In this document: one piece after another, positions 1 to 64,000 of the stretch
Position numbering within the stretch: position 1 is the first letter of the stretch
How the letters are laid out: every line of letters begins with the position of its first letter
Assembly (NCBI GenBank): GCA_949289145.1
Contig: CASEML010000019.1
Span: forward strand, 44,110-108,109
Length of the DNA stretch: 64,000 nt
Source of the DNA: an uncultured Eubacteriales bacterium
Lineage (GTDB): Bacteria > Bacillota > Clostridia > Lachnospirales > Lachnospiraceae
Direction: 5' to 3'
Notes under the pieces: generated by a model
What the model saw: the letters and a program-made list of their open reading frames with translations, nothing else
Databases searched by the model: none
What the model was told of the DNA's origin: nothing
Program-made: the position numbers and the translations under genes

Positions 1-3000
1 GAACACGAAGTACATATTGCAGCAATTCCATACTTGATTTTGCCGGCAATTGAAGGCGAAACTACTACAGAATTCTATGAAAAGATTCAGCATTCTGATT
101 CAGCAGAATATTCTGTATATAATGATGAAACAAATACAACAACTACAACAGTTGTAACAGATGTACCAGCAGGATTAAATTACATTACATTGCATTTTTC
201 AAAAATTGAACTTTCAGAATATACGAGAATGAAAATTCAGTTAATTGATGCAGATAATGGTACTGTATACGATACAGTTTATAAAGATGTAACTAATAAT
301 ATTTCAGATGCAGGTGTTCAGATTGAAATTCAGGAAAATGAAGAAATTGATGTAGTAATTTCTTTAGAGTCAGCTGGACAGGTAAATGATGATAAAAATG
401 AAGGCTATGTTCTTGAAAAAGTGACAGGACTTTGGAAATCTTCTGGTTTAGAAAGACGTACAGAAGAAGAATTAGTAAATTCTGTAGAGTGGTCTGTAGT
501 AGATGCTGTATATAGTGATCCACAGGCAATGTCATTTGAAACTGCTCAGCAGTATATTAAGGTTGATGCAAACACCAGCCAGAAAGAAATTTTAAAAGAA
601 ACAAATACATATAGTTATAGAGTACCAAGTTTCCCTAATAGTGGTGATGCTATTATCACTGTAAAGGATGAAAATGGTAAGGAAATTGCTTACTATTTGT
701 ATCCATCTGAAAATAGTTGGGAATGGGCAAAAGATAGTGCCGGAAATTATATTTTAGATGCTAACGGAAATAAGATTCAGAAATGGTTGAATGTAAATGT
801 GTTAGCAGCACCTGAATCTGAAGGCTATGCTATTTATGCTACTGCTGATGAAGTGACAGCAAAAGTAGGAGAATTAAGACAGGAAGGTAACGTAGCAATT
901 GTAAACTCAAATGCACCGGGAAGAACTCACTTAAGAGCAGTATTATCTATCCCTGAATTAGGTCAGATTGATGCTACAAACGGCGCTGTAGGATATACTT
1001 CCGTTCAGTGGGCACCACGTCCAAAAGAAGAAGAGATAGTAGAACAGAAAGATTTCTATGCATTAATTGGTCAGACGATTGAAGTGGAGGCACAGTTATA
1101 TAGTGCTAATGGAAATAAGTATACTGGTTCAGAAGTACCAATCGAATTTTTCTATGAGTATGCTGACGAAACAATAATTCCAGCAAGTGGAAAATCAATT
1201 GATGATAGAGATATCGTAACAGTAATTAACAATCCAACAAAAACAGACACAAATGGCCATGCTGTATTACAGGTTAAGGCTTCTCAGGCTGATGAAGGAA
1301 AGTTAATTGGTGTTTGGGCAAAATCAAAAGCAGAAGATGGAAAGACATATGAAGTAAGACTCGCTGTAAAAGGAACAGAAACAGAAGTTGCAAACCTATA
1401 TTGGATTGATGCAGGACTATCCTTTAAAGATCGTATTCAGCATGATCAGGTAAGCGATCAAGAAGATGGTCAGACAACAATAGCACTTTCTGATACAGTA
1501 GAAGTGAAGGGATTATCACCTAGAACTGTTGGAAGTCATTGGATTTTTGGATATCAGTTAATTGGTGCTTTGGATAGAAATGACTATGAAGTTGGCGAAA
1601 TCTCAGGTATCAATATTGACGTACAGAAAGAAAATGTTGGTGAAGATTTAGAACCATACACAGTAGATGGTGTTGTTCAGAATGGTGTTGTAAGAGCATA
1701 TTCCGAACAGACTGGTTCTACAACAATTATAGGTACTGTAAATGATGAACAGATAAATGAAGAGGTAGTTTTCAGTATTTATGATAAAGATACACATGAA
1801 AAAATTGGTGATTTTGTTAATGTTGGTGTAGGTACCTCTACGATAAATGCAACATTACGTTTACCATTTGCATGGACCAATTTAGGATTAGCAAGAAAGA
1901 TTATTACACCATTAGGTACTCAGCTGAATCAGGAAACTGCTACAAATGCTTATATTCAGGTAACAGACCAGTATGGTAATGTATATAAGGATAAAGAAGT
2001 AGAATACTGGACAATTTCTACAACAGGCGCAGCCAGCCATGTAATTGGAAGTGAAGAAAATAGAAAAACAGCTACAACTGATAGTAATGGTCTTGTAAAA
2101 ATTGAATTACCAGCACCAAATTCATCAGGTGCTACAACTATTTATGCAGTGGTTAACGGTGAAACAGTGGTTGAAACTATTACATATCAGAACCAGACAG
2201 ATAAGACCAAAAAAGATTTTGCACTTGTTAATGCAGTATACAAACCAGCTTCGGCTGATGAAAGTCTTACAAATGATCAGATTGTATTGACATTTAGTAA
2301 TCGTATTGATGAAAAGACTTTAGATGTTAAGATGTTTGATGTATTTAATGCTGATGATGAAGCAATTTCCTATACAATTAAGAGTGCGGAATTAGATCCA
2401 AGTAATAAGAAAATAGTTATCTTAACTATGGCTAACACAACATTACAGTCTGTACAGGATAAGATTAAAGTTCGTGTTAGTGAATATACACCTGAAGAAG
2501 GAGCAGAAGCAGGTGTAGAAAAAGAATTAGTAGATGTTTATGGTGTAACAGTGAAACCTACTTACAATGAAGTAATTACACAGCCGAATGCTGCATATAC
2601 AATTAATGCAAGCTATGATAATGGTGTGATTACAGCAGTTGTTAAGAGAGGAAATACTACAATTACCACATTAGATGGAAATATTTATGCAGTATCTGAA
2701 ATAGCATCTGTATTAAATAATGCAACTGGCGTAATTGCAAGTTCAAGTAAAACTATTCCAGTTACTCCGGCATCACAGACAACGAAAATTACATTATATT
2801 ATATGGGTGCAAGCACTACAATTGATATTGCAAGTACAGATGTGAATGCACCAGCAGAAGAAGAAGTTGTTGAAGAAGAAGTAGCAACAGAAGGAGAGAC
2901 TGTTGAAGCAGCAGCAGAAGAGGAGACTGTTGGAGAAGAAGTAGCAACAACAGGAGAAGAGACTGTTGGAGAAGAAGTAGCAACAACAGGAGAAGAGACT

Positions 3001-3141
3001 GCTGATGAAGAAGCAATAGAAGAAACAGAAACAACTATTGAAGAGAAAACAACAGAAGAAGTAGCAGAGGTAGAAGAAGAAGCAACACAAGAAGAGACTG
3101 TTGAAGAAGAAGTAGCAACAGAAGAAGTTGTCGAAGAATAA
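1..3141 (+). CDS. Large Ig-like surface protein, 5'-truncated by window edge
   Basis: The reading frame is open from base 1, so the true start lies outside the window. The visible part (about 1046 residues) is a string of beta-sandwich segments. Big_1/invasin-like domains appear around nt 1050-1380 and 1930-2190, with the typical 'TDxxG' turn, and an SbsA-like Ig domain around nt 2220-2560 with 'LTFSNRID'. The last about 95 residues are an acidic E/V/A/T tail with 12-residue repeats built on 'GEEVATTGEETV'. There are no catalytic motifs, no LPXTG and no terminal membrane segment, so how it stays on the cell is unclear. The AT-rich, repetitive codon use differs from most of the window and suggests very high expression, as for S-layer-like or abundant cell-surface proteins. 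That role is inference. A strong terminator follows. Confidence 0.7.
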   Translation, partial: EHEVHIAAIPYLILPAIEGETTTEFYEKIQHSDSAEYSVYNDETNTTTTTVVTDVPAGLNYITLHFSKIELSEYTRMKIQLIDADNGTVYDTVYKDVTNNISDAGVQIEIQENEEIDVVISLESAGQVNDDKNEGYVLEKVTGLWKSSGLERRTEEELVNSVEWSVVDAVYSDPQAMSFETAQQYIKVDANTSQKEILKETNTYSYRVPSFPNSGDAIITVKDENGKEIAYYLYPSENSWEWAKDSAGNYILDANGNKIQKWLNVNVLAAPESEGYAIYATADEVTAKVGELRQEGNVAIVNSNAPGRTHLRAVLSIPELGQIDATNGAVGYTSVQWAPRPKEEEIVEQKDFYALIGQTIEVEAQLYSANGNKYTGSEVPIEFFYEYADETIIPASGKSIDDRDIVTVINNPTKTDTNGHAVLQVKASQADEGKLIGVWAKSKAEDGKTYEVRLAVKGTETEVANLYWIDAGLSFKDRIQHDQVSDQEDGQTTIALSDTVEVKGLSPRTVGSHWIFGYQLIGALDRNDYEVGEISGINIDVQKENVGEDLEPYTVDGVVQNGVVRAYSEQTGSTTIIGTVNDEQINEEVVFSIYDKDTHEKIGDFVNVGVGTSTINATLRLPFAWTNLGLARKIITPLGTQLNQETATNAYIQVTDQYGNVYKDKEVEYWTISTTGAASHVIGSEENRKTATTDSNGLVKIELPAPNSSGATTIYAVVNGETVVETITYQNQTDKTKKDFALVNAVYKPASADESLTNDQIVLTFSNRIDEKTLDVKMFDVFNADDEAISYTIKSAELDPSNKKIVILTMANTTLQSVQDKIKVRVSEYTPEEGAEAGVEKELVDVYGVTVKPTYNEVITQPNAAYTINASYDNGVITAVVKRGNTTITTLDGNIYAVSEIASVLNNATGVIASSSKTIPVTPASQTTKITLYYMGASTTIDIASTDVNAPAEEEVVEEEVATEGETVEAAAEEETVGEEVATTGEETVGEEVATTGEETADEEAIEETETTIEEKTTEEVAEVEEEATQEETVEEEVATEEVVEE
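2932..3003 (+). repeat. 36-bp in-frame tandem repeat, two near-identical units
   Basis: Two adjacent 36-bp units encode the 12-residue acidic repeat at the C-terminus of the surface protein. Partial, more diverged units lie on both sides. The length is a multiple of three, so slippage would change tail length without a frameshift. Confidence 0.7.
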
Positions 3142-3186
3142 TTCTTCTAATAGTTACAAACAAAATTATACCTTGACAAGGGTACT

Positions 3187-3230
3187 AAAAGCATCCGCTC
3201 CAGTCGAAAGGCTGGGCGGGTGCTTTTCTA
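3187..3230 (+). terminator. Intrinsic terminator of the surface protein gene
   Basis: The left arm begins AAAAGCATCCGC and the right arm ends GCGGGTGCTTTT, with one G-U pair and one bulge. A short loop and a T-rich 3' side follow. It sits 45 bp after the stop codon. Confidence 0.85.
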
Positions 3231-3418
3231 TACTTTTACTGGTTTTGGAATGCATCCCTTGGTATATTTGCTGGAATCTGCTGATGATTTGGTATACTAC
3301 GCTATTTTATATACTGGCTATAAGCATATTTCAAAAAGCTTATAGAGGAATTTTTATTTCATGAAGCAGAAAAATACTTGAACAGGTTATGAATGCAAGG
3401 AGATTTCTATGAATTGCC

Positions 3419-3459
3419 AAAAGCGGAATGACGATTAAAAAATCGTACATCCCGCTTTT
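3419..3459 (-). terminator. Intrinsic terminator downstream of first CBM21 gene
   Basis: Read on the minus strand, AAAAGCGGGATGTACGATT pairs with AATCGTCATTCCGCTTTT. The left arm shares GGGATGTACGATT with the terminator of the paralogue at 4562-4607, so the duplication included the 3' region. The rest of the 3142-3520 gap shows nothing convincing. Confidence 0.8.
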
Positions 3460-3520
3460 AGCTTTATAACAATAGAAAGTTCGCAGATTGCGTTTTTATT
3501 GTTACGGAGTCAAAGTCGAA

Positions 3521-4273
3521 TTAATATCCTCTGTAATATGTACTGTCGTAGTTTGAACCAAAGTTATTGTCCCAATAAGTTTGACCATTTACCTGATAAC
3601 ATAAAGAATATTGGAAGGAATCTCTTTTATCAGGGTCCAAATTTAAGGTAACTTCCCATATTTCAGAATCAGTTCCTGAAATAGCGGATACATAGCTTAA
3701 GTCTACATCCTTATATGTTGCCCAGTTGTCTTCAGTATATCTTACCTTTACTACTTTGGAATATGCAAGATTTCTCACAGCAGCCTGTATTTTATAGTTC
3801 TCAGAGCTCTGATACGTCAGGCGCATTGACTTAACATTTGCCACTCCTAAGTAATCAGAATACGTATAGTTGTTGCCATTATTGTTATCCCAGTAAGTCT
3901 GACCGTCTCCTACATACTTGATAGCATATTCACTGCCTAATCCCCAGCCGTAAACACTGGCTTTCCAGATTTCAGTGTTATCATCTATTTTAGTAAGATA
4001 GGTGGCTGCCACGTCCTGCCATTCGTCAGATCCAGACATTTCATAATGAACATATACAGCTTTAGTTGCAGCACTTCCAGCTTCAACCTGTACATAGATA
4101 TCATAGCTGCGGTAACCATATTTAGTTGCTCCCTGTTCCATGGCATAAAGTTTTACCGGGTTACTAGAAGCCTTTGCAGTAATTCCACATCCTAACATAG
4201 GAAGAACTCCGCAAAGCATTGCAAATACCATAATAATGGCTGATAATTTTTTGAAAGATTTACTTATCCTCAT
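3521..4273 (-). CDS. Secreted twin CBM21-like starch/glycogen-binding protein (copy 1)
   Basis: This 250-residue protein has a signal peptide (residues 1-35; charged start, hydrophobic core, cleavage expected at 'TAKA/SS') and then only two tandem beta-domains, about 55-138 and 158-243. Each ends in the CBM21 signature: 'GQTYWDNNNGNNY' and 'NGQTYWDNNFGSNY'. The second also has the 'VRNLAYSKVVKVRYTEDNW' strand pattern known from PP1 glycogen-targeting subunits and fungal glucoamylase starch-binding domains. There is no catalytic domain and no anchor. The likely role is binding raw starch or glycogen outside the cell. CBM21 is mainly a eukaryotic family, so stand-alone bacterial twins are notable. 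A paralogue lies directly upstream at 4616-5368. The SD lies in the AGGAGAAGAGATA leader. Confidence 0.85.
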   Translation of the reverse strand: MRISKSFKKLSAIIMVFAMLCGVLPMLGCGITAKASSNPVKLYAMEQGATKYGYRSYDIYVQVEAGSAATKAVYVHYEMSGSDEWQDVAATYLTKIDDNTEIWKASVYGWGLGSEYAIKYVGDGQTYWDNNNGNNYTYSDYLGVANVKSMRLTYQSSENYKIQAAVRNLAYSKVVKVRYTEDNWATYKDVDLSYVSAISGTDSEIWEVTLNLDPDKRDSFQYSLCYQVNGQTYWDNNFGSNYDSTYYRGY

Positions 4274-4312
4274 TATCTCTTCTCCTTATATTTAATTAAT
4301 TTTCGAAATATT

Positions 4313-4324
4313 GTAAGTACTTAC
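4313..4324. promoter_or_regulatory. 12-bp perfect palindrome operator (cre/LacI-type)
   Basis: GTAAGTACTTAC is a perfect palindrome 7 bp downstream of the -10 box, so it would cover the transcription start. The paralogous gene has GTAAGCGCTTAC at exactly the same spacing. The form resembles catabolite-responsive elements and other LacI-family operators. Which regulator binds is inference. Confidence 0.7.
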
Positions 4325-4331
4325 GGATAAA

Positions 4332-4360
4332 ATAATACTATAAATGGAAAAATTAGTCAA
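4332..4360 (-). promoter_or_regulatory. Sigma-A promoter of CBM21 gene copy 1
   Basis: On the minus strand, TTGACT, a 17-bp spacer, then TATTAT. The operator begins 7 bp after the -10 box. Confidence 0.75.
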
Positions 4361-4561
4361 TAGAGAAAAAAAAAGAAAAAATAATGAATTAAGAATAATT
4401 ACAAGAATAAAGTCTTATTATAAAGAAAAGTGTTAATAGAATATCAGCCATATGAAAGCAGATTTCTGAACACAATTTAGTTAATAAATTAGAAAAGGAA
4501 TATGGGAATTAGTGTTAGGATCTCTTGGTGACAGACTTTAAAAGTGAAATAACAGAATTAT

Positions 4562-4607
4562 AAGCCGAGATGGAGATTAGAAGGTAATCGTACATCCCGG
4601 CTATTAT
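4562..4607 (-). terminator. Intrinsic terminator downstream of second CBM21 gene
   Basis: Read on the minus strand, AGCCGGGATGTACGATT pairs with AATC..CATCTCGGCT. It is homologous to the terminator of copy 1. The 4274-4615 gap otherwise holds only the copy 1 promoter and operator and AT-rich sequence. Confidence 0.7.
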
Positions 4608-4615
4608 TTTAGTGA

Positions 4616-5368
4616 TTAATAATATGAGCAGGAATAAGAAGCGTCATAGTTAGCACCAAAATTATTGTCCCAGTAAGTCTGGCCGTTTACTTCGTAACAT
4701 AAGCAGTAGTGGAAAGAATCCCTTTTATCAGGATCTAAATTCAAAGTAACTTTCCAGATCTCAGAATTTGTTCCTGAAATAGGGGAAACATAACTTAAAT
4801 TAACATCATGCCAAGTTGCCCAGTTATCCTCTGTATATCTTACCTTAACTACTTTAGTGTATGCAATATTTTTTACGGCAGCCTGTATGGTATAGTTTTC
4901 AGAATTTTGAAAGATTAGGCGCATTGATTTAATATTTGCCTCTCCTAAACAATCAGAAAATGTATAGTTATTTCCGTTGTTATTATCCCAGTAAGTGTTT
5001 CCATCTCCCTCGTATTTGATGGCATACTCTCCGCCTAATCCATGACCGCTGACGGTAGCTTTCCAAATTTCTGTGTTATCGTCAAGCTTTGTGAAGAACA
5101 CTGCTTCTTGATCCAGCCATTCATCGTTATAAGATTCATAGTGAACATATACCTTTTTAGTTGCAGCACTTCCGGCTTCAATCTGAATATAGATATCATG
5201 GCTTGAATAAGCATATCTGCCTATCATGTGATCTGCGGAATACAGCTTTACCGGGTTACTAGAAGCTTTTGCAGTAATTTCGCTGTTTAACATAGGAAGT
5301 ACTCCAAAAAGCATGGCAAAGGCCATAATAATAGCCGACAATTTTTTGATAGTTTTAGTTATCCTCAT
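4616..5368 (-). CDS. Secreted twin CBM21-like starch/glycogen-binding protein (copy 2)
   Basis: A 250-residue paralogue of the 3521-4273 product with the same layout: signal peptide (cleavage near 'TAKA/SS'), then two CBM21-like domains ending 'GNTYWDNNNGNNY' and 'NGQTYWDNNFGANY'. The two proteins agree at most positions and have the same length, and promoter, operator and terminator are duplicated too, so this is a tandem duplication of a complete transcription unit. Substitutions concentrate in the first module's loops and the C-terminal tail. That could tune ligand preference (inference). The predicted role is extracellular starch binding without hydrolysis. There is no membrane or wall anchor. 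Confidence 0.85.
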   Translation of the reverse strand: MRITKTIKKLSAIIMAFAMLFGVLPMLNSEITAKASSNPVKLYSADHMIGRYAYSSHDIYIQIEAGSAATKKVYVHYESYNDEWLDQEAVFFTKLDDNTEIWKATVSGHGLGGEYAIKYEGDGNTYWDNNNGNNYTFSDCLGEANIKSMRLIFQNSENYTIQAAVKNIAYTKVVKVRYTEDNWATWHDVNLSYVSPISGTNSEIWKVTLNLDPDKRDSFHYCLCYEVNGQTYWDNNFGANYDASYSCSYY

Positions 5369-5395
5369 TATTTTTTCTCCTTTTAACTATGTATT

Positions 5396-5407
5396 GTAAG
5401 CGCTTAC
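5396..5407. promoter_or_regulatory. 12-bp perfect palindrome operator (cre-like)
   Basis: GTAAGCGCTTAC, inside TGTAAGCGCTTACT, is close to the CcpA cre consensus. It lies 7 bp after the -10 box, the same place as the operator of the paralogue. Catabolite repression by CcpA or a maltose-type LacI regulator is the simplest reading. Confidence 0.75.
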
Positions 5408-5414
5408 TAAAAAA

Positions 5415-5443
5415 ATAATACAATAAAGAAAAAATAGAGTTAA
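5415..5443 (-). promoter_or_regulatory. Sigma-A promoter of CBM21 gene copy 2
   Basis: On the minus strand, TTAACT, a 17-bp spacer, then TATTAT. The geometry is identical to the copy 1 promoter. Confidence 0.75.
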
Positions 5444-5633
5444 TAGCGAAAAATGTAGAATCAATAATAGAAGAAAAATATTTTTACAAAAACTGTCATA
5501 TCCTGCGAAAACGTGTCGATTAAAGGAAAAATTTATTAATTTTTAATATATACTTAATGATGCTACTGCAATGATTTAACTTAAAAGAGATATACTTACT
5601 ACTTGAAAACAGCACTAATTAGGAGGAAAAGAA

Positions 5634-7946
5634 ATGAAAATAGCAAAGAGTTATATGAAGAGGATATTCTGTGGGCTGCTTGTGCTAATTATGGTATTCA
5701 CATCCATAAATTTTGAACAGATCAAAGCAGAGGCAGCAGAAGCCGGTAAAATGACCATTTATTTTGATAATTCTTACACAAAATGGGATAGTGTAAAATT
5801 GCATTATTGGGGTGACGGAAGCACTGTCTGGCCTGGAAACGATATGGAAAAAACCAGTACAGTTACGCCGGATACACCAGGAGCCGATATGTATAAGCTG
5901 GAAGTACCCGCTGGAATTACAGGAATTGTATTTAATACAACAGATTCACAAGGAAACGAAGTAAAGTCGGCAGATGTTACAGACATTACTGCAGGTGCAG
6001 TTTATGTGGGCGTAGCTTTTCAGAATGGTAAATATGTGGTATTAAAGAAAAATGCCGATGGCACTACACAGGGTGAGCCGATAGATGCAACAGAAGAAGA
6101 AAAACAGGCAAAGCAGGTAAATGTACATGTGGGTGAAGATTATAGCAAGGTATATATATCATTTACCTCACTGGGAAAAATTGATTCAAAAATACAAATC
6201 ACTAATACAAAAACAGAAGAAACGAGAACGGTAGAGGGAACAAACTATTATGCTTACCTTCAAGGAAAATATATGCATAAGGTTGTAGTAGAAGGGCTGG
6301 AAGCAAGCACAAAATACACCTATAGGATTGGAAGTGGTGAATATGCATTTGAAGGAAGTTTTACCACACTGCCAAAAGAAGGAAGCAAAGAGTCAGTAAA
6401 ATTTGCTTATATGGCAGATTCTCAAATTGGAGCAGAGGAGACAGCAAAAGCTTTTGGTGCAACTTGTAATGAACTAAATAAATATAGTGATCTTGGTTTT
6501 ATATATTTGGCAGGAGATATCACAGATAATGCAGAAAATACATCACAGTGGAATGGATTTTATGAAAATAATGGAATCTTTCAAACAGCCAGCCAGGAAC
6601 TTTTTGCCAACAACTTATTGGCAGTAACTCAGGGTAACCATGATAAAAATTTCGATAGTTCAACTTTGTCAGATTATATTAATACACCGGCAGAAGCAGG
6701 AAATTTGGTATATTCTTTTGACTATGGTGTAGTAAAAATGATCGTATTGAACTTAGAAACTGCAAACGGCAATCAAGAAATAAAGGCACAGCAAAAAGCA
6801 TTTCTTGAAAAAGAAGTAGCGGCAGCAAAGGCAGCAGGACAGTGGGTTGTAGTAGGATTTCATAAATCAATTTATACCGGTGCTTCCCATATTGTGGACA
6901 GTGATGTAAAGGAAGCAAGAAAATACTGGGGTCCAATTCTAGTAGGTTTGGATGTAGATCTGGTATTGCAGGGACATGACCATGTGTATTGCAGAGGATT
7001 TGTGGAAGCAGACGGTTCTGACGCAAAAATGGAAACCACAGCAGATGGTGCCTATATCAGCAAAGACAATACTCCGCTGTATGTGGTAGGCGGACATGCC
7101 GGAGGATTAAAATGGTATTCCCAGAAAGATTATACGGTAGAAGAAGGAGATCCATTACTTCCAAATTATGAATTTTTGGATAAAAATTCAACAGATGACG
7201 GCAGCGATATAAAGAAAGAACAGGTATATACGATTTTTGAAGTTACTGAAGATACTTTAACAAGTACTACTTACATGTTGAAATATGATACGGACAAGGA
7301 TGAAGTTACAACAGAGCCATATGTATATGATACATATAAAATAACAAAAGCAAGTGTAGAACCAACAATCACACCAAATCCAACGGCAGCACCAAAGCCA
7401 ACATTGACACCTTCAGTTGAGCCAACGAAAGCGGCAGAGAAGATTCATATATCAAAAGCTACCGTAGCTAAGGTAAAAAATGTGGTATATACAGGAAAAA
7501 CAGTAAAACCATTTGTAAAATTAACATATGGAAACACCACATTAGTATTAAATAAGGATTACAAAGTATCCTATAAATCTAATAGAAATATCGGAAAAGC
7601 CTCCATTACAATGACAGGAATTGGAAATTATACCGGCAGCAAAAAAGTAAGCTTTTACATTCTTCCAAAGAAAATTAGTGTAAAGAAGATAACATCTGCT
7701 GCAGCTAATCAGGTGTCAGTTAAATGGAAGAAGACAAGTGGAAAAATTAGCGGATATGAAGTGATTTACAGCACAAATAAAACCTTTAAGAATGCAAAGA
7801 AAAAAACAACGAAAAGTACATCTATCACCTTAAAGTCATTAAAGAGCAAAAAGAAGTATTATGTAAAAGTAAGGGCTTACAAGAAGGTTTCAGGCAAGAA
7901 AATATACGGTTCTTACAGCAAAGCAGTAAAAGTTAAGGTAAAATAA
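5634..7946 (+). CDS. Secreted metallophosphoesterase with starch-binding-like module
   Basis: 770 residues. Signal peptide 1-36. Residues about 39-140 look like a CBM25/26-type starch-binding module ('WDSVKLHYWGDGSTVWPGNDM'). Residues 160-246 are a purple-acid-phosphatase N-terminal Fn3 domain. Residues 254-560 are a calcineurin-like phosphoesterase with metal-site blocks D262-S-Q, GD295ITDN, GN335HD, GFH410 and GH448DH450; Gln replaces the usual His of DxH. A Pro/Thr linker (576-600), an Ig-like module and a Lys-rich Fn3 module (681-770) complete it. It should hydrolyse phosphate esters outside the cell. Its place beside CBM21 genes and its own starch-type module suggest phosphorylated starch or maltodextrin as substrate, which is inference. 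SD is AGGAGG, 6 bp before the ATG. Confidence 0.8.
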   Translation: MKIAKSYMKRIFCGLLVLIMVFTSINFEQIKAEAAEAGKMTIYFDNSYTKWDSVKLHYWGDGSTVWPGNDMEKTSTVTPDTPGADMYKLEVPAGITGIVFNTTDSQGNEVKSADVTDITAGAVYVGVAFQNGKYVVLKKNADGTTQGEPIDATEEEKQAKQVNVHVGEDYSKVYISFTSLGKIDSKIQITNTKTEETRTVEGTNYYAYLQGKYMHKVVVEGLEASTKYTYRIGSGEYAFEGSFTTLPKEGSKESVKFAYMADSQIGAEETAKAFGATCNELNKYSDLGFIYLAGDITDNAENTSQWNGFYENNGIFQTASQELFANNLLAVTQGNHDKNFDSSTLSDYINTPAEAGNLVYSFDYGVVKMIVLNLETANGNQEIKAQQKAFLEKEVAAAKAAGQWVVVGFHKSIYTGASHIVDSDVKEARKYWGPILVGLDVDLVLQGHDHVYCRGFVEADGSDAKMETTADGAYISKDNTPLYVVGGHAGGLKWYSQKDYTVEEGDPLLPNYEFLDKNSTDDGSDIKKEQVYTIFEVTEDTLTSTTYMLKYDTDKDEVTTEPYVYDTYKITKASVEPTITPNPTAAPKPTLTPSVEPTKAAEKIHISKATVAKVKNVVYTGKTVKPFVKLTYGNTTLVLNKDYKVSYKSNRNIGKASITMTGIGNYTGSKKVSFYILPKKISVKKITSAAANQVSVKWKKTSGKISGYEVIYSTNKTFKNAKKKTTKSTSITLKSLKSKKKYYVKVRAYKKVSGKKIYGSYSKAVKVKVK

Positions 7947-7971
7947 TCACAAAAAATAAGAAAATTGAAAA

Positions 7972-8041
7972 AAATAAGGAAGTAATTTCCCGAAACTCCT
8001 GCTTAGGTAAGGAATTTGATGGTTAATTACTTCCTTATTTT
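7972..8041. terminator. Bidirectional terminator between phosphoesterase and queT
   Basis: Long inverted repeat AAATAAGGAAGTAATT / AATTACTTCCTTATTTT with A-rich 5' and T-rich 3' flanks. It can end both converging transcripts. Confidence 0.75.
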
Positions 8042-8065
8042 ATTTATGATGAAAAGAAATCTTTG

Positions 8066-8557
8066 TCAGTTTTTAAAAATTACATTTTTATGCTTATACA
8101 GCGCAGTCAGCAAAATGCATCCCAAAATACCACAGGAAATCACTTCTCCTGCACCTACCGTCAGCATCATAAACGGTATAGAGTCATCCGTCATACCGTA
8201 CCCAAACCGCAGAATCCACGGGATAAATAATGTATTGGCAATAATAGGCGGCACACATACAGCGTATTTGTATTTTCTTATTTTATAAGAAATAAAGGCG
8301 GCCACCAGTGTGGTGAGGCTTCCGAATACAATGTCGATCAAACAGGCACCTGTCAGCAGATTACTGATCAGACACCCAAGAAACAGACCAGGGATGGCGG
8401 CAGGTGTGAACAGAGGGAGAATGGTCAGGGCCTCGGAAAACCGAACCTGAATAACTCCACTGCTGATTCCAAGGGCAGCCGCAAGAAAGGTTAAGATAAC
8501 ATAAAGAGCTGCGATAATAGCAGCCTGTGTGATACATATTACATTTTTGTTCTTCAT
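8066..8557 (-). CDS. queT: QueT family queuosine-precursor transporter (ECF S component)
   Basis: 163 residues, about five or six hydrophobic helices, with the QueT pattern 'VRFSEALTILPLFTPAAIPGLF' near the N-terminus. It is the substrate-binding membrane subunit that takes up queuosine precursors (preQ0/preQ1 or queuine) with the shared ECF ATPase module, which is not in this window. I chose the ATG at 8557, preceded by AAAGGAG; an upstream in-frame extension would run back through the riboswitch and is not real. The preQ1-I aptamer in the leader independently supports the assignment and implies translational repression when preQ1 is plentiful. Confidence 0.9.
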   Translation of the reverse strand: MKNKNVICITQAAIIAALYVILTFLAAALGISSGVIQVRFSEALTILPLFTPAAIPGLFLGCLISNLLTGACLIDIVFGSLTTLVAAFISYKIRKYKYAVCVPPIIANTLFIPWILRFGYGMTDDSIPFMMLTVGAGEVISCGILGCILLTALYKHKNVIFKN

Positions 8558-8563
8558 AAAATT

Positions 8564-8606
8564 CTCCTTTAGTTTTGTTTTAGGTGAGGAAGGTTGCGAA
8601 CTCACC
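8564..8606 (-). promoter_or_regulatory. preQ1-I riboswitch upstream of queT
   Basis: Read on the minus strand: P1 stem GGTGAG/CTCACC, loop TTCGCAACCTTC, then the A-rich tail TAAAACAAAACTAAAGG. The AAGG of the tail can pair with CCTT in the loop to form the P2 pseudoknot, which includes the Shine-Dalgarno bases. Loop (UCGCA) and tail (CAAAAC..AAGG) resemble the known Thermoanaerobacter tengcongensis preQ1-I aptamer. Ligand binding would hide the ribosome site. Confidence 0.85.
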
Positions 8607-8652
8607 GTTGATAGGTTAAAATGCTTGAATTTAGAAAGGCTCAAGCTATATT

Positions 8653-8680
8653 AGTATAACACGAGACAGGCAAAAGTCAA
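8653..8680 (-). promoter_or_regulatory. Sigma-A promoter of queT
   Basis: On the minus strand, TTGACT, a 16-bp spacer, then TATACT, about 50 bp before the preQ1 aptamer. Confidence 0.7.
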
Positions 8681-8748
8681 GGAGCTCTGCATGAAATAAA
8701 TTTTATTAGAATATACTAATTAACAGAGTGAAAAATTGAGGTGGCATT

Positions 8749-9885
8749 TTGGAAATTTATATAGTGAGAACTGAAGACACCATTGATACAATTGCGCAGC
8801 AATTTGGCATAAGCCCCTGGAAATTGGCGGAAGATAATCAGATTCCTTATCCCTATGCTTTGGCGGTGGGGCAGGCTCTTTTGATTTTGTATGATACGGA
8901 TGCCACAGGCACTTATCCTCTTGTGGCTAATGGGTATGCATATCCATTTATCAATCAGGTGGTATTAGAAGAAACGTTGCCTTATTTAACTGAAATATCT
9001 GTATTCTCCTACGGGTTCACTACGGAAGGGGATTTGGTGTTTCCGCAGATTGAAGATACTAAAATTTTAAATGGTGCGGCTCAGTTTGGGGTGGCACCAA
9101 TTTTAACTCTGACGCCTTTTGATGAGCATGGAAATTTTAATAATAATTATATTAGTATTTTGGTGAACAATAGCCAGGTAAGCGACCGGTTGTTAAATCA
9201 GCTGTTGATGGTTATGGGTGATAAAGGATATGCAGGTCTGGATATAGATTTTGAGTATATTCTCCCGGAGGACAGAGTTGCTTTTGCAGAATTTGTCACA
9301 AAGGCAAGGATACTTATGAATGAAAATGGATATTCTGTATCTGTAGCGCTGGCACCTAAAATTGCTGCAGACCAGCCAGGCTTGTTATATGAAGGAAAAG
9401 ATTACGCACTGTTAGGGGAAGCAGCTAATAGTGTGCTGCTTATGACATATGAGTGGGGGTATACCTATGGACCACCTATGGCGGTAGCTCCTTTACCGAA
9501 TGTGAGACGTGTGGTGGAATATGCAGTTACAGAGATTCCTGTAGAAAAAATTGACTTAGGAATACCTAACTATGGATATGACTGGCCATTGCCTTTTGAA
9601 CGTGGTGTTACCGCAGCAAAAACCATAGGAAACAGAGAAGCAGTAGAAATAGCGATTGCTTACGGTGCGGAAATTCTATATGATGAAACCGCTCAGTCAC
9701 CTTATTTTTATTATACGGATGAATATGGAACAGACCATGAGGTGTGGTTTGAAGATGTGCGGAGTATGCTGTCAAAATTTAACCTAATAAAAGAATACAA
9801 TCTGCGAGGCTGCGGTTACTGGCAGTTAATGAAATTGTTTCGGGCCAATTGGTTACTGCTCAACCATGAATTTGAGATACTGTAG
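8749..9885 (+). CDS. LysM-GH18 spore-type peptidoglycan hydrolase (YaaH/SleL-like)
   Basis: 378 residues. One LysM repeat (2-47, 'VRTEDTIDTIAQQFGIS...PYALAVGQALLIL') is followed by a GH18 TIM barrel (about 60-370) with the catalytic strand 'GLDIDFEYI' containing the DxxE acid. This architecture is that of YaaH/SleL N-acetylglucosaminidases, which act on cortical fragments during spore germination. There is no signal peptide, which is usual for forespore or mother-cell deposited spore enzymes. The start is TTG at 8749, with a GAGGTGG ribosome site at the right distance; no ATG fits the LysM N-terminus. Monocistronic. A non-spore role as a general GlcNAc-glycan hydrolase cannot be excluded. Confidence 0.8.
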   Translation: MEIYIVRTEDTIDTIAQQFGISPWKLAEDNQIPYPYALAVGQALLILYDTDATGTYPLVANGYAYPFINQVVLEETLPYLTEISVFSYGFTTEGDLVFPQIEDTKILNGAAQFGVAPILTLTPFDEHGNFNNNYISILVNNSQVSDRLLNQLLMVMGDKGYAGLDIDFEYILPEDRVAFAEFVTKARILMNENGYSVSVALAPKIAADQPGLLYEGKDYALLGEAANSVLLMTYEWGYTYGPPMAVAPLPNVRRVVEYAVTEIPVEKIDLGIPNYGYDWPLPFERGVTAAKTIGNREAVEIAIAYGAEILYDETAQSPYFYYTDEYGTDHEVWFEDVRSMLSKFNLIKEYNLRGCGYWQLMKLFRANWLLLNHEFEIL

Positions 9886-9970
9886 AGAAATTAAAAACAG
9901 CTATGGAAAATAGGCAGGGAATGTTGTAAAATGAAAGTATTATATAAATATTAACTTGGGGAGAAAGCTT

Positions 9971-12900
9971 ATGAAAAATGAATATTATGATTTTATAAAA
10001 GTGTTCGTGGAAAAGTTAATAGATAATGCTTCTGAAAAGGATAATAATGTGGTAGTTGTCAAGCATTATAATACCTTTGAAATTACAAAAAATGACATAG
10101 ACAGACTGGCAGCAGAGTGCGGTAAAGGTGCCTATATGGTATTTTATAAAAAATTTCATGGGGAAGAAATGCTGGAGGCTTGTGATCCATTTTTAAATAT
10201 GATACAGCAAATGTATCAGAAATATTATAGTGAAAGCAGTATAGAGGAGTTTTTAGACTCTTTTGATATATATAGTTTACAGAAATCCGTGTTCAAGACT
10301 TACTTGGAAAGTTCTTTATGTGTAAGAAACGAAGATTTAATTCTTAGTGAGGTTGAACAGGAGAGGGAGATTCTTTTACAGACTATTGTGCGAATATTAT
10401 TGAAAATTTCTGCGGAACATCCGATGCTTATATGTATCAATGGGTTAGATGGTGCTCCTAAGGCAGCGATTGAAATATTGAATCGTCTTTTAGACAGTCC
10501 GGGAAACGGCAAGATACTTATGGTGGCTGCTTACAATGATCTGCGCAGTGTGCTGCCCCATGTCACCAGTGTTTGGGAGCAATATATCAAGCGGCTGGAA
10601 AGTAAGAACAGCATTATTGACGCTTCCCTATTTAACGTGCCGTTAATACAGGAAAACACCGGATTGTTCCGATTTCATGCGGAATCTATTGGTGATTACA
10701 TTATTAAGTTAAATAATATGTTTCAGATGTTTGAGTTTGAACAGGCATCTTATTATTTAGGGATTATATACAAAAAGCTGGAGATGGAACGGCTGAGTAT
10801 CAATGATGTGGAACGTTTTGAAATTATAAAGATTTATGCCAAAATATCCATTTATTGTCAGGATATTGCCAATGCATTGCTGCTTTGTAATTCATTAAAT
10901 GATATATGCAAAAGGCATACTTCTTTCCGGATGCATTATGATTATAATTATTTGCTGGGACTAACTCAGGTTTACAATGTAAAACTGAATATGGCACAAA
11001 AGTGTGCCGATACTTGTTACCGGCTGGCACAGGAGAAGCAGGAAGAATTTCTGATGTTTAAAGCAAAAATGCTCAAACACATGGCAAGTATGTCAGGGTG
11101 GCATAATATTTTGTTTTGTGCCAATGATATAGCAATTGAGCAGAAAATATTACAGGCTGCAGAAAAATACAAGTATTACAATCACCTTGCGCATACTTAT
11201 ATATATGCCTTTGATAATGAGGTAAACTGGTTTGAACCTATACAGGAGATTGAAAAAAAAATTTCTAATTTTCAACGAGGGATGGAAATTGCGAAACAGA
11301 TTGGAAATCAGTATCTGATGACTGTGGGATACCGGAAAAATATTATGCTTTCCTCCATCAATGGTGCTTTTGAAACTACCACATATTATTATGAAAAACT
11401 TTATGAGTTAGTGGGGGACTCTGATCCGGTGAAGGCAGCAGATATCTATAAAGGACTGGGATATAATCTGTGTGCCATAGAAAAATACCAGGAATCTAAT
11501 GCATATTATAATAAGGCAGTTGATATATATTATAATTTTAAAATGATGGACTTTGTAGGAGAAACCTTATATAACATGTCCTTAAATTGTATTTTGGCAA
11601 ATGATTTCGAGACGGCATATGATTATTTGCAGACGTGCATAAAAATTGTAGAAGCACTTCATCTAAATAACTTAAGGGTTTGCAATATCTCTAAATTATT
11701 TGGACTCCTTGCACTGTGCAGTTACCGTCTGGGATTGTATTATAATTGTCAAATGTACTGCGATAATACTATGTTATTTTTAAGTCACAAGCTTAATTCA
11801 TCAGAGGAGGAGCCGGAAAATATCGATCCTTCCTATACAGTATGTGATGATGATCTGTTTTTATATTATTATGTGTCTGGTCTTTTGCAGATGCAGAAAG
11901 GGAATTTCCATCAGGCATTAGAATGTTTGAATAGTGCCCAAATCTATGTGATTCGTTCCGTGGGAAATCAGTTTTTCAGTTACGTGCAGTATTATATCAC
12001 CAGAGCAGAGATTTACCGCAAATTGGGCGATGAAAAGAAAGCATTGCAAGAATTGGACATTGCATATATCTATGCAGAAAAAAACAATGCCCATGAAAAG
12101 ATGGCAATTATAAACACAATAAGAGAAAATAAAGTATGGCAGCCAAGACAGTATGATTTGGGACTTACCAATATTACTATGGAACAGATCAGAGATGCTA
12201 CAGAGCAGGCCGGAATCAATAAGGATTATAAGGAAATAAAACGGCAGATGGATTTTTTGGCGGTATGGCAGAGGATTGTGGATATTACGGGCAAAGAAGA
12301 GGAGGAGCTGATTGTCAATGCCTTGAATTCTTTTGCTTTGAATTTTGGCATCGATGTGGTGGTCTATATCAGTTACACAGAAGAAACTCCAAAGGTATGC
12401 TTTAGCAATGCGAAGGTGAAGCTGACGGGGGAAAAACTGAAGAAACTTACAAAATATTTTGGCAGTCATCGAACAGGTTTCGTGGCGTCAAAAATGCGTA
12501 AGGATTATCGGGAATATCGAGAAGTCATTTCTGTATTTGGTGTAAATGATGTGTGTTCCATGATAGCGGTACCATTTTATGTGGATGAAAAGCTGGATAA
12601 TTTGTTTATTTGCTATATTTTGATGAAGGATAATTGGAATTCACCTATAAAAAAATACATGATGGATGAAAATGATTTCAATGTGTATGCACTGGTATTA
12701 AGCCAGCTGGTAAATGCCATCAGCATGCTGGAGAAACAGCAGAAAATCAACGATATTAATATACAGCTGGAAAATGCAGCGGTTACCGATTACCTGACTT
12801 CACTATTAAATAGAGATGGTTTTTTTGCGAATATCCACAAGCGTGTCACTGAGGCACGGAAAAAGAACAAGAAACTGGATCTGACAGTGCTGTATATTGA

Positions 12901-13324
12901 TTTAGATAATTTTAAATATTATAATGATACATTTGGCCATGACGTGGGGGATCTGATTTTGAAGGAAATATCTAAAATACTGATGGAACAGGCGGAAGAA
13001 GAGGGTTTTGCCACTAGATTTGGCGGAGATGAGTTTCTGATTATTTTAGAACATTCCGATGGAGAAAAAGCTATGAAAAAAGCCAGAGAAGTGCTAAATG
13101 CCATTCTAGATAAAAATGCTTTTGTGGAGGAGATTAAGGAATTTTTAGGCAGAGAAGACATTGTGATTCCCGCAGAGAAAAAAGTATCCTGCTCCATCGG
13201 TGTGGCGCCTATGTCGGAAGTGAAGGATGATAATGATATTTCCAGGGCAATCAAGAGAGCTGATGAGGCTTTGTATGGAATCAAACATTCCACCAAGTGT
13301 GACTGTAAACTGGCGGAAGAATAA
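9971..13324 (+). CDS. STAND-like/TPR/GAF-like protein with C-terminal GGDEF domain
   Basis: 1117 residues, cytoplasmic, no membrane segment. The first about 230 residues resemble a degenerate AAA_16/STAND ATPase: a Walker-B-like 'HPMLICINGLDGAPKAA' is present but no P-loop GxxxxGK. Residues about 240-750 are helical TPR-type repeats; about 765-925 look GAF-like. The C-terminus (from about 938) is a diguanylate cyclase: 'TDYLTSLLNRDGFF', 'LYIDLDNFKYYNDTFGHDVGD' and an intact 'FGGDEF' near 1017. The RxxD inhibitory site is replaced by Glu-rich sequence, so product inhibition is unlikely. Predicted to make c-di-GMP in response to a signal read by the TPR/GAF part. Start ATG 9971 follows GGGGAG; a TTG 15 bp upstream lacks an SD. 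A terminator follows. Confidence 0.8.
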   Translation: MKNEYYDFIKVFVEKLIDNASEKDNNVVVVKHYNTFEITKNDIDRLAAECGKGAYMVFYKKFHGEEMLEACDPFLNMIQQMYQKYYSESSIEEFLDSFDIYSLQKSVFKTYLESSLCVRNEDLILSEVEQEREILLQTIVRILLKISAEHPMLICINGLDGAPKAAIEILNRLLDSPGNGKILMVAAYNDLRSVLPHVTSVWEQYIKRLESKNSIIDASLFNVPLIQENTGLFRFHAESIGDYIIKLNNMFQMFEFEQASYYLGIIYKKLEMERLSINDVERFEIIKIYAKISIYCQDIANALLLCNSLNDICKRHTSFRMHYDYNYLLGLTQVYNVKLNMAQKCADTCYRLAQEKQEEFLMFKAKMLKHMASMSGWHNILFCANDIAIEQKILQAAEKYKYYNHLAHTYIYAFDNEVNWFEPIQEIEKKISNFQRGMEIAKQIGNQYLMTVGYRKNIMLSSINGAFETTTYYYEKLYELVGDSDPVKAADIYKGLGYNLCAIEKYQESNAYYNKAVDIYYNFKMMDFVGETLYNMSLNCILANDFETAYDYLQTCIKIVEALHLNNLRVCNISKLFGLLALCSYRLGLYYNCQMYCDNTMLFLSHKLNSSEEEPENIDPSYTVCDDDLFLYYYVSGLLQMQKGNFHQALECLNSAQIYVIRSVGNQFFSYVQYYITRAEIYRKLGDEKKALQELDIAYIYAEKNNAHEKMAIINTIRENKVWQPRQYDLGLTNITMEQIRDATEQAGINKDYKEIKRQMDFLAVWQRIVDITGKEEEELIVNALNSFALNFGIDVVVYISYTEETPKVCFSNAKVKLTGEKLKKLTKYFGSHRTGFVASKMRKDYREYREVISVFGVNDVCSMIAVPFYVDEKLDNLFICYILMKDNWNSPIKKYMMDENDFNVYALVLSQLVNAISMLEKQQKINDINIQLENAAVTDYLTSLLNRDGFFANIHKRVTEARKKNKKLDLTVLYIDLDNFKYYNDTFGHDVGDLILKEISKILMEQAEEEGFATRFGGDEFLIILEHSDGEKAMKKAREVLNAILDKNAFVEEIKEFLGREDIVIPAEKKVSCSIGVAPMSEVKDDNDISRAIKRADEALYGIKHSTKCDCKLAEE

Positions 13325-13425
13325 GAAGATAACGGAAGTTGGAAAAAGTTTCAGAAAAATAAGGTATAAATTTTTCTGGATATGGTAAGAATAAAAGTGT
13401 GAAATAAAAATGCCATAGAAAAAGG

Positions 13426-13472
13426 AAAAACACATGATGATTTACAATGGGGTAAATTGTCGTGTGTTTTTT
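13426..13472 (+). terminator. Intrinsic terminator after GGDEF gene
   Basis: Stem AAAAACACATGATGATTTAC paired with GTAAATTGTCGTGTGTTTTT, with one small internal loop and a T-run. It lies between the GGDEF and YitT genes. Confidence 0.75.
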
Positions 13473-13501
13473 ATATAGAAAGATATCCGGAGGAAAATTG
13501 T

Positions 13502-14380
13502 ATGGACACAATAGTAAAAAAATCTGATGCAGGAAGAAAATTGAGAAATTTTGCAAGAATGAACTTTGGAGCTGTACTGTATGGCATGGGAATCAGTTTG
13601 TTTTTAGATCCCAACAGTCTGGCACCGGGAGGCGTGGTGGGAATATCAATTATTTTAAACCGTTTCTTGAGTATTGGCACAGGAACATTGTATTTGTTAA
13701 TCAATATTCCTCTTCTTTTGCTTGGCTGGAAGAAACTGGGAGGTAAATTTATAAGGAAAACCTTGTACGTGGTGGTATTGAATACAGTGGTAATCGACGT
13801 TCTCTCCTATGTAAACCCGGTCACCAGAGAGCCTTTGCTGGCTGCTGTGGCAGGAAGCATATTGTTAGGTATTGGTATGGGAACTGTATTTAAATGTGGA
13901 GCTACCACAGGCGGAATGGACATTGTCGTAAAGATTCTTCGCGGCAAGTACAAGCACATTAAGACGGGAAGCCTTTTTTTGATTATTGATATGACCATAG
14001 TCGCTATATCCGGACTGGTATTCCGAAACTTTAACACAGCTATGTACGCGCTGATTACTGTAGCATTAACAGGAAGAACTATTGACTTTATTTTGTATGG
14101 CGGCGACGAAGCAAAACTTATTTTTGTGGTAAGTGATTTGTCAGAACGTATATCGGAACGAATCATCAAAAGCGTAAAGACAGGAATTACCATGCTGAAA
14201 GGGCGGGGGGCATACAGCAACAAAGAAAAAAACATTATCATGTGTGTGGTAAAAAAACAATCTGCCCCAAAAGTGTTGGAAATCGTTAAGCGAGAAGATG
14301 AAAACGCTTTTGTAATTGTAAGCAGTGCCACAGAAACCTTTGGAGAAGGGTATAAAGACTACTTTCAGGATCAGTTGTAA
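13502..14380 (+). CDS. YitT family membrane protein (DUF161 + DUF2179)
   Basis: 292 residues. Five or so hydrophobic helices (about 15-200, with 'LDPNSLAPGGVVGISIIL' typical of the family) are followed by a soluble C-terminal DUF2179 domain (about 215-285, 'GITMLKGRGAYS'). YitT proteins are widespread in Firmicutes and their transport substrate is not established. ATG 13502 is chosen because CCGGAGGAAAATTGT directly precedes it; the in-frame ATG 45 bp earlier overlaps the terminator. The gene ends 14 bp from the converging AbrB-type gene and shows no operon partner. Confidence 0.85.
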   Translation: MDTIVKKSDAGRKLRNFARMNFGAVLYGMGISLFLDPNSLAPGGVVGISIILNRFLSIGTGTLYLLINIPLLLLGWKKLGGKFIRKTLYVVVLNTVVIDVLSYVNPVTREPLLAAVAGSILLGIGMGTVFKCGATTGGMDIVVKILRGKYKHIKTGSLFLIIDMTIVAISGLVFRNFNTAMYALITVALTGRTIDFILYGGDEAKLIFVVSDLSERISERIIKSVKTGITMLKGRGAYSNKEKNIIMCVVKKQSAPKVLEIVKREDENAFVIVSSATETFGEGYKDYFQDQL

Positions 14381-14394
14381 AATTGGAATTTAAC

Positions 14395-15456
14395 CTAAAG
14401 TACCTCTGCCAAAAACTGAAGTGCAACAGGATAAAAAATTACCACACATACAACTCTTAAGGACTGGATAATCGATACCTTAGGTGTGTTGGCGCCGAAA
14501 TCTTCGGCAATCAATGCCAAGTCAGAGGCACCGCCCGGGGCACAGGAAAATAGTGCAGTTACAAAATCCACATCACTGGTTTTATAAAGGATATAAGCCA
14601 GTATCACTACAATGGTAAATAGACCCACCAATAGGATTAAGGCAGGGACAATGGCGGTATACAGATTAGTAATGGATGCTCTGGTAACACTCTCACCGAT
14701 TAATGCTCCGGCACATACTTGGGCAAATTGCTTTAGACCCAGGGGCATATATGCAGTTGATGTGGTTACATTCTGTATTGCAACACCGATCATGGCAAAC
14801 ATTAATGCTCCGGCAGGTATGCCGATATTGTAACCTATTGTGCCGCATACAATAGCAACTACCAAAGTAATAAAAATATTTTTCTTTGTTTTTTCGGCAG
14901 TAACTTTTGGCCCGTCAGAATTGATATTTCTTGTAGCGCTGACTACCCCGGGGTTTTTCTTTTGCAAAAATTTTATCAGCTTTCCAAAAATAGTGGGAAA
15001 CAATCCCAAAATAGAAATTAATCGTACCAGCTGCAGCACAGACACAATAGAAGTATCTGCCCCCATATCAATACTAATAATGGACATATCCACAATACTT
15101 CCCGGTGCTGTGGCAAAGACACAGGTGGCAAGAGAGTAATCTGTCAGGTAATAAAGTCCTACTCCCATGGCAAGACAGGACAGCAGAATACATACCGTAT
15201 TTATGATAGCAGGTTTTATACACTTTTTCAGGGAAACTAATTCATACCGTGTAATCTTGCAGCCGATAAAAAGTCCTGAAATAATCTGAGTCATTAACTT
15301 TAAATTAGAAGGAAAGCATGCTTCTTCAAAAATAACATTAAAAACAGCCACCAGAATCATGGAGCCTACCATGGTCCCGGCGGGAATTTTTAATTTTAAG
15401 GCAATGGCCGCACCTGATAATGCCACCAGAAATGTTAAAGTAATTTGTAATATCAT
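14395..15456 (-). CDS. AbrB-type (PF05145) membrane transporter
   Basis: 353 residues, about ten hydrophobic helices in two similar halves, each with a Gly/Pro-rich 'PGxxxD' helix ('ATAPGSIVDMSIIS' and 'SCAPGGASDLALIAEDFGA'). This is the duplicated AbrB/ammonia-monooxygenase-like transporter family, whose substrates are poorly defined. It is not the AbrB DNA-binding regulator. It is transcribed divergently from the LysR gene, with only 135 bp between starts, so that LysR may control it. A functional link with the ureide cluster beyond LysR is possible but unproven. Confidence 0.8.
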   Translation of the reverse strand: MILQITLTFLVALSGAAIALKLKIPAGTMVGSMILVAVFNVIFEEACFPSNLKLMTQIISGLFIGCKITRYELVSLKKCIKPAIINTVCILLSCLAMGVGLYYLTDYSLATCVFATAPGSIVDMSIISIDMGADTSIVSVLQLVRLISILGLFPTIFGKLIKFLQKKNPGVVSATRNINSDGPKVTAEKTKKNIFITLVVAIVCGTIGYNIGIPAGALMFAMIGVAIQNVTTSTAYMPLGLKQFAQVCAGALIGESVTRASITNLYTAIVPALILLVGLFTIVVILAYILYKTSDVDFVTALFSCAPGGASDLALIAEDFGANTPKVSIIQSLRVVCVVIFYPVALQFLAEVL

Positions 15457-15488
15457 TGGTTCACATCCATTCTTAAAAAATATGGTTC

Positions 15489-15517
15489 ATTGTAGCATGG
15501 AAAGGATATAGGTTCAA
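15489..15517 (-). promoter_or_regulatory. Sigma-A promoter of the AbrB-type transporter
   Basis: On the minus strand, TTGAAC, a 17-bp spacer, then TACAAT. It faces the LysR promoter region (TATAAT at 15554-15559) in a shared intergenic stretch. Confidence 0.65.
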
Positions 15518-15591
15518 ATACGAAAAAAATTATATAATTCATAAATAAAATGTTATAATAGTAAAAAACAAGTGGAAAGGGAACCAAGGAA

Positions 15592-16506
15592 ATGTTAAAT
15601 ACAAGACAGTTACATTATGTAATTACCGTAGCAAACGAAAAAAGTATCTCATTGGCAGCTAAAAAGTTATTAATTTCCCAGCCCTCCCTAAGCCAGTATA
15701 TCCAAAAGCTGGAAAAAGAGCTGGGAGTAGAATTGTTTGAAAGAACCAATCCTTTAAGACTTACCTATGCAGGGGAGATTTTTCTGCGTTCTGCTAAAAA
15801 AATGCTGAATACAGAAGAAGAGATGAACCGGATTCTGAAAGATATCAGTGAAGAAAAATTAGGAAGAATCATAGTAGGAACAGGTTACTATAATAGTACG
15901 GTCTTTTTGCCACAAGTAATTGAAACCTATTTTAAAGAATATCCCGATGTAAAAATTGAGGTGGTGGAAAAGATTGAACCTAAATTAAAAGAATTGGCAC
16001 GAAATGGAGAAGTAGATTTGGTGATTGCCACAGAGCATGTGGAAGATTCAGATTTTCAGGAAATTCCTTTGGCACAGGAAGAATTCCTGTTGGCAGTACC
16101 AAAAGAAATCGCCCAAAAAGCCATGGCAGGAGAAGCAGCAGAAGACCTTTCTTATGTAGATATTACTGTATTTTGCAATGCACCATATATTATTCTAGGA
16201 ATTCAGGTATATATTAATCGTCTGTTTGATGAAATATGTAAAATCAGTGGTTTTACCCCTAAAAATGCTCTTACTTGTACCAGTTTAAACGCAGCATATG
16301 CTATGGCAAAGGCAGGTGTGGGAATTACTATTGTTCCCTACAGCACTTACCGTTATGACAAAAGTGAAAATGTAGCTTACTATAAAATAGAAAATAACAA
16401 TGTGGTACGTGGCTTAAATATGTATTATAAAAAAGACCGTTACTTAACAAAAACCATGAAGCGTTTTATAAAGATATGCATGGAATTGGCAGAAGAAAGC
16501 TTCTAA
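15592..16506 (+). CDS. LysR family transcriptional regulator
   Basis: 304 residues. N-terminal winged helix (1-65) with the LysR recognition region 'SISLAAKKLLISQPSLSQYI' followed by 'LGVELFERT'. The effector domain (about 90-300) has the periplasmic-binding-protein fold. It is divergent from the AbrB-type transporter and just upstream of the Liv-type ABC operon. LysR proteins usually control the divergent gene and often the adjacent catabolic operon, binding a pathway intermediate. Here a cyclic ureide or its product is a plausible inducer (inference). ATG 15592 follows AAGGGAACC. Length is normal. Confidence 0.88.
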   Translation: MLNTRQLHYVITVANEKSISLAAKKLLISQPSLSQYIQKLEKELGVELFERTNPLRLTYAGEIFLRSAKKMLNTEEEMNRILKDISEEKLGRIIVGTGYYNSTVFLPQVIETYFKEYPDVKIEVVEKIEPKLKELARNGEVDLVIATEHVEDSDFQEIPLAQEEFLLAVPKEIAQKAMAGEAAEDLSYVDITVFCNAPYIILGIQVYINRLFDEICKISGFTPKNALTCTSLNAAYAMAKAGVGITIVPYSTYRYDKSENVAYYKIENNNVVRGLNMYYKKDRYLTKTMKRFIKICMELAEESF

Positions 16507-16567
16507 AAATGTGGGAAAAATGCAGAATATAATCAAAAAATTATGGACAATATAATTATTTTGGTAT

Positions 16568-16596
16568 TTGAAGTTATGATGATGTCATGATAATAT
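16568..16596 (+). promoter_or_regulatory. Candidate promoter of the Liv-type ABC operon
   Basis: TTGAAG, a 17-bp spacer, then TAATAT. It lies upstream of the attenuator-like hairpin and 130 bp before the solute-binding protein start. Confidence 0.5.
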
Positions 16597-16627
16597 CTAT
16601 TCAAATCACAAATAAAGTTTTTAAACG

Positions 16628-16665
16628 AAGGAGTTTATATGCAATGGCGCATATAGACTCTTTTT
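16628..16665 (+). terminator. Strong hairpin with T-run in leader of ABC operon (terminator/attenuator)
   Basis: A 15-bp stem (AAGGAGTTTATATGC / GCATATAGACTCTTT, two G-U pairs) with a 6-base loop and a T5 tail. The left arm contains an SD-like AAGGAG followed by ATG, giving a five-codon reading frame (MQWRI). It is either the LysR terminator or, if the promoter at 16568 is used, an attenuator of the operon. Confidence 0.7.
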
Positions 16666-16725
16666 GTATATATGGCGATAGAAAATTTATGCTTTCGCTT
16701 GTTTCAAAAAAGGAGGACATCATTT

Positions 16726-17931
16726 ATGAAGACATGGAAAAAGTTTGCAGTATTAACAATGATTGGAGCATTGGTTACAGCATCCCTAACTGGGTGTGGC
16801 GGTTCTGATTCGGAGTCAGATACAATTAAGGTTGGTTCCATTCATCCCTTGACAGGTTCCTATGCGTATGAAGGACAGCAGGTAGTCAATGCGCAACAGC
16901 TGGCTATTGATGAAATCAACGCAGCAGGAGGAATCGCTTCTTTAGGAGGAAAAAAATTAGAACTTGTGGTAGGAGATTCTCAGGGAAATGCAGATACGGG
17001 TGCCAGCGAAACAGAACGGCTGATTTCAGAAGGCGTTACAGCAGTTACAGGTACTTTCCAGTCTGGTGTTACATTAACTTGTATGCAGAAAGCAGAACAA
17101 AATCAGATTCCCTTTGTAGTAACCGTAAGTGCAAATGTAGGTTTGATGGAAAACGGATTTGAGTACGCATATCGTATTCAGCCTAATGCAAGCACCTTTG
17201 TAGAAGATTTCTTACAGTATATGGGAGAAATTAGAACAGACGACTTAAAAACCGCAGTACTGATTCATGAAGACTCCTTAACAGGGACAGATACAGGCGA
17301 TTTAGTGGTAGAGGGATTTGAACAGACAGGTCTTGAACTGTTAGACAGAATTACTTATTCGGCAAGCACTACAACCTTAAGTACCGAAGTTACAAAGATA
17401 GCTGAATTAAAGCCGGATGTATTAATTACAAATGGTTATTATGCGGATACCTCTCTTCTTGTAAAGGAGTTAAATGAAAGAGGAATTACATTCAAACTGG
17501 TATGCGGTGTGGCAAACGGAGGTATTTCAGATCCTAAATTCATTGAAGATTTCGGGGACACCGTAGAGAACTTTATGGATTTAAACTACAGATTTAATCC
17601 GAACAATGAAAAAACCAGTGAATTATTGGCTTCCTATAAGGAACAGTATGGAGAAGAAATGTCAGTCCATGCTGTGTGGGGCTATGAAAGTATTTATGTA
17701 TTGGCAGATGCCTTGGAAAGAGCAGCCAGTACAGATCCTGAGGCAGTGAAAACTGCTTTAGATGAAACAGAAATCTCAGACCATGTACTGGCACAAAATG
17801 GGCCGATCACATTTGATGAAAAAGGAGAAAATGTGAATGCAGCAGGTGTATTTCTTCAGATTCAGAATGGAAAACATGTTGTAGTATATCCAAAGGAATT
17901 TGCAGAAGCAGAAATGATCATCGGGAAATAA
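16726..17931 (+). CDS. Liv-type ABC transporter solute-binding lipoprotein
   Basis: 401 residues. Lipoprotein signal peptide with lipobox 'SLTGC', then a type-1 periplasmic-binding fold beginning 'IKVGSIHPLTGSYAYEGQQ', the usual LivJ/LivK opening. ATG 16726 follows AAAGGAGG; upstream in-frame starts lie in the hairpin leader. It is first in a five-gene HAAT-family transporter followed by hydantoinase, ene reductase and nitrilase genes. HAAT systems carry branched-chain amino acids but also urea, short amides and other polar amides. The downstream enzymes argue for a ureide or pyrimidine ligand rather than leucine (inference). Confidence 0.88.
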   Translation: MKTWKKFAVLTMIGALVTASLTGCGGSDSESDTIKVGSIHPLTGSYAYEGQQVVNAQQLAIDEINAAGGIASLGGKKLELVVGDSQGNADTGASETERLISEGVTAVTGTFQSGVTLTCMQKAEQNQIPFVVTVSANVGLMENGFEYAYRIQPNASTFVEDFLQYMGEIRTDDLKTAVLIHEDSLTGTDTGDLVVEGFEQTGLELLDRITYSASTTTLSTEVTKIAELKPDVLITNGYYADTSLLVKELNERGITFKLVCGVANGGISDPKFIEDFGDTVENFMDLNYRFNPNNEKTSELLASYKEQYGEEMSVHAVWGYESIYVLADALERAASTDPEAVKTALDETEISDHVLAQNGPITFDEKGENVNAAGVFLQIQNGKHVVVYPKEFAEAEMIIGK

Positions 17932-17960
17932 TCTGATAATTCACAAAGGAGGTAACATTT

Positions 17961-18827
17961 ATGAATGCATCAATTTTGCAGTCTCTGATCGATGGCATGC
18001 TAATGGGAGGAGTGTATGCATTAGCAGCCTTAGGAATATCATTAATTTTCGGAGTTATGAAAATAACAAACTTTGCCCATGGAGCACTTATTACAGTAGG
18101 TATGTACATCACATATGAATGTTGTACTTTATTAGGTGTTACCCCTTATGTGGCACTCCCTATTACTATGGTGCTTATGTTCCTGATAGGTTACATTATT
18201 CAAAAGATATGTTTAAATCCAATTATGGGGGCAGGGGGACACAATCAGTTACTGCTGACCCAGGGAATTGCCATTGTGTTAGAAAACCTGATTTTAGTAT
18301 TGTTTACAGCCAATTATAAGTCTGTAACGGTTCCGGGATTTGAAACAGCTATCCGATTAGGAAGTATTACAATCAACAAGCCCAAATTAGTAGCCTTTTT
18401 ATTTGTGGCAGTGATTTCAGTTGGCATCTATCTTGTTTTAAATAAAACAGATTTGGGAAAAGCCATCAGAGCAACAAGTACGCAGCCGGATGGCGCTACC
18501 TTAATGGGAATTGTAGTATCAAAGATTAATTGTATTGCTTTTGGTATTGGTGTAATGTGTGCAGGTATTGCAGGAGCTTTATTAATTCCCACACAAAATA
18601 TTAGTCCCACCAGTGGTAATGCATACTCTTTAAAATGTTTTGTTATCGCGGTATTCGGCGGATTGGGAAATATTTGGGGAGCTGTAATCGCAGGATTGAT
18701 CATTGGGGTGGTAGAAGCTTATTCAGCCTTATTTTTAGGAGGCTCCTGGAGTGAGATGGTCATTTATGTAATCTTTATTTTAACATTAATTATTAAGCCT
18801 ACAGGTCTATTAGGAAAGAAGGGATAA
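17961..18827 (+). CDS. Liv-type ABC transporter permease (LivH-like)
   Basis: 288 residues, about eight hydrophobic helices, with the family pattern 'DGMLMGGVYALAALGISLIFGVMKITNFAHGA' shared out over the first 40 residues and a C-terminal 'AVFGGLGNIWGAVIAGLIIGVVE' loop-helix contacting the ATPase. It forms the membrane channel with the following LivM-like gene. AAGGAGG precedes the ATG; the next gene starts 1 bp after its stop, so translation is coupled. Confidence 0.9.
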   Translation: MNASILQSLIDGMLMGGVYALAALGISLIFGVMKITNFAHGALITVGMYITYECCTLLGVTPYVALPITMVLMFLIGYIIQKICLNPIMGAGGHNQLLLTQGIAIVLENLILVLFTANYKSVTVPGFETAIRLGSITINKPKLVAFLFVAVISVGIYLVLNKTDLGKAIRATSTQPDGATLMGIVVSKINCIAFGIGVMCAGIAGALLIPTQNISPTSGNAYSLKCFVIAVFGGLGNIWGAVIAGLIIGVVEAYSALFLGGSWSEMVIYVIFILTLIIKPTGLLGKKG

Positions 18828-18828
18828 T

Positions 18829-19857
18829 ATGGAGAAGAAAAATACAGGAACTTTAAGTCCTTTACTAAAAAGAGGCATAAATACTACAAGTGGAGGAATG
18901 TCAAGGCTTCAGATTATCATAGTATTGGCAGTCAGTATTTTCGTGTTATTGACACCACAGTTTCTTAGCAGCTATCGTTTGAATCTTGTGATCACCATTT
19001 TAACAGCCGCCTATTTTGCTCAGTGCTGGAATCTGATGAGTGGTTTTACCGGACAGTTTTCTTTTGGACATGCAGCGTTCTATGGTGTAGGTGCTTATAT
19101 GTCAAGCATTCTGTCGGTAGACTATGGAGTTAATCCATGGATTGGAATGTTGGCGGGAATGTTAGCAGCAGGTATTGTGGCAGCTATTATCGGATACTTA
19201 TCTTTCCATTACAATTTAAGGGGCGACTACTTTGCACTGGCAACCATGGCATTCTGTGAAATTTTAAGGGTTATTACCAAAAATACGGAATTTTTCCATG
19301 CCTCCACAGGTGTAACTATTTCTTATTCCAAAGACTGGAAACAGATGCAGTTTGGTGGAAAAGAAGGATATCTTTATGTGGCATTTATTATGCTGGCGGC
19401 AATTACCTTTGGTTTGTATAAAATCAGAAAAACAAAAATAGGCTTGTATTTTGTGGCAATCAGAGAAAATGAAGACGCGGCAAAGGCACTTGGCATTAAT
19501 GCGTTTCGCTATAAAATGACAGCGTTAATAGCAAGTGCAATGCTTACAGCCCTTGCAGGAACCTTTTATGCACAATATTACTTATACATAGATCCAACAA
19601 TCTGTTTTGGAAATTCAGTGTCTGTCAGTGCTATCACACCATGTATTATCGGCGGCACGGGAACCATTTTTGGACCAATTATAGGAGCTGCTATTATTGA
19701 ACCTATATCAGAATTGACAAATGCATTATTATCCCAGTATGTAGGACTGAATATGGTAGTATACGGATTAATTCTTGTATTGGCCATTCTTCTCATGCCA
19801 AATGGCGTAGTAGGCTTGTTTCACAAATTGAGAGCAAAGAAGCAGAAGGGAGAGTAA
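18829..19857 (+). CDS. Liv-type ABC transporter permease (LivM-like)
   Basis: 342 residues, a cytoplasmic N-terminal extension of about 25 residues and then eight or so helices. Conserved stretches are 'MSGFTGQFSFGHAAFYGVGAY' (split in the family block near 75) and 'IRENEDAAKALGIN' near 215, the cytoplasmic coupling loop. It is the second permease of the HAAT system. It starts 1 bp after the LivH-like stop and ends 2 bp before the LivG-like start, a tightly coupled operon. Confidence 0.9.
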   Translation: MEKKNTGTLSPLLKRGINTTSGGMSRLQIIIVLAVSIFVLLTPQFLSSYRLNLVITILTAAYFAQCWNLMSGFTGQFSFGHAAFYGVGAYMSSILSVDYGVNPWIGMLAGMLAAGIVAAIIGYLSFHYNLRGDYFALATMAFCEILRVITKNTEFFHASTGVTISYSKDWKQMQFGGKEGYLYVAFIMLAAITFGLYKIRKTKIGLYFVAIRENEDAAKALGINAFRYKMTALIASAMLTALAGTFYAQYYLYIDPTICFGNSVSVSAITPCIIGGTGTIFGPIIGAAIIEPISELTNALLSQYVGLNMVVYGLILVLAILLMPNGVVGLFHKLRAKKQKGE

Positions 19858-19859
19858 GT

Positions 19860-20591
19860 ATGGGCGTATTATTAAAAGCAGAAAATGTAACCAAAAGATT
19901 TGCCGGACTGACAGCTGTGGATTCTGTGAATCTGGTCATCAACCAAGGTGAGATCATAGGTCTGATTGGGCCTAATGGTGCCGGAAAAACTACATTTTTC
20001 AACTCTATTACAGGATTTTACACTGCCGATGAAGGCAAGGTGGAATTTGACGGGCAGGATATTACAGGTCTTACCACATATCAAAATTGTAAAGCAGGCA
20101 TGGCAAGAACATTTCAGATTGTGCAGCCCTTTGGCAATCTCACCGCATTAGAAAATGTTATGGTAGGTGCTTTTAACAGAGTAAACTCTTATGCTGAGGC
20201 AGAAAAGATTGCAAAAGAAATGATTGATTTTGTGGGAATGACAGATAAAACATATGATATTGTAGCCGATTTAAACATCGGAGACCAGAGAAAATTAGAA
20301 ATGGCAAGAGCCTTAGCCACAAAACCAAAACTTTTATTGCTGGATGAAGTTATGGCTGGTTTAACACCCACAGAAATCGAGGGTGTCATTGAATTAGTGA
20401 AAAAAGTTCGAAAAGCAGGAACTACCATATTAATGATCGAGCATATTATGGCAGCATTAATGACACTTTCTGACAGAGTAGCGGTATTAGACCATGGAAA
20501 AAAGATTGCGGAAGGAACACCGACGGAAATTACATCCAATGAAAATGTAATTGAATCATACCTTGGCAAAGCATATAAGAAGGAACAATAA
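19860..20591 (+). CDS. Liv-type ABC transporter ATPase (LivG-like)
   Basis: 243 residues. Walker A 'GPNGAGKTT' near 38, a LivG-type spacer with 'RTFQIVQPF', a Walker B 'LLLLDEVMAGL', and the H-loop 'MIEHIM'. The expected ABC signature LSGGQ is replaced by 'NIGDQRKLEMARAL'. This divergence (no SGG) deserves note, since the partner LivF-like ATPase keeps a canonical LSGGQQ, so one of the two nucleotide sites may be degenerate. It powers uptake by the upstream permeases. Confidence 0.88.
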   Translation: MGVLLKAENVTKRFAGLTAVDSVNLVINQGEIIGLIGPNGAGKTTFFNSITGFYTADEGKVEFDGQDITGLTTYQNCKAGMARTFQIVQPFGNLTALENVMVGAFNRVNSYAEAEKIAKEMIDFVGMTDKTYDIVADLNIGDQRKLEMARALATKPKLLLLDEVMAGLTPTEIEGVIELVKKVRKAGTTILMIEHIMAALMTLSDRVAVLDHGKKIAEGTPTEITSNENVIESYLGKAYKKEQ

Positions 20592-20602
20592 GGAGGTGCA
20601 AT

Positions 20603-21307
20603 ATGCTTCATATAGAAGATTTATATGTAAATTATGGAAATCTGCAGATCATTCAGGGAGTATCCATGGAGGTGCAAGATGGAGAAATGATTTCTCTGGT
20701 AGGTTCCAATGGAGCCGGAAAAACTACTTTATTAAAGGCGGTTTCAGGGTTGAAAAGCAGTAATTCAGGAAAGATTGTGTTTGATGGAGCAGATATAACA
20801 AAAATGACGGCGCCGGAAATTGTAGACCATGGTGTGGTACAGATTCCAGAGGGAAGAAAACTGTTTCCGGATATGACGGTGTTAGAAAACTTAGAATTAG
20901 GTTCTTACTTAAAGGGACCAAAGAAAAAAAGGGCAGAAAATCTGGAATATGTATACCATATGCTGCCGGATTTAAAAATAAAGGCAAACCAGCCGGCAGG
21001 CGCATTAAGCGGAGGTCAGCAGCAGATGGTTGCCATAGGAAGAGGATTAATGAGCTGCCCTAAGCTGCTTATTTTTGACGAGCCTTCCATCGGATTGTCA
21101 CCGCTTCTTACAGATATTATGTTTGATATTATAGAGAAAATTAAAAAGGACGGAGTTACCATTATGCTGGTAGAACAGAATGTGCAAAACGCATTAAAGT
21201 TAGCGGACAGAGCTTATGTGTTAGAGCAGGGAAAAATTGTAATGAAAGGTCTGGCGGCAGAGCTTTTGGAAAATGAAGATCTGAAAAAAGCATATCTTGG
21301 AATGTAG
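20603..21307 (+). CDS. Liv-type ABC transporter ATPase (LivF-like)
   Basis: 234 residues, the normal LivF length. Walker A 'GSNGAGKTT', family motif 'VQIPEGRKLFPDMTVLENL', signature 'LSGGQQQMVAIGRGLM', Walker B 'LLIFDEPSIGLSP', H-loop 'LVEQN'. Second ATPase of the HAAT transporter. AAGGAGG precedes the ATG, 11 bp after the LivG-like stop. The hydantoinase gene follows after 20 bp with its own AAAGGAGG, so transporter and enzymes form one operon. Confidence 0.9.
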   Translation: MLHIEDLYVNYGNLQIIQGVSMEVQDGEMISLVGSNGAGKTTLLKAVSGLKSSNSGKIVFDGADITKMTAPEIVDHGVVQIPEGRKLFPDMTVLENLELGSYLKGPKKKRAENLEYVYHMLPDLKIKANQPAGALSGGQQQMVAIGRGLMSCPKLLIFDEPSIGLSPLLTDIMFDIIEKIKKDGVTIMLVEQNVQNALKLADRAYVLEQGKIVMKGLAAELLENEDLKKAYLGM

Positions 21308-21327
21308 CCCAAAAAGGAGGATTCATT

Positions 21328-22722
21328 ATGAATATGTTAATTAAAAATGGAACTGTAGTATTTGAAAACGAAGAACGGAAGGCAGATATTTTAGTAAAAA
21401 AAGGAAAGATTGCAGCTATTTTATCACCTGGAGAGTGCACGGAAGAAAATGTAGAAATATTAGATGCTAAGGGTTTGTATGTTATGCCTGGAGCCATTGA
21501 TCCACATCAGCATTTAGGGCTGTATAACAGCTTTGAGGAATCTTATGAGGAAGATTCTAAAAGAGAAGTTATTGGAGGATTAACCTCTATTGTAGAATAC
21601 CATAGAGGGAAAGGGAATTATTTTGAAACGGTTTCGGAAGAGATTGCCATTGGAGAGAAGCATTCTATTGTGGATTTTGCCATTTCTTTAGGGCTTTGTG
21701 CCAAAAAGCATATGGAGGAGTTAGAAGATTATGTAAGCAAATTGGGCATTACTTCCTTTAAATTTTTTTTTGACAAGCAGGATATTGCCCATACCTTTTA
21801 CGGGATTTCCAAAGAGGAAGCCTTAACTTTGGATAAAGCGGACTTATACTATATATTAAAAAAACTGGCAGAAATTGATCCCAAAATGCTTTTATGCGTT
21901 CATTGCGAAGATCCAGATATGTTTCGGGCATTTTTAAAGGATAGACAGGAGATGTATCCAAATTCCATCAGTATGAAAGACTGGGATGCAGGAAGACCTG
22001 ATTTTGCAGAGTCTAACTGCGTGGCAGGTGCCATGTTAATTAACGGTGAAGTAAATGGCAACATGTATATTGTGCATACCTCTGCAAAAAAGAGTTTAGA
22101 TGTGTATAAAGCACTTTCCGAAAATATGAATTGTGGAAAAGTTACCATTGAAACCTGTCCACAATATTTATTGCTTGACAATAGTGTAAGTATCGATGCG
22201 AAAGTGAATCCGCCCCTTCGCTCTAAGGAAGACAATGAGGCGCTCTGGGAAGGTATCCGGACAGGAATCGTAAAAACCATTGGTACAGATAATGTACCTG
22301 TCACAAAGGCGCAAAAATATACAAGAGACGGAAAACATTGTGATACCTTATGGGAAACCTGGGTAGGCTTTTCTACTCCTGGAATTGCCATGCCTGCCTT
22401 GATTAGTGAAGGTTATCATAAAAGAGGAATCCCCCTTTCCACATTGTCTCAGATATTAAGCATAAATACGGCAAGAGTATTCAATTTGCCGGGAAAGGGA
22501 GAAATTAAGGTAGGATATGATGCGGATTTTGCATTAATAGATTTGAATTGGGAGAGAACCATTACACCAGAATTATTTGGATGCTCTGATTTCTCCATTT
22601 ATGAAGGACTATCCTTTAAAGGATGGCCCAGATATACTATAAGCCGTGGTGAAATAATACAAAAAGACGGTCAGATTACGGCTAAGCCCGGCAGAGGAAA
22701 ATATATCCGCCGTTTCTTGTAA
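21328..22722 (+). CDS. Dihydropyrimidinase/hydantoinase family cyclic amidohydrolase
   Basis: 464 residues, amidohydrolase TIM barrel. All metal ligands of the D-hydantoinase/dihydropyrimidinase group are visible: H60xH62 in 'DPHQHL', the carbamylated-Lys position K145 in 'TSFKFFF', H192 ('VHCED'), H250 ('VHTSA') and D321 ('GTDN'). It should open a cyclic ureide or imide, for example dihydrouracil to N-carbamoyl-beta-alanine. It lies between the transporter genes and an ene-reductase gene, whose start overlaps its stop by one base (TAATG). The loops that set specificity differ from textbook dihydropyrimidinases, so hydantoin, allantoin-like or imide substrates remain possible. Cytoplasmic. 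Confidence 0.85.
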   Translation: MNMLIKNGTVVFENEERKADILVKKGKIAAILSPGECTEENVEILDAKGLYVMPGAIDPHQHLGLYNSFEESYEEDSKREVIGGLTSIVEYHRGKGNYFETVSEEIAIGEKHSIVDFAISLGLCAKKHMEELEDYVSKLGITSFKFFFDKQDIAHTFYGISKEEALTLDKADLYYILKKLAEIDPKMLLCVHCEDPDMFRAFLKDRQEMYPNSISMKDWDAGRPDFAESNCVAGAMLINGEVNGNMYIVHTSAKKSLDVYKALSENMNCGKVTIETCPQYLLLDNSVSIDAKVNPPLRSKEDNEALWEGIRTGIVKTIGTDNVPVTKAQKYTRDGKHCDTLWETWVGFSTPGIAMPALISEGYHKRGIPLSTLSQILSINTARVFNLPGKGEIKVGYDADFALIDLNWERTITPELFGCSDFSIYEGLSFKGWPRYTISRGEIIQKDGQITAKPGRGKYIRRFL

Positions 22723-23705
22723 TGCCTATGGTGAGTAAAGTATTTACTCCTGTGGATTTGCAGGAGATGCATATTAAAAACCGGGTGTGCAGGGCGGCTG
22801 TCAATGATTATTCGGGAAATTTTGACGGAACTGTTTCTAAAGAGCAGTGCCGATTATACCGGGAATTAGCGAAAAATCAAGTGGGGCTCTTTATCACGGG
22901 AAATTTTTATGTGAATAAGGAAGGTCAGCTGGATGCCACTGAGAATGATATATCGGAGGAAATCTGCTGCTTATCGGCGGCTGAGCTGGCACATATTGTC
23001 CATCAGTATGAAGCAAAAATAGTAATTCAGATTTCTCATGCAGGCAAAAAAAATAAAATATCAAAGAAAAATGCATTAAAGTATTCCAAAATACAAAATC
23101 TTTCAGAGGAATGTTTTAAGCAAATCAAAAGAGATTTTATCAAGGCATGTATACACTGCAGAAAGTCAGGGGCAGATGGAGTTCAGTTACATTTTGGGCA
23201 CGGCTATCTTTTGAGTGACATTCTGGAACACTATGAAAAAGGACTGGAATTTGCTGAAGAATTGCTGGCAGGAATACGGGAAAAACTTCCCAAATATCCG
23301 GTTTTTGTGAAGGTGAACAGTAATATTTCGGAAAAAATCTATTATGGTTTCGGAGCATTGTGCCAAAAGTATTTTGTAACAGCAATAGAAATCAGCGGAA
23401 GCAATTTTGCTGAAAAGACCAAGGAAGATCATTTGTATTATTTAGATAAAGCCATCGAATTAAAGAAAATATGTAATGTACCCATGATTTTAACCGGAGG
23501 TATCCGTACCATAGAAGATGCAGCTAAGGTGTTGGGGTCAGGAATAGAAATGGTGGGAATGGGGCGTCCTTTTCTGTGTGAGCCTGACCTTTTGCTGAAA
23601 TGGGAAAATCAGGGCAGTAAATGTATCAGCTGTTGTAAATGTTTTGGGCTATATCAGGATGAAGGATATCGATGTGCTTTAGAGAAAGGAAAAGAAGTAT
23701 GGTAA
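22722..23705 (+). CDS. Short Old-Yellow-Enzyme-type flavin reductase with Fe-S motif
   Basis: 327 residues. An FMN TIM barrel of the NADH:flavin oxidoreductase (OYE) family: 'NRVCRAAVNDYSG' at the N-terminus, 'GADGVQLHFGHGYLLSDIL' with the H157..H160 pair at the substrate-binding site, and 'ILTGGIRTIEDA' plus 'VGMGRPFLCEPDL' for FMN phosphate. After the barrel come C301xxC304xxC307 and C318, matching the [4Fe-4S] ligands of trimethylamine dehydrogenase and 2,4-dienoyl-CoA reductase. The FAD/NADH domain that normally follows is absent, so electrons must come from another protein. In context it may reduce a C=C bond of a pyrimidine or related ring before hydantoinase opening (inference). It overlaps both neighbours. 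Confidence 0.75.
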   Translation: MPMVSKVFTPVDLQEMHIKNRVCRAAVNDYSGNFDGTVSKEQCRLYRELAKNQVGLFITGNFYVNKEGQLDATENDISEEICCLSAAELAHIVHQYEAKIVIQISHAGKKNKISKKNALKYSKIQNLSEECFKQIKRDFIKACIHCRKSGADGVQLHFGHGYLLSDILEHYEKGLEFAEELLAGIREKLPKYPVFVKVNSNISEKIYYGFGALCQKYFVTAIEISGSNFAEKTKEDHLYYLDKAIELKKICNVPMILTGGIRTIEDAAKVLGSGIEMVGMGRPFLCEPDLLLKWENQGSKCISCCKCFGLYQDEGYRCALEKGKEVW

Positions 23706-24619
23706 AAAAGATAAAGGTATTAGGAATGCAGCCGGGTACGGTAGCAGACGGAATGACAAATGAAGAATATGTAGATAAGCAGATTGCATATATGGAAAAT
23801 GCAGTAAAAAAGGAACAGCCCTATTTGGTGGCATTTCCGGAGATGATGACTGGAATTTATTTTGGGTTTGTAAGAGAAAAGAGATGGTTTCAGTACGCAG
23901 AGGATTTTCTAACGGGTCCGACTACCACAAAAATGTTGGCAAAATCAAAGGAATTAAATGTACATATAGCATATTCGCTGTTTGAAAAAGCAATGGAAAA
24001 CGGCAAAGAAGTTTATTACAATACTATGGGGTTAGTATCTCCCATTCGAGGTGTCATCGGAAGGTACCGAAAAATACATATTCCGGGAGGTGATTTAAGA
24101 TATACTCCAGTATATGAGAAATATTACTTTAACTCAGGAGACAAGCTGCCGGTATTTGAACTGGATAATGGCGTTAAGGTATCTATGGTGATTTGTTATG
24201 ACCGTTCCTTTCCGGAAGTATGGAGAACCTATTATTTAAAAGGAGCACAGATTGTTATTGCAGCTACCTGTACCATGGGACTGCGTAAGGACATGTTTGT
24301 AACAGAATTACAGACAAGAGCTTTGGAGTCCCACACTTATGTAATCGGGTTAAATAGAGCAGGGGAAGAAAAAACGGAAAATGAAAAAGAACCAAGACTC
24401 CATTTTGGAAAGTCTTTGATCATTAATCCCTTAGGGGATGTGATTTCCTCCTTGGAAGAACAGCCCTGGGCGTATGTAACTGGTGAACTAGACTTAGAAC
24501 AGCAGGAATATGCAAGAGGACGGTTAAACTGGCAAAGAGACAGACATCCGGAATTGTATGGAGCAGTATCGGATCCATATTATTCCATGGAGGGTCTTAT
24601 TTTTGAGAAAGGATTTTAA
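23699..24619 (+). CDS. Nitrilase-superfamily carbon-nitrogen hydrolase (carbamoylase-like)
   Basis: 306 residues. The nitrilase triad is complete: E48 ('AFPEMM'), K125 ('GRYRKIHIP') and C166 ('VICYDRSFPE'). Length and motifs fit N-carbamoyl amino acid hydrolases and beta-ureidopropionases, which release CO2 and ammonia from N-carbamoyl-beta-alanine or N-carbamoyl amino acids. This would be the step after the hydantoinase two genes upstream. ATG 23699 overlaps the ene-reductase stop by 7 bp and is preceded by AAAGGAAAAGAAGT; a further upstream ATG lies well inside the previous gene. Biased context does not exclude an omega-amidase-type activity. Confidence 0.82.
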   Translation: MVKKIKVLGMQPGTVADGMTNEEYVDKQIAYMENAVKKEQPYLVAFPEMMTGIYFGFVREKRWFQYAEDFLTGPTTTKMLAKSKELNVHIAYSLFEKAMENGKEVYYNTMGLVSPIRGVIGRYRKIHIPGGDLRYTPVYEKYYFNSGDKLPVFELDNGVKVSMVICYDRSFPEVWRTYYLKGAQIVIAATCTMGLRKDMFVTELQTRALESHTYVIGLNRAGEEKTENEKEPRLHFGKSLIINPLGDVISSLEEQPWAYVTGELDLEQQEYARGRLNWQRDRHPELYGAVSDPYYSMEGLIFEKGF

Positions 24620-24639
24620 ATGTTAGGAGGGGAAATGTT

Positions 24640-25263
24640 ATGGATAATTATGTGATTACGATTGCACGTGGCTTAGGAAGCGGCGGCAGTCATATTGCAA
24701 AAGCGTTATCAAAAAAATTAAATATTCCGTGGTATGATACAGATATCCTTCGTATGGCATCTGATTTAAGCGGAATTAATGAACAGTACTTTTTTGAAGC
24801 AAATGAAAAGATTGATAAAGGAATCATTACCATTGCCAGCTCAAAGGGAGCTTACACAGGAAAAATTTATGATGAAGGAGATAAAATGTTTTTATCCAAT
24901 GAAAACTTGTTTAATTATCAGGCGAAAGTAATCCGTTCCTTGGCCTTGAACGGACAAGAATCCTGTATCATCATTGGAAAAGCTGCAAATTATATTTTGA
25001 GGAATTTTCCTAATGTGTTGAAAATTAATGTGCAGGCGCCTATGGAATATTGTATAGGAAATGTAATGAGACGTACTTCAAAAAAACCCAACGAGGCGGA
25101 AAAAATCATTACAAAAACAAATAAATACCGCAGTAATTATTATAAATATTACACTGGCGGCAGATGGCTGGACCCAAGAGAGTACGATTTGTCTATTAAT
25201 ACCGCAGCCATCAATGAAGAAATGGCTGTTGAGCTGATTATTCATACTTTAGGAAAAATGTAA
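24640..25263 (+). CDS. Cytidylate-kinase-like family protein
   Basis: 207 residues, matching the cytidylate kinase-like family (PF13189): it starts 'ITIARGLGSGGSHIAKALSKKL' (P-loop-like GxGSGG) and continues with 'PWYDTDILRMAS'. It probably phosphorylates a nucleotide or small molecule; the family's substrates are largely unassigned. It follows the nitrilase by 20 bp with AGGAGGGG, so it may be the last gene of the ureide operon, and a pyrimidine link would fit. Its stop codon sits in the conserved end sequence of a collapsed MITE-like element. Confidence 0.75.
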   Translation: MDNYVITIARGLGSGGSHIAKALSKKLNIPWYDTDILRMASDLSGINEQYFFEANEKIDKGIITIASSKGAYTGKIYDEGDKMFLSNENLFNYQAKVIRSLALNGQESCIIIGKAANYILRNFPNVLKINVQAPMEYCIGNVMRRTSKKPNEAEKIITKTNKYRSNYYKYYTGGRWLDPREYDLSINTAAINEEMAVELIIHTLGKM

Positions 25264-25284
25264 CAGTTCAGTCTTGACGGTTAC
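25260..25284. repeat. Collapsed copy of the GTAACAGTTCAG inverted-repeat element
   Basis: GTAACAGTTCAG followed by one base and CTTGACGGTTAC. The left end is identical to the terminal repeat of the full element at 49512; the right end is a diverged inverted copy. The palindromic core is missing. The TAA stop of the kinase-like gene is part of it. Confidence 0.5.
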
Positions 25285-25312
25285 AAATCTTGTGTATCAG
25301 GCAAAAACAGGC

Positions 25313-25340
25313 TTGACAAAACGCTGTCAGATGTTATGAT
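25313..25340 (+). promoter_or_regulatory. Sigma-A promoter of the proS T-box transcript
   Basis: TTGACA, a 16-bp spacer, then TATGAT, about 10 bp before the T-box leader. Confidence 0.75.
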
Positions 25341-25346
25341 AAATAA

Positions 25347-25569
25347 GAGAAAACAGCGATGAAAAGGACTAGTACGTGCCGAAAGTGTTCAGAGAGGGAA
25401 TGGCTGGTGAAAATTCCTCACGGTAAGCATGGAACCTGCCTTGGAGCTCTGTATGAAAATACAGCGTAGCTTTGGCGTTAACAAAGAAGAGAGAACGTGA
25501 ATGCGTTAATTAGGGTGGTACCGCCGAGTCTTTCGGTCCCTTTTGGGGATTTGAGAGACTCTTTTTTTA
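25347..25569 (+). promoter_or_regulatory. T-box riboswitch controlling proS
   Basis: The leader contains the T-box sequence AGGGTGGTACCGCC at 25512-25525, directly followed by an intrinsic terminator whose arms are GAGTCTTTC and GAGAGACTC with a T7 run (25526-25568). The 5' part has the AGAGAGGGAATGGCTGGTG region and a GAACCTGCC segment in which CCT can act as the Pro specifier codon. Uncharged tRNA-Pro should favour the antiterminator and switch on proS. Confidence 0.9.
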
Positions 25570-25609
25570 TCTATTTAAAATCGTATTTTAAAAGTGAAGG
25601 AGCAGACAA

Positions 25610-27046
25610 ATGGCAAAGGAAAAGAAATTAGTAGAAGCAATCACATCCATGGAGGAAGACTTTGCACAGTGGTATACAGATGTGGTAAAAAAGGCAGAAT
25701 TGATTGCCTATTCCAGTGTAAAAGGCTGTATGATCATCAAGCCGGCAGGGTATGCCATCTGGGAAAACATTCAGAAATCTTTAGATGAAAAATTCAAGGA
25801 AACAGGGGTAGAGAATTTATATATGCCTTTGTTTATTCCAGAAAGTCTTTTGCAAAAAGAAAAAGATCATGTAGAAGGGTTTGCACCGGAAGTGGCATGG
25901 GTAACATGCGGCGGATTAAATGAGCTGCAGGAAAGACTTTGTGTCAGACCTACTTCCGAAACTTTATTCTGTGATTTTTATGCAAATGAAGTACAGTCTT
26001 ATCGTGATCTTCCAAAGATATATAACCAGTGGTGTTCTGTAGTCCGCTGGGAAAAAGAAACACGTCCCTTCTTGCGTTCCAGAGAATTTTTATGGCAGGA
26101 AGGACATACCGTTCACGCTACGGCGGAAGAAGCCATAGCAAGAACAGAGCAGATGTTAAATCTGTATGCTGATTTCTTAGAGAATGAATTGGCAATTCCT
26201 GTGATTCGAGGAAGAAAGACAGATAAGGAAAAATTCGCAGGTGCAGAAGCCACATACACCATCGAATCTTTAATGCATGACGGCAAGGCATTACAGTCCG
26301 GAACCAGCCACAATTTCGGGGACGGATTTGCAAGAGCTTTCGGAATCCAGTATACAGATAAAGAAAACAAATTACAGTATGCACATCAGACCTCCTGGGG
26401 AATGACAACTAGAGTGATTGGCGCTATTATTATGGTTCACGGTGATAACAGCGGTCTTGTACTTCCGCCAAGAATTGCACCTGTACAGGTTGCCATCATT
26501 CCAATCCAGCAGAATAAAGAAGGGGTTCTGGATAAAGCATACGAACTTAAGCGTGTATTGGAAAAAGGTTTCAAAGTAAAAGTAGATGATACAGATAAGA
26601 GTCCTGGCTGGAAGTTCTCAGAACAGGAAATGAGAGGAATTCCGGTTCGTATTGAACTGGGACCAAAGGATATCGAGGCGAACCAATGTGTAGTTGTCCG
26701 CCGCGATACCAGAGAAAAGATGGTAATCTCTTTAGATGAAATAGAAAACAGGCTGCCGGAAATCTTAGATGCTATGCAGAAAGAAATGTTTGAGCGTGCC
26801 AAGACACACAGAGATTCTCATACTTATGTGGCAAAGAATTATGAAGAATTCAAAGACACCATTGCAAATAAACCTGGTTTTGTAAAAGCCATGTGGTGCG
26901 GTGATGTGGAATGTGAAAATAAAATCAAAGAAGAAACCACAGCAACTTCTCGTTGTATTCCATTTAAGCAGGAAACCATAGCAGATACTTGTGTATGCTG
27001 CGGAAAACCTGCCAGACAAATGGTATACTGGGGCAAAGCTTATTAA
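25610..27046 (+). CDS. proS: Prolyl-tRNA synthetase, archaeal/eukaryotic type
   Basis: 478 residues, class II synthetase that charges tRNA-Pro. Motif 2 is '[24 protein letters not shown]' region (about 143-166); it lacks the YbaK-like editing insertion of the usual bacterial enzyme and has the short C-terminal zinc-type domain with Cys residues in 'MWCGDVEC' and 'TCVCCGK', ending in Tyr. This form is common in Clostridia. AAGGAGC precedes ATG 25610. It is controlled by the T-box upstream and is followed after 17 bp by ackA, so acetate kinase may share the proline-starvation-sensitive transcript. Confidence 0.95.
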
Positions 27047-27063
27047 TGAAAAGGAGGTAGTAT

Positions 27064-28260
27064 ATGAATATTCTTGTAATTAACTGCGGTAGTTCTTCCT
27101 TAAAATATCAGCTGATTAACAGTGACAGTGAAGAAGTACTGGCAAAAGGGTTATGTGAAAGAATTGGGGCATCAGGCAGTGTGCTGACGCACAAAACAAA
27201 CGATGGAAGAAAAGAAATAGTGGAAGAACCAATGCCAAACCATACCGTTGCGGTAAAATTAGTGATTTCAGCGTTGACAGATGAGGAATATGGCTGTATC
27301 AAATCCTTGGATGAAATCGGTGCAGTAGGACACCGCATCGTACATGGGGGAGAGAATTTCTCTGAATCTGTTATCATTACAGAAGCGACCATTAAGGCCA
27401 TCGAAGAATGTAGTGAACTGGCTCCCCTTCATAATCCTGCAAACTTAATTGGTGTAAATTCATGCAGAGAAATTATGGGTGATATTCCGATGGTTGCAGT
27501 GTTCGACACTGCGTTCCACCAGACCATACCGGAAAAGGCATATATGTATGGAATACCATATGAATACTATGAAAAATATAAGATTAGACGTTATGGTTTC
27601 CATGGAACCTCTCACCAGTTTGTATCACAGCATGCAGCGGAAATGTTAGGAAAAGACATTAAGGATTTAAAGATTATTGTATGCCATCTGGGAAATGGAG
27701 CCAGTGTTGCAGCTGTTCAAGGGGGAAAATCTGTAGATACCAGTATGGGACTGACACCATTAGAGGGACTTTTGATGGGAACCAGAAGTGGTGATATTGA
27801 TCCGGCGGTAGTGGAATTTATCTGTAAAAAAGAAAACCTGACGGTAGAAGAAACCTTAAATATCTTAAATAAAAAGTCAGGTATGCTGGGATTAACAGGA
27901 ATTTCCAGTGATGCAAGAGATGTGGAGGCAGCGGTAAAAGAAGGTAATGAACGTGCCATCCTTACAGTGCAGTCTTACGCATACCGTGTAGCAAAATATA
28001 TTGGTGCATATACAGCAGCAATGAATGGTGTGGATGCCATTTGTTTCACGGCAGGTTTAGGAGAAAATCACGGACTGTTAAGAGAGCGTGTAGTTTCCTA
28101 TTTAGGATATCTGGGAGCAGAATTGGATGAAGTGAAAAATAATGTGTCTGGGGAAGATGCTATTGTCTCTACCGACACTTCTAAAGTTGCACTGCTGGTG
28201 GTGCCCACTAATGAAGAACTGTCTATTGCAAGAGAAACAAAACGATTAGTAGAAAAGTAA
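27064..28260 (+). CDS. ackA: Acetate kinase
   Basis: 398 residues, full length for the family. N-terminal '[16 protein letters not shown]', the catalytic 'GHRIVHGGE', '[10 protein letters not shown]', '[14 protein letters not shown]' and '[10 protein letters not shown]' blocks are all present. It makes ATP from acetyl phosphate, giving acetate as a fermentation end product. No pta gene lies next to it, unlike the common pta-ackA pair; instead it sits between proS and cca. AAAGGAGG precedes the ATG. Confidence 0.96.
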
Positions 28261-28273
28261 TTGGAGGAAATCT

Positions 28274-29614
28274 ATGAAGATCAAGCTGCCGGGGCAGGTA
28301 AGTTATATTATAGGAGAACTTGAGAAGCATGGATTTGAAGCTTATGCAGTGGGGGGCTGTGTCCGGGACAGTATTTTAGGAAGAATTCCTGACGACTGGG
28401 ATATTACCACATCAGCCAAACCGGAGCAGGTAAAGGAAATCTTTCAGAAAACCATTGATACGGGAATTGAGCATGGAACGGTAACCGTGATGATAGAACG
28501 AGAAGGTTACGAGGTGACCACTTACCGTATTGACGGAGAATATGAGGATAGCAGGCACCCTAAGGAAGTAGTATTTACCTCCAATCTGGTGGAAGACTTA
28601 AAGCGCCGTGACTTTACAATCAACGCTATGGCATATAGTGATAAGTCAGGGCTGATAGATGTGTTTGACGGAATTGGAGATATGAACAGAAAAATGATTC
28701 GGTGTGTGGGAAGGGCGAAAGAACGTTTTTCCGAGGATGCACTGAGAATATTGCGGGCTGTGCGGTTTGCCGCACAGCTTAAGTTTCAAATTGACAAAGA
28801 AACCAAAGAAGCCATAAAAGAACTGGCAGTAAACCTGCACAATATCAGTGCAGAGCGAATTCAGACGGAGTTAGTAAAGCTTTTGGTTTCTGAAGAACCA
28901 GAACGAATCAGAGAAGCATATGAGTTAGGAATTACGAAGGTGATTCTGCCTGAATTTGATGCTATGATGACATGTACTCAGGAAAACATTCATCATATGT
29001 ATACTGTAGGGGAACATACAGTGCAGGCATTATTGCATATAGAAAATGATAAGGTGCTAAGGCTTGCAGTGCTGCTGCATGATGTGGGAAAACCCGAAAA
29101 AAAAACCATAGATGAAGTTGGAACTGCACACTTTTATGGACATGCTAAAAGAGGAGCGGAAATTGCAAAAGATATTTTAAAACGCCTTAAATTTGATAAC
29201 GATACACTTTATAAGGTATTGAAACTGGTAGAACTTCATGATAACAGACCATCTTTAAAAAAATCAAGTATAAAACGGCTGGCAGTGAAATCAGGTACAG
29301 AACTTTTCCCTGAGCTTATGAAAGTGAAAAGAGCAGATACTCTTGCACAAAGTTTATACATGAGAGAAGAAAAGCTTGCGTATTTGGATAAGATTAGTGA
29401 ACTGTATCAGGAAATTGTGGAGAGTGAAGATTGTATTCAAATAAAAGATTTAAAGATCAATGGAAAAGATTTGATAGAGCTTGGAGTTCCTCAGGGAAAG
29501 AAAATCGGGGTAATTTTATCAGATATATTTGAAATGATATTAGACGAACCAGAGAAGAATACAAAAGAATATTTAAGTGGGTATGTAAGAGGGAAATATT
29601 TAGATGGAATGTAG
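28274..29614 (+). CDS. cca: CCA tRNA nucleotidyltransferase with HD domain
   Basis: 446 residues. Class II CCA-adding enzyme: 'AVGGCVRDSILGRIPDDWDITT' region (about 23-44) with the GG and DxD catalytic elements, 'DFTINAMAYS', 'RFSEDALRILRAVRFAAQL', and an HD phosphohydrolase domain starting near 250 ('LAVLLHDVGKPEKKT'). It adds or repairs the 3' CCA of tRNAs, which matters here because the two tRNA genes in this window do not encode CCA. It follows ackA after 13 bp (GGAGG site) in the same operon. A terminator lies about 120 bp downstream. Confidence 0.94.
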   Translation: MKIKLPGQVSYIIGELEKHGFEAYAVGGCVRDSILGRIPDDWDITTSAKPEQVKEIFQKTIDTGIEHGTVTVMIEREGYEVTTYRIDGEYEDSRHPKEVVFTSNLVEDLKRRDFTINAMAYSDKSGLIDVFDGIGDMNRKMIRCVGRAKERFSEDALRILRAVRFAAQLKFQIDKETKEAIKELAVNLHNISAERIQTELVKLLVSEEPERIREAYELGITKVILPEFDAMMTCTQENIHHMYTVGEHTVQALLHIENDKVLRLAVLLHDVGKPEKKTIDEVGTAHFYGHAKRGAEIAKDILKRLKFDNDTLYKVLKLVELHDNRPSLKKSSIKRLAVKSGTELFPELMKVKRADTLAQSLYMREEKLAYLDKISELYQEIVESEDCIQIKDLKINGKDLIELGVPQGKKIGVILSDIFEMILDEPEKNTKEYLSGYVRGKYLDGM

Positions 29615-29732
29615 TGAGGGAGGCAGAGAAAGAAGATAATCGTATTCCAAAAGAGGGTCGGGATGAATTTGAAGGATACCATTAATCAATGGATGTATTT
29701 GAGAATTTGTTGATTGCCGGATAAACAGGGCA

Positions 29733-29781
29733 GCAAACGAGCAATAGATTACTTTTCAAAGTAATCTATTGCTCGTTTTGC
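29733..29781 (+). terminator. Very long intrinsic terminator after cca
   Basis: Near-perfect stem of about 23 bp: GCAAACGAGCAATAGATTAC pairs with GTAATCTATTGCTCGTTTTGC around a TTTTCAAA centre. The rest of 29615-29898 has only a 16-codon reading frame from 29662 with a weak ribosome site, which I do not call as a gene. Confidence 0.8.
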
Positions 29782-29898
29782 TTTGATCAAATTGACGATA
29801 GTGCGTCAAATTAAAAGGATTTTAAGTTCTAATTTTATAAGGTATTCCATAAGATAGATTGAATGAACTACGATAATAAATTTATGGGGGGAATCTTT

Positions 29899-30891
29899 GT
29901 GAATGAAAAAGGAATAAATGTGCTGGAAGAATATGATTTAGATGTGGGAGCCATACGGCGGGGCAGAGGAATGTTGTTAGTAGAAACTAACAAAGGAATG
30001 AAAAAACTGGTGGAATTTAAAGGTACGCCGGCGCATGTGGAGTTTCAGAACATGGTACAAGGAAAAATCCTCGAAAGTGCAGGTATACTAACGGATGGTT
30101 TTGTGAGAAACAGGAATGGAGAATTGGTAACGCAGGACAAGGATATGAGAAAATACGTATTAAAAAATCATATCGAAGGTGTGGAATGCGATATTAAAAA
30201 CCCTCAGGACATTTCTAATATGGTAAGAAATCTGGCAAACATACATAAATATATGCAGTGCGGAGAAAGCATAGAGCTGTCAATGGAGGTTCAAAATCCT
30301 GAGATATTGCGTTTGGAATTTGAAAAGCATAATAAGGAGCTGCGAAAAATTCGCAGATATATCCGTACCCGCAGCCGCATTTCAGTTTTCGAAACAAAGT
30401 TTCTAAAAGAGTTTGAGGAATTTTATAGGGAGGGCGAGGAAGCTTTAGAGAAATTAAGCAAGTCTTCCTATCAGGATTTAAGCCAGAGCAGTGTGGAAAA
30501 AGGGTGTATTTGCCATGGAGATTACAATTATCACAATGTAATTTTTGCGAAAAATAAGACAGCTACTGTGAATTTTGAAAAATGTCACGTAGGAATCCAA
30601 ATGGAGGATTTGTATGATTTTATGAGAAAAATATTGGAAAAGAACAACTGGGATAAAAGACTTGGAAAAAGAATTTTGACAGAATACAAAAAGGTACGAG
30701 AAATCAGCAGTGAAGAGCAGGAGAATCTGTATATTAGGCTTTCCTACCCGGAAAAATTTTGGAAACTGGCAAACCAGTATTTTAACAGTAATAAGGCGTG
30801 GATATCCAATAAAACCATTGAAAAGTTGGAAACGGTATCTGCACAAAACAGCAAAAAGCAGGAATTTTTAAAAGGATTTATGGAAATGTAA
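29899..30891 (+). CDS. CotS-like kinase-fold spore coat family protein
   Basis: 330 residues in the CotS/aminoglycoside-phosphotransferase-like fold. 'GCICHGDYNYHNVIF' (about 202-216) is the catalytic-loop equivalent (HGDxxxxN), and 'VNFEKCHVGIQMEDLYDFMR' replaces the usual IDFE/D metal block with NFE. CotS-family proteins are made in the mother cell and found in spore coats; whether they phosphorylate anything is not settled. I prefer GTG 29899, which has GGGGGGAATCTTT just before it; the ATG 36 bp upstream has no ribosome site. A terminator follows within 10 bp. Spore association is a family inference. Confidence 0.72.
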   Translation: MNEKGINVLEEYDLDVGAIRRGRGMLLVETNKGMKKLVEFKGTPAHVEFQNMVQGKILESAGILTDGFVRNRNGELVTQDKDMRKYVLKNHIEGVECDIKNPQDISNMVRNLANIHKYMQCGESIELSMEVQNPEILRLEFEKHNKELRKIRRYIRTRSRISVFETKFLKEFEEFYREGEEALEKLSKSSYQDLSQSSVEKGCICHGDYNYHNVIFAKNKTATVNFEKCHVGIQMEDLYDFMRKILEKNNWDKRLGKRILTEYKKVREISSEEQENLYIRLSYPEKFWKLANQYFNSNKAWISNKTIEKLETVSAQNSKKQEFLKGFMEM

Positions 30892-30899
30892 CGAATCTT

Positions 30900-30937
30900 A
30901 CCCTATGGTATAATAGGATATCTGCCATAGGGTGTTT
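30900..30937 (+). terminator. Intrinsic terminator after CotS-like gene
   Basis: ACCCTATGG pairs with CCATAGGGT, followed by GTTT. Confidence 0.65.
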
Positions 30938-31029
30938 AAAATTTATAAAATTTTCTAAAATATATCATTTCTTTTTTGAGAGAAGTATTATATAATGAGA
31001 AAGCAGAAAATAATGCACAGGTGAGAAAA

Positions 31030-32496
31030 ATGAGAAAAACAATCATAGAAATTATATGTATCTGTCTGATGGCATGCATGCTTATGGGATGCAGCGCCAA
31101 TAATAAAAGCGGAGAAAATGTATTGCAAACAGGGGAAAATAGCGATACTGTAACACCGGAAGTTCCTGCCACCGAAGATGTGGGAGTGGTACTTTCAGTG
31201 GACGTAGAAAATAAAATTATCAACCTGCAAAGCGTTACAACCGGGGAAAAACTGTTTCTTAATTATACCGGCGGCTGCGACGTGCGGGATAAATATAATG
31301 AAATTTTGTCTATTACTCAGGTAGAGCCTGGAGAAATCGTAGATTTTTCCTATGTGGCATCCAAGAAGAAAATGTATTCCCTGACCATCTCAAATACGGC
31401 ATGGGAATACAAAGAAGTGAAGAATTTAAAAGTGAACGAACCGGAAAATATTATGTCCATTGCAGATGTGAAATACAAATATTCAGATATGCTTGTAATT
31501 CTTTCCGAAGGAGAGAGCGCAATGCTGATGGATATTAATTCAGAAGATACACTGATTCTGCGGGGGATTGGCAAACAAGTCTGTTCTATTGTGATTGATA
31601 AGGGCCATGGTTATGTAAAACTGGTAAATTCTGATTACTTTGTAGGCGGCTGGGTAGAGGTAGGACAAGCAGCTGTAAAACCTGTAACAAAGGATATGAT
31701 GTTAGTGGTTCCAGAAGGAAATTACACTTTGTCCATATCAAAAGACGGAGTGGGCGGCTCCAAAAGTATTACAGTAACCCGAAATGAGGAAATTACGGTG
31801 GATGTAGGTGATTTAAAGGGCGAAGAGCTGCCTTTGGGAAGTGTGAAATTCAATATTACTCCCGAGGAAGCGGTTTTGACGATAGATGGAAAAGAAATGG
31901 CACATAATGAGATCATCACTTTGAAGTATGGCAGCCATAAACTTAAGATTACCGCCGATGGGTATGAGACTTACAGCGGCACCTTGAAGGTAAAAGAGAC
32001 CTTAAAAGAACTGGATATTGCATTAACTAAAGAAAGCGGCAGTACCACGGTAACTCCTACAGCAAGTGCAGCAGTCACACAGGCGGCGCAAATAACCGGA
32101 GAAGCAGCAGTAACGCCCACAGAGGGAGCAGCGGTAACGCCTGCGTCTGGGACAAGTCCGTCTATTACACCGGTAGTAAGCATTATTTCCGGCGGTGAAG
32201 ACGGTGCAGACACTACCCACAGCGATGAAGCCAGTGGTGATGAGGAAGATTCTACTTCGCAGTCAACTTCCACAGGAAGTTCTAAAATATATATTACGGC
32301 ACCTACAGGGGCAGAAGTGTATCTGGACGGTACCTATATGGGATTAGTTCCTATTGATTTTGCAAAAACGTCAGGAACTCATACCATCACCCTTCGCAAG
32401 GAGGGATATAAGACAAAAAGCTATACTGTCTATATTTCAGATGACAGTGCAGATGCTACTTATTCTTTCTCGGATATGGTAGAGAGTGATGATTAA
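31030..32496 (+). CDS. Lipoprotein with PEGA domains
   Basis: 488 residues. Lipoprotein signal with 'CMLMGC' lipobox. An N-terminal beta-rich region (about 40-210) of unknown family is followed by a PEGA-type domain (about 275-335, 'GSVKFNITPEEAVLTIDGKEM'), a Thr/Pro/Ala-rich linker, and a second PEGA domain (about 415-480, 'KIYITAPTGAEVYLDGTYMG'). PEGA domains are surface-exposed beta modules of uncertain binding function. ATG 31030 is chosen because AGGTGA lies 7 bp upstream. A TATAAT at 30991-30996 is a likely -10 box. Followed by pgm after 18 bp, possibly co-transcribed. Confidence 0.78.
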   Translation: MRKTIIEIICICLMACMLMGCSANNKSGENVLQTGENSDTVTPEVPATEDVGVVLSVDVENKIINLQSVTTGEKLFLNYTGGCDVRDKYNEILSITQVEPGEIVDFSYVASKKKMYSLTISNTAWEYKEVKNLKVNEPENIMSIADVKYKYSDMLVILSEGESAMLMDINSEDTLILRGIGKQVCSIVIDKGHGYVKLVNSDYFVGGWVEVGQAAVKPVTKDMMLVVPEGNYTLSISKDGVGGSKSITVTRNEEITVDVGDLKGEELPLGSVKFNITPEEAVLTIDGKEMAHNEIITLKYGSHKLKITADGYETYSGTLKVKETLKELDIALTKESGSTTVTPTASAAVTQAAQITGEAAVTPTEGAAVTPASGTSPSITPVVSIISGGEDGADTTHSDEASGDEEDSTSQSTSTGSSKIYITAPTGAEVYLDGTYMGLVPIDFAKTSGTHTITLRKEGYKTKSYTVYISDDSADATYSFSDMVESDD

Positions 32497-32514
32497 ACAC
32501 ATGGAGGTAAGAAG

Positions 32515-34248
32515 ATGAGTTACAAAGAAATTTACAAAGAGTGGCTGGAAAATCCATACTTTGATGAAAAAACAAAGGATGAATTAAAAGCAATTGCAGG
32601 CGATGAAAAAGAAATTGAGGAACGTTTCTACAGAGAGCTTGATTTTGGTACTGCCGGATTAAGAGGGATTATCGGAGCAGGTACTAATAGAATGAATATT
32701 TATACTATTCGTAAAACAACACAGGGACTTGCAAATTACATTTTAGGTGTAAAGGGACAGGATAAAGGCGTGGCAATTGCATATGATTCCAGACGTATGT
32801 CACCGGAGTTCGCAGCTGAAGCAGCACTTTGTCTTGCCGCAAATGGTATTAAAGCATATATTTTCGAATCATTACGTCCCACACCGGAATTATCCTATGC
32901 AGTAAGAAAGCTTGGTTGTATTGCGGGTATTAACATTACGGCTTCCCACAATCCGCCGGAATATAATGGATATAAGGTATACTGGGAAGATGGTGCACAG
33001 ATTACTCCGCCACACGATAAAGGTATTATGGACGAAGTAAAGAAAGTAACAGATTACAACACAGTAAAGACCATGGATAAGAGCCAGGCAGAAGCAGCAG
33101 GACTTTATGTTGTGATCGGTCAGAAAATAGATGATGCTTACATTGCAGAATTAAAGAGTCAGGTAAAGAATTTAGATGCAATCAAAGCAGCACAGAAAGA
33201 TTTAAAGATTGTATATTCACCGCTTCACGGCACAGGAAACATTCCTGCAAGACGTGTACTAAAGGAATTAGGTTTTGAAAATGTATATGTAGTAAAAGAG
33301 CAGGAATTACCGGACGGAGAATTCCCAACAGTAAGCTATCCAAATCCTGAAGCTGCAGAAGCATTTGAATTGGGCTTAAAGCTGGCAAAAGAAGTAGATG
33401 CAGATTTGGTGCTGGCAACAGATCCAGATGCAGATCGTCTTGGTGTATATGTAAAAGATGCTAAGAGTGGTGAGTATATTACGTTAACAGGTAATATGTC
33501 AGGATGCCTTTTGGCAGAATATGAATTAAGTCAGATTCAAAAGCAGTCAGGAATCCCGGCAGATGGCGCTTTAATTAAGACCATTGTTACTACCAACATG
33601 GCAGATGCCATTGCAAAACATTATAATGTAAAATTAATCGAAGTATTAACAGGCTTTAAATACATTGGACAGCAGATCCTTGGATTTGAGCAGTCCGGTA
33701 AGGGAACCTACTTGTTTGGATTTGAAGAAAGTTATGGATGTTTAATTGGAACTCATGCAAGAGATAAGGATGCCATCGTTGCCACAATGGCATTGTGTGA
33801 AGCAGCAGCTTACTATAAAACACAGGGTAAGACTTTGTGGGATGCCATGATTGATATGTACGAAAAATATGGCTACTATAAAGACGGAATCCAGTCCATT
33901 ACCTTAAGCGGTAAAGAAGGTCTGGAAAAAATTCAGTCTATCTTAGAAACACTGCGTAACAATACGCCTTCTGAAATTGCTGGATATAAGGTGGTTTCTG
34001 CAAGAGATTATAAATTAGACACGGTAAAGAATATGGAAACAGGTGCAGTGACAGCCACAGGACTTCCAAGCTCCAATGTACTCTATTATGATTTAACAGA
34101 TGATGCATGGCTCTGCGTAAGACCATCCGGTACAGAGCCAAAAGTTAAATTCTACTATGGAGTAAAAGGAACTTCTTTAGAAGATGCTGATAAGAAATCA
34201 GAGGCATTGGGTCAAGAAGTAATAGCAATGATCAATAAAATGCTGTAA
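32515..34248 (+). CDS. pgm: Alpha-phosphoglucomutase / phosphomannomutase
   Basis: 577 residues, alpha-D-phosphohexomutase family. The phosphoserine loop is 'TASHNPPEYNGYK' near 145, the Mg loop 'ATDPDADRLG' near 303, the sugar loop 'GFEESYG' near 403 and the phosphate loop 'RPSGTEPKVKFYY' near 540. It interconverts glucose 1-phosphate and glucose 6-phosphate, linking starch/glycogen phosphorolysis and UDP-glucose synthesis to glycolysis. That fits the starch emphasis of this window. GGAGG precedes the ATG; mazG starts 6 bp after the stop. Confidence 0.93.
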   Translation: MSYKEIYKEWLENPYFDEKTKDELKAIAGDEKEIEERFYRELDFGTAGLRGIIGAGTNRMNIYTIRKTTQGLANYILGVKGQDKGVAIAYDSRRMSPEFAAEAALCLAANGIKAYIFESLRPTPELSYAVRKLGCIAGINITASHNPPEYNGYKVYWEDGAQITPPHDKGIMDEVKKVTDYNTVKTMDKSQAEAAGLYVVIGQKIDDAYIAELKSQVKNLDAIKAAQKDLKIVYSPLHGTGNIPARRVLKELGFENVYVVKEQELPDGEFPTVSYPNPEAAEAFELGLKLAKEVDADLVLATDPDADRLGVYVKDAKSGEYITLTGNMSGCLLAEYELSQIQKQSGIPADGALIKTIVTTNMADAIAKHYNVKLIEVLTGFKYIGQQILGFEQSGKGTYLFGFEESYGCLIGTHARDKDAIVATMALCEAAAYYKTQGKTLWDAMIDMYEKYGYYKDGIQSITLSGKEGLEKIQSILETLRNNTPSEIAGYKVVSARDYKLDTVKNMETGAVTATGLPSSNVLYYDLTDDAWLCVRPSGTEPKVKFYYGVKGTSLEDADKKSEALGQEVIAMINKML

Positions 34249-34254
34249 TTGCCT

Positions 34255-34689
34255 ATGGAAGATAAAAAATATACTTTAGAAGATTTCGTGGATATTGTAG
34301 CGATGCTTCGCAGCGAAAATGGTTGTCCTTGGGACAAAGAACAGACCCATGAGAGTCTGGAGCAATGTCTTAGAGACGAATGTCAGGAAGTCATTGAGGC
34401 CATTGAGAAGAAAGATGACGATAATTTATGTGAAGAATTAGGAGATGTGCTTTTGCAGGTGGTAATGCACAGTCAGATTGCCAAAGAAGAAGGCAGATTT
34501 ACTTTAGAAGATGTGATTGACGGTGTGGCAAGAAAAATGGTAAGACGTCATCCTCATGTGTTTGCCGGTGTGAAGCTGGAAACGGAGGAAGAACGTTTGG
34601 CCATGTGGAACACCATTAAGGAGCAGGAAAAACAGGAAAGAATTCTTAAAAATGAGCAAAAATCCAACGAAATTAACGAAAAATCTTGA
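34255..34689 (+). CDS. mazG: MazG nucleotide pyrophosphohydrolase (single domain)
   Basis: 144 residues with one MazG domain: 'LRSENGCPWDKEQTHESL', 'EECQEV'-type EExxE helix ('DECQEVIEAIEKKDDDNLCEELGDVLLQV') and the D residue after it. It removes pyrophosphate from noncanonical NTPs. The gene is about half the length of two-domain MazG and lacks the YabN methylase domain of Bacillus. ATG 34255 lies 6 bp after the pgm stop without a clear ribosome site, so translation is probably coupled. In Firmicutes mazG/yabN precedes the hup-yabO region, as here. Confidence 0.88.
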   Translation: MEDKKYTLEDFVDIVAMLRSENGCPWDKEQTHESLEQCLRDECQEVIEAIEKKDDDNLCEELGDVLLQVVMHSQIAKEEGRFTLEDVIDGVARKMVRRHPHVFAGVKLETEEERLAMWNTIKEQEKQERILKNEQKSNEINEKS

Positions 34690-34714
34690 CAAACTATACA
34701 GAAACAGTTATAAC
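34686..34714 (+). promoter_or_regulatory. Sigma-A promoter of hup
   Basis: TTGACA, a 17-bp spacer, then TATAAC. It overlaps the mazG stop codon region and gives a leader of about 70 bases. Confidence 0.8.
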
Positions 34715-34790
34715 TAGATTTAGGGTTATGCAATGAGAAGTTTTAACCTAATAAAGAAGAGAAAAAACCAATCAGAGGAGGAGTTCATAC

Positions 34791-35066
34791 ATGAACAAAA
34801 CAGAATTAATCGCAGCGATTGCTGAAAAGACAGAATTATCCAAGAAAGACGCAGAAAAGGCAGTAAAGGCTTTTACTGATGTTGTTGTAGAAGAATTAAA
34901 GAAAGGCGAAAAAATCCAGTTAGTAGGATTTGGAACATTTGAAGTTTCTGAAAGAGCTGCCAGAACAGGTAGAAATCCACAGACAGGAGCAGAAATGAAA
35001 ATCCCTGCTTCTAAATCACCTAAGTTTAAAGCTGGTAAAGCATTCAAAGACGTTCTTAACGCATAA
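34791..35066 (+). CDS. hup: HU family DNA-binding protein
   Basis: 91 residues, full-length HU: '[28 protein letters not shown]' style N-terminal helices and the DNA-intercalating arm '[24 protein letters not shown]'. It bends and compacts DNA. It has its own consensus promoter, an AGGAGG ribosome site and a tight terminator, as expected for a very abundant protein. Monocistronic within the conserved mazG-hup-rqcP order. Confidence 0.96.
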
Positions 35067-35080
35067 GAAAGTATCTTACA

Positions 35081-35106
35081 GGGAACCGGAAGGTTCCCTT
35101 TTTTTT
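35081..35106 (+). terminator. Intrinsic terminator of hup
   Basis: GGGAACC, loop GGAA, GGTTCCC and an eight-T run, 15 bp after the stop. Confidence 0.92.
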
Positions 35107-35108
35107 CT

Positions 35109-35142
35109 ACAGTTCAGCTTTGGTATCCAACAGGCTGGACTG
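35109..35142. repeat. Internally deleted copy of the GTAACAGTTCAG element
   Basis: ACAGTTCAGCTTTGGTAT followed by six bases and GGCTGGACTG. The left 18 bases match the left arm of the copy at 56059 (ACAGTTCAGCTCATGGTAT) apart from the middle; the right end is a diverged inverted copy. The long palindrome is missing. Confidence 0.45.
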
Positions 35143-35174
35143 ATGTATAAACAAAACCGTGAAAGGAGAAACAG

Positions 35175-35414
35175 ATGAGATTAGACAAATTTTTAAAAGT
35201 ATCTAGATTGATCAAACGACGTACCGTTGCCAATGAAGCCTGTGATGCCGGCAGAGTTATGATTAATGATAAACCAGCCAAAGCTTCTGCCAATGTGAAA
35301 GAAGGAGATATTATAGAAATTGCCTTTGGAAACAAGTCAGTGAAAGTGGAAGTGTTAAACGTACAGGAAACTGTAAAAAAAGAAGAAGCGAAAGAACTTT
35401 ATAAATATTTATAG
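35175..35414 (+). CDS. rqcP: S4-domain RNA-binding protein RqcP (YabO)
   Basis: 79 residues, a single S4 fold: 'MRLDKFLKVSRLIKRRTVANEACDAGRV' then 'INDKPAKASANVKEGDIIEI'. RqcP binds stalled 50S subunits and works with RqcH in alanine tailing of incomplete peptides. The position directly before yabP-yabQ-divIC is the same as in Bacillus. AAAGGAG precedes the ATG. Confidence 0.93.
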   Translation: MRLDKFLKVSRLIKRRTVANEACDAGRVMINDKPAKASANVKEGDIIEIAFGNKSVKVEVLNVQETVKKEEAKELYKYL

Positions 35415-35460
35415 TCTAAAGTCAGGATGTCTTTCATAAACTCTTAAGGAGGCAGGAATA

Positions 35461-35769
35461 ATGAAACAGGGAGGGAATCGAGTGGAAGAGAGACAAACAA
35501 TGACAAAGACGCATAAACTTACACTGAGCAACAGGCATTCAGCTACTATTACAGGAGTATCCGATGTGCTTTCCTTTGATCTGAATGAAGTTTTACTGGA
35601 AACAGAGCAAGGCATGCTGATGATAAAAGGAAATGACCTTCATGTCAGCAGGCTTACACTGGAAAAAGGTGAAATTGATGTGGAAGGCCGTATAGACAGT
35701 TTTAGCTACTCCGAAGTAACAAATTATTCTAAAAGTAACGAGCCATTCTTTACAAGGCTGTTTAAATGA
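35461..35769 (+). CDS. yabP: Sporulation protein YabP
   Basis: 102 residues, YabP family beta-rich protein ('LTLSNRHSATITGVSDVLSFDLNEVLLETEQG'). In Bacillus it is made in the mother cell under sigma-E and is needed for normal coat assembly; the mechanism is unknown. AAGGAGGCAGG precedes ATG 35461, which gives an about 15-residue polar N-terminal extension before the conserved core. Its stop overlaps yabQ by four bases (ATGA), so translation is coupled. I see no clear sigma-E promoter in the 46-bp gap. Confidence 0.9.
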   Translation: MKQGGNRVEERQTMTKTHKLTLSNRHSATITGVSDVLSFDLNEVLLETEQGMLMIKGNDLHVSRLTLEKGEIDVEGRIDSFSYSEVTNYSKSNEPFFTRLFK

Positions 35770-36257
35770 TGAATGAAGATATTATTGCAGAATTGTATTT
35801 CCTGCTTCACTCTTTTGGACTGGGAGTTCTCATTATGATTCTGTATGATGTACTGCGGATTTTCAGAAAGCTGGTAAATCATTCTGTATTTGCACTGGCT
35901 GTGGAAGATTTAATATACTGGCTTTTATGTGGTATATGTATTTTCCTGATGCTGTACAAGGAAAACAATGGAAGTGTTCGTTGGTTTGCGGTGGCGGGAG
36001 TAGCCTGTGGAATGTTGCTGTACAATGGGACAATCAGCGCCTTCGTCACAGAGGGAATCTCAAAAATTTTGAAGTTCATTTTACACATATTAGGAAAGGT
36101 ATTTGGTATTTTGTTCTGGCCTTTTCGCAAGGTGTTTGGAACTGTGAAAAAATTCACAAATTTAGCTGAAAATAGGCGAAAAAAAGTTATGGGATTTTAT
36201 AAAAAACAATTGAAAAAAATACTCAGAACAGTTAAAATAGTAATTAGCAGACATTAG
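35766..36257 (+). CDS. yabQ: Sporulation protein YabQ
   Basis: 163 residues with about three or four N-terminal hydrophobic helices ('LYFLLHSFGLGVLIMILYDVLRIFRKL') and a basic C-terminal tail rich in Lys/Arg. YabQ localises to the forespore outer membrane and is needed for cortex formation in Bacillus. It overlaps yabP by 4 bp; two adjacent ATGs (35766, 35769) are possible starts. The divIC gene follows directly. Confidence 0.88.
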   Translation: MMNEDIIAELYFLLHSFGLGVLIMILYDVLRIFRKLVNHSVFALAVEDLIYWLLCGICIFLMLYKENNGSVRWFAVAGVACGMLLYNGTISAFVTEGISKILKFILHILGKVFGILFWPFRKVFGTVKKFTNLAENRRKKVMGFYKKQLKKILRTVKIVISRH

Positions 36258-36269
36258 GGGGTGAGTTCA

Positions 36270-36578
36270 ATGGCTAGAAGTTTAAGAGAGCGCAGAAGAC
36301 GAAGTCAGAACAGATTCGCCATGATGTCAATTTCAGCGGTAGTTCTTGTGATGCTGGTGGTTATTACGATTAAAAGCGTTGAACTCCAGTCAAAGAGTGA
36401 TTATTATGCTTCCAGAGAGGCGGTATTAAATAAGCAGATAGCAGAGGAACAGGAGCGAACCGAGGAAATTGCAGAGTACAAAAAGTACGTTCAGACGAAA
36501 AAGTATGTAGAGGAAGTAGCAAAAGACAAATTAGGGCTGGTATACGATGACGAAGTTATATTTAAGCCGGAAGAATAG
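36270..36578 (+). CDS. divIC: Septum formation initiator DivIC/FtsB-like
   Basis: 102 residues: short basic cytoplasmic N-terminus, one membrane helix (about 18-38) and an extracytoplasmic coiled coil ending with the family pattern 'YVEEVAKDKLGLVYDDEVIF'. It belongs to the FtsL-FtsB-FtsQ type division complex. ATG 36270 is preceded by AGGGGG; a GTG 9 bp upstream is too close to that site. Last gene of the rqcP-yabP-yabQ-divIC group, with a terminator at once after it. Confidence 0.87.
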   Translation: MARSLRERRRRSQNRFAMMSISAVVLVMLVVITIKSVELQSKSDYYASREAVLNKQIAEEQERTEEIAEYKKYVQTKKYVEEVAKDKLGLVYDDEVIFKPEE

Positions 36579-36614
36579 AACCGTTGTATGAAGTACATGC
36601 AGACGGTTCTTTTT
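36577..36614 (+). terminator. Intrinsic terminator after divIC
   Basis: AGAACCGT pairs with ACGGTTCT, followed by TTTT. It overlaps the divIC stop codon. Confidence 0.8.
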
Positions 36615-36719
36615 ATATCTCACATGAGCATCCTAAAAAACATGAGGTACTTCGAAATCCCATAGAAAGGCAAAACAAAAAATTTCTGTCAAAAACTTTT
36701 TTAAAATCTCACTAAAGGT

Positions 36720-36752
36720 TTGACAAACATTGCAAAAGGACAAATTTATAAT
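36720..36752 (+). promoter_or_regulatory. Spo0A-type sigma-A promoter of spoIIE
   Basis: TTGACA and TATAAT are separated by 21 bp, the unusual spacing of Spo0A-activated spoIIE/spoIIG promoters in Bacillus. Near-matches to the 0A box TGTCGAA lie at 36687-36693 (TGTCAAA) and, inverted, at 36719-36725 (TTTGACA). Confidence 0.75.
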
Positions 36753-36790
36753 GCTCTCCATAACCAAACAAATTAGGAGGGTATGATAAA

Positions 36791-38479
36791 ATGAGAAAAG
36801 AATTAGGAAAGAAAATGTTATTGCAACTGGTGGGATTTTTTATGACAGGAATCAGTTATTTTGGGTATTATCCATTGGGGCTTAGCTTTTTTGTGGCTGC
36901 CTATCGGGAAAAGGTTATGAGACTGCTGCTTTTTCCCGTTATGTTTATTGGAATGTCGTTATTTATGGAACCCTTACAGCTTGCAAGGTACGGACTGTGT
37001 ATGATTGTTGCCGCTGCGGTTACCTCTATATTGGAACTGGACAAAGACAATAGATTTAAAAGGCTGGGAAGCGTAGCAGCCGGCGTCAGCACTTCCGCTA
37101 TGACATATGTAGATTATGCACTGAACGGAGGAGAAATCTACCGAGTATATATGGGAATAGGGGAAGGCGTACTTATCTTTGCTTTGTCAGAAGTTATGGC
37201 CTGGGGAATACGATACATATTAAAGGAACGAAAAGCAGAAGATGTTGTAGAGATGTCGGAAGTATTTGATTATCGGTATAAAGAACGGGAGAAGATGGAA
37301 GGGATTGCAAAGGCCTTTAAATCTCTGGCCTCCACCTTTACCAATTTATCAGAAAGCACAGTAGTGGCCATGAATTCCGGGTTTTCAGACGGTATGGGAG
37401 GAGGCGTGCTGATGTCATCGCCGGCGGATTTTGCAGTGATGCAGAAAATGAATACCATGTGGCATAATAAACTATGTGAAAACAGGCTGGCAATTGCAGG
37501 GCAGCTTAACGAGATGGCACATATCTTATCTGGAGTTGCCAGAGATACTTATGAAATTCAGGAAGGTTCCGTCAGTTTGGAAGAAAAAATCACCAAAGAA
37601 TTAAAAGCGATGCATATCAAAGTACAGGGGATTGACATCATAGAGCGGTCAGATAAAGGAATAGAAATATATGCCAGCATATGTTCTAAAAGAAACCGAT
37701 GTATTATGACAAAGGACGTGGCATCAGCCATCAGCAATGTGTGTGGGAAGAAGATGGTGGCTTCCAAGGACAGTAAAGTGGTAGTATATAAAGATTTCAG
37801 TCCGGTGATGTTTGTGGAGGATGTGAATTTTAAGGTACTCTACGGTGTTTCCAGACGGGTAAAAACGGGAGAGCGGATATCCGGCGATAATTTTTCCTTT
37901 ATTGATCGCAATGAAAATAAGGCAGTAATTGCTCTTTCGGACGGTATGGGCTCCGGTCTGTTGGCCTGTCAGGAAAGTGAGATGGTCATTGAACTGATAG
38001 AGCAGTTTATGGAGGCAGGATTCTGCAAAGAAACAGCGGCGAGAATGATCAATTCCAGCATGGTGACCACTTCCGGTTCTCAGCTTTATTCCACCATAGA
38101 TATCAGTGAAATCGATTTGCGCAGTGGTATCTGTGAGTTTTTAAAAGTAGGTGCAGCGGCAACTTTTATCAAGCGGGGCACTTGGGTGGAAACGATTCAG
38201 TCCACCAGTCTGCCGGCAGGCATGTTTGAACAAGTGGACTTTGACACCACTGCCAAAAAGTTGTACGATGGTGACTATATTATTATGATCAGCGATGGAA
38301 CTATGGACTGCATTGCCGGTGACAACAAAGAGAACGAACTGAAAAATATTATTCTCAATACTACTGTGGAAAATCCTAGAGAAATGTCCGAATATATAAT
38401 GGAGGAAATTATTCGCAGAAGTGACGGGTATATACCTGACGATATGACAATTCTGGTGACAGGTATGTGGAAAAAATAA
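36791..38479 (+). CDS. spoIIE: Stage II sporulation protein E phosphatase
   Basis: 562 residues, shorter than the about 827 of Bacillus because the membrane part has only about five helices (10-145) instead of ten. A central regulatory region (about 160-340) leads to a PP2C-type phosphatase (about 350-560) with the metal-binding 'IALSDGMGSG' and 'IMISDGTMD' and terminal 'PDDMTILV'. It dephosphorylates SpoIIAA-P to release sigma-F in the forespore and joins FtsZ at the polar septum. AGGAGG precedes the ATG. Its promoter has Spo0A-type spacing. Confidence 0.92.
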   Translation: MRKELGKKMLLQLVGFFMTGISYFGYYPLGLSFFVAAYREKVMRLLLFPVMFIGMSLFMEPLQLARYGLCMIVAAAVTSILELDKDNRFKRLGSVAAGVSTSAMTYVDYALNGGEIYRVYMGIGEGVLIFALSEVMAWGIRYILKERKAEDVVEMSEVFDYRYKEREKMEGIAKAFKSLASTFTNLSESTVVAMNSGFSDGMGGGVLMSSPADFAVMQKMNTMWHNKLCENRLAIAGQLNEMAHILSGVARDTYEIQEGSVSLEEKITKELKAMHIKVQGIDIIERSDKGIEIYASICSKRNRCIMTKDVASAISNVCGKKMVASKDSKVVVYKDFSPVMFVEDVNFKVLYGVSRRVKTGERISGDNFSFIDRNENKAVIALSDGMGSGLLACQESEMVIELIEQFMEAGFCKETAARMINSSMVTTSGSQLYSTIDISEIDLRSGICEFLKVGAAATFIKRGTWVETIQSTSLPAGMFEQVDFDTTAKKLYDGDYIIMISDGTMDCIAGDNKENELKNIILNTTVENPREMSEYIMEEIIRRSDGYIPDDMTILVTGMWKK

Positions 38480-38505
38480 AGAAAACGAAATGCAGGAGAA
38501 CGCAA

Positions 38506-39924
38506 ATGAGAAAACAGGTTTTTGATTATATAGTAAAACATGATATGATACGTGAAGGGGATACTGTGATTGCAGGAGTATCCGGAGGTGCAGATTCTGT
38601 GTGCCTTTTGCGCCTGCTGGCAGACTATGCAGGGAAAGTTTCTATTATGTTACGAGTGGTGCATGTGGAGCATGGAATCCGCGGACAGGAAGCGTTGGAT
38701 GATATGGCATTTGTACAAAAGCTTTGTGAAAAACTTAACGTACCTTGCACAGTATATCATTATCAGGTACCCAAACTGGCAAAAGAACAGGGGGTGTCTG
38801 AGGAAGAAGCAGGAAGGTGGGCACGTTATCAGGCGTTTGGCAGGGAAAGGGAAAAAATTGATGGAAGGGTAAAGATTGCTGTGGCGCATAACCGTAATGA
38901 CAAAGCAGAAACCATGCTTTGGAACCTGATTCGGGGCAGTGGCATGACCGGCTTAAGCGGAATTGCACCAGTACGTGGGGATGTGATACGCCCATTGCTT
39001 GGGCAGGAGCGCCCAGCCATCGAGCAGTATCTTGCCAGGATTCATCAGGATTACCGTACAGACAGCACAAATCTGACAGAGGATTACACCAGAAATAAAA
39101 TAAGACATGCCATCCTCCCAGTGATGGAGCAGATCAATAAACAGGCAGTAAAAAACATAGACCATGCCTGTGACCGGATATCACAGGCGCAGGAATATTT
39201 AAGGGGAGTCGTGGCATATGAGTTTCGGCGTATAGTGCAAGTTAAGAAAGACTGTTTATGCATTGAGATAGCAAAACTAGACCAGACCGAAACATATATT
39301 AAAAATGAAATTGTTTTAAAAGTGCTTTACCAATGTGCAGGCAGCCGAAAAGACATTGGTAAGGTGCATGTAGATGAGGTGCTTTCCCTGATGACCAAAG
39401 AATCGGGAAAACAGGTATCCCTGCCTTATGGTATGAAAGCACAGAAAAGTTATAACATGATTATAGTGAAAAAAGACAGGGAACAAAAACAAGTGCCGGA
39501 AACTTTTCAAGTACTAATTTCCGGTGCGGGGAAATATAATATTCCAAACAGAGAAGAAGTTTTTGAGGTATTTTTCGAAAATATAAATGAAAAGAATAAA
39601 AAATTTGTAAATCCCAAACAAAAAACATATACGAAATGGTTTGATTATGATAAAATAAAGGACGGTTTGGTGATTAGAACCAGAAGAAGTGGAGACTATT
39701 TTATTATGGATGAAAAAGGACACAGACAGAGTGTGAAATCATTTTTCATCAATGAAAAGATACCTAGAGAGCAGAGAGATGAAATTCTTCTTCTGGCAGA
39801 CGGTTCACATATTGTATGGATGATAGGCTATAGAATCAGCTTTTATTATAAAATTTGCAACGACACGAAAAGAGTGTTAAAAATACAAATGAATGGAGGG
39901 GATAAAAGTGAGCGAGAAGGTTAG
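38506..39924 (+). CDS. tilS: tRNA(Ile)-lysidine synthase
   Basis: 472 residues. PP-loop ATPase motif 'AGVSGGADSVCLL' near 22-34, then 'HVEHGIRGQEAL', and the tRNA-binding TilS C-terminal domains ('RTRRSGDYFIMDEKGHRQSVKSFFI'). It changes C34 of tRNA-Ile(CAU) to lysidine so that AUA is read as Ile. ATG 38506 has CAGGAGAACGCAA before it; the in-frame ATG 39 bp upstream lies inside spoIIE. The conserved order tilS-hpt-ftsH follows. Confidence 0.93.
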   Translation: MRKQVFDYIVKHDMIREGDTVIAGVSGGADSVCLLRLLADYAGKVSIMLRVVHVEHGIRGQEALDDMAFVQKLCEKLNVPCTVYHYQVPKLAKEQGVSEEEAGRWARYQAFGREREKIDGRVKIAVAHNRNDKAETMLWNLIRGSGMTGLSGIAPVRGDVIRPLLGQERPAIEQYLARIHQDYRTDSTNLTEDYTRNKIRHAILPVMEQINKQAVKNIDHACDRISQAQEYLRGVVAYEFRRIVQVKKDCLCIEIAKLDQTETYIKNEIVLKVLYQCAGSRKDIGKVHVDEVLSLMTKESGKQVSLPYGMKAQKSYNMIIVKKDREQKQVPETFQVLISGAGKYNIPNREEVFEVFFENINEKNKKFVNPKQKTYTKWFDYDKIKDGLVIRTRRSGDYFIMDEKGHRQSVKSFFINEKIPREQRDEILLLADGSHIVWMIGYRISFYYKICNDTKRVLKIQMNGGDKSEREG

Positions 39925-40441
39925 GACTTTGCTTTCGGAAGAAATAATTGATAAACGTATCTGCCAGATTGCAGAACAGATATCAAAGGATTATAAAGGC
40001 AAAGAAATCCATTTGATCTGTGTGTTAAAAGGCGGAGTATTTTTCATGTGTGAATTGGCAAAGCGCATCAGCGTGCCGGTGAGCATGGATTTTATGGCAT
40101 TGTCCAGCTATGGCAATGGCACAGAGTCCAGCGGCAGCATTACAGTGAAAAAAGAATTAGACGAAAACATAGAAGGTAAAGATGTTTTGGTGGTAGAGGA
40201 TATTGTGGATTCCGGAAGAACTCTGAAATTTCTTTTGGAAGAATTAAAATCAAGGAATCCGGCCAGTGTTCACTTATGTACATTATTGGATAAACGGGAA
40301 CGGAGAGTGGTTGACATTCAGGCAGATTACACCTGTTTTGAAATTCCCGATGAATTTGTAGTGGGATATGGATTGGACTATGCACAAAAATATCGCAATC
40401 TGCCATATATTGGTGTTGTAGAGATAGAAAAGGAGGATTGA
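39908..40441 (+). CDS. hpt: Hypoxanthine phosphoribosyltransferase
   Basis: 177 residues, purine salvage enzyme making IMP/GMP. PRPP-binding loop '[14 protein letters not shown]' near 100, and '[11 protein letters not shown]' near 38. GTG 39908 is the best start: GGAGGGG lies 5-6 bp upstream, and the product aligns with the family N-terminus; the ATG at 39893 is upstream of that site. It overlaps the tilS end by 17 bp. Followed by ftsH after 4 bp. Confidence 0.93.
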
Positions 40442-40445
40442 ATTA

Positions 40446-42284
40446 GTGAAAAAATATAGGGGATTAAGCTTTTACTTATTGTTAATAGCAGCTGCTGTAC
40501 TTGTATGGAATCTGGCCAGCTTTAGTTTTAACAGTGAAAGCTCATACACATACGGACAATTTTTAGATGCTTTAGAAGCAGGAGAAGTGGTAAAAGTACA
40601 AATCAATCAGAACGCAGAAACCCCCACAGGTTCAGTGCAGGTACGACTTTCTGACGGAGAAACAGAAATGTTTTATGTATCTGACGTAAATAAGATTGAG
40701 GAAAAACTCATAGAAATGGGTATGGACAATTATGTTATGACAGATACCAAGCGGGAGGGAATTTTCAGCAAAGTAATTCTGCCATGTGTTATTACCGGAG
40801 TTGTAGTGGTTTTAATGTTTGTGCTGATCAATAATCAGGCAAAAGGAAGCAGCGGCGGCGGAGAGATGATGAACTTTGGAAAGAGTCGTGCAAAAATGAC
40901 TACAGATGCCACAAAACTTGTGACTTTTAAGGAAGTGGCAGGTCTGGATGAAGAAAAGGAAGAACTGGAGGAAATTGTTGATTTCCTAAAAGAGCCCGGG
41001 ACCTATATCAAGCTGGGAGCCAGAATACCTAAGGGCGTTTTGTTAGAAGGACCTCCGGGAACTGGTAAGACAATGCTTGCCAAGGCGGTAGCAGGAGAAG
41101 CGGGAGTACCGTTCTTTAGCATTTCCGGTTCCGATTTTGTAGAAATGTTTGTAGGTGTAGGTGCTTCCAGAGTAAGAGATTTATTTGCGGAAGCTAAAAG
41201 AAATGCACCATGTATTGTGTTTATTGATGAAATTGATGCGGTGGCAAGACGTCGCGGTACCGGTATGGGCGGCGGTCACGATGAACGTGAACAGACATTA
41301 AACCAGCTGTTGGTAGAGATGGATGGATTTGGGGCAAATGAAGGGATTATCGTTATGGCTGCTACCAACCGTGTAGATATTCTGGACCCTGCTATTTTAA
41401 GGCCGGGACGTTTTGACCGTAAGGTAGCCGTAGGAAGACCGGACATTAAAGGAAGAGAAGAAATCTTGCAGGTACATGCCAAAAATAAGCCGTTGGCAGA
41501 TGATGTGGATTTAGAAGAAATTGCAAGAACTACTTTTGGATTTACTGGCGCAGATTTAGAAAACCTTTTAAATGAAGCGGCAATTCAGGCAGCTCGTGAT
41601 AAGCGTGCCTATGTGAAACAGTCTGATATCAAGGAAGCTTTCCTGAAAACAGGTATCGGTAAAGAAAAGAAAAGCCGTGTAGTGTCAGAAAAGGATAAAA
41701 ATATTACGGCTTACCATGAAGCAGGTCATGCCATTCTTTTCCATGTACTTCCAGATGTGGGACCGGTGTATACCGTTTCCATTATTCCAACCGGAAAGGG
41801 CGCAGCAGGTTATACCATGCCATTGCCGGAAAAGGATGAAATGTTTAATACCAAAAGCCGTATGTTACAGGATATTATGGTTTCTCTGGGCGGACGTATT
41901 GCAGAAGAAATTATTTTTGGTGATGTGACTACAGGCGCCATCAGTGATATACAGAAGGCAACGGATACTGCCAAGGCTATGGTAACAAAATTTGGTATGT
42001 CCGATGCCATTGGGCTTATTAACTATGGCAATGACGGTGATGAAGTATTTATTGGAAGGGATTTTGCTCAGACCAAAGGATACAGCGAAGAAATTGCAGG
42101 CATCATTGATAAAGAAGTGAAAAAGATTATTGATGAATGTTACGAGAAGGCAAAAAATATCCTTAAGGACAATGTAAATGTGTTGGAATCCTGTGCAAAG
42201 CTTCTGTTAGAGAAGGAGAAAATCGGAAGGGAAGAATTTGAAGGTTTGTTCCAGACAGATGCAGCGGTTCAGCTGGAAAAGTAA
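40446..42284 (+). CDS. ftsH: ATP-dependent membrane metalloprotease FtsH
   Basis: 612 residues. Two membrane helices (about 7-25 and 108-128) bracket an extracytoplasmic domain. AAA+ module: Walker A 'GPPGTGKT' near 203, Walker B '[15 protein letters not shown]', SRH 'RPGRFDR'. Zinc protease motif 'HEAGH' near 427. It degrades membrane and short-lived regulatory proteins and is needed for sporulation in Bacillus. The start is GTG 40446 with AAAAGGAGG about 12 bp upstream, near the limit of spacing. A terminator follows at once. Confidence 0.95.
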
Positions 42285-42302
42285 AATAAATAAACAAGTC
42301 AG

Positions 42303-42336
42303 AAAAAGTGCCGATTCAAAAAAACGGCACTTTTTT
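42303..42336 (+). terminator. Intrinsic terminator of ftsH
   Basis: AAAAAGTGCCG pairs with CGGCACTTTTTT. Confidence 0.9.
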
Positions 42337-42455
42337 CCATTCTTTCTGTGCAAAAAATATATTACAAATTTGTTAAAAATATAGAACAAATGTAAATTTG
42401 CATAAAAATATATGAAAAAGAATATGATATTTGTGCACACTTATTTGTAGACCGG

Positions 42456-42464
42456 TGCTATAAT
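42456..42464 (+). promoter_or_regulatory. Extended -10 promoter of candidate small RNA
   Basis: TGCTATAAT is a perfect extended -10 (TGnTATAAT). The -35 region is weak, which extended -10 promoters tolerate. Confidence 0.6.
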
Positions 42465-42470
42465 AAATAT

Positions 42471-42565
42471 CGTAAAAACCCCCCAATACATTATATAGTT
42501 TTTGCTACACCCCATAAGAAAGAAATACCTTCTCCAAAAAGGCAGCCCCCCGGCTGCCTTTTTAC
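42471..42565 (+). ncRNA. Candidate C-rich trans-acting small RNA (about 95 nt)
   Basis: Between the ftsH terminator and moxR a second transcription unit can be drawn: extended -10 promoter, start near 42471, intrinsic terminator 42536-42563 (AAAAAGGCAGCC / GGCTGCCTTTTT, loop CCCC). Stem-loop 1 pairs GTAAAAAC (42472-42479) with GTTTTTGC (42498-42505) and exposes a CCCCC loop. The linker holds ACACCCCAT and CCTTCTCC. There is no reading frame with a ribosome site. Exposed C-rich stretches that can pair with Shine-Dalgarno sequences are typical of Gram-positive regulatory RNAs such as the Rsa RNAs and RoxS. No homologue is claimed. Confidence 0.55.
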
Positions 42566-42664
42566 TTTATCTTTTTTACTAAGTATGTTTCTTGAAAGTT
42601 GATAAAAATCAGATTATAATAAATGATACATAATATGGAAGCAGAATTAGAAAGGGGCAGTATA

Positions 42665-43603
42665 ATGGAGGAAATCAAGAAGATTAAAGATAATATCGCT
42701 AAGGTAATTGTAGGAAAAGAAGAAGTAGTGGAACTGCTTTTAGCGGCAGTGATAGCAAAAGGTCATGTGCTGCTTGAGGATGTGCCGGGAACCGGCAAGA
42801 CTCTGCTTGCCAAGACTTTGGCAAAGTCTATTGACGGTTCTTTTGCAAGGATTCAGTTTACACCGGATTTACTGCCTTCAGATATTACGGGAATAAATTA
42901 CTATCGGCAGAAGGAAGGAGAATTTTGCTTTCAGAAAGGACCTGTATTTTCAAATATTGTGCTGGCTGACGAGATTAATCGTGCCACCCCCAGAACTCAG
43001 GCGGGTCTGCTGGAGGCAATGGAAGAACGACAGGTTAGCGTGGAGGGTGTCACATATTCATTGGAAGCCCCGTTTCTTGTAATTGCTACTCAGAATCCCT
43101 TGGAAACTCTGGGAACATTTCCCCTTCCCGAAGCACAGATGGACAGATTTCTTATGAAATTGTCCATGGGACTGCCGGATAAACAGGAAGAATTGCAGAT
43201 GATGGAACGGTTTTTAAAAGAAGAACCTTTAGAAACCATTGGCAGTGTGGTAACTGGAGAAGATATCATTGCATTACAGAAAAAGAGCCGGGAAATTTAT
43301 ATTCATCCTGTGTTGATGGAATATATTGCAGAGCTGATACAAGCCAGCAGGAAACATCGGGACGTAGTATGCGGTGTAAGTCCCAGAGGTACCATGGCAA
43401 TGTTAAATGCAGCCAGGGCTTATGCTGTAGTGAAAGAGCGTGGATATGTGGTGCCGGAAGATATTAAAGCGGTGGCTGTTCCGGTACTTGCTCACAGAAT
43501 ACAAGCTAGAAGCAGCAGCCTGCAGGCAGACTACACAGTGGCAGTGGTGGAAGAACTATTAAAGACCACATCTCTTCCCACGGAAGATTGGAATGGCAGA
43601 TAG
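42665..43603 (+). CDS. MoxR family AAA+ ATPase
   Basis: 312 residues. Walker A 'DVPGTGKTLLAKTLAKS' near 36, 'FTPDLLPSDITG', Walker B 'VLADEINRATPRTQAGLLEAM' and sensor 'IATQNPLE'. MoxR ATPases act as chaperones for assembly or activation of partner proteins, commonly with VWA/DUF58 proteins, as encoded next. ATG 42665 follows GAAAGGGG; upstream in-frame starts lack a site. First gene of a three-gene operon (MoxR-DUF58-DUF4129). Confidence 0.9.
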   Translation: MEEIKKIKDNIAKVIVGKEEVVELLLAAVIAKGHVLLEDVPGTGKTLLAKTLAKSIDGSFARIQFTPDLLPSDITGINYYRQKEGEFCFQKGPVFSNIVLADEINRATPRTQAGLLEAMEERQVSVEGVTYSLEAPFLVIATQNPLETLGTFPLPEAQMDRFLMKLSMGLPDKQEELQMMERFLKEEPLETIGSVVTGEDIIALQKKSREIYIHPVLMEYIAELIQASRKHRDVVCGVSPRGTMAMLNAARAYAVVKERGYVVPEDIKAVAVPVLAHRIQARSSSLQADYTVAVVEELLKTTSLPTEDWNGR

Positions 43604-43611
43604 GGGGGACT

Positions 43612-44769
43612 ATGCTTCTTATATTTATGCTTTTAGCAGCAGCCCTGTTTTATTACATACAGAAAATGATCTTTCGTAAGAATTATAAGAAAGGTCTTCA
43701 GGTAAAAATAAATTTTCAAGATAAGTATATAGAGGAAGGCGCATCTTCCGTCTTAAAAGAAGTCATTGAAAACCGCAAGATATTGCCTCTGCCGGTGGTA
43801 CATGTTTCATTTCAGACAGGAAACGGATTAAAATTTCAGTCAGAGGAAAATATTAATATTACAGATAACACCAGCAAACGAGAAGTGTTTTCGGTACTTT
43901 GGAATCAGAAGATCACTAGAAAACTTCCGGTTATCGGTGTAAAAAGAGGCCGCTACAAAGTGAAAACTGCCGATGTAAACGTATACAATTTCCTGATGAC
44001 AGACCAGTACTATTTAGAAATACCTCAGGATACGGAACTTTATGTTTATCCAAAGCATATTCCCACGAAACGGCTGAATATACTAATGCAGAGAATTTAC
44101 GGAATCATCCCAAATAGAGAAAGATTGTATGAAGATCCCTTACAATTTGCAGGAATCCGGGAGTATGCACCGGGGGATGACAAGAAAAGAATCAACTGGA
44201 AAGCCAGTGCTAAGGCTCAGAATTTGATGGTTAATATGTATGAATCCAGTGTGGCGGGAAATGTGACAGTATTTTTAGATATTTCCGACAAAGGTATCTG
44301 GAAACAGGAAAAGCTTACAGAGGAAGGGATTCGCCTTGCTGCTGCCATAAGCGTCAGGATTCTGAAAATGGGCGGCGAAGTGGCGGTATACACCAACGCT
44401 TATGGAGAAGCGGAAGGAAAAACAATCTGTATTCCTTGCGGAAAGAATTTTGATAAAGTTCATGAAATCAATCGGAGCATGGCAGAGATAAAGCTGTCAA
44501 ATGGATATGAGGACCTGTCGGAAACCTTTCAAAAGGCAACCAATGATATTTCTAAAACCGGGGGAATCTTTTTGCTGATTTCTAAGAATAGAAAAGAAAA
44601 GTATGGGGAATTGTTAAAAATATATGCTCAGAAATGTTCTGGTTCCAGTATAGGATGTCAAATCTCCTGTATGCATATTATTCCGTATCACAAAGATATT
44701 ACAGGAGAGGAAGAAGCAATACCGGCTGTGGAAGGGGTACGTGAAATTATGTGGGAGGTGGAATCATAA
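43612..44769 (+). CDS. DUF58 protein, partner of MoxR
   Basis: 385 residues: N-terminal hydrophobic helix (1-20) and the DUF58 block 'DPLQFAGIREYAPGDDKKRINWKASAKA' near 180-207, followed by a VWA-like region ('VTVFLDISDKG'). Only one helix is evident at the N-terminus instead of the usual two. The biochemical role is undefined. ATG 43612 follows AGGGGGG; the earlier in-frame ATG overlaps moxR. The stop overlaps the next start (TAATG). Confidence 0.85.
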   Translation: MLLIFMLLAAALFYYIQKMIFRKNYKKGLQVKINFQDKYIEEGASSVLKEVIENRKILPLPVVHVSFQTGNGLKFQSEENINITDNTSKREVFSVLWNQKITRKLPVIGVKRGRYKVKTADVNVYNFLMTDQYYLEIPQDTELYVYPKHIPTKRLNILMQRIYGIIPNRERLYEDPLQFAGIREYAPGDDKKRINWKASAKAQNLMVNMYESSVAGNVTVFLDISDKGIWKQEKLTEEGIRLAAAISVRILKMGGEVAVYTNAYGEAEGKTICIPCGKNFDKVHEINRSMAEIKLSNGYEDLSETFQKATNDISKTGGIFLLISKNRKEKYGELLKIYAQKCSGSSIGCQISCMHIIPYHKDITGEEEAIPAVEGVREIMWEVES

Positions 44770-45965
44770 TGTTAGAAAAAATACTGGTATGTTTCCATTT
44801 TCTGCTGCTGGAATACGGAGTATATTTTACCTTTTACAGCGATAAACTTTCGGGCTGCATTTTGCTGGTGATGATTACTTTTGGAATTCCTCTGCTTGGC
44901 AGATTATTTCGAAAAAGATTCGGTTTCTTGCTCATTGGTTTACTGGCGGAAATTTTGGTGTTGCTTTTAGCGGAAAATGTAGTAGAATTAATTATATTCA
45001 CCTTTTTTACTGTGATCTTAGTCATAGTATATACCATACAGTCAGCTTCTGAAAAAGGCAGTTTCCTCGTGACAATCAGTCCGGTGTGGCTGTTATTGCT
45101 GCTGTGCTGTCATATTCCTCTGTATTTTACGGGATATCCGGGGCAATGGCCCTTGCAGATGATAGGTGCAGGGTATGTGATTTTATACCTCTTGCATCTT
45201 TCCAATGAAAATATGGGTGATTTCAAAAAGCTGCACAGCCGGATGGAGAAGCTTCCAATCGTTCAGCTTGGAAAAACCTTTTTTATGTCGGTTTCTGGTG
45301 TGATTTTGTGGGTGGTCTTAGGTATGTTTCTTGGCAGGAACGAGAGAGCCGCCGATTACCTGAGCCGTAAGTTGTATAATTTTATAAGTCAGCTGGGTGG
45401 CGGTACTATAAAGATTGCCCCTGATGGTATGCAGGGGTCAATGGCTGATTTTATGATAGAATATACGGGAGAGTCTTATGAGCAGGACACACAGCTTCCG
45501 GAGCAATTTTATATGGTGAGTCATGCGGTGGAACATATATTTAAAGTCATGCTGTTGGTATTGGGTATGCTTCTTGTATTTTTCTTGCTGTATTCACTTT
45601 ACTGTTATCTAAAGCGGGAACAAAAAGATGATGGTGATGAGGTGGAATTTATTAAGAAAGAGGAGGAAGAAGCTCTTTCACTGTATCAGGAGCAGCGTAA
45701 GGAAGAAACAGGGAGAAAGAGGCAGTCACCGAATGCCATTGTACGCAAAATATATAAGAAGAAAATAAGGTCCGGCATGAAATCCAGAATACCTGGGTGG
45801 GCAACGCCTTACGAATTGGAAACATTGGCAGAGTGGAAGGAAAAGGGCGGTGAAAGTATGCTTCATAAACTTTACGAAAAGGCCAGATATAGTAAAGAAG
45901 GTTGCCAGAAAGAGGAGTTAGACCGATATATGTCAACAGAGGAAAAGTATCATAAATATAAATAA
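44769..45965 (+). CDS. Membrane protein with C-terminal DUF4129-like domain
   Basis: 398 residues. Six or so hydrophobic helices in the first 200 residues, an extracytoplasmic segment, one more helix (about 260-282) and a cytoplasmic DUF4129-like tail: 'IVRKIYKKKI', 'ATPYELE' and 'LYEKARYSKEG'. This arrangement resembles TgpA-type proteins but lacks the transglutaminase catalytic domain expected between the helices. With MoxR and DUF58 it forms a common Firmicutes operon of unknown function, perhaps an envelope quality-control or assembly complex. ATG 44769 overlaps the DUF58 stop and follows GGGAGGTGG. Confidence 0.75.
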   Translation: MLEKILVCFHFLLLEYGVYFTFYSDKLSGCILLVMITFGIPLLGRLFRKRFGFLLIGLLAEILVLLLAENVVELIIFTFFTVILVIVYTIQSASEKGSFLVTISPVWLLLLLCCHIPLYFTGYPGQWPLQMIGAGYVILYLLHLSNENMGDFKKLHSRMEKLPIVQLGKTFFMSVSGVILWVVLGMFLGRNERAADYLSRKLYNFISQLGGGTIKIAPDGMQGSMADFMIEYTGESYEQDTQLPEQFYMVSHAVEHIFKVMLLVLGMLLVFFLLYSLYCYLKREQKDDGDEVEFIKKEEEEALSLYQEQRKEETGRKRQSPNAIVRKIYKKKIRSGMKSRIPGWATPYELETLAEWKEKGGESMLHKLYEKARYSKEGCQKEELDRYMSTEEKYHKYK

Positions 45966-45996
45966 GTAGTCCATGATAAATGAAAGGGAGTTTATT

Positions 45997-48111
45997 ATGA
46001 ATATCAGTAATTTTAGTGAGTACGAAAAGAAGCAGATATATATTACTACCATGCGTCCGGTACTAAATAAACGTGCATTGTTTAGTGATGCCACAGCAGG
46101 TTATCTGCAGCCTATGGAACCTGATGTGGGAGATGAAGTTACGGTATACTTTAGAGCCGCAAGAGATAATGTAGACGAGGTAATCATTATCACAGATGCA
46201 GGCAACTATAAGATGGAGAAATTTAAGTCAGAGGGTGCCTTTGACTATTATAGAGGAAAATTCCAAGTGGGAGAAAAAACCGTACGGTATTATTTTGATG
46301 TGCACTCTGGTAATTTAAACTGTTATTTTAATAAATTAGGTGTCACAAAACATATCGAACCATATTATGCGTTTTCCATTTATCCGGGATTTCACACACC
46401 GGATTGGGCAAAGGGGGCGGTGATTTATCAGATTTTTGTGGATCGTTTCTATAATGGTGACAAAACAAATGATGTGGTAGACGGAGAGTACAATTATATT
46501 GGAGATAACGTAGTGCAGGTAAAGGATTGGTATCAGTATCCTTCCAACATGGATGTGCGTTCCTTCTACGGAGGTGATCTGCAGGGGGTATGGGATAAAC
46601 TTGACTATCTGCAGAATTTGGGCGTGGAAGTAATATATTTTAATCCATTATTTGTATCGCCATCTAACCATAAATATGACAGTCAGGATTATGATTACAT
46701 TGATCCTCACTATGGAAAGATTGTCAATGATGGGGGTGACCCACTGCCGGAGGGTGAGTACGATAATTCCAAGGCAACCAAGTATATTAAACGCGTGACT
46801 GACAAAGCCAACTTAGAAGCCAGCAATCAGTTTTTTGCCGAATTGGTGGAGGAGATTCACAAAAGAGGTATGAAAGTGATTCTGGATGGTGTATTTAATC
46901 ATTGTGGTTCTTTCAATAAATGGATGGATAAAGAGAGAATTTATGAGAGGCAGGAAGGCTATGAAAAAGGTGCTTATGTGGATAAAGATAGCCCCTATAA
47001 CAGCTTTTTCAGTTTCCATGAGGACAAATGGCCGTACAACCATACTTATGACGGTTGGTGGGGGCACGATACATTGCCCAAATTAAATTATGAAGGCTCT
47101 GAAAAATTATACGAATATATTCTAAATATTGCAAAAAAATGGGTATCTCCGCCTTACAATGTAGATGGATGGCGCCTTGATGTGGCGGCGGATTTAGGTC
47201 ACAGCGGTGAGTTTAACCATAAATTCTGGAAGGATTTCAGAAAAGCAGTGAAAAGCGCAAATCCTAACGCCATTATTCTTGCAGAGCATTATGGGAATCC
47301 AAATGAGTGGCTGCAGGGAGATGAGTGGGATACAGTTATGAACTATGATGCATTTATGGAACCACTTACTTGGTTTTTTACCGGTATGGAAAAGCATAGC
47401 GATTCCAGAAATGAGGGGCTCTACGGAAATGCAGACTCCTTTATTGGAGCCATGAAGCATCATATGGCAAGCTTTGCAACCCCTTCCTTACAGGTGGCTA
47501 TGAACGAATTATCCAACCATGATCACTCCAGGTTTTTAACCAGAACGAACCATAAAGTGGGGCGTATCAATACCTTAGGACCGGAAGCAGCCAATGAAGG
47601 CATCAATAAGGCAGTATTCCGCGAAGCAGTTATTATGCAGATGACATGGCCTGGGGCACCGACTCTTTACTATGGGGATGAGGCAGGTTTATGTGGATTT
47701 ACAGATCCGGATAACCGAAGAACTTACCCTTGGGGCAGAGAAGACCATGAGTTGATAGATTTCCACAGAGAAGCAATTCGTATGCATAAGAGAAATACGT
47801 GTTTAAAATATGGATCTTTAAAATTCTTAGGAGCAGATTATCAATATATTGCCTACGGCAGATTCGATAATGAACAGCAAATTGCCATTGCTTTTAATAA
47901 TCTGGATAGCTCAAAACATGTGGAACTTCCGGTTTGGGAGCTGGGAGTGCCAATGGAATGTAGTATGGAGCGGATTATGTTCAGTACAGAATCTTATTAC
48001 TCTATCGGCAGAGTGGATTATCCGGTACACAACGGTTTAGTATCTGTGGAACTGCCGGCTTTCTCTGGTATTGTGCTGCGGCATAGGAATAAAGATGATG
48101 TGATAGAGTAA
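45997..48111 (+). CDS. Cytoplasmic GH13 alpha-glucan hydrolase (neopullulanase/cyclomaltodextrinase-like)
   Basis: 704 residues, no signal peptide. An N-terminal beta domain (about 15-125) like those of CBM34/neopullulanases, then a GH13 barrel: 'VDGWRLDVAAD' (nucleophile D395), 'IILAEHYG' (acid E430), 'NELSNHDHSRF' (D509), and a C-terminal beta domain. It should cleave imported maltodextrins, cyclodextrins or pullulan-type oligosaccharides. ATG 45997 follows GAAAGGGAG; an upstream ATG lacks this. It complements the secreted amylase at 58817 and phosphoglucomutase at 32515. Confidence 0.85.
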   Translation: MNISNFSEYEKKQIYITTMRPVLNKRALFSDATAGYLQPMEPDVGDEVTVYFRAARDNVDEVIIITDAGNYKMEKFKSEGAFDYYRGKFQVGEKTVRYYFDVHSGNLNCYFNKLGVTKHIEPYYAFSIYPGFHTPDWAKGAVIYQIFVDRFYNGDKTNDVVDGEYNYIGDNVVQVKDWYQYPSNMDVRSFYGGDLQGVWDKLDYLQNLGVEVIYFNPLFVSPSNHKYDSQDYDYIDPHYGKIVNDGGDPLPEGEYDNSKATKYIKRVTDKANLEASNQFFAELVEEIHKRGMKVILDGVFNHCGSFNKWMDKERIYERQEGYEKGAYVDKDSPYNSFFSFHEDKWPYNHTYDGWWGHDTLPKLNYEGSEKLYEYILNIAKKWVSPPYNVDGWRLDVAADLGHSGEFNHKFWKDFRKAVKSANPNAIILAEHYGNPNEWLQGDEWDTVMNYDAFMEPLTWFFTGMEKHSDSRNEGLYGNADSFIGAMKHHMASFATPSLQVAMNELSNHDHSRFLTRTNHKVGRINTLGPEAANEGINKAVFREAVIMQMTWPGAPTLYYGDEAGLCGFTDPDNRRTYPWGREDHELIDFHREAIRMHKRNTCLKYGSLKFLGADYQYIAYGRFDNEQQIAIAFNNLDSSKHVELPVWELGVPMECSMERIMFSTESYYSIGRVDYPVHNGLVSVELPAFSGIVLRHRNKDDVIE

Positions 48112-48212
48112 AGTGACATAGGGCTTGAGAGGAAATTAGTTGTTTACTTCATAAGTGGGATATGTTAATATAGATTTTGTGAAATGTAAAATTTATAGGG
48201 AGGATTAATAAA

Positions 48213-49490
48213 ATGAAAGAAAAATTTCAGAAAATAACGAAATATCTGTTTGGGTTGGCTTTTGTTGCCTTTGTCATGGCAGTTAGTTTAAATATGACAG
48301 CTTTTGCCGCCAATCAAAAAGTAACGAATCTGAAGCAAATTGACGCTGGTAAAAATAGTATGGTGATTTCATGGGAAGCTCCATTAGGTGTAAACAAATT
48401 TACTGTATATATTTCTGAGTATAAAGATTTCCGGGAAAATGCAACTATTACGGAGACTTCTTATTCTACCACCGATTATATCTATAATTTAAATTCAAAT
48501 CATACTTATTATGTGAAGGTAATTCCCGTATCTAATTCTAGTACACAGTATGATTTCAGTGATACAATAGCCTGTGTTACGGCACCGGAATCAGTTAGTG
48601 GAGTAACTCATGTGAAATCGACAACTTCCTCCGTATCTGTTTCCTGGAATGCTCCAATCTCAGGAACACAGTATTACAAAATTTATTATAAGCCAACCGG
48701 TACCTTCCTACAGGAAGTATTTGCCGGTACTACCACAAACAGAACCTATACCGTACAAGGTTTAAAGGATGACACAGATTACTCCGTCTATGTTTATCCC
48801 GTAAGAAAATCAGAAAGTGGATTTGAGGCAGTAGGATATAGTAGCTACATTTCTTTTATTCCTACAACTGCAAAAGCAAGTAAATTATCACAGATAAAAT
48901 TATCCAGATGGGATGCTGGCTCCGCTTCTGCAGGGGTTTCGTTTCAAAATGACACTAAGAATCAGTCTGGTATAGAGATTGAAATCAGCAGTCTTTCAGG
49001 AAAAAAGATTAGAAGTATAAAAGCAGGCCGATATGCATCTAATATTACTTTTTCCTTAAGCAAAATTAAAAATAAAGGATTTAAATACCGTTTAAGATCT
49101 TATGTGACAGCGGCTAACAAGAATTGGTATGGTCCATACACAAGTCAAAAGGTTGCTGTGGCACAGCCAAAAGTAACTGCTAAGAAGAAAAGTAATACTT
49201 CGCTAAAGCTTACATGGAAAAAGATTTCAGGTGCCAAAAGTTACAGCGTTTATGTGGCGAAAGAAAAGAATGACAAGTTTAAAAAAGTTGCTACTGTAAA
49301 ATCCAGAAGCTATATTTTGAAAAAAACAAAACCCTATAAGGATTATTATATTTATGTAAAAGCAAATGGGGTGAAATCTGGAAAGAAGAGTTATTCTTCC
49401 ACAAGCCCGGTAAATCAGCTGGTTGATAATGTTTATTACTATAAATATTCAAAGAGTGTCACTAACTATTATACAACCGTTCAGAAGTAG
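48213..49490 (+). CDS. Secreted multi-Fn3 protein
   Basis: 425 residues. Signal peptide 1-32 ('FAFVMAVSLNMTAFAA' type; cleavage at AFA/AN). Four fibronectin-III-like domains at about 34-125, 127-215, 222-313 and 317-400, with repeated 'SVSVSWNAP', 'TYYVKVIPVS' and 'SLKLTWKKISGAKSY' patterns. No enzyme domain, no LPXTG. The last domains are very Lys-rich, like the Fn3 ends of the phosphoesterase at 5634 and the LRR protein at 62100. Function is probably adhesion or scaffolding at the cell surface (inference). GGGAGG precedes the ATG; a MITE-like element lies 20 bp downstream. Confidence 0.75.
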   Translation: MKEKFQKITKYLFGLAFVAFVMAVSLNMTAFAANQKVTNLKQIDAGKNSMVISWEAPLGVNKFTVYISEYKDFRENATITETSYSTTDYIYNLNSNHTYYVKVIPVSNSSTQYDFSDTIACVTAPESVSGVTHVKSTTSSVSVSWNAPISGTQYYKIYYKPTGTFLQEVFAGTTTNRTYTVQGLKDDTDYSVYVYPVRKSESGFEAVGYSSYISFIPTTAKASKLSQIKLSRWDAGSASAGVSFQNDTKNQSGIEIEISSLSGKKIRSIKAGRYASNITFSLSKIKNKGFKYRLRSYVTAANKNWYGPYTSQKVAVAQPKVTAKKKSNTSLKLTWKKISGAKSYSVYVAKEKNDKFKKVATVKSRSYILKKTKPYKDYYIYVKANGVKSGKKSYSSTSPVNQLVDNVYYYKYSKSVTNYYTTVQK

Positions 49491-49511
49491 TACAGGTAGT
49501 AATAATAATTT

Positions 49512-49674
49512 GTAACAGTTCAGCCAACGCCATTCGCAAAATCGCACTACGTGCTTTTCGCTGCTTCGCAGCTGCTTTTGCTCATATACAGGCGTTCCGC
49601 TCATGATATGTCATACAAATGCATTTTATGCTAGCATAATGCATTTGTATGACATATCAAGGCTGAACTGTTAC
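49512..49674. mobile_element. MITE-like palindromic element, copy A (163 bp)
   Basis: Perfect 14-bp terminal inverted repeats GTAACAGTTCAGCC / GGCTGAACTGTTAC, flanked by an 8-bp direct repeat AATAATTT (49504-49511 and 49675-49682). Inside are a near-perfect 56-bp palindrome (49604-49659) centred on ATGCTAGCAT and an extra structured segment (49526-49603, arms AACGCC/GGCGTT with two small hairpins). No reading frame for a transposase. Copy B is at 56059. Confidence 0.75.
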
Positions 49675-49703
49675 AATAATTTTTGAAAATGCATCAAAAA
49701 TGA

Positions 49704-49732
49704 TTGCAATTTATATTATCTTATGTTAAAAT
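49704..49732 (+). promoter_or_regulatory. Promoter of the tRNA-Tyr/tRNA-Leu unit
   Basis: TTGCAA, a 17-bp spacer, then TAAAAT. A hairpin AGGGTTAAC/GTTAACCCT follows at 49745-49765, between promoter and tRNA-Tyr. Confidence 0.6.
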
Positions 49733-49768
49733 AATATATTGTCAGGGTTAACTTTGGTTAACCCTTAT

Positions 49769-49850
49769 GGATGGATTCCCGAGTGGCCAAAGGGGACAGA
49801 CTGTAAATCTGCTGCAAATTGCTTCGGTGGTTCGAATCCACCTCCATCCA
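49769..49850 (+). tRNA. tRNA-Tyr (GTA)
   Basis: Acceptor arms GGATGGA and TCCATCC with discriminator A; anticodon loop ACTGTAAATC gives GTA; a long class II variable arm; T-loop GGTTCGAATCC. CCA is not encoded. Confidence 0.95.
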
Positions 49851-49870
49851 TTCGGCACATACAGAACAAC

Positions 49871-49987
49871 ATACGGTCTTAAGTGCTCATAGCTATACAA
49901 ACAACTAAGCTCGAAAAAACCTTGCTAAGTAGTTTGTATGCATCGCACGTAAATGACCAAAATACGGTCATTAAGTGCTCATAGCTA
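49871..49987 (+). repeat. Direct repeat pair between the two tRNA genes
   Basis: ATACGGTC followed by TTAAGTGCTCATAGCTA occurs at 49871-49895 and, with one extra A, at 49962-49987. Between them is an inverted repeat ATACAAACAACT (49895-49906) / AGTAGTTTGTAT (49928-49939). Confidence 0.7.
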
Positions 49988-49988
49988 A

Positions 49989-50075
49989 GCCGGCGTGGCG
50001 GAACTGGCAGACGCACAGGACTTAAAATCCTGCGGGACTTATACTCCCGTACCGGTTCGATTCCGGTCGCCGGCA
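49989..50075 (+). tRNA. tRNA-Leu (TAA)
   Basis: Acceptor arms GCCGGCG and CGCCGGC with discriminator A; anticodon loop ACTTAAAATC gives TAA; long variable arm; T-loop GGTTCGATTCC. CCA is not encoded. Confidence 0.95.
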
Positions 50076-50085
50076 TCAATGAATC

Positions 50086-50122
50086 AAAGGCTCAACTCTT
50101 ACAATATGGAGTTGAGCCTTTT
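50086..50122 (+). terminator. Terminator of the tRNA unit
   Basis: AAAGGCTCAACTC pairs with GAGTTGAGCCTTTT, 10 bp after tRNA-Leu. Confidence 0.85.
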
Positions 50123-50166
50123 GCATTCTATTTATATATTTAGAAAAGAAAGAATTTATTTTATAC

Positions 50167-50195
50167 TTGTACTAAGATAACGAGTATGGTAAAAT
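50167..50195 (+). promoter_or_regulatory. Promoter of structured RNA/leader
   Basis: TTGTAC, a 17-bp spacer, then TAAAAT, directly before the hairpin-rich region. Confidence 0.65.
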
Positions 50196-50201
50196 ATTCA
50201 T

Positions 50202-50583
50202 TGAGAAATCCAAGAACAAATACGGTGTACCACCAGATGAGGCTGCAACCTCATCTGGCAAGGATGGTAGTGGTAGCTACCACACGATACAGAATAAATC
50301 TGCGATACACACATGGTTATTATACTTTATTGCTTCATTTTTTACAATATCCTTTCTGCGGTATTTATGATTTAGCTGTAAGCCTTACGATATATATTTT
50401 TTTTCGAGGTGTTAAGTGTGGATGCATACATACTTTGCACCTCGTTCTTGATTTCTCACCGGAATATCCTTTGTGGCGGTATATACCGTCACGGGGTATT
50501 CTAAGTGAGAAACAGGAGTTGTAGACAAGCTGCGATTGTTTGTGATACCCGTAACAGTGGGGGATCAGGTCGCAGCTTTTTTG
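50202..50583 (+). ncRNA. Candidate structured RNA or cis-regulatory leader (about 380 nt)
   Basis: A chain of stems follows the promoter: CCAGATGAGG/CCTCATCTGG (50233-50258), GTGGTAGCTACCAC (50270-50283), CGAGGTG/CACCTCG (50405-50444), a long nested hairpin TTTCTCAC..GTGAGAAA (50452-50512) with inner arms around CGGTATATACCG, and a terminator AAGCTGCGA/TCGCAGCTTTTTT (50527-50582). The 112-codon frame here starts inside the promoter and has no ribosome site. It lies 60 bp before an ABC exporter operon, so it may be a stand-alone RNA or an attenuating leader. I found no match to RNase P, 6S, tmRNA or T-box signatures. Confidence 0.55.
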
Positions 50584-50642
50584 TGTTTAAGGATTATTTA
50601 ATAATTAACCAAGTAAAGTAGAAGCAGAAAAGGAGGAAGCAT

Positions 50643-53036
50643 ATGTATTTCAAAATTTTAAAGAAAGATCTAAAAAGAAAAAAGTCCATGCATCTGATTC
50701 TGCTGATATTTGTTATCATGGCTGTTACGTTTATATCCAGCAGTTTAAACAACTTATTGATTGTAACCAGTGGAACGGAGTATTTTTTTCAGCAGGCAGG
50801 ACTTGGTGATTACTTGTTTGTAACAATGAGAGCCAGCTATGCTGGAGATGACTCCAATGAAAAAGTAATAGAAAACTTCCTAAAGGAGCAAAAGAGTGTG
50901 GATTCCTATACAGTAGATCCCTGTATGTATTTGGACCAAGCCAATATATCATTTACGGATAACAGAGAGCTCAGTCAGTCTTCTACGATGATTTTTTCCA
51001 GCTATCGGGTAAAACAGCAAAAATTTTTTGATAAGGATAATCAGGAAATAACAAAAGTAGAAGACGGAACCATATATGTTCCAAGTATGTTTATGAAGAA
51101 AAACCAAGTTGCGGTAGGGGAGAAGCTTGTCATTTCCACCGAAGCAGGATACGAAAAAGAATTCCAAGTGGCAGGAAGCTTTAAAGATGCATTTTTGGGC
51201 AGCGAAATGATGGGAACAGATAGATACCTGCTGAGTCAGAAGGACTTTGATGAGCTGATGAAAGACAGCGGACTTCCCTTTGGTAATTTCTATTCTGTAA
51301 AGACCAATGATTTAGAAACCTTTGAGGAGGCATATAATAACGAAAGCTTTCAGGTTATTTTTGGAGGAAGCCAGTCATTTATAAAAACTACTTACATTAT
51401 GGATATGGTAATTGCCGCAGTGTTGATGGTAGTCAGTCTGTGCCTGATTCTGATTTCGGTGGTAATGCTGCGTTTTATCATTGTATTTACAGTAAACCAA
51501 GACTATAAAGAAATTGGAATTATGAAATCCATCGGAATAGAAAATACATCCATCCGGAAGCTTTATGCGGTAAAATGTTTCGCTATAGTAGCAGTGGGAG
51601 CAGTGTTAGGATTTATTGCGGGACTTCCCTTTGGCAGGATGTTGTTAGAGCAGGTAACAGAGAAGATTATTACAAAGGAAGGTAACAGTGGAATTTTCCT
51701 TCAACTGGCAGCCAGCATTCTAGTGGCATTGGTAATTACCGGATTTGCTTACCATAGCACAGGGAAAATAAAAAAGATGTCCCCCATGGATGCCATACGA
51801 AGCGGAAACAACGGAGAAAGATTCCAAAAGAAAGGTCTGTTGAAATTAAATAAATTCAAAGGGAAAGCCACAACATTTATGGCATGTAATGATGTATTAT
51901 GCGACTTTAAAAAATATGTGGCATTGCTGCTAACCAGTATTGCAGGAATCTGGCTGCTGATTATGCCCATTAATACCACAAATACTCTGCAGTCAGAAAA
52001 AATTCTTTCTATGTTTGCAGTTTTAGAATGTGACTATTTTATCTCGGATAATGGGGCAGTGACAAAACTGATTACTGCGGGTAAAAAGGAAAGGTTTTAT
52101 GAGTATCTGACGGAGTTAAAAACTAATTTAAATCAAAATGATATCCCGGTGGAAAAAGTATTTATGGAAGTTATGTTCAGATACCGTGTGAGAAAAGATG
52201 ATAAGTCCTATTTGTCCCTGGCAGTGCAGGGCGTAAATACATCTGCCCGGGAATATGTCTACGATAAAGGGGATGCACCTAAGTATGAGAACGAAGTGGC
52301 TTTGGCTTATACAACTGCAGAAACAATAGGAGCAGATGTGGGAGATACGGTATATATCACCATGAATCAGGCAGAAAGGCCCTTTGTGGTGTCTGCGCTT
52401 TATCAGTCTCTGAACAATTTGGGGGAGGGAATACGTTTTCATGAAGAGACAAACATGGATTATCAGGCGGCAGGCGGTGCTTTTGCTGCTCAAGTTCTTT
52501 TAAAAGACAATACAGATAAAGAACTGGTACAGGAATACATGGATAAAACAAAGGAATTATATCCGGAAAGCGATGTGAAGACCGTACAGCAATTTCTTGA
52601 TGATATGCTGGGCGGAATTTCCGAAAGGCTGTCCTCACTAAAGTTAATGATTTTAGTTTTAGTAGTATTGATTAATGTTATGGTAGTGGTACTGATGCAG
52701 AAAATGTTCCTAATCCGCGAACGGGGAGAAATGGGAATGATGAAAGCAATGGGATTCTCAGACAGCGCCATAATAGGATGGCAGACAAAAAGGATTCTGC
52801 TGGTACTTCTTACCGGTACGTTCATCGGAACGGTAACAGGAACTCCCTTTTCCAGAATTACTTCCGGGCAGGTATTTAAAATTATGGGGGCAAAGAAAAT
52901 AGAATTTGTTGTAAATCCCTTGGAGGTTTATGTAGTCTATCCTTTGACCGTATTGGTCATTACCGTCATTGCCTGTGTGCTTACCATGAGAAAAGTAAAG
53001 AAAATTTCGGTGCAGGAAATTAATAATATAGAATAA
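50643..53036 (+). CDS. FtsX/MacB-type ABC transporter permease
   Basis: 797 residues. One N-terminal helix, an extracytoplasmic domain (about 45-250), three helices of a first FtsX domain (about 260-385, 'DYKEIGIMKSIGIENTSIRKLY'), a helix near 435, a second extracytoplasmic domain (about 460-660) and a second FtsX domain (about 670-790, 'RGEMGMMKAMGFSDSAIIGW'). This is the duplicated FtsX form of exporter or mechanotransmission permeases. AAGGAGG precedes the ATG. It is followed by its ATPase and a two-component system, the usual setting of antimicrobial-peptide or lipid-II-antibiotic response modules; the inducer is unknown. Confidence 0.88.
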   Translation: MYFKILKKDLKRKKSMHLILLIFVIMAVTFISSSLNNLLIVTSGTEYFFQQAGLGDYLFVTMRASYAGDDSNEKVIENFLKEQKSVDSYTVDPCMYLDQANISFTDNRELSQSSTMIFSSYRVKQQKFFDKDNQEITKVEDGTIYVPSMFMKKNQVAVGEKLVISTEAGYEKEFQVAGSFKDAFLGSEMMGTDRYLLSQKDFDELMKDSGLPFGNFYSVKTNDLETFEEAYNNESFQVIFGGSQSFIKTTYIMDMVIAAVLMVVSLCLILISVVMLRFIIVFTVNQDYKEIGIMKSIGIENTSIRKLYAVKCFAIVAVGAVLGFIAGLPFGRMLLEQVTEKIITKEGNSGIFLQLAASILVALVITGFAYHSTGKIKKMSPMDAIRSGNNGERFQKKGLLKLNKFKGKATTFMACNDVLCDFKKYVALLLTSIAGIWLLIMPINTTNTLQSEKILSMFAVLECDYFISDNGAVTKLITAGKKERFYEYLTELKTNLNQNDIPVEKVFMEVMFRYRVRKDDKSYLSLAVQGVNTSAREYVYDKGDAPKYENEVALAYTTAETIGADVGDTVYITMNQAERPFVVSALYQSLNNLGEGIRFHEETNMDYQAAGGAFAAQVLLKDNTDKELVQEYMDKTKELYPESDVKTVQQFLDDMLGGISERLSSLKLMILVLVVLINVMVVVLMQKMFLIRERGEMGMMKAMGFSDSAIIGWQTKRILLVLLTGTFIGTVTGTPFSRITSGQVFKIMGAKKIEFVVNPLEVYVVYPLTVLVITVIACVLTMRKVKKISVQEINNIE

Positions 53037-53052
53037 TATGGAGGATATGAAA

Positions 53053-53820
53053 ATGGCAGAAGCATTAAAAGTAAAAGATTTGTGTAAAACATATGTAATT
53101 AATAAAAGACAAAACAACGTGTTGAAAAATGTTAATTTTTCTATTAAAGAGGGGGAAATGGTGGCAGTTATGGGACCCTCCGGTTCCGGGAAATCTACTC
53201 TGCTTTATAATGTATCCGGTATGGACAAACCCACTGCCGGTGAGATAGAATTAAAAGGGAAAAAAATTACGGAACTGACAGAAAAGGAACTGGCTTATGT
53301 GCGTTTAAATCAAATGGGATTTATTTTCCAGCAGATGCATATGCTAAAGAATCTGACCGTCATGGATAATATTTTGCTGCCGGCATATCAGACGAAAGAT
53401 GGAGGCAGAACCAGAAAAGAAATCAACGATGATTGTAAACAGCTGATGCACAAGCTTTCTATCAGCGATATTGCAGATAATGACATTACAGAGGTATCAG
53501 GCGGGCAGCTGCAAAGGGCATGTATCTGCAGAAGTATGATAAACCATCCTGACATTATTTTTGCAGATGAACCCACAGGAGCCTTGAACCGCAGTGCTTC
53601 TGAGGATGTAATGAATGAGTTGATCAAACTAAATGCAGAGGGCACCACGATGATGCTGGTAACTCATGATATGAAAGTAGCGGCAAAATGTACCAGAGTG
53701 CTTTATATTGAAGATGGAAACATCAGAGGAGAGCTTTCTTTGGGCAGAGGAGAAGAAACAGGCACCATGAAAGACAGAGAACGAAAAGTAAATCATTGGT
53801 TAACGGATATGGGCTGGTAA
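53053..53820 (+). CDS. ABC transporter ATPase (LolD/MacB type)
   Basis: 255 residues. Walker A 'GPSGSGKST', Q-loop 'FIFQQMHML', signature 'VSGGQLQRA', Walker B 'IIFADEPTGALN', H-loop 'LVTHD'. The N-terminal core is normal for the MacB/LolD/BceA group; a polar tail of about 30 residues follows. ATG 53053 is chosen because TGGAGGA lies 8 bp upstream; the ATG at 53047 is too close to it. It powers the preceding permease. The response regulator gene starts 18 bp after the stop. Confidence 0.9.
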   Translation: MAEALKVKDLCKTYVINKRQNNVLKNVNFSIKEGEMVAVMGPSGSGKSTLLYNVSGMDKPTAGEIELKGKKITELTEKELAYVRLNQMGFIFQQMHMLKNLTVMDNILLPAYQTKDGGRTRKEINDDCKQLMHKLSISDIADNDITEVSGGQLQRACICRSMINHPDIIFADEPTGALNRSASEDVMNELIKLNAEGTTMMLVTHDMKVAAKCTRVLYIEDGNIRGELSLGRGEETGTMKDRERKVNHWLTDMGW

Positions 53821-53838
53821 CCATAGAAAGGAATCGGT

Positions 53839-54501
53839 ATGGCAGACATTATTGTGGTGGAAGATAATCAAGAAATCGGCGGGCTTTTAGCTGATTTCCT
53901 TCAGGCAGAAGGGTATGATATTTATTTGGCAATTACCGGAGAGGAAGCATTGGAGATTTACGAAGCGGAGGGGGCAAAGCTGATGATTCTGGATATTATG
54001 CTTCCCGGCATGGACGGATTTGCAGTGTGCCGTAAGATCAGAGAACATGGTAATATGCCTATTATCATTGTCAGTGCTAAAGATGGGAAAGAGGATAAAT
54101 TAAATGGTCTGTTTCTTGGGGCGGATGATTACATAGAAAAGCCTTACGATATTGACATTTTACTTGCGAAAGTGAAAGGGATTTTTGCAAGGAGATATTC
54201 TTCCGATGAAATCATAGAAGGCAATATTAGGTTAGATAAAGCAGGGCGTCACTTGTATGTGGACGAACAGGAAGTTTCTGTTACAGTAAAAGAGTTTGAC
54301 CTTTTGATGTATCTGATGGAGAATAAAGGAAAAGCCATGAAAAAAGAAGAACTGTTTTATAAAGTCTGGGGATTTGAAAGTGACAGTGAACTTCAGACGT
54401 TGACAGTCCATATAAAATGGCTTCGGGAAAAGCTGGAAAAGGATCCTAAAAATCCTCAACATATTTTGACGGTCTGGGGGATAGGATATCGATTTGAGTA
54501 G
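53839..54501 (+). CDS. OmpR-family response regulator
   Basis: 220 residues. Receiver domain (1-115) with the acidic pair in 'VVEDNQ', phosphoacceptor D in 'LMILDIMLPGMDG' near 51, conserved S/T ('IIVSAKDG') and K ('YIEKPYD'). C-terminal winged helix (about 125-220, 'VTVKEFDLLMYLMENKGK' and 'VWGIGYRFE'). Likely activates the upstream ABC operon after phosphorylation by the kinase next door. GAAAGGAATCGGT precedes the ATG. Confidence 0.92.
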   Translation: MADIIVVEDNQEIGGLLADFLQAEGYDIYLAITGEEALEIYEAEGAKLMILDIMLPGMDGFAVCRKIREHGNMPIIIVSAKDGKEDKLNGLFLGADDYIEKPYDIDILLAKVKGIFARRYSSDEIIEGNIRLDKAGRHLYVDEQEVSVTVKEFDLLMYLMENKGKAMKKEELFYKVWGFESDSELQTLTVHIKWLREKLEKDPKNPQHILTVWGIGYRFE

Positions 54502-54518
54502 ATGGTATAGGTAACATT

Positions 54519-55832
54519 ATGAAAAAGTATAATCAGATGATGGCAGTTGTCTTTGTGGTATTTATCGGGGTGCTTGTCATAACAAATAGTTATTTTTCTC
54601 AAATGAATTTTAAGGAAAGTAGCAGAGAGTACAAAGTTTCTGTGAATCGCATCCAGCAGGAAATTAAAAAATATGAAGAGCAAAAGGGAAGAGCACCGGA
54701 TAGTCTGGAAGAAATTAAGATATTTTCCCAAATCAGTGAATATCCATTTATTTACAGTGTGGACAGCATAAAAATTAAGGGGATATCTGCACAAGGACTA
54801 AAAAATCTGCTAGAGCAGGAAGGAGAAAATTATCTAATGTTTACAACCGATGAAAATCTTTATCGGATCGACTATTATGCAGAATCCTCTGCCTCTCGCC
54901 AGACCATGAAATTCATAAATGCATTTGTAATAATTATATTATTAATTATGCTGTCAGTGTTATTGTACATAAAGAAAAAAATCATAGCGCCTTTTTACCG
55001 CTTTTCCCAGATACCGCTGGAATTGTCCAAAGGCAATCTGACAGTTCCCTTAAAAGAAGAGAAAAACCGCTATTTTGGAAAATTTATCTGGGGTATGGAT
55101 CTGCTTCGGGAAAATTTAGAGGAAAACAAAGTCAGAGAACTAAAGCTGCAAAAAGAAAGAAAACTGTTGCTGCTGTCTCTTTCCCACGATATAAAAACCC
55201 CATTAAGCGCCATAAAGCTCTATGCAAAAGCAATAAGCAAAAACCTATATAATAAGGAAGAAAAGAAGCAGGAAGTTGCAGAACATATCAGCGAAAAGGT
55301 GGATGAGATTGAGGAGTATATTTCTGAAATTGTAAAAGCTTCCAAGGAAGATTTTATGGAATTTGAAGTAGAAAACAGGGAATTCTATATTAGAAACGTG
55401 TTGGATTCCATTAATGAATACTATCAGGAAAAAATGAAATTAAATCATATAGATTTTTCGATGGAATCCTACCATAATTGTCTGGTGTGGGGGGATGAGA
55501 ACCGCTTAGTAGAAGTGATTCAGAACATCATTGAAAATGCCTGCAAATACGGAGACGGAAGAAAAATTTGGCTGGAAACAAAGCGGGAGGCGGAAGAATG
55601 TTTGATTATAATTAGAAATACCGGATGCACATTGGAAGAAAAGGAACTTCCACATATCTGTGACAGCTTTTTTAGAGGGAGTAATGTGGAAAAGGAAACA
55701 GGCAGCGGTTTAGGATTATATATCTGCAGGAAATTAATGCATTTGATGGAAGGGGAGCTGATACCCAATATTATTTTGGATTCCCATGGAAAGCTTATGG
55801 AAGTTACGGTAGTGGTGCAGATTAGAAATTAA
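54519..55832 (+). CDS. Sensor histidine kinase
   Basis: 437 residues. Two membrane helices (about 5-25 and 125-148) enclose an extracytoplasmic sensor of about 100 residues; then HAMP-like and H-box 'SLSHDIKTPLSAIKLYAK' near 220, N-box 'VIQNIIENACKYG', and G-box 'GSGLGLYICRKLM'. A full-size sensor domain sets it apart from the short-loop BceS-type kinases that sense through their transporter, so direct ligand sensing is likely. It starts 17 bp after the regulator and ends in a terminator. Confidence 0.9.
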   Translation: MKKYNQMMAVVFVVFIGVLVITNSYFSQMNFKESSREYKVSVNRIQQEIKKYEEQKGRAPDSLEEIKIFSQISEYPFIYSVDSIKIKGISAQGLKNLLEQEGENYLMFTTDENLYRIDYYAESSASRQTMKFINAFVIIILLIMLSVLLYIKKKIIAPFYRFSQIPLELSKGNLTVPLKEEKNRYFGKFIWGMDLLRENLEENKVRELKLQKERKLLLLSLSHDIKTPLSAIKLYAKAISKNLYNKEEKKQEVAEHISEKVDEIEEYISEIVKASKEDFMEFEVENREFYIRNVLDSINEYYQEKMKLNHIDFSMESYHNCLVWGDENRLVEVIQNIIENACKYGDGRKIWLETKREAEECLIIIRNTGCTLEEKELPHICDSFFRGSNVEKETGSGLGLYICRKLMHLMEGELIPNIILDSHGKLMEVTVVVQIRN

Positions 55833-55838
55833 AATTCA

Positions 55839-55866
55839 AGCCGGACAGGTACATCTATCCGGCTTA
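55839..55866. terminator. Terminator between kinase gene and converging small gene
   Basis: AAGCCGGA pairs with TCCGGCTT. The T-run is poor, so confidence is moderate. Confidence 0.6.
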
Positions 55867-55878
55867 CCCCAATTCATC

Positions 55879-56028
55879 TCAATCTCCGCCGGGACCATCC
55901 TTTCTGGGTCTGGTAGATTCCGGAAGTGGCTCCACGGAATCACAGTCCTGAGGCAGATCAACTTCAGGAATATTTCCGTCATCGTATTTGTTCTTTGAGG
56001 TAGTAGAGGTTTCTGTATTTTTGTTCAT
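55879..56028 (-). CDS. Small acidic/polar protein, unrecognised (49 aa)
   Basis: From ATG 56028 (AAAGGAGGAATACTGCC before it, a strong ribosome site) the product is 49 residues: a Thr/Ser/Asn/Lys-rich first half ('MNKNTETSTTSKNKYDDG') and a Pro/Asp/Glu-rich second half ending 'PRKDGPGGD', with a single Cys near 29. There is no signal peptide or membrane helix, so it is probably disordered. It converges on the histidine kinase gene, and MITE copy B lies just upstream, between it and the divergent transaldolase gene. I do not recognise a family; a peptide precursor is one possibility, without support from modification genes nearby. Confidence 0.5.
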   Translation of the reverse strand: MNKNTETSTTSKNKYDDGNIPEVDLPQDCDSVEPLPESTRPRKDGPGGD

Positions 56029-56058
56029 GGCAGTATTCCTCCTTTCGCTGATATTGTC

Positions 56059-56145
56059 GCAACAGTTCAGCTCATGGTATGTCATACAAGTGTATTTTAT
56101 GCTAGCATAATGCACTTGTATGACATACCATGGCTGAACTCTTAC
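56059..56145. mobile_element. MITE-like palindromic element, copy B (87 bp)
   Basis: Ends GCAACAGTTCAGC / GCTGAACTCTTAC, flanked by a 7-bp direct repeat TATTGTC (56052-56058 and 56146-56152). The internal palindrome is homologous to that of copy A, with the same ATGCTAGCAT centre. It lacks the extra 78-bp structured segment of copy A. It sits in a divergent intergenic region. Confidence 0.72.
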
Positions 56146-56242
56146 TATTGTCTCCGTTTTCCGGGAAAATATTCTTGACATTTCACATAAAACACATCAA
56201 AATGATAATTAGGCGTAATTATAAGCGGAAAGGAAGAAAGGC

Positions 56243-56899
56243 ATGAAGTTTTTTATTGACACAGCAAATGTAGAAAGTATTAGAAAAGCAAATGATATGG
56301 GAGTTATTTGTGGGGTAACAACAAATCCTTCTCTGATAGCCAAGGAAGGCAGAGAATTTGCAGAGGTAATCAAAGAAATTGCTTCGATTGTAGACGGACC
56401 AATCAGTGGGGAAGTTAAGGCAACTACAGTAGATGCTGAAGGAATGATCAAAGAAGGTCGTGAAATAGCAGCGATCCATCCAAATATGGTAGTCAAGATT
56501 CCCATGACAGCAGATGGCTTGAAAGCAGTGAAAGTATTAAATGCAGAAGGCATTAAAACCAATGTGACCCTAATATTCTCTGCCAATCAGGCATTGCTGG
56601 CAGCAAGAGCAGGGGCAACCTATGTCTCTCCGTTTCTTGGAAGATTAGATGATATTTCTCATCCGGGTATTGAACTGATTCGTACCGTAGCGGACATTTT
56701 CAAAGTATATAAATTGGATACGGAAATTATTGCAGCTAGTGTCCGCAATCCCATCCATGTAACTGACTGTGCATTGGCAGGAGCAGATATTGCTACGGTG
56801 CCCTATTCTGTGATAGAGCAGATGACAAAGCACCCGTTAACGGATCAGGGAATTGCAAAGTTTCAGGCAGATTATCGTGGAGTGTTCGGAGAAAAGTAA
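56243..56899 (+). CDS. Transaldolase / fructose-6-phosphate aldolase (TalC/FSA-type)
   Basis: 218 residues, the short subfamily: '[32 protein letters not shown]' region and the Schiff-base lysine in '[15 protein letters not shown]' near 86, ending 'FQADYRGVF'. It transfers dihydroxyacetone units in the non-oxidative pentose phosphate pathway, or cleaves fructose 6-phosphate; sequence alone does not separate the two. A TTGACA at 56175-56180 may be its -35 box. GGAAAGGAAG precedes the ATG. Monocistronic. Confidence 0.9.
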
Positions 56900-56956
56900 T
56901 AGCATAAAAAGCACTTAACATATATTGTATGTGGGCACGCTCATAAGTGGTATAAT

Positions 56957-57000
56957 TCTTCCCATAAAGACAAAGGTAACATAATGTCTTTATGGGAAGA
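56957..57000. terminator. Perfect 15-bp hairpin between converging genes
   Basis: TCTTCCCATAAAGAC pairs perfectly with GTCTTTATGGGAAGA. It sits between the 3' ends of the transaldolase and thioredoxin genes; T-runs are weak on both sides. Confidence 0.6.
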
Positions 57001-57031
57001 TATTGTTTAAAAAGTCTAAATGATTAGGATT

Positions 57032-57346
57032 TTATACATATTTTTTCATGATAGATAACAGTTCTTCTTTATTTCGAAAACCTTCTAATCTTTCTACACA
57101 TTCACCATTCTTGTATATCAGCATAGTGGGAACTACCTGTACAGAAAACTCCATGGCAAGAGGCATTTCATCATCAACACACACCTTTCCGATCTGAAAC
57201 TCATTGTTTTCCTCTGAAATTTCCTCCAAGACAGGGGCCAGCATTCTGCAGGGACCGCAGGTTTTTGAAAAGAAGTCAACTAAAAAAGGTGTTTTTGAAT
57301 TTACTACGGTTTCTTGAAAATTTGAATTTGTAATTGTTTTTGTCAT
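57032..57346 (-). CDS. Thioredoxin-like protein
   Basis: 104 residues, thioredoxin fold with redox site 'CGPC' in 'FFSKTCGPCRMLAP' near 32, cis-Pro in 'VQVVPTMLIY'. The usual Trp before CGPC (WCGPC) is Thr here, seen in divergent thioredoxins. It reduces disulfides in the cytoplasm; no thioredoxin reductase gene is adjacent. ATG 57346 follows TGGAGG with proper spacing; upstream in-frame ATGs do not. Confidence 0.9.
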   Translation of the reverse strand: MTKTITNSNFQETVVNSKTPFLVDFFSKTCGPCRMLAPVLEEISEENNEFQIGKVCVDDEMPLAMEFSVQVVPTMLIYKNGECVERLEGFRNKEELLSIMKKYV

Positions 57347-57539
57347 ATTGTATACCTCCATTTGTAGTGTTTTTACATGATTCCGGTATAAATGGCGGAA
57401 CTGTAACTTATTGTTTACATATTCCACGAAATTAATTATAGAAATTACTTAAAAACTCGTGTAAAATAGAAACAGGTGTTTATCACCTCTTATCTATATA
57501 TCGGAAAAAAAGTGATTAAGAATAGAGTGAGGAAAAATA

Positions 57540-58604
57540 ATGGAAGAAAATATACAAGAAAAAAAGCGTTTTGCGGTTTTAATTGATTCTGATAACATCA
57601 GTCCCAAGTATGCGGGGGTTATTTTTAATGAACTAAATGAATATGGTCAGGCCACTTATCGGAGAATTTATGGCAACTGGTCCAAGGGCAACGGATGGAA
57701 TGAAAAAATCTTATTAGAAAATTCTATTATTCCTATACAGCAGTTTTCTTATACGACTGGGAAAAATTCCACAGATATGGCAATGGTCATTGATGCCATG
57801 GACATATTGTATAGCGGAAAAGTGGACGGCTTTTGTCTGGTGACCAGTGACAGTGATTTTACAAGACTTGCTATGCGTTTGAGAGAAGAAAATATGCATG
57901 TGATTGGAATGGGGGATTCAAAGGCGCCAACATCTCTGACCAAATCCTGCAATAAATTTATATATTTGGATCTAATTACAGAACATAGCGAAAATGAAGA
58001 AAAGTCTGGTCAGGAAACTAAGAAAAATTCACAGAAGAAAAAGGCAGAACCGGATAAGAATGGAAAAGTATCAGCACAGGGAAATAAAGAGAAAACGGAT
58101 GGAGCAGCTTTAAAAGAACAGGAAACAGAAGAAGGAGTAACCAAGATAAAGGATATTGAAGATGCGATTAATAATATGATCAACAACAGCAACGAGGAAA
58201 ATGTAGAGTTAGGTGTTGTGGGAAGACGTCTTGGCGAGTTGTTTTCTGATTTTGATGTGCGAAATTATGGCTATACTAAGCTCAGCATCTTTGTCAGTGA
58301 CGGATTGAAAAATTATAAACTAAAGCAGGAAGGCAATCGAGTCTTAGTCAGTAAAAATGATTTTCCTGCCAAAGAAGAAATTGAAAAAGAAATTATCACT
58401 TTGCTGGAAGAAAACGGGGGAAAAATAGACAACTTATCTATTGTGCACAGTGAATTAAAGAAAATACATCCAAACTTTGATACGAAGGATTATGGATATG
58501 GAAAGTTCTCTAATTTTATTCGAAGAATGAGCAGTATTAAAGTGGTGGGAAATACTATAGAACTCAGTGCAAATGGACAAAAAAAGCGGAAAATAGATTT
58601 GTGA
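57540..58604 (+). CDS. NYN-domain putative ribonuclease with two OST-HTH/LOTUS domains
   Basis: 354 residues. NYN/PIN-like nuclease domain (about 10-150) with acidic residues in 'VLIDSDNIS', 'STDMAMVIDAMD' and 'LVTSDSDFTRLA'; a charged linker (155-200); then two OST-HTH (LOTUS) domains (about 202-275 and 282-350), each ending in the 'DVRNYGYTKLSIFV' / 'DTKDYGYGKFSNFI' pattern. LOTUS domains bind RNA (G-rich or G4 in known cases). This order resembles LabA-like bacterial proteins and eukaryotic MARF1/limkain. Likely an RNA-processing enzyme; target unknown. Weak GTGAGG ribosome site precedes the ATG. Confidence 0.85.
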   Translation: MEENIQEKKRFAVLIDSDNISPKYAGVIFNELNEYGQATYRRIYGNWSKGNGWNEKILLENSIIPIQQFSYTTGKNSTDMAMVIDAMDILYSGKVDGFCLVTSDSDFTRLAMRLREENMHVIGMGDSKAPTSLTKSCNKFIYLDLITEHSENEEKSGQETKKNSQKKKAEPDKNGKVSAQGNKEKTDGAALKEQETEEGVTKIKDIEDAINNMINNSNEENVELGVVGRRLGELFSDFDVRNYGYTKLSIFVSDGLKNYKLKQEGNRVLVSKNDFPAKEEIEKEIITLLEENGGKIDNLSIVHSELKKIHPNFDTKDYGYGKFSNFIRRMSSIKVVGNTIELSANGQKKRKIDL

Positions 58605-58685
58605 TGTAAAAATGACAAATTTGGAAAAAAGTTGTGAAAATTCACATAAAATTCACAAATAGAATTGTTGAAATAGACGATTTTA

Positions 58686-58716
58686 CGAAACCGGAGGAAA
58701 TATTTCTCCGGTTTCG
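58686..58716 (+). terminator. Hairpin terminator between NYN-LOTUS gene and amylase
   Basis: CGAAACCGGAG pairs perfectly with CTCCGGTTTCG around a GAAATATTT loop; followed by TTGACTTTTT. Confidence 0.75.
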
Positions 58717-58816
58717 TTGACTTTTTAACTAAAGAAAGATAAACTTTAAGCAGATGTTAATATTTTTTTAATATTTAGAATGAAAATGTACATTACACTT
58801 TCAAGGAGGAGAACAA

Positions 58817-61800
58817 ATGAAAACTCGATGGAAAAGAATTGTGTCATCTATGTTAGCAATAATTCTTGTTGCTCTGTCGGTATTTACTTTCTCAGACCAA
58901 CAGCAGGTATTTGCGGCAGAAGAAAACACAATTACCGTTCACTTTAAAAGTGAGTGGGGAGGAGCCAATATTTTTTACTGGAATCAGGGTGAAAAATACA
59001 ATAATCCGGTAAAGTGGCCCGGAACCGCAATGGAAGATGAAGGGGATGACTGGTATACTTATACTTTTGAAAATACCAGTACGGTAGACTTCATGTTCAA
59101 CTATGAAGGAAGACAGACCACACACTATACAAAGACAGCCGGTGAATATTGGCTGCTAGATAATCAATGGTATAATCAGGACCCGACAGAAGCTGAGGTT
59201 ACACCAACTGCTACGCCGAGTCCAACCATAACACCGGCGTTAACTACAGCACCTACGGTTACAGCGGTACCTACGGAGCCGCCACAGCAGCTGAAGCCAA
59301 TTAGGGATGTGACACCTACCCCGGCACCGGAAGTGACCATTGCTGCCACAGAAAAAACAATTACTGTTCATTTTAAGTGTGACGATGCAGCAAATGTATA
59401 CTACTGGAATGTAAACAGCGGAACAAATACACCGGTTTTATGGCCGGGAACACCAATGACGTCGGAGGGCAATGGCTGGTACACCTATAAAATAGAAAAT
59501 GCCCAGAGTGCCCATCTTGTATTTACCACAGAAAAGAATGAATCAGAAGAATTGTTTGTGGTAGATGGAGAATGGTGGTATGAAAACGGATTATATGATT
59601 TTCCGCCAGAGGGATATGAATCCGCAACACCGACACCTACAGAAGAACCTGAGGCAACGCCCACAGAGATACCGACAGTAAAACCAACCGGAGAACCTGA
59701 GGCAACACCCACAGAAGCTGTTCAGAAACCAACAGCTACACAGGGACCAACGGCCACACAGGGACCGACAGCCACACCAAGGCCGGAAGTGAAAGGTAAG
59801 ATTATTGTTCACTATTATTCGAAAGGCAGCACCATTCCTACAATTTACTATTGGGAGCGAAACGGCGATACAGAAGACAAGCCGGTCACATGGCCCGGTG
59901 TGGAAATGGAGGAAGATGCAGTAGAAAACTGGTATACATATACCATTGAGGATGCGACTAGCACAAACCTTATCTTTGTAGGAAGTTCAGGACAAACACG
60001 TGACTTGAGCCGTGAAGAAGGTGAATGGTGGTACAAGGGCGGAAAGTGGTATGATTATGATTATTCATTAGTCACACCAACACCAAGACCTACAGCAACG
60101 CCAAAGCCTACGATGGATCCAAACGCAACGCCGACTCCGACACCGGAACCGGTGGAGAGAACTGACTTTAGAGATGAAACCATTTATTTTGTAATGACCA
60201 CAAGATTCTATGACGGAGATCCTTCCAATAATGTTCACTGCTGGGATGATGAAAAGGCAGGAAACACTGATGATGATCCGGCATGGAGAGGTGATTTCAA
60301 GGGATTGATTGAACAGCTGGATTATATCAAGGCATTAGGATTTACTGCAATCTGGATTACTCCGGTTGTAGAAAATACCAGCGGATATGATTACCATGGA
60401 TATCATGCAAGTGATTTCAGCAAAGTGGATTCTAGATACGAATCTGATGACTGTACCTATCAGGATTTAATTAATGCAGTACACGCCAAGGGTATGAAGA
60501 TTATTCAGGACGTTGTACTTAACCATACAGGTAACTTTGGAGAAGCTAACCTGATGCCAATGTTTGAAAAGGTAGGAGACCAGTCGACTGCAGATTGCCT
60601 GCAAATACTGCCGGGAGTCGAACTGCCGGAGGACTATAATGAACTTGATCCGGATTCTCAGTATCAGGCAAGGCTTGCACTGATGAAGAATCTAGACGGT
60701 GAAAACCATGACTGGCAAAATCTGTACCACCACTATGGAAACTTTGGTTGGGATGAATTTAATTCACAGCTGGCACAGATTGACGGTGACTGTGTGGATT
60801 TGAATACAGAAAATCCTTTAGTGTATAATTACCTGATTGATTGTTATAACCAATATATTAATATGGGAGTGGATGGCTTCCGAGTAGATACCACAAAGCA
60901 TATATCACGACTTACCTTCAATGAAACTTTTATTCCTGCATTTAAAGAGACAGGTGGAGAAAACTTCTACATGTTTGGAGAAGTTTGTGCTAGAGCTACA
61001 GAGGTATGGTATCGAAATACACCATCACTTTCTGCACCATTTTATACATGGAAAGAATCTAAGGATTATGGATGGAGCGATGACCCGGCGGATGTAGGGG
61101 AAACTACAGGAGATTCCGGTCGAAATGAAAATCTAACAGGCAATGTTCTGTTGACCCAGCAGCATTATAATGATAACAGTGATGTTTCAACACAGCCTAC
61201 CAGCGATAATGCATTTTTAGATGGAAATGAATATCATGAGCCGGATTACAGCATGAAGTCTGGTCTGGATGTAATAGACTTCCCAATGCATTGGAATTTC
61301 AAAGATGCAAGAAACTCCTTTGCGGTTGCTGTAGGTGGTGATCAGTATTACAATGACGCCACATGGAATGTAACTTATGTAGATTCTCATGATTATGCGC
61401 CAGATCATGCGCCGGAGGATCGAAGATTTTCCGGAACACAGGATACCTGGGCAGAAAACTTAAACTTAATGTTTACCTTTAGAGGTATTCCATGTATTTA
61501 TTATGGAAGTGAAATTGAGTTTATGAAAGGGGCAGACATTGATGCAGGACCAAATGCACCATTATCTACAACCGGACGTGCTTACTTTGGAGATAATTTG
61601 GAAGGTGAACTGACTACTACAGATTTTGGAGAATACACAGCTTCTGGTACAGTGGCAGAAACATTAAATCACCCATTGTCCTTGCATATTCAGAGACTGA
61701 ATAAGATCAGAGCAGCCATTCCTGCATTAAGAAAAGGACAATACTCTACAGAAGGTGTAACCGGCGATATGGCATTTAAGCGTCGTTATACCAATGAATC

Positions 61801-62029
61801 GGAAGGAGTGGACAGCTTTGTCTGTGTATCCATCACAGATGGAGCAACCTTTGAAGGAATTCCAAATGGACATTACGTAGACGCAATTACAGGAGATGAA
61901 CAGTATGTAACAGATGGAACCCTTACGATTGAAGCTACGGAAAAAGGTAATATGAGAGTATATGTATTAGATACAGATTTGACAAAAGCACCTGGAAAAG
62001 TTGGTGTGGATGGAACATACCTGAAATAA
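58817..62029 (+). CDS. Secreted GH13 alpha-amylase with three CBM26-like modules
   Basis: 1070 residues. Signal peptide 1-34 ('QQVFAAEE'). Three CBM26-like starch-binding modules at about 37-120, 180-270 and 331-420 (each 'ITVHFK/IIVHYYS... WPGxxM... WYTYTxE'), joined by Thr/Pro linkers. A GH13 catalytic region runs from about 452 ('DETIYFVMTTRFYDGD') with D691 ('GFRVDTTKH'), E722 ('FGEVC') and D859 ('VDSHD'). It should hydrolyse raw starch outside the cell. No LPXTG or SLH anchor is seen, so it is free or held non-covalently. AAGGAGG precedes the ATG. A hairpin and two more surface genes follow. Confidence 0.92.
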   Translation: MKTRWKRIVSSMLAIILVALSVFTFSDQQQVFAAEENTITVHFKSEWGGANIFYWNQGEKYNNPVKWPGTAMEDEGDDWYTYTFENTSTVDFMFNYEGRQTTHYTKTAGEYWLLDNQWYNQDPTEAEVTPTATPSPTITPALTTAPTVTAVPTEPPQQLKPIRDVTPTPAPEVTIAATEKTITVHFKCDDAANVYYWNVNSGTNTPVLWPGTPMTSEGNGWYTYKIENAQSAHLVFTTEKNESEELFVVDGEWWYENGLYDFPPEGYESATPTPTEEPEATPTEIPTVKPTGEPEATPTEAVQKPTATQGPTATQGPTATPRPEVKGKIIVHYYSKGSTIPTIYYWERNGDTEDKPVTWPGVEMEEDAVENWYTYTIEDATSTNLIFVGSSGQTRDLSREEGEWWYKGGKWYDYDYSLVTPTPRPTATPKPTMDPNATPTPTPEPVERTDFRDETIYFVMTTRFYDGDPSNNVHCWDDEKAGNTDDDPAWRGDFKGLIEQLDYIKALGFTAIWITPVVENTSGYDYHGYHASDFSKVDSRYESDDCTYQDLINAVHAKGMKIIQDVVLNHTGNFGEANLMPMFEKVGDQSTADCLQILPGVELPEDYNELDPDSQYQARLALMKNLDGENHDWQNLYHHYGNFGWDEFNSQLAQIDGDCVDLNTENPLVYNYLIDCYNQYINMGVDGFRVDTTKHISRLTFNETFIPAFKETGGENFYMFGEVCARATEVWYRNTPSLSAPFYTWKESKDYGWSDDPADVGETTGDSGRNENLTGNVLLTQQHYNDNSDVSTQPTSDNAFLDGNEYHEPDYSMKSGLDVIDFPMHWNFKDARNSFAVAVGGDQYYNDATWNVTYVDSHDYAPDHAPEDRRFSGTQDTWAENLNLMFTFRGIPCIYYGSEIEFMKGADIDAGPNAPLSTTGRAYFGDNLEGELTTTDFGEYTASGTVAETLNHPLSLHIQRLNKIRAAIPALRKGQYSTEGVTGDMAFKRRYTNESEGVDSFVCVSITDGATFEGIPNGHYVDAITGDEQYVTDGTLTIEATEKGNMRVYVLDTDLTKAPGKVGVDGTYLK

Positions 62030-62046
62030 CGAATCATCATTAAAAA

Positions 62047-62078
62047 TGCACCTTGGGGGAGTAAACCGCCAGGGTGCA
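62047..62078 (+). other. Intercistronic hairpin between amylase and LRR genes
   Basis: TGCACCTTGG pairs with CCAGGGTGCA (one mismatch). There is no T-run, so it may stabilise the amylase mRNA end rather than terminate; the next gene's ribosome site follows 12 bp later. Confidence 0.5.
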
Positions 62079-62099
62079 ATATGAAAGGGAGAACATTAC

Positions 62100-63473
62100 A
62101 TGAGATATAAAAAGATTGTTTCCGGTATGCTGGTGGCGGTCATGATTGCAGGAAGCCTGCAGGGAAGCGTGATTGTAAAGGCATCAGAAACAACAGGCTA
62201 CAGTGAAGCAGCGGAAGTAAACGTTTCTGAATCAGACTTCCAGTTTGATGCAACAACCGGAACCATTACAAAATATACCGGAACAGAAGAAGTGGTGGTG
62301 ATACCGTCAACCATTGGAGGAACAGCGGTAAAAATCATCGGAGCAGACTGTTTTGCAAGCAATGAAAATATCATATCCGTGGAAATTCCAGAGGGAGTTT
62401 CCACCATTGAAGAAGAAGCATTTTTAAACTGTCCCAACTTACAAACGGTTGTGATTCCCAAGGGTGTGGAAAGCCTTGGGCAATTAGCGTTCTTTATGTG
62501 TGAAAAGTTAGAAAATGTTATTATGGGAAGCGGGATCACAGCCATTGAAACAAATACATTTTATGGCTGTGCCAGCCTGAAGGCAATCCAGCTGCCGGAT
62601 ACAGTAACAAAAATTGGAAATTACGCATTTATGGGTTGTTCTGCTCTGGAAACAATGACAATTCCGGAAAGCACAACCACCATTGGAACAGGTGCTTTTC
62701 AGAATTGTATGGGATTAAAGGAGATTACGATCCCGTCATCGGTAACGACCATGGAAGAAGAAGTGTTTGACAGAGAAACAAATACGAAGATCAACTGTGA
62801 AGCGGGAAGTAAGGCATATGAATATGCCCATGCATATGGAATTGCCAACAGCGTAGATGAAGCAGATGTGCCTACAGCCACAGCAGCGCCTACCAAGGCA
62901 GTCACAACAGCTCCCACCAAGGCAGCTACAGCAACACCGACAGCTAGTGCACAAAAGCAGACATACAGCATCAAGTATGTGTTAAAGGGTGGGAAGATAA
63001 GCGGCACCAGCGTAAAAAGTTATGACGGCACAGCAAACATTACACTTCCAAAGGCAACCAGAAAAGGATATACATTTGCAGGCTGGTATACAGAAAGTTC
63101 TTATAAGAAAAAAGTGACAGCAATAAAGAAGGGCACTACAGGAAATAAGACGTTCTATGCAAAATGGAAAAAAGTAAGTAAACCATCCAAACCGTCCATA
63201 TCAGCTTTGAAAAACAGCAGATCAAAACAGTTGAGTATCAAGCTGAAGAAAAAGATAAGCGGAGCGAAAGGCTATGAAATGGCATATGCCAGAAACAAGA
63301 AGTTTACAAAGAGCAAAAAGACGGTAAGATTTACGGGAATTGCCAAGACAGTTAAGGGTCTGAAAAAAGGAAAGACCTATTATGTTAAGGTAAGAGCTTA
63401 TAAGTTAGACTCAGCTAATAAGAGAGTGTACGGAAGCTATAGCTCTGTAAAGAAAGTGACTATAAAAAAATAA
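62100..63473 (+). CDS. Secreted BspA-like leucine-rich-repeat protein with Fn3 end
   Basis: 457 residues. Signal peptide 1-29. Residues about 55-235 are BspA/TpLRR (LRR_5) repeats of 23 residues ('VEIPEGVSTIEEEAFLNCPNL' type). A Thr/Pro/Ala linker (260-280) leads to a Listeria-Bacteroides (Flg_new) repeat ('GYTFAGWYTES...FYAKW', about 284-360) and a Lys-rich C-terminal Fn3 module (365-457). Such proteins mediate adhesion; no enzyme motif. AAAGGGAG precedes the ATG, 70 bp after the amylase stop, so it may be expressed with it. No covalent anchor. Confidence 0.85.
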   Translation: MRYKKIVSGMLVAVMIAGSLQGSVIVKASETTGYSEAAEVNVSESDFQFDATTGTITKYTGTEEVVVIPSTIGGTAVKIIGADCFASNENIISVEIPEGVSTIEEEAFLNCPNLQTVVIPKGVESLGQLAFFMCEKLENVIMGSGITAIETNTFYGCASLKAIQLPDTVTKIGNYAFMGCSALETMTIPESTTTIGTGAFQNCMGLKEITIPSSVTTMEEEVFDRETNTKINCEAGSKAYEYAHAYGIANSVDEADVPTATAAPTKAVTTAPTKAATATPTASAQKQTYSIKYVLKGGKISGTSVKSYDGTANITLPKATRKGYTFAGWYTESSYKKKVTAIKKGTTGNKTFYAKWKKVSKPSKPSISALKNSRSKQLSIKLKKKISGAKGYEMAYARNKKFTKSKKTVRFTGIAKTVKGLKKGKTYYVKVRAYKLDSANKRVYGSYSSVKKVTIKK

Positions 63474-63495
63474 CTATAATAATCGTAAAAAATAC

Positions 63496-63538
63496 AAAAA
63501 GGAAGCCATCCAAAAATCAAGGTAAGGTTTCCTTTTTT
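63496..63538 (+). terminator. Terminator after LRR gene
   Basis: AAAAAGGAAGCC pairs with GGTTTCCTTTTTT. Confidence 0.8.
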
Positions 63539-63655
63539 GTACGGACAATATAATAGGAAAAAAGATACAACTGTGAAAAAACACAAAAAAAATGTAATAA
63601 ATATGGTGAAAATCATGATTATGACTAGCAAAGTTAAAAGTCCACGTTAGATTTG

Positions 63656-63684
63656 TTGACATTTTGCAAAGAGAATGATAGTAT
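63656..63684 (+). promoter_or_regulatory. Sigma-A promoter of the last starch-binding gene
   Basis: TTGACA, a 17-bp spacer, then TAGTAT, 50 bp before the ATG. Confidence 0.8.
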
Positions 63685-63734
63685 TTTTACAAAAGTATTA
63701 ATAAAGTGTAAAAAATGAGTGAAGGAGAAAAGTC

Positions 63735-64000
63735 ATGAAAACAAATTTGAAAAAAGTTGTTTCCATGCTGCTTGTACTTGCAATGGTAGTACAGACCTTG
63801 GTCGATTTTGCCACCGGAAGCAAAGTATATGCCGCAGAGGAAAAATCTGTCACCATTCATTATAAAAGTGAATGGGACGGGGCAAATATTTTCTACTGGA
63901 ACCAGAACGGCGGATACAATAATCCGGTAAAGTGGCCGGGTACTGCAATGTCATCGGAAGGTGACGGCTGGTATGTACATACGTTTGAAAACACAGAAAA
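63735..64000 (+). CDS. Secreted CBM26-like starch-binding protein, 3' end outside window
   Basis: An 88-codon open frame runs off the window. ATG 63735 follows GAAGGAG. Signal peptide about 1-35 ('SKVYAAEE'), then a CBM26-like module almost identical to the first module of the amylase at 58817 ('NIFYWNQ', 'NNPVKWPGTAM'). It is probably another multi-CBM amylase or pullulanase of the same locus; the catalytic part is not visible, so the enzyme class is unknown. Confidence 0.8.
   Translation, partial: MKTNLKKVVSMLLVLAMVVQTLVDFATGSKVYAAEEKSVTIHYKSEWDGANIFYWNQNGGYNNPVKWPGTAMSSEGDGWYVHTFENTE

Follow-up and report, generated by a model that had tools for sequence, protein, structure and literature searches.

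Does a cluster that places a gene for an Old Yellow Enzyme (OYE)-family reductase between genes for a cyclic amidohydrolase (HydA) and a nitrilase-superfamily hydrolase (Nit) encode a single catabolic pathway and, if so, for which ring? It lies in the window, by which we mean the whole stretch of 64,000 nucleotides analysed here, and an earlier note had read it as a possible cyclic ureide/pyrimidine catabolic operon, with the OYE standing in for PreTA/DPD. The ten genes, all on the + strand, are as follows.

15592..16506, + strand, LysR-type regulator (Pfam HTH_1 and LysR_substrate), at the head of 5/5 operon copies
16726..17931, + strand, HAAT solute-binding lipoprotein (Peripla_BP_6), 51-74% identity in four relatives
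17961..18827, + strand, HAAT permease 1 (BPD_transp_2)
18829..19857, + strand, HAAT permease 2 (BPD_transp_2)
19860..20591, + strand, HAAT ATPase, LivG type (ABC_tran and BCA_ABC_TP_C)
20603..21307, + strand, HAAT ATPase, LivF type (ABC_tran)
21328..22722, + strand, HydA, cyclic amidohydrolase of the hydantoinase/allantoinase/dihydropyrimidinase group (Amidohydro_1), metal ligands complete
22722..23705, + strand, OYE-family FMN reductase, 327 aa (Oxidored_FMN, PF00724)
23699..24619, + strand, Nit, nitrilase-superfamily C-N hydrolase (CN_hydrolase)
24640..25263, + strand, PF13189 cytidylate-kinase-like protein (Cytidylate_kin2, 162.4 bits), the final gene in 5/5 copies

The gene set that the earlier note had named is thus present, with Pfam families that agree. 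The binding-protein and Nit reading frames are listed from 16672 and 23672, with probable starts at 16726, downstream of a ribosome-binding sequence, and at 23699. LysR is separated from the binding protein by 219 bp, and downstream of the binding-protein start the gaps are 1-29 bp, with overlaps of 1 bp between HydA and OYE and of 7 bp between OYE and Nit. A scan for promoters and terminators gives counts that do not rise above shuffled sequence (34 versus a mean of 33.9, and 3 versus a mean of 6.5).

We find four further copies of this operon (L085, L086, L087 and L088), and since the gene order recurs in four other genomes the clustering is not due to chance; the operon is a rare but genuine gene set. 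LysR, the HAAT importer, HydA, Nit and the PF13189 protein are common to all five copies. The binding protein, permeases, ATPases, HydA and Nit are 69-84% identical to those of the window in the four relatives, except for the binding protein (51%) and permease 2 (58%) of L088, while LysR (37-41%) and PF13189 (57-61%) are less conserved. The smallest form of the core, that of L088, consists of the importer, HydA, Nit and PF13189; larger operons carry in addition an MmgE/PrpD protein, a DASS symporter, a second hydantoinase and an isochorismatase-family enzyme, for which the closest match in the case of L087 is N-carbamoylsarcosine amidohydrolase. The solved structures nearest to the MmgE/PrpD protein of L087 are the cis-aconitate decarboxylase IRG1 and IDS-epimerase. 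The OYE is found only in the window and in L087. When the five operon genomes are searched for PF00724, no OYE-family gene appears in the three assemblies, all drafts, whose copies lack it, nor do these contain a PreA-like match, and the pathway there can therefore start at ring opening.

HydA has the six metal ligands that the earlier note had ascribed to it (H60, H62, K145, H192, H250 and D321), invariant in 16/16 alignment rows, the window's own protein included, and matching the binuclear-metal site of dihydropyrimidinase, given in PMC8860565 as His59, His61, Kcx150, His183, His239 and Asp316. The substrate contacts named there are Tyr155 (side chain) and Ser289 and Asn337 (main chain); HydA has Lys, Asn and Val at these positions, where the loop length differs around Tyr155 and the alignment of Lys150 to it could be off. 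Lys150 is present in all eight operon HydA/HydB rows, while the other eight rows have Tyr (seven) or Phe (one); L103 and L108, both from Pyd clusters, as well as L105 and L093, keep all three contacts. This unusual pocket, with Lys where most aligned relatives have Tyr, marks a hydantoinase subfamily whose genes adjoin an importer.

HydA scores 222.1 bits against the NCBIfam dihydropyrimidinase equivalog TIGR02033 (cut-off 393.25), and 238.5 and 236.1 bits against the allantoinase models NF004839 (cut-off 631) and TIGR03178 (cut-off 357.85). The allantoinase models are its best in NCBIfam and allantoinase AllB its best PDB sequence match, yet it falls below the curated cut-offs; HydA also resembles AllB in its long second active-site loop and in a GF/GI loop that replaces PNG. 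No M20-type allantoate amidohydrolase occurs among the Pfam-typed operon genes. A Foldseek search with the predicted HydA model returns the overall fold of dihydropyrimidinases, with these enzymes at ranks 1-6, D-hydantoinase at rank 7 and allantoinase at rank 21, at 24-29% identity. Dihydroorotases have an HxHxR signature, which HydA, reading H60-Q-H62-L-G64, does not share. An ergothioneine-type hydantoin route was also considered and rejected, the ErtD models scoring 187.2 bits (cut-off 650) and 156.7 bits (cut-off 600).

Nit contains the complete catalytic triad noted earlier (E48, K125 and C166, numbered from the start at 23699), as in the N-carbamoyl-D-amino-acid amidohydrolases that are its nearest solved structures. 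The D-carbamoylase substrate contacts Asn173 and Arg176, which PMC11503299 derives from docking and simulation, are replaced by Tyr167 and Ser170, and the best NCBIfam model, N-carbamoylputrescine amidase, scores 123.2 bits against a cut-off of 410.25. The D-hydantoinase/N-carbamoyl-D-amino-acid amidohydrolase pair shares two superfamilies with the window, likewise encoded close together, and provides the closest solved structures for Nit and some of the closest for HydA; the HydA Lys at the Tyr155 position and the two Nit substitutions set the operon apart from this pair. A hydantoin racemase was not found among the Pfam-typed operon genes. The nearest solved relatives of Nit and of the isochorismatase-family enzyme are a weak hint of N-carbamoyl alpha-amino acids, in other words of five-membered hydantoins.

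Our preferred explanation, to which we give about an even chance, is a LysR-headed, HAAT-fed scavenging operon whose predicted substrate is a cyclic ureide, most likely of the hydantoin type, and to which the OYE would add an optional saturation step. The importer would bring the ring into the cell, HydA would open it by binuclear-metal catalysis, and Nit, a Cys-hydrolase, would split off the carbamoyl group thus exposed, releasing ammonia and CO2 and yielding an amino acid. Where present, the OYE may saturate a C=C bond beside a ring carbonyl, so that unsaturated variants also become HydA substrates. Gene content and order, the conserved core, the catalytic residues, the common ancestry of the two OYEs and the unusual HydA pocket are observed, while the union of these genes in one pathway, the sequence of reactions, the class of substrate and the function and electron donor of the OYE are inferred. 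Against the cyclic-ureide reading stand the placement of dihydropyrimidinases above allantoinases by Foldseek, the missing D-carbamoylase contacts of Nit and its score far below the N-carbamoylputrescine amidase cut-off, and the MmgE/PrpD protein, DASS symporter and second hydantoinase of the larger operons, which hydantoin catabolism does not explain.

The MmgE/PrpD protein and the DASS symporter fit a dicarboxylate product, as expected if the operon served cyclic-imide catabolism: the OYE would turn a maleimide-type ring into a succinimide, which HydA would open to a half-amide for Nit to hydrolyse to a dicarboxylate. OYE enzymes classically reduce N-ethylmaleimide, omega-amidases of the nitrilase superfamily act on half-amides, and the pocket Lys of HydA could serve to bind a carboxylate. 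We nevertheless regard this route as unlikely, given that the nearest solved relatives of the second-step enzymes are N-carbamoyl amino acid hydrolases and that we know of no natural maleimide that is abundant in the rumen.

The OYE itself could be unrelated to the ring substrate. It belongs to PF00724 (101.9 bits, cut-off 27) and retains the OYE-type catalytic residues Q103, H157, H160 and Y162, including the HxxH pair; the earlier description as an OYE-type reductase holds at the family level but needs correcting to a short OYE with a C-terminal, Fe-S-like CX2CX2CX10C motif and no NAD domain. Its structure model, built on a two-row alignment, is poor, with a mean pLDDT of 59.8. As a passenger, it would be a general reductase that came to lie in the operon by chance and does not act on its substrate, consistent with its absence from three of the five copies and with 44% identity between the window and L087, while the binding protein, permeases, ATPases, HydA and Nit of these two operons are 71-82% identical, PF13189 61% and LysR 41%. 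None of four further OYE neighbourhoods holds a hydantoinase, and two of the four lie among genes that by eye resemble sugar genes. We consider this quite improbable, however, as the OYEs of the window and of L087, from Butyrivibrio RGIG9232, are sisters of common ancestry (support 100/99) in an identical slot between HydA and Nit. Both start within a TAATG junction with HydA (in the window, a second Met 6 bases downstream is an alternative start), and both lack the NxRxDxYGG loop common in the OYE family, a deletion shared across two genera. By pattern the loop is present in 22/25 other proteins and in 5/5 additional OYEs; tree rows were limited to 420 aa, so that L017, a 732-aa frame and one of the three proteins without the pattern, fills just 16% of its row, and the lack of the motif there is not evidence. 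Because a sister occupies the same slot in a second genus, we take the OYE to be a true operon member, and in this respect the importer-linked hydrolytic operon proposed earlier stands.

A more specific proposal, which we advance tentatively as possible but doubtful, is that rumen-type Lachnospiraceae may have co-opted an OYE subfamily, marked by an Fe-S-like motif and the lack of the usual NxRxDxYGG loop, for the initial, ring-saturating step in the breakdown of a cyclic ureide or imide. The enzyme would draw on ferredoxin rather than NAD(P)H and would be a second, non-homologous solution to the PydA/PreA step. Were the OYE to act on the ring substrate of the operon, it would do the work of dihydropyrimidine dehydrogenase, to which it is unrelated, by saturating a cyclic ureide or imide ahead of ring opening, and this in anaerobes with relatives in herbivore guts. 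The open-licence literature searched, as far as its text was accessible, yielded no description of an operon combining a hydantoinase or dihydropyrimidinase with an Old Yellow Enzyme.

The proposed pyrimidine substrate is not supported, nor is the OYE as a stand-in for PreTA. The expected PreA/PydA architecture, a DHO_dh domain (PF01180) with ferredoxin domains, is not that of the operon reductase. The absence of preTA that the earlier note wished to see checked is borne out in that no PreA-like protein is found in the window's 88% complete draft assembly (G000), where the operon OYE is the sole OYE-family gene; a PreA family search returns PyrD and weak matches from G000, G396, G397 and G399. 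The L087 genome (G398), however, has two extra PreA-like frames in addition to its OYE (508 and 364 aa, 133 and 118 bits), with no recognisable Pyd cluster around them as far as the contigs extend. The PydAc cluster of L103, Acetitomaculum ruminis, likewise combines an ABC importer, a cyclic amidohydrolase, a C-N hydrolase, a terminal PF13189 gene and an FMN-type reductase that has Fe-S motifs but lacks an NAD domain, and clostridial PydAc takes electrons from ferredoxin according to PMC7332683. The OYE has the layout expected of an enzyme with such a donor, and its Cys motif would be suited to electrons of low potential. The two nevertheless differ in importer (NMT1 in L103, HAAT in the window), reductase (DHO_dh fold with ferredoxin domains versus OYE), hydrolase (M20 versus nitrilase) and downstream genes, the aminotransferase and Fe-ADH of L103 being missing from the window operon, and HydA shares no more than 29-30% identity with the DHPase-like proteins from L103 and L108. 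A reductive pyrimidine pathway, with HydA as dihydropyrimidinase and Nit as beta-ureidopropionase, is therefore very unlikely despite the Foldseek ranking, given the substituted HydA contacts, the three operon-bearing assemblies with neither OYE nor PreA-like gene, the PreA-like proteins of the L087 genome, and the different importer, carbamoylase and downstream genes of Pyd clusters in the same family. Nothing in the data bears on 5-fluorouracil, the metabolism of which should not be read from gene names alone in such operons.

The cytidylate-kinase-like gene was tried as a pyrimidine marker and rejected, since it is a frequent neighbour of HAAT importers. PF13189 matches at 1e-30 occur in 166/385 genomes of the order; among the best 18 contexts outside the operon (L214-L231), 15 are at or near a HAAT importer (L215 placed by coordinates, as the ORF caller displaced the gene, and L231 with two intervening ORFs), one is a Pyd cluster (L228) and two are other (L216 and L227). 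The gene is also found in 8/14 loci that combine Hyd- and DHO_dh-family genes.

OYE relatives in plasmids (208 records) are all below 60% identity, with 27.2% or less in the five listed, and none was found among 183 pattern matches in viral contigs. Within the order, the short Cys-motif OYE proteins L032, L033, L240 and L241 are 35-40% identical to that of the window and have a similar C-terminal Cys motif, but keep the NxRxDxYGG loop and have no HydA-like gene within the stretches read. In G170, a HydA relative (32%) lies about 31 kb from a short Cys-motif OYE on the same contig.

The ten genes at 15592-25263 all lie on the + strand, and Pfam confirms the family of each: a LysR regulator, a HAAT importer (binding protein, two permeases, two ATPases), a cyclic amidohydrolase of the hydantoinase/allantoinase/dihydropyrimidinase group (HydA), an Old Yellow Enzyme family protein (OYE, PF00724), a nitrilase-superfamily C-N hydrolase (Nit) and a cytidylate-kinase-like protein (PF13189). 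The gene set described in the earlier note is thus present, and we judge it to be more than chance. The best-supported reading, to which we give about an even chance, is a HAAT-fed operon for scavenging cyclic ureides in which the OYE is optional. The window's assembly comprises 2.93 Mb in 170 contigs and is 88% complete. The binding protein gene lies 219 bp downstream of LysR, all later gaps being 1-29 bp or small overlaps, and upstream sequence points to 16726 as the probable start of the binding protein and to 23699 as that of the nitrilase.

Genome contigs of 84,980 species were scanned with a four-row HydA alignment as query, and the best 80 of 330 relatives gave 79 loci; the scan used short peptide patterns and may omit the window's own genome, so operon copies may have been missed. 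Among these best 80, HydA of four further operon copies (L085-L088) is 69-78% identical, and the next-best relative drops to 44%. Across 397 genomes of the family, evenly drawn from a larger group, HydA finds a match at 1e-75 in two, the window's own and G553, whose operon locus matches part of L086 exactly. At 1e-40, 49 of 392 genomes of the order contain some match, near 78% only in G384 (listed in the family of the window's genome, probably Lachnospiraceae), where the operon sits on a stretch identical to L085; the next genome reaches 40%. In a search of 4 other genomes from the genus, Nit has no match at 1e-40. Database records assign L085 ("Lachnospiraceae bacterium") to sheep rumen and L087 (Butyrivibrio sp. 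RGIG9232) to water-deer rumen, and the organism name of L086, Merdinaster equi, suggests a horse host. All five copies begin with the LysR gene and end with PF13189. In L088, the smallest, the importer, HydA, Nit and PF13189 are accompanied by a second LysR; L085, L086 and L087 carry as extras another hydantoinase (HydB), a hydrolase of the isochorismatase family, a DASS symporter and, among the importer genes, an MmgE/PrpD-family gene:

L085, 5789-7114: MmgE/PrpD-family gene
L086, 5125-6456: MmgE/PrpD-family gene
L087, 5782-7122: MmgE/PrpD-family gene

An MmgE/PrpD gene at 31% identity (L090, a Bacilli MAG, 12916-14274) also has a group of HydB-like, isochorismatase and HAAT genes nearby. At L091 (contig of L077, reversed; 1-8095), the genes next to a 38% HydA relative encode a sodium:solute symporter, CitF (the citrate lyase alpha subunit) and a regulator whose helix-turn-helix is of PucR type.

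The OYE is found in two of the five copies, the window's and L087, in both between HydA and Nit and with TAATG at the junction. HydA and Nit are otherwise separated by 14 bp (L085), 13 bp (L086) or 35 bp (L088), and searches of these three draft assemblies, which may be incomplete, turned up neither an OYE-family gene anywhere (PF00724) nor a PreA-like gene beyond PyrD. In the window, the TAATG joins the HydA end to the start of the OYE frame with no clear ribosome-binding site ahead of it. An alternative start is a second Met, 6 bases further along, which aligns with the beginning of the L087 protein. The OYE has a GC content of 0.387, matching the window (0.386), and so gives no sign of recent arrival. 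It is the sole PF00724 gene of the window's assembly, and L087's genome holds three more. The two operon OYEs are sisters in a 27-row tree (support 100/99), and both lack the NxRxDxYGG loop, whose pattern matches 22 of the remaining 25 rows (among the three without a match, L017 is a shortened row) and all five further OYE proteins beyond the tree. The window OYE retains Q103, H157, H160 and Y162, has no NAD domain and carries CX2CX2CX10C at the C-terminus; 23 of the 27 rows have a Cys motif of this kind. An enzyme built this way would be suited to taking its electrons from ferredoxin, as PydAc, which is not homologous to it, has been shown to do (PMC7332683). Identity between the window and L087 is 44% for OYE versus 71-82% for HydA, Nit, binding protein, permeases and ATPases, and none of four further OYE neighbourhoods examined contains a hydantoinase, both of which argue against a tight OYE role. 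By eye, two of these four neighbourhoods, L240 and L241, resemble sugar-gene clusters.

By sequence, the solved structures nearest to HydA are an allantoinase and D-hydantoinases; by Foldseek, its model (pLDDT 93.5) is nearest to dihydropyrimidinases, with an allantoinase at rank 21, and HydA falls below the cut-off for all 25 NCBIfam models among the matches listed. Tyr155 is a ligand contact in P. aeruginosa dihydropyrimidinase (PMC8860565), and in the hydantoinase of B. stearothermophilus its position belongs to the lid (PMC9863593). In a 16-row alignment, this position, near which loop length varies and the alignment could be off, is Lys in all eight operon HydA and HydB rows and Tyr (seven) or Phe (one) in the others. 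At Ser289 and Asn337, which act via the main chain, HydA has Asn and Val and HydB has Val and Pro. Tyr, Ser and Asn are all retained in rows from the reductive pyrimidine (Pyd) clusters L103 (Acetitomaculum ruminis) and L108, and also in the L105 and L093 rows; the other four rows, L089-L092, have neither Ser nor Asn. Judged on these residues, HydA should not be classed as a dihydropyrimidinase, despite the alignment caveats.

Nit is closest to N-carbamoyl-D-amino-acid amidohydrolases, with an intact catalytic triad and the first Arg after the Cys (CYDRSFPE in all five copies). It lacks Asn173 and Arg176, D-carbamoylase substrate contacts proposed by docking and simulation only (PMC11503299). 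The L087 protein of the isochorismatase family has N-carbamoylsarcosine amidohydrolase as its nearest solved relative, and together the two weakly indicate N-carbamoyl alpha-amino acids as substrates.

The main rival to cyclic ureides is a cyclic imide as substrate, again with an optional OYE. The MmgE/PrpD proteins, whose nearest solved structures are IRG1 and IDS-epimerase, and the DASS symporter of the larger operons weakly indicate a dicarboxylate, the hint from which this rival arises; we consider it unlikely. Less probable still is the route for uracil or 5-fluorouracil proposed in the earlier note, which is possible but disfavoured, as the HydA positions (Lys, Asn, Val) are unlike the Pyd-cluster rows and gene overlap with those clusters is small. 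The L103 cluster comprises an aminotransferase III, an Fe-ADH, an NMT1-type importer, a DHPase-like protein, M20, PF13189 and a PydA-like protein with PF14691, PF01180 and Fer4 domains; L108 (ORFs and BLAST) and L228 (BLAST), whose genome belongs to the window's family, resemble it in the parts examined, and the three share with the window operon only the amidohydrolase superfamily and PF13189. The idea that OYE stands in for an absent PreA fits the window, whose assembly shows no PreA-like protein beyond PyrD, but not the OYE-bearing L087 genome, the only one of the five operon genomes with such proteins, which also counts against uracil. Within the limits of their contigs, neither of its two PreA-like frames (L212, C101:2960-3853; L213, C117:16918-17769; 508 and 364 aa) sits in a cluster recognisable as one for pyrimidines.

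Also against uracil, PF13189 is mostly a HAAT-importer neighbour: genes of the type at 24640-25263 close a HAAT importer operon or lie near one in 15 of the 18 best contexts (L214-L231). PF13189 further occurs in 8 of 14 loci with a Hyd gene followed by a DHO_dh-family gene, two of the remaining six being cut by contig ends. This kinase-like protein tied to nutrient-importer operons deserves study.

Divergent from the LysR gene, an AbrB-duplication membrane protein gene (14395-15456) has no relative in L085-L094 (BLAST, 1e-6). Elsewhere, the window encodes a protein of 1122 aa that combines tetratricopeptide repeats with a GGDEF domain at its C-terminus (9956-13324), and two alpha-amylase-family enzymes (45973-48111 and 58817-62029), the second with CBM26 starch-binding modules.
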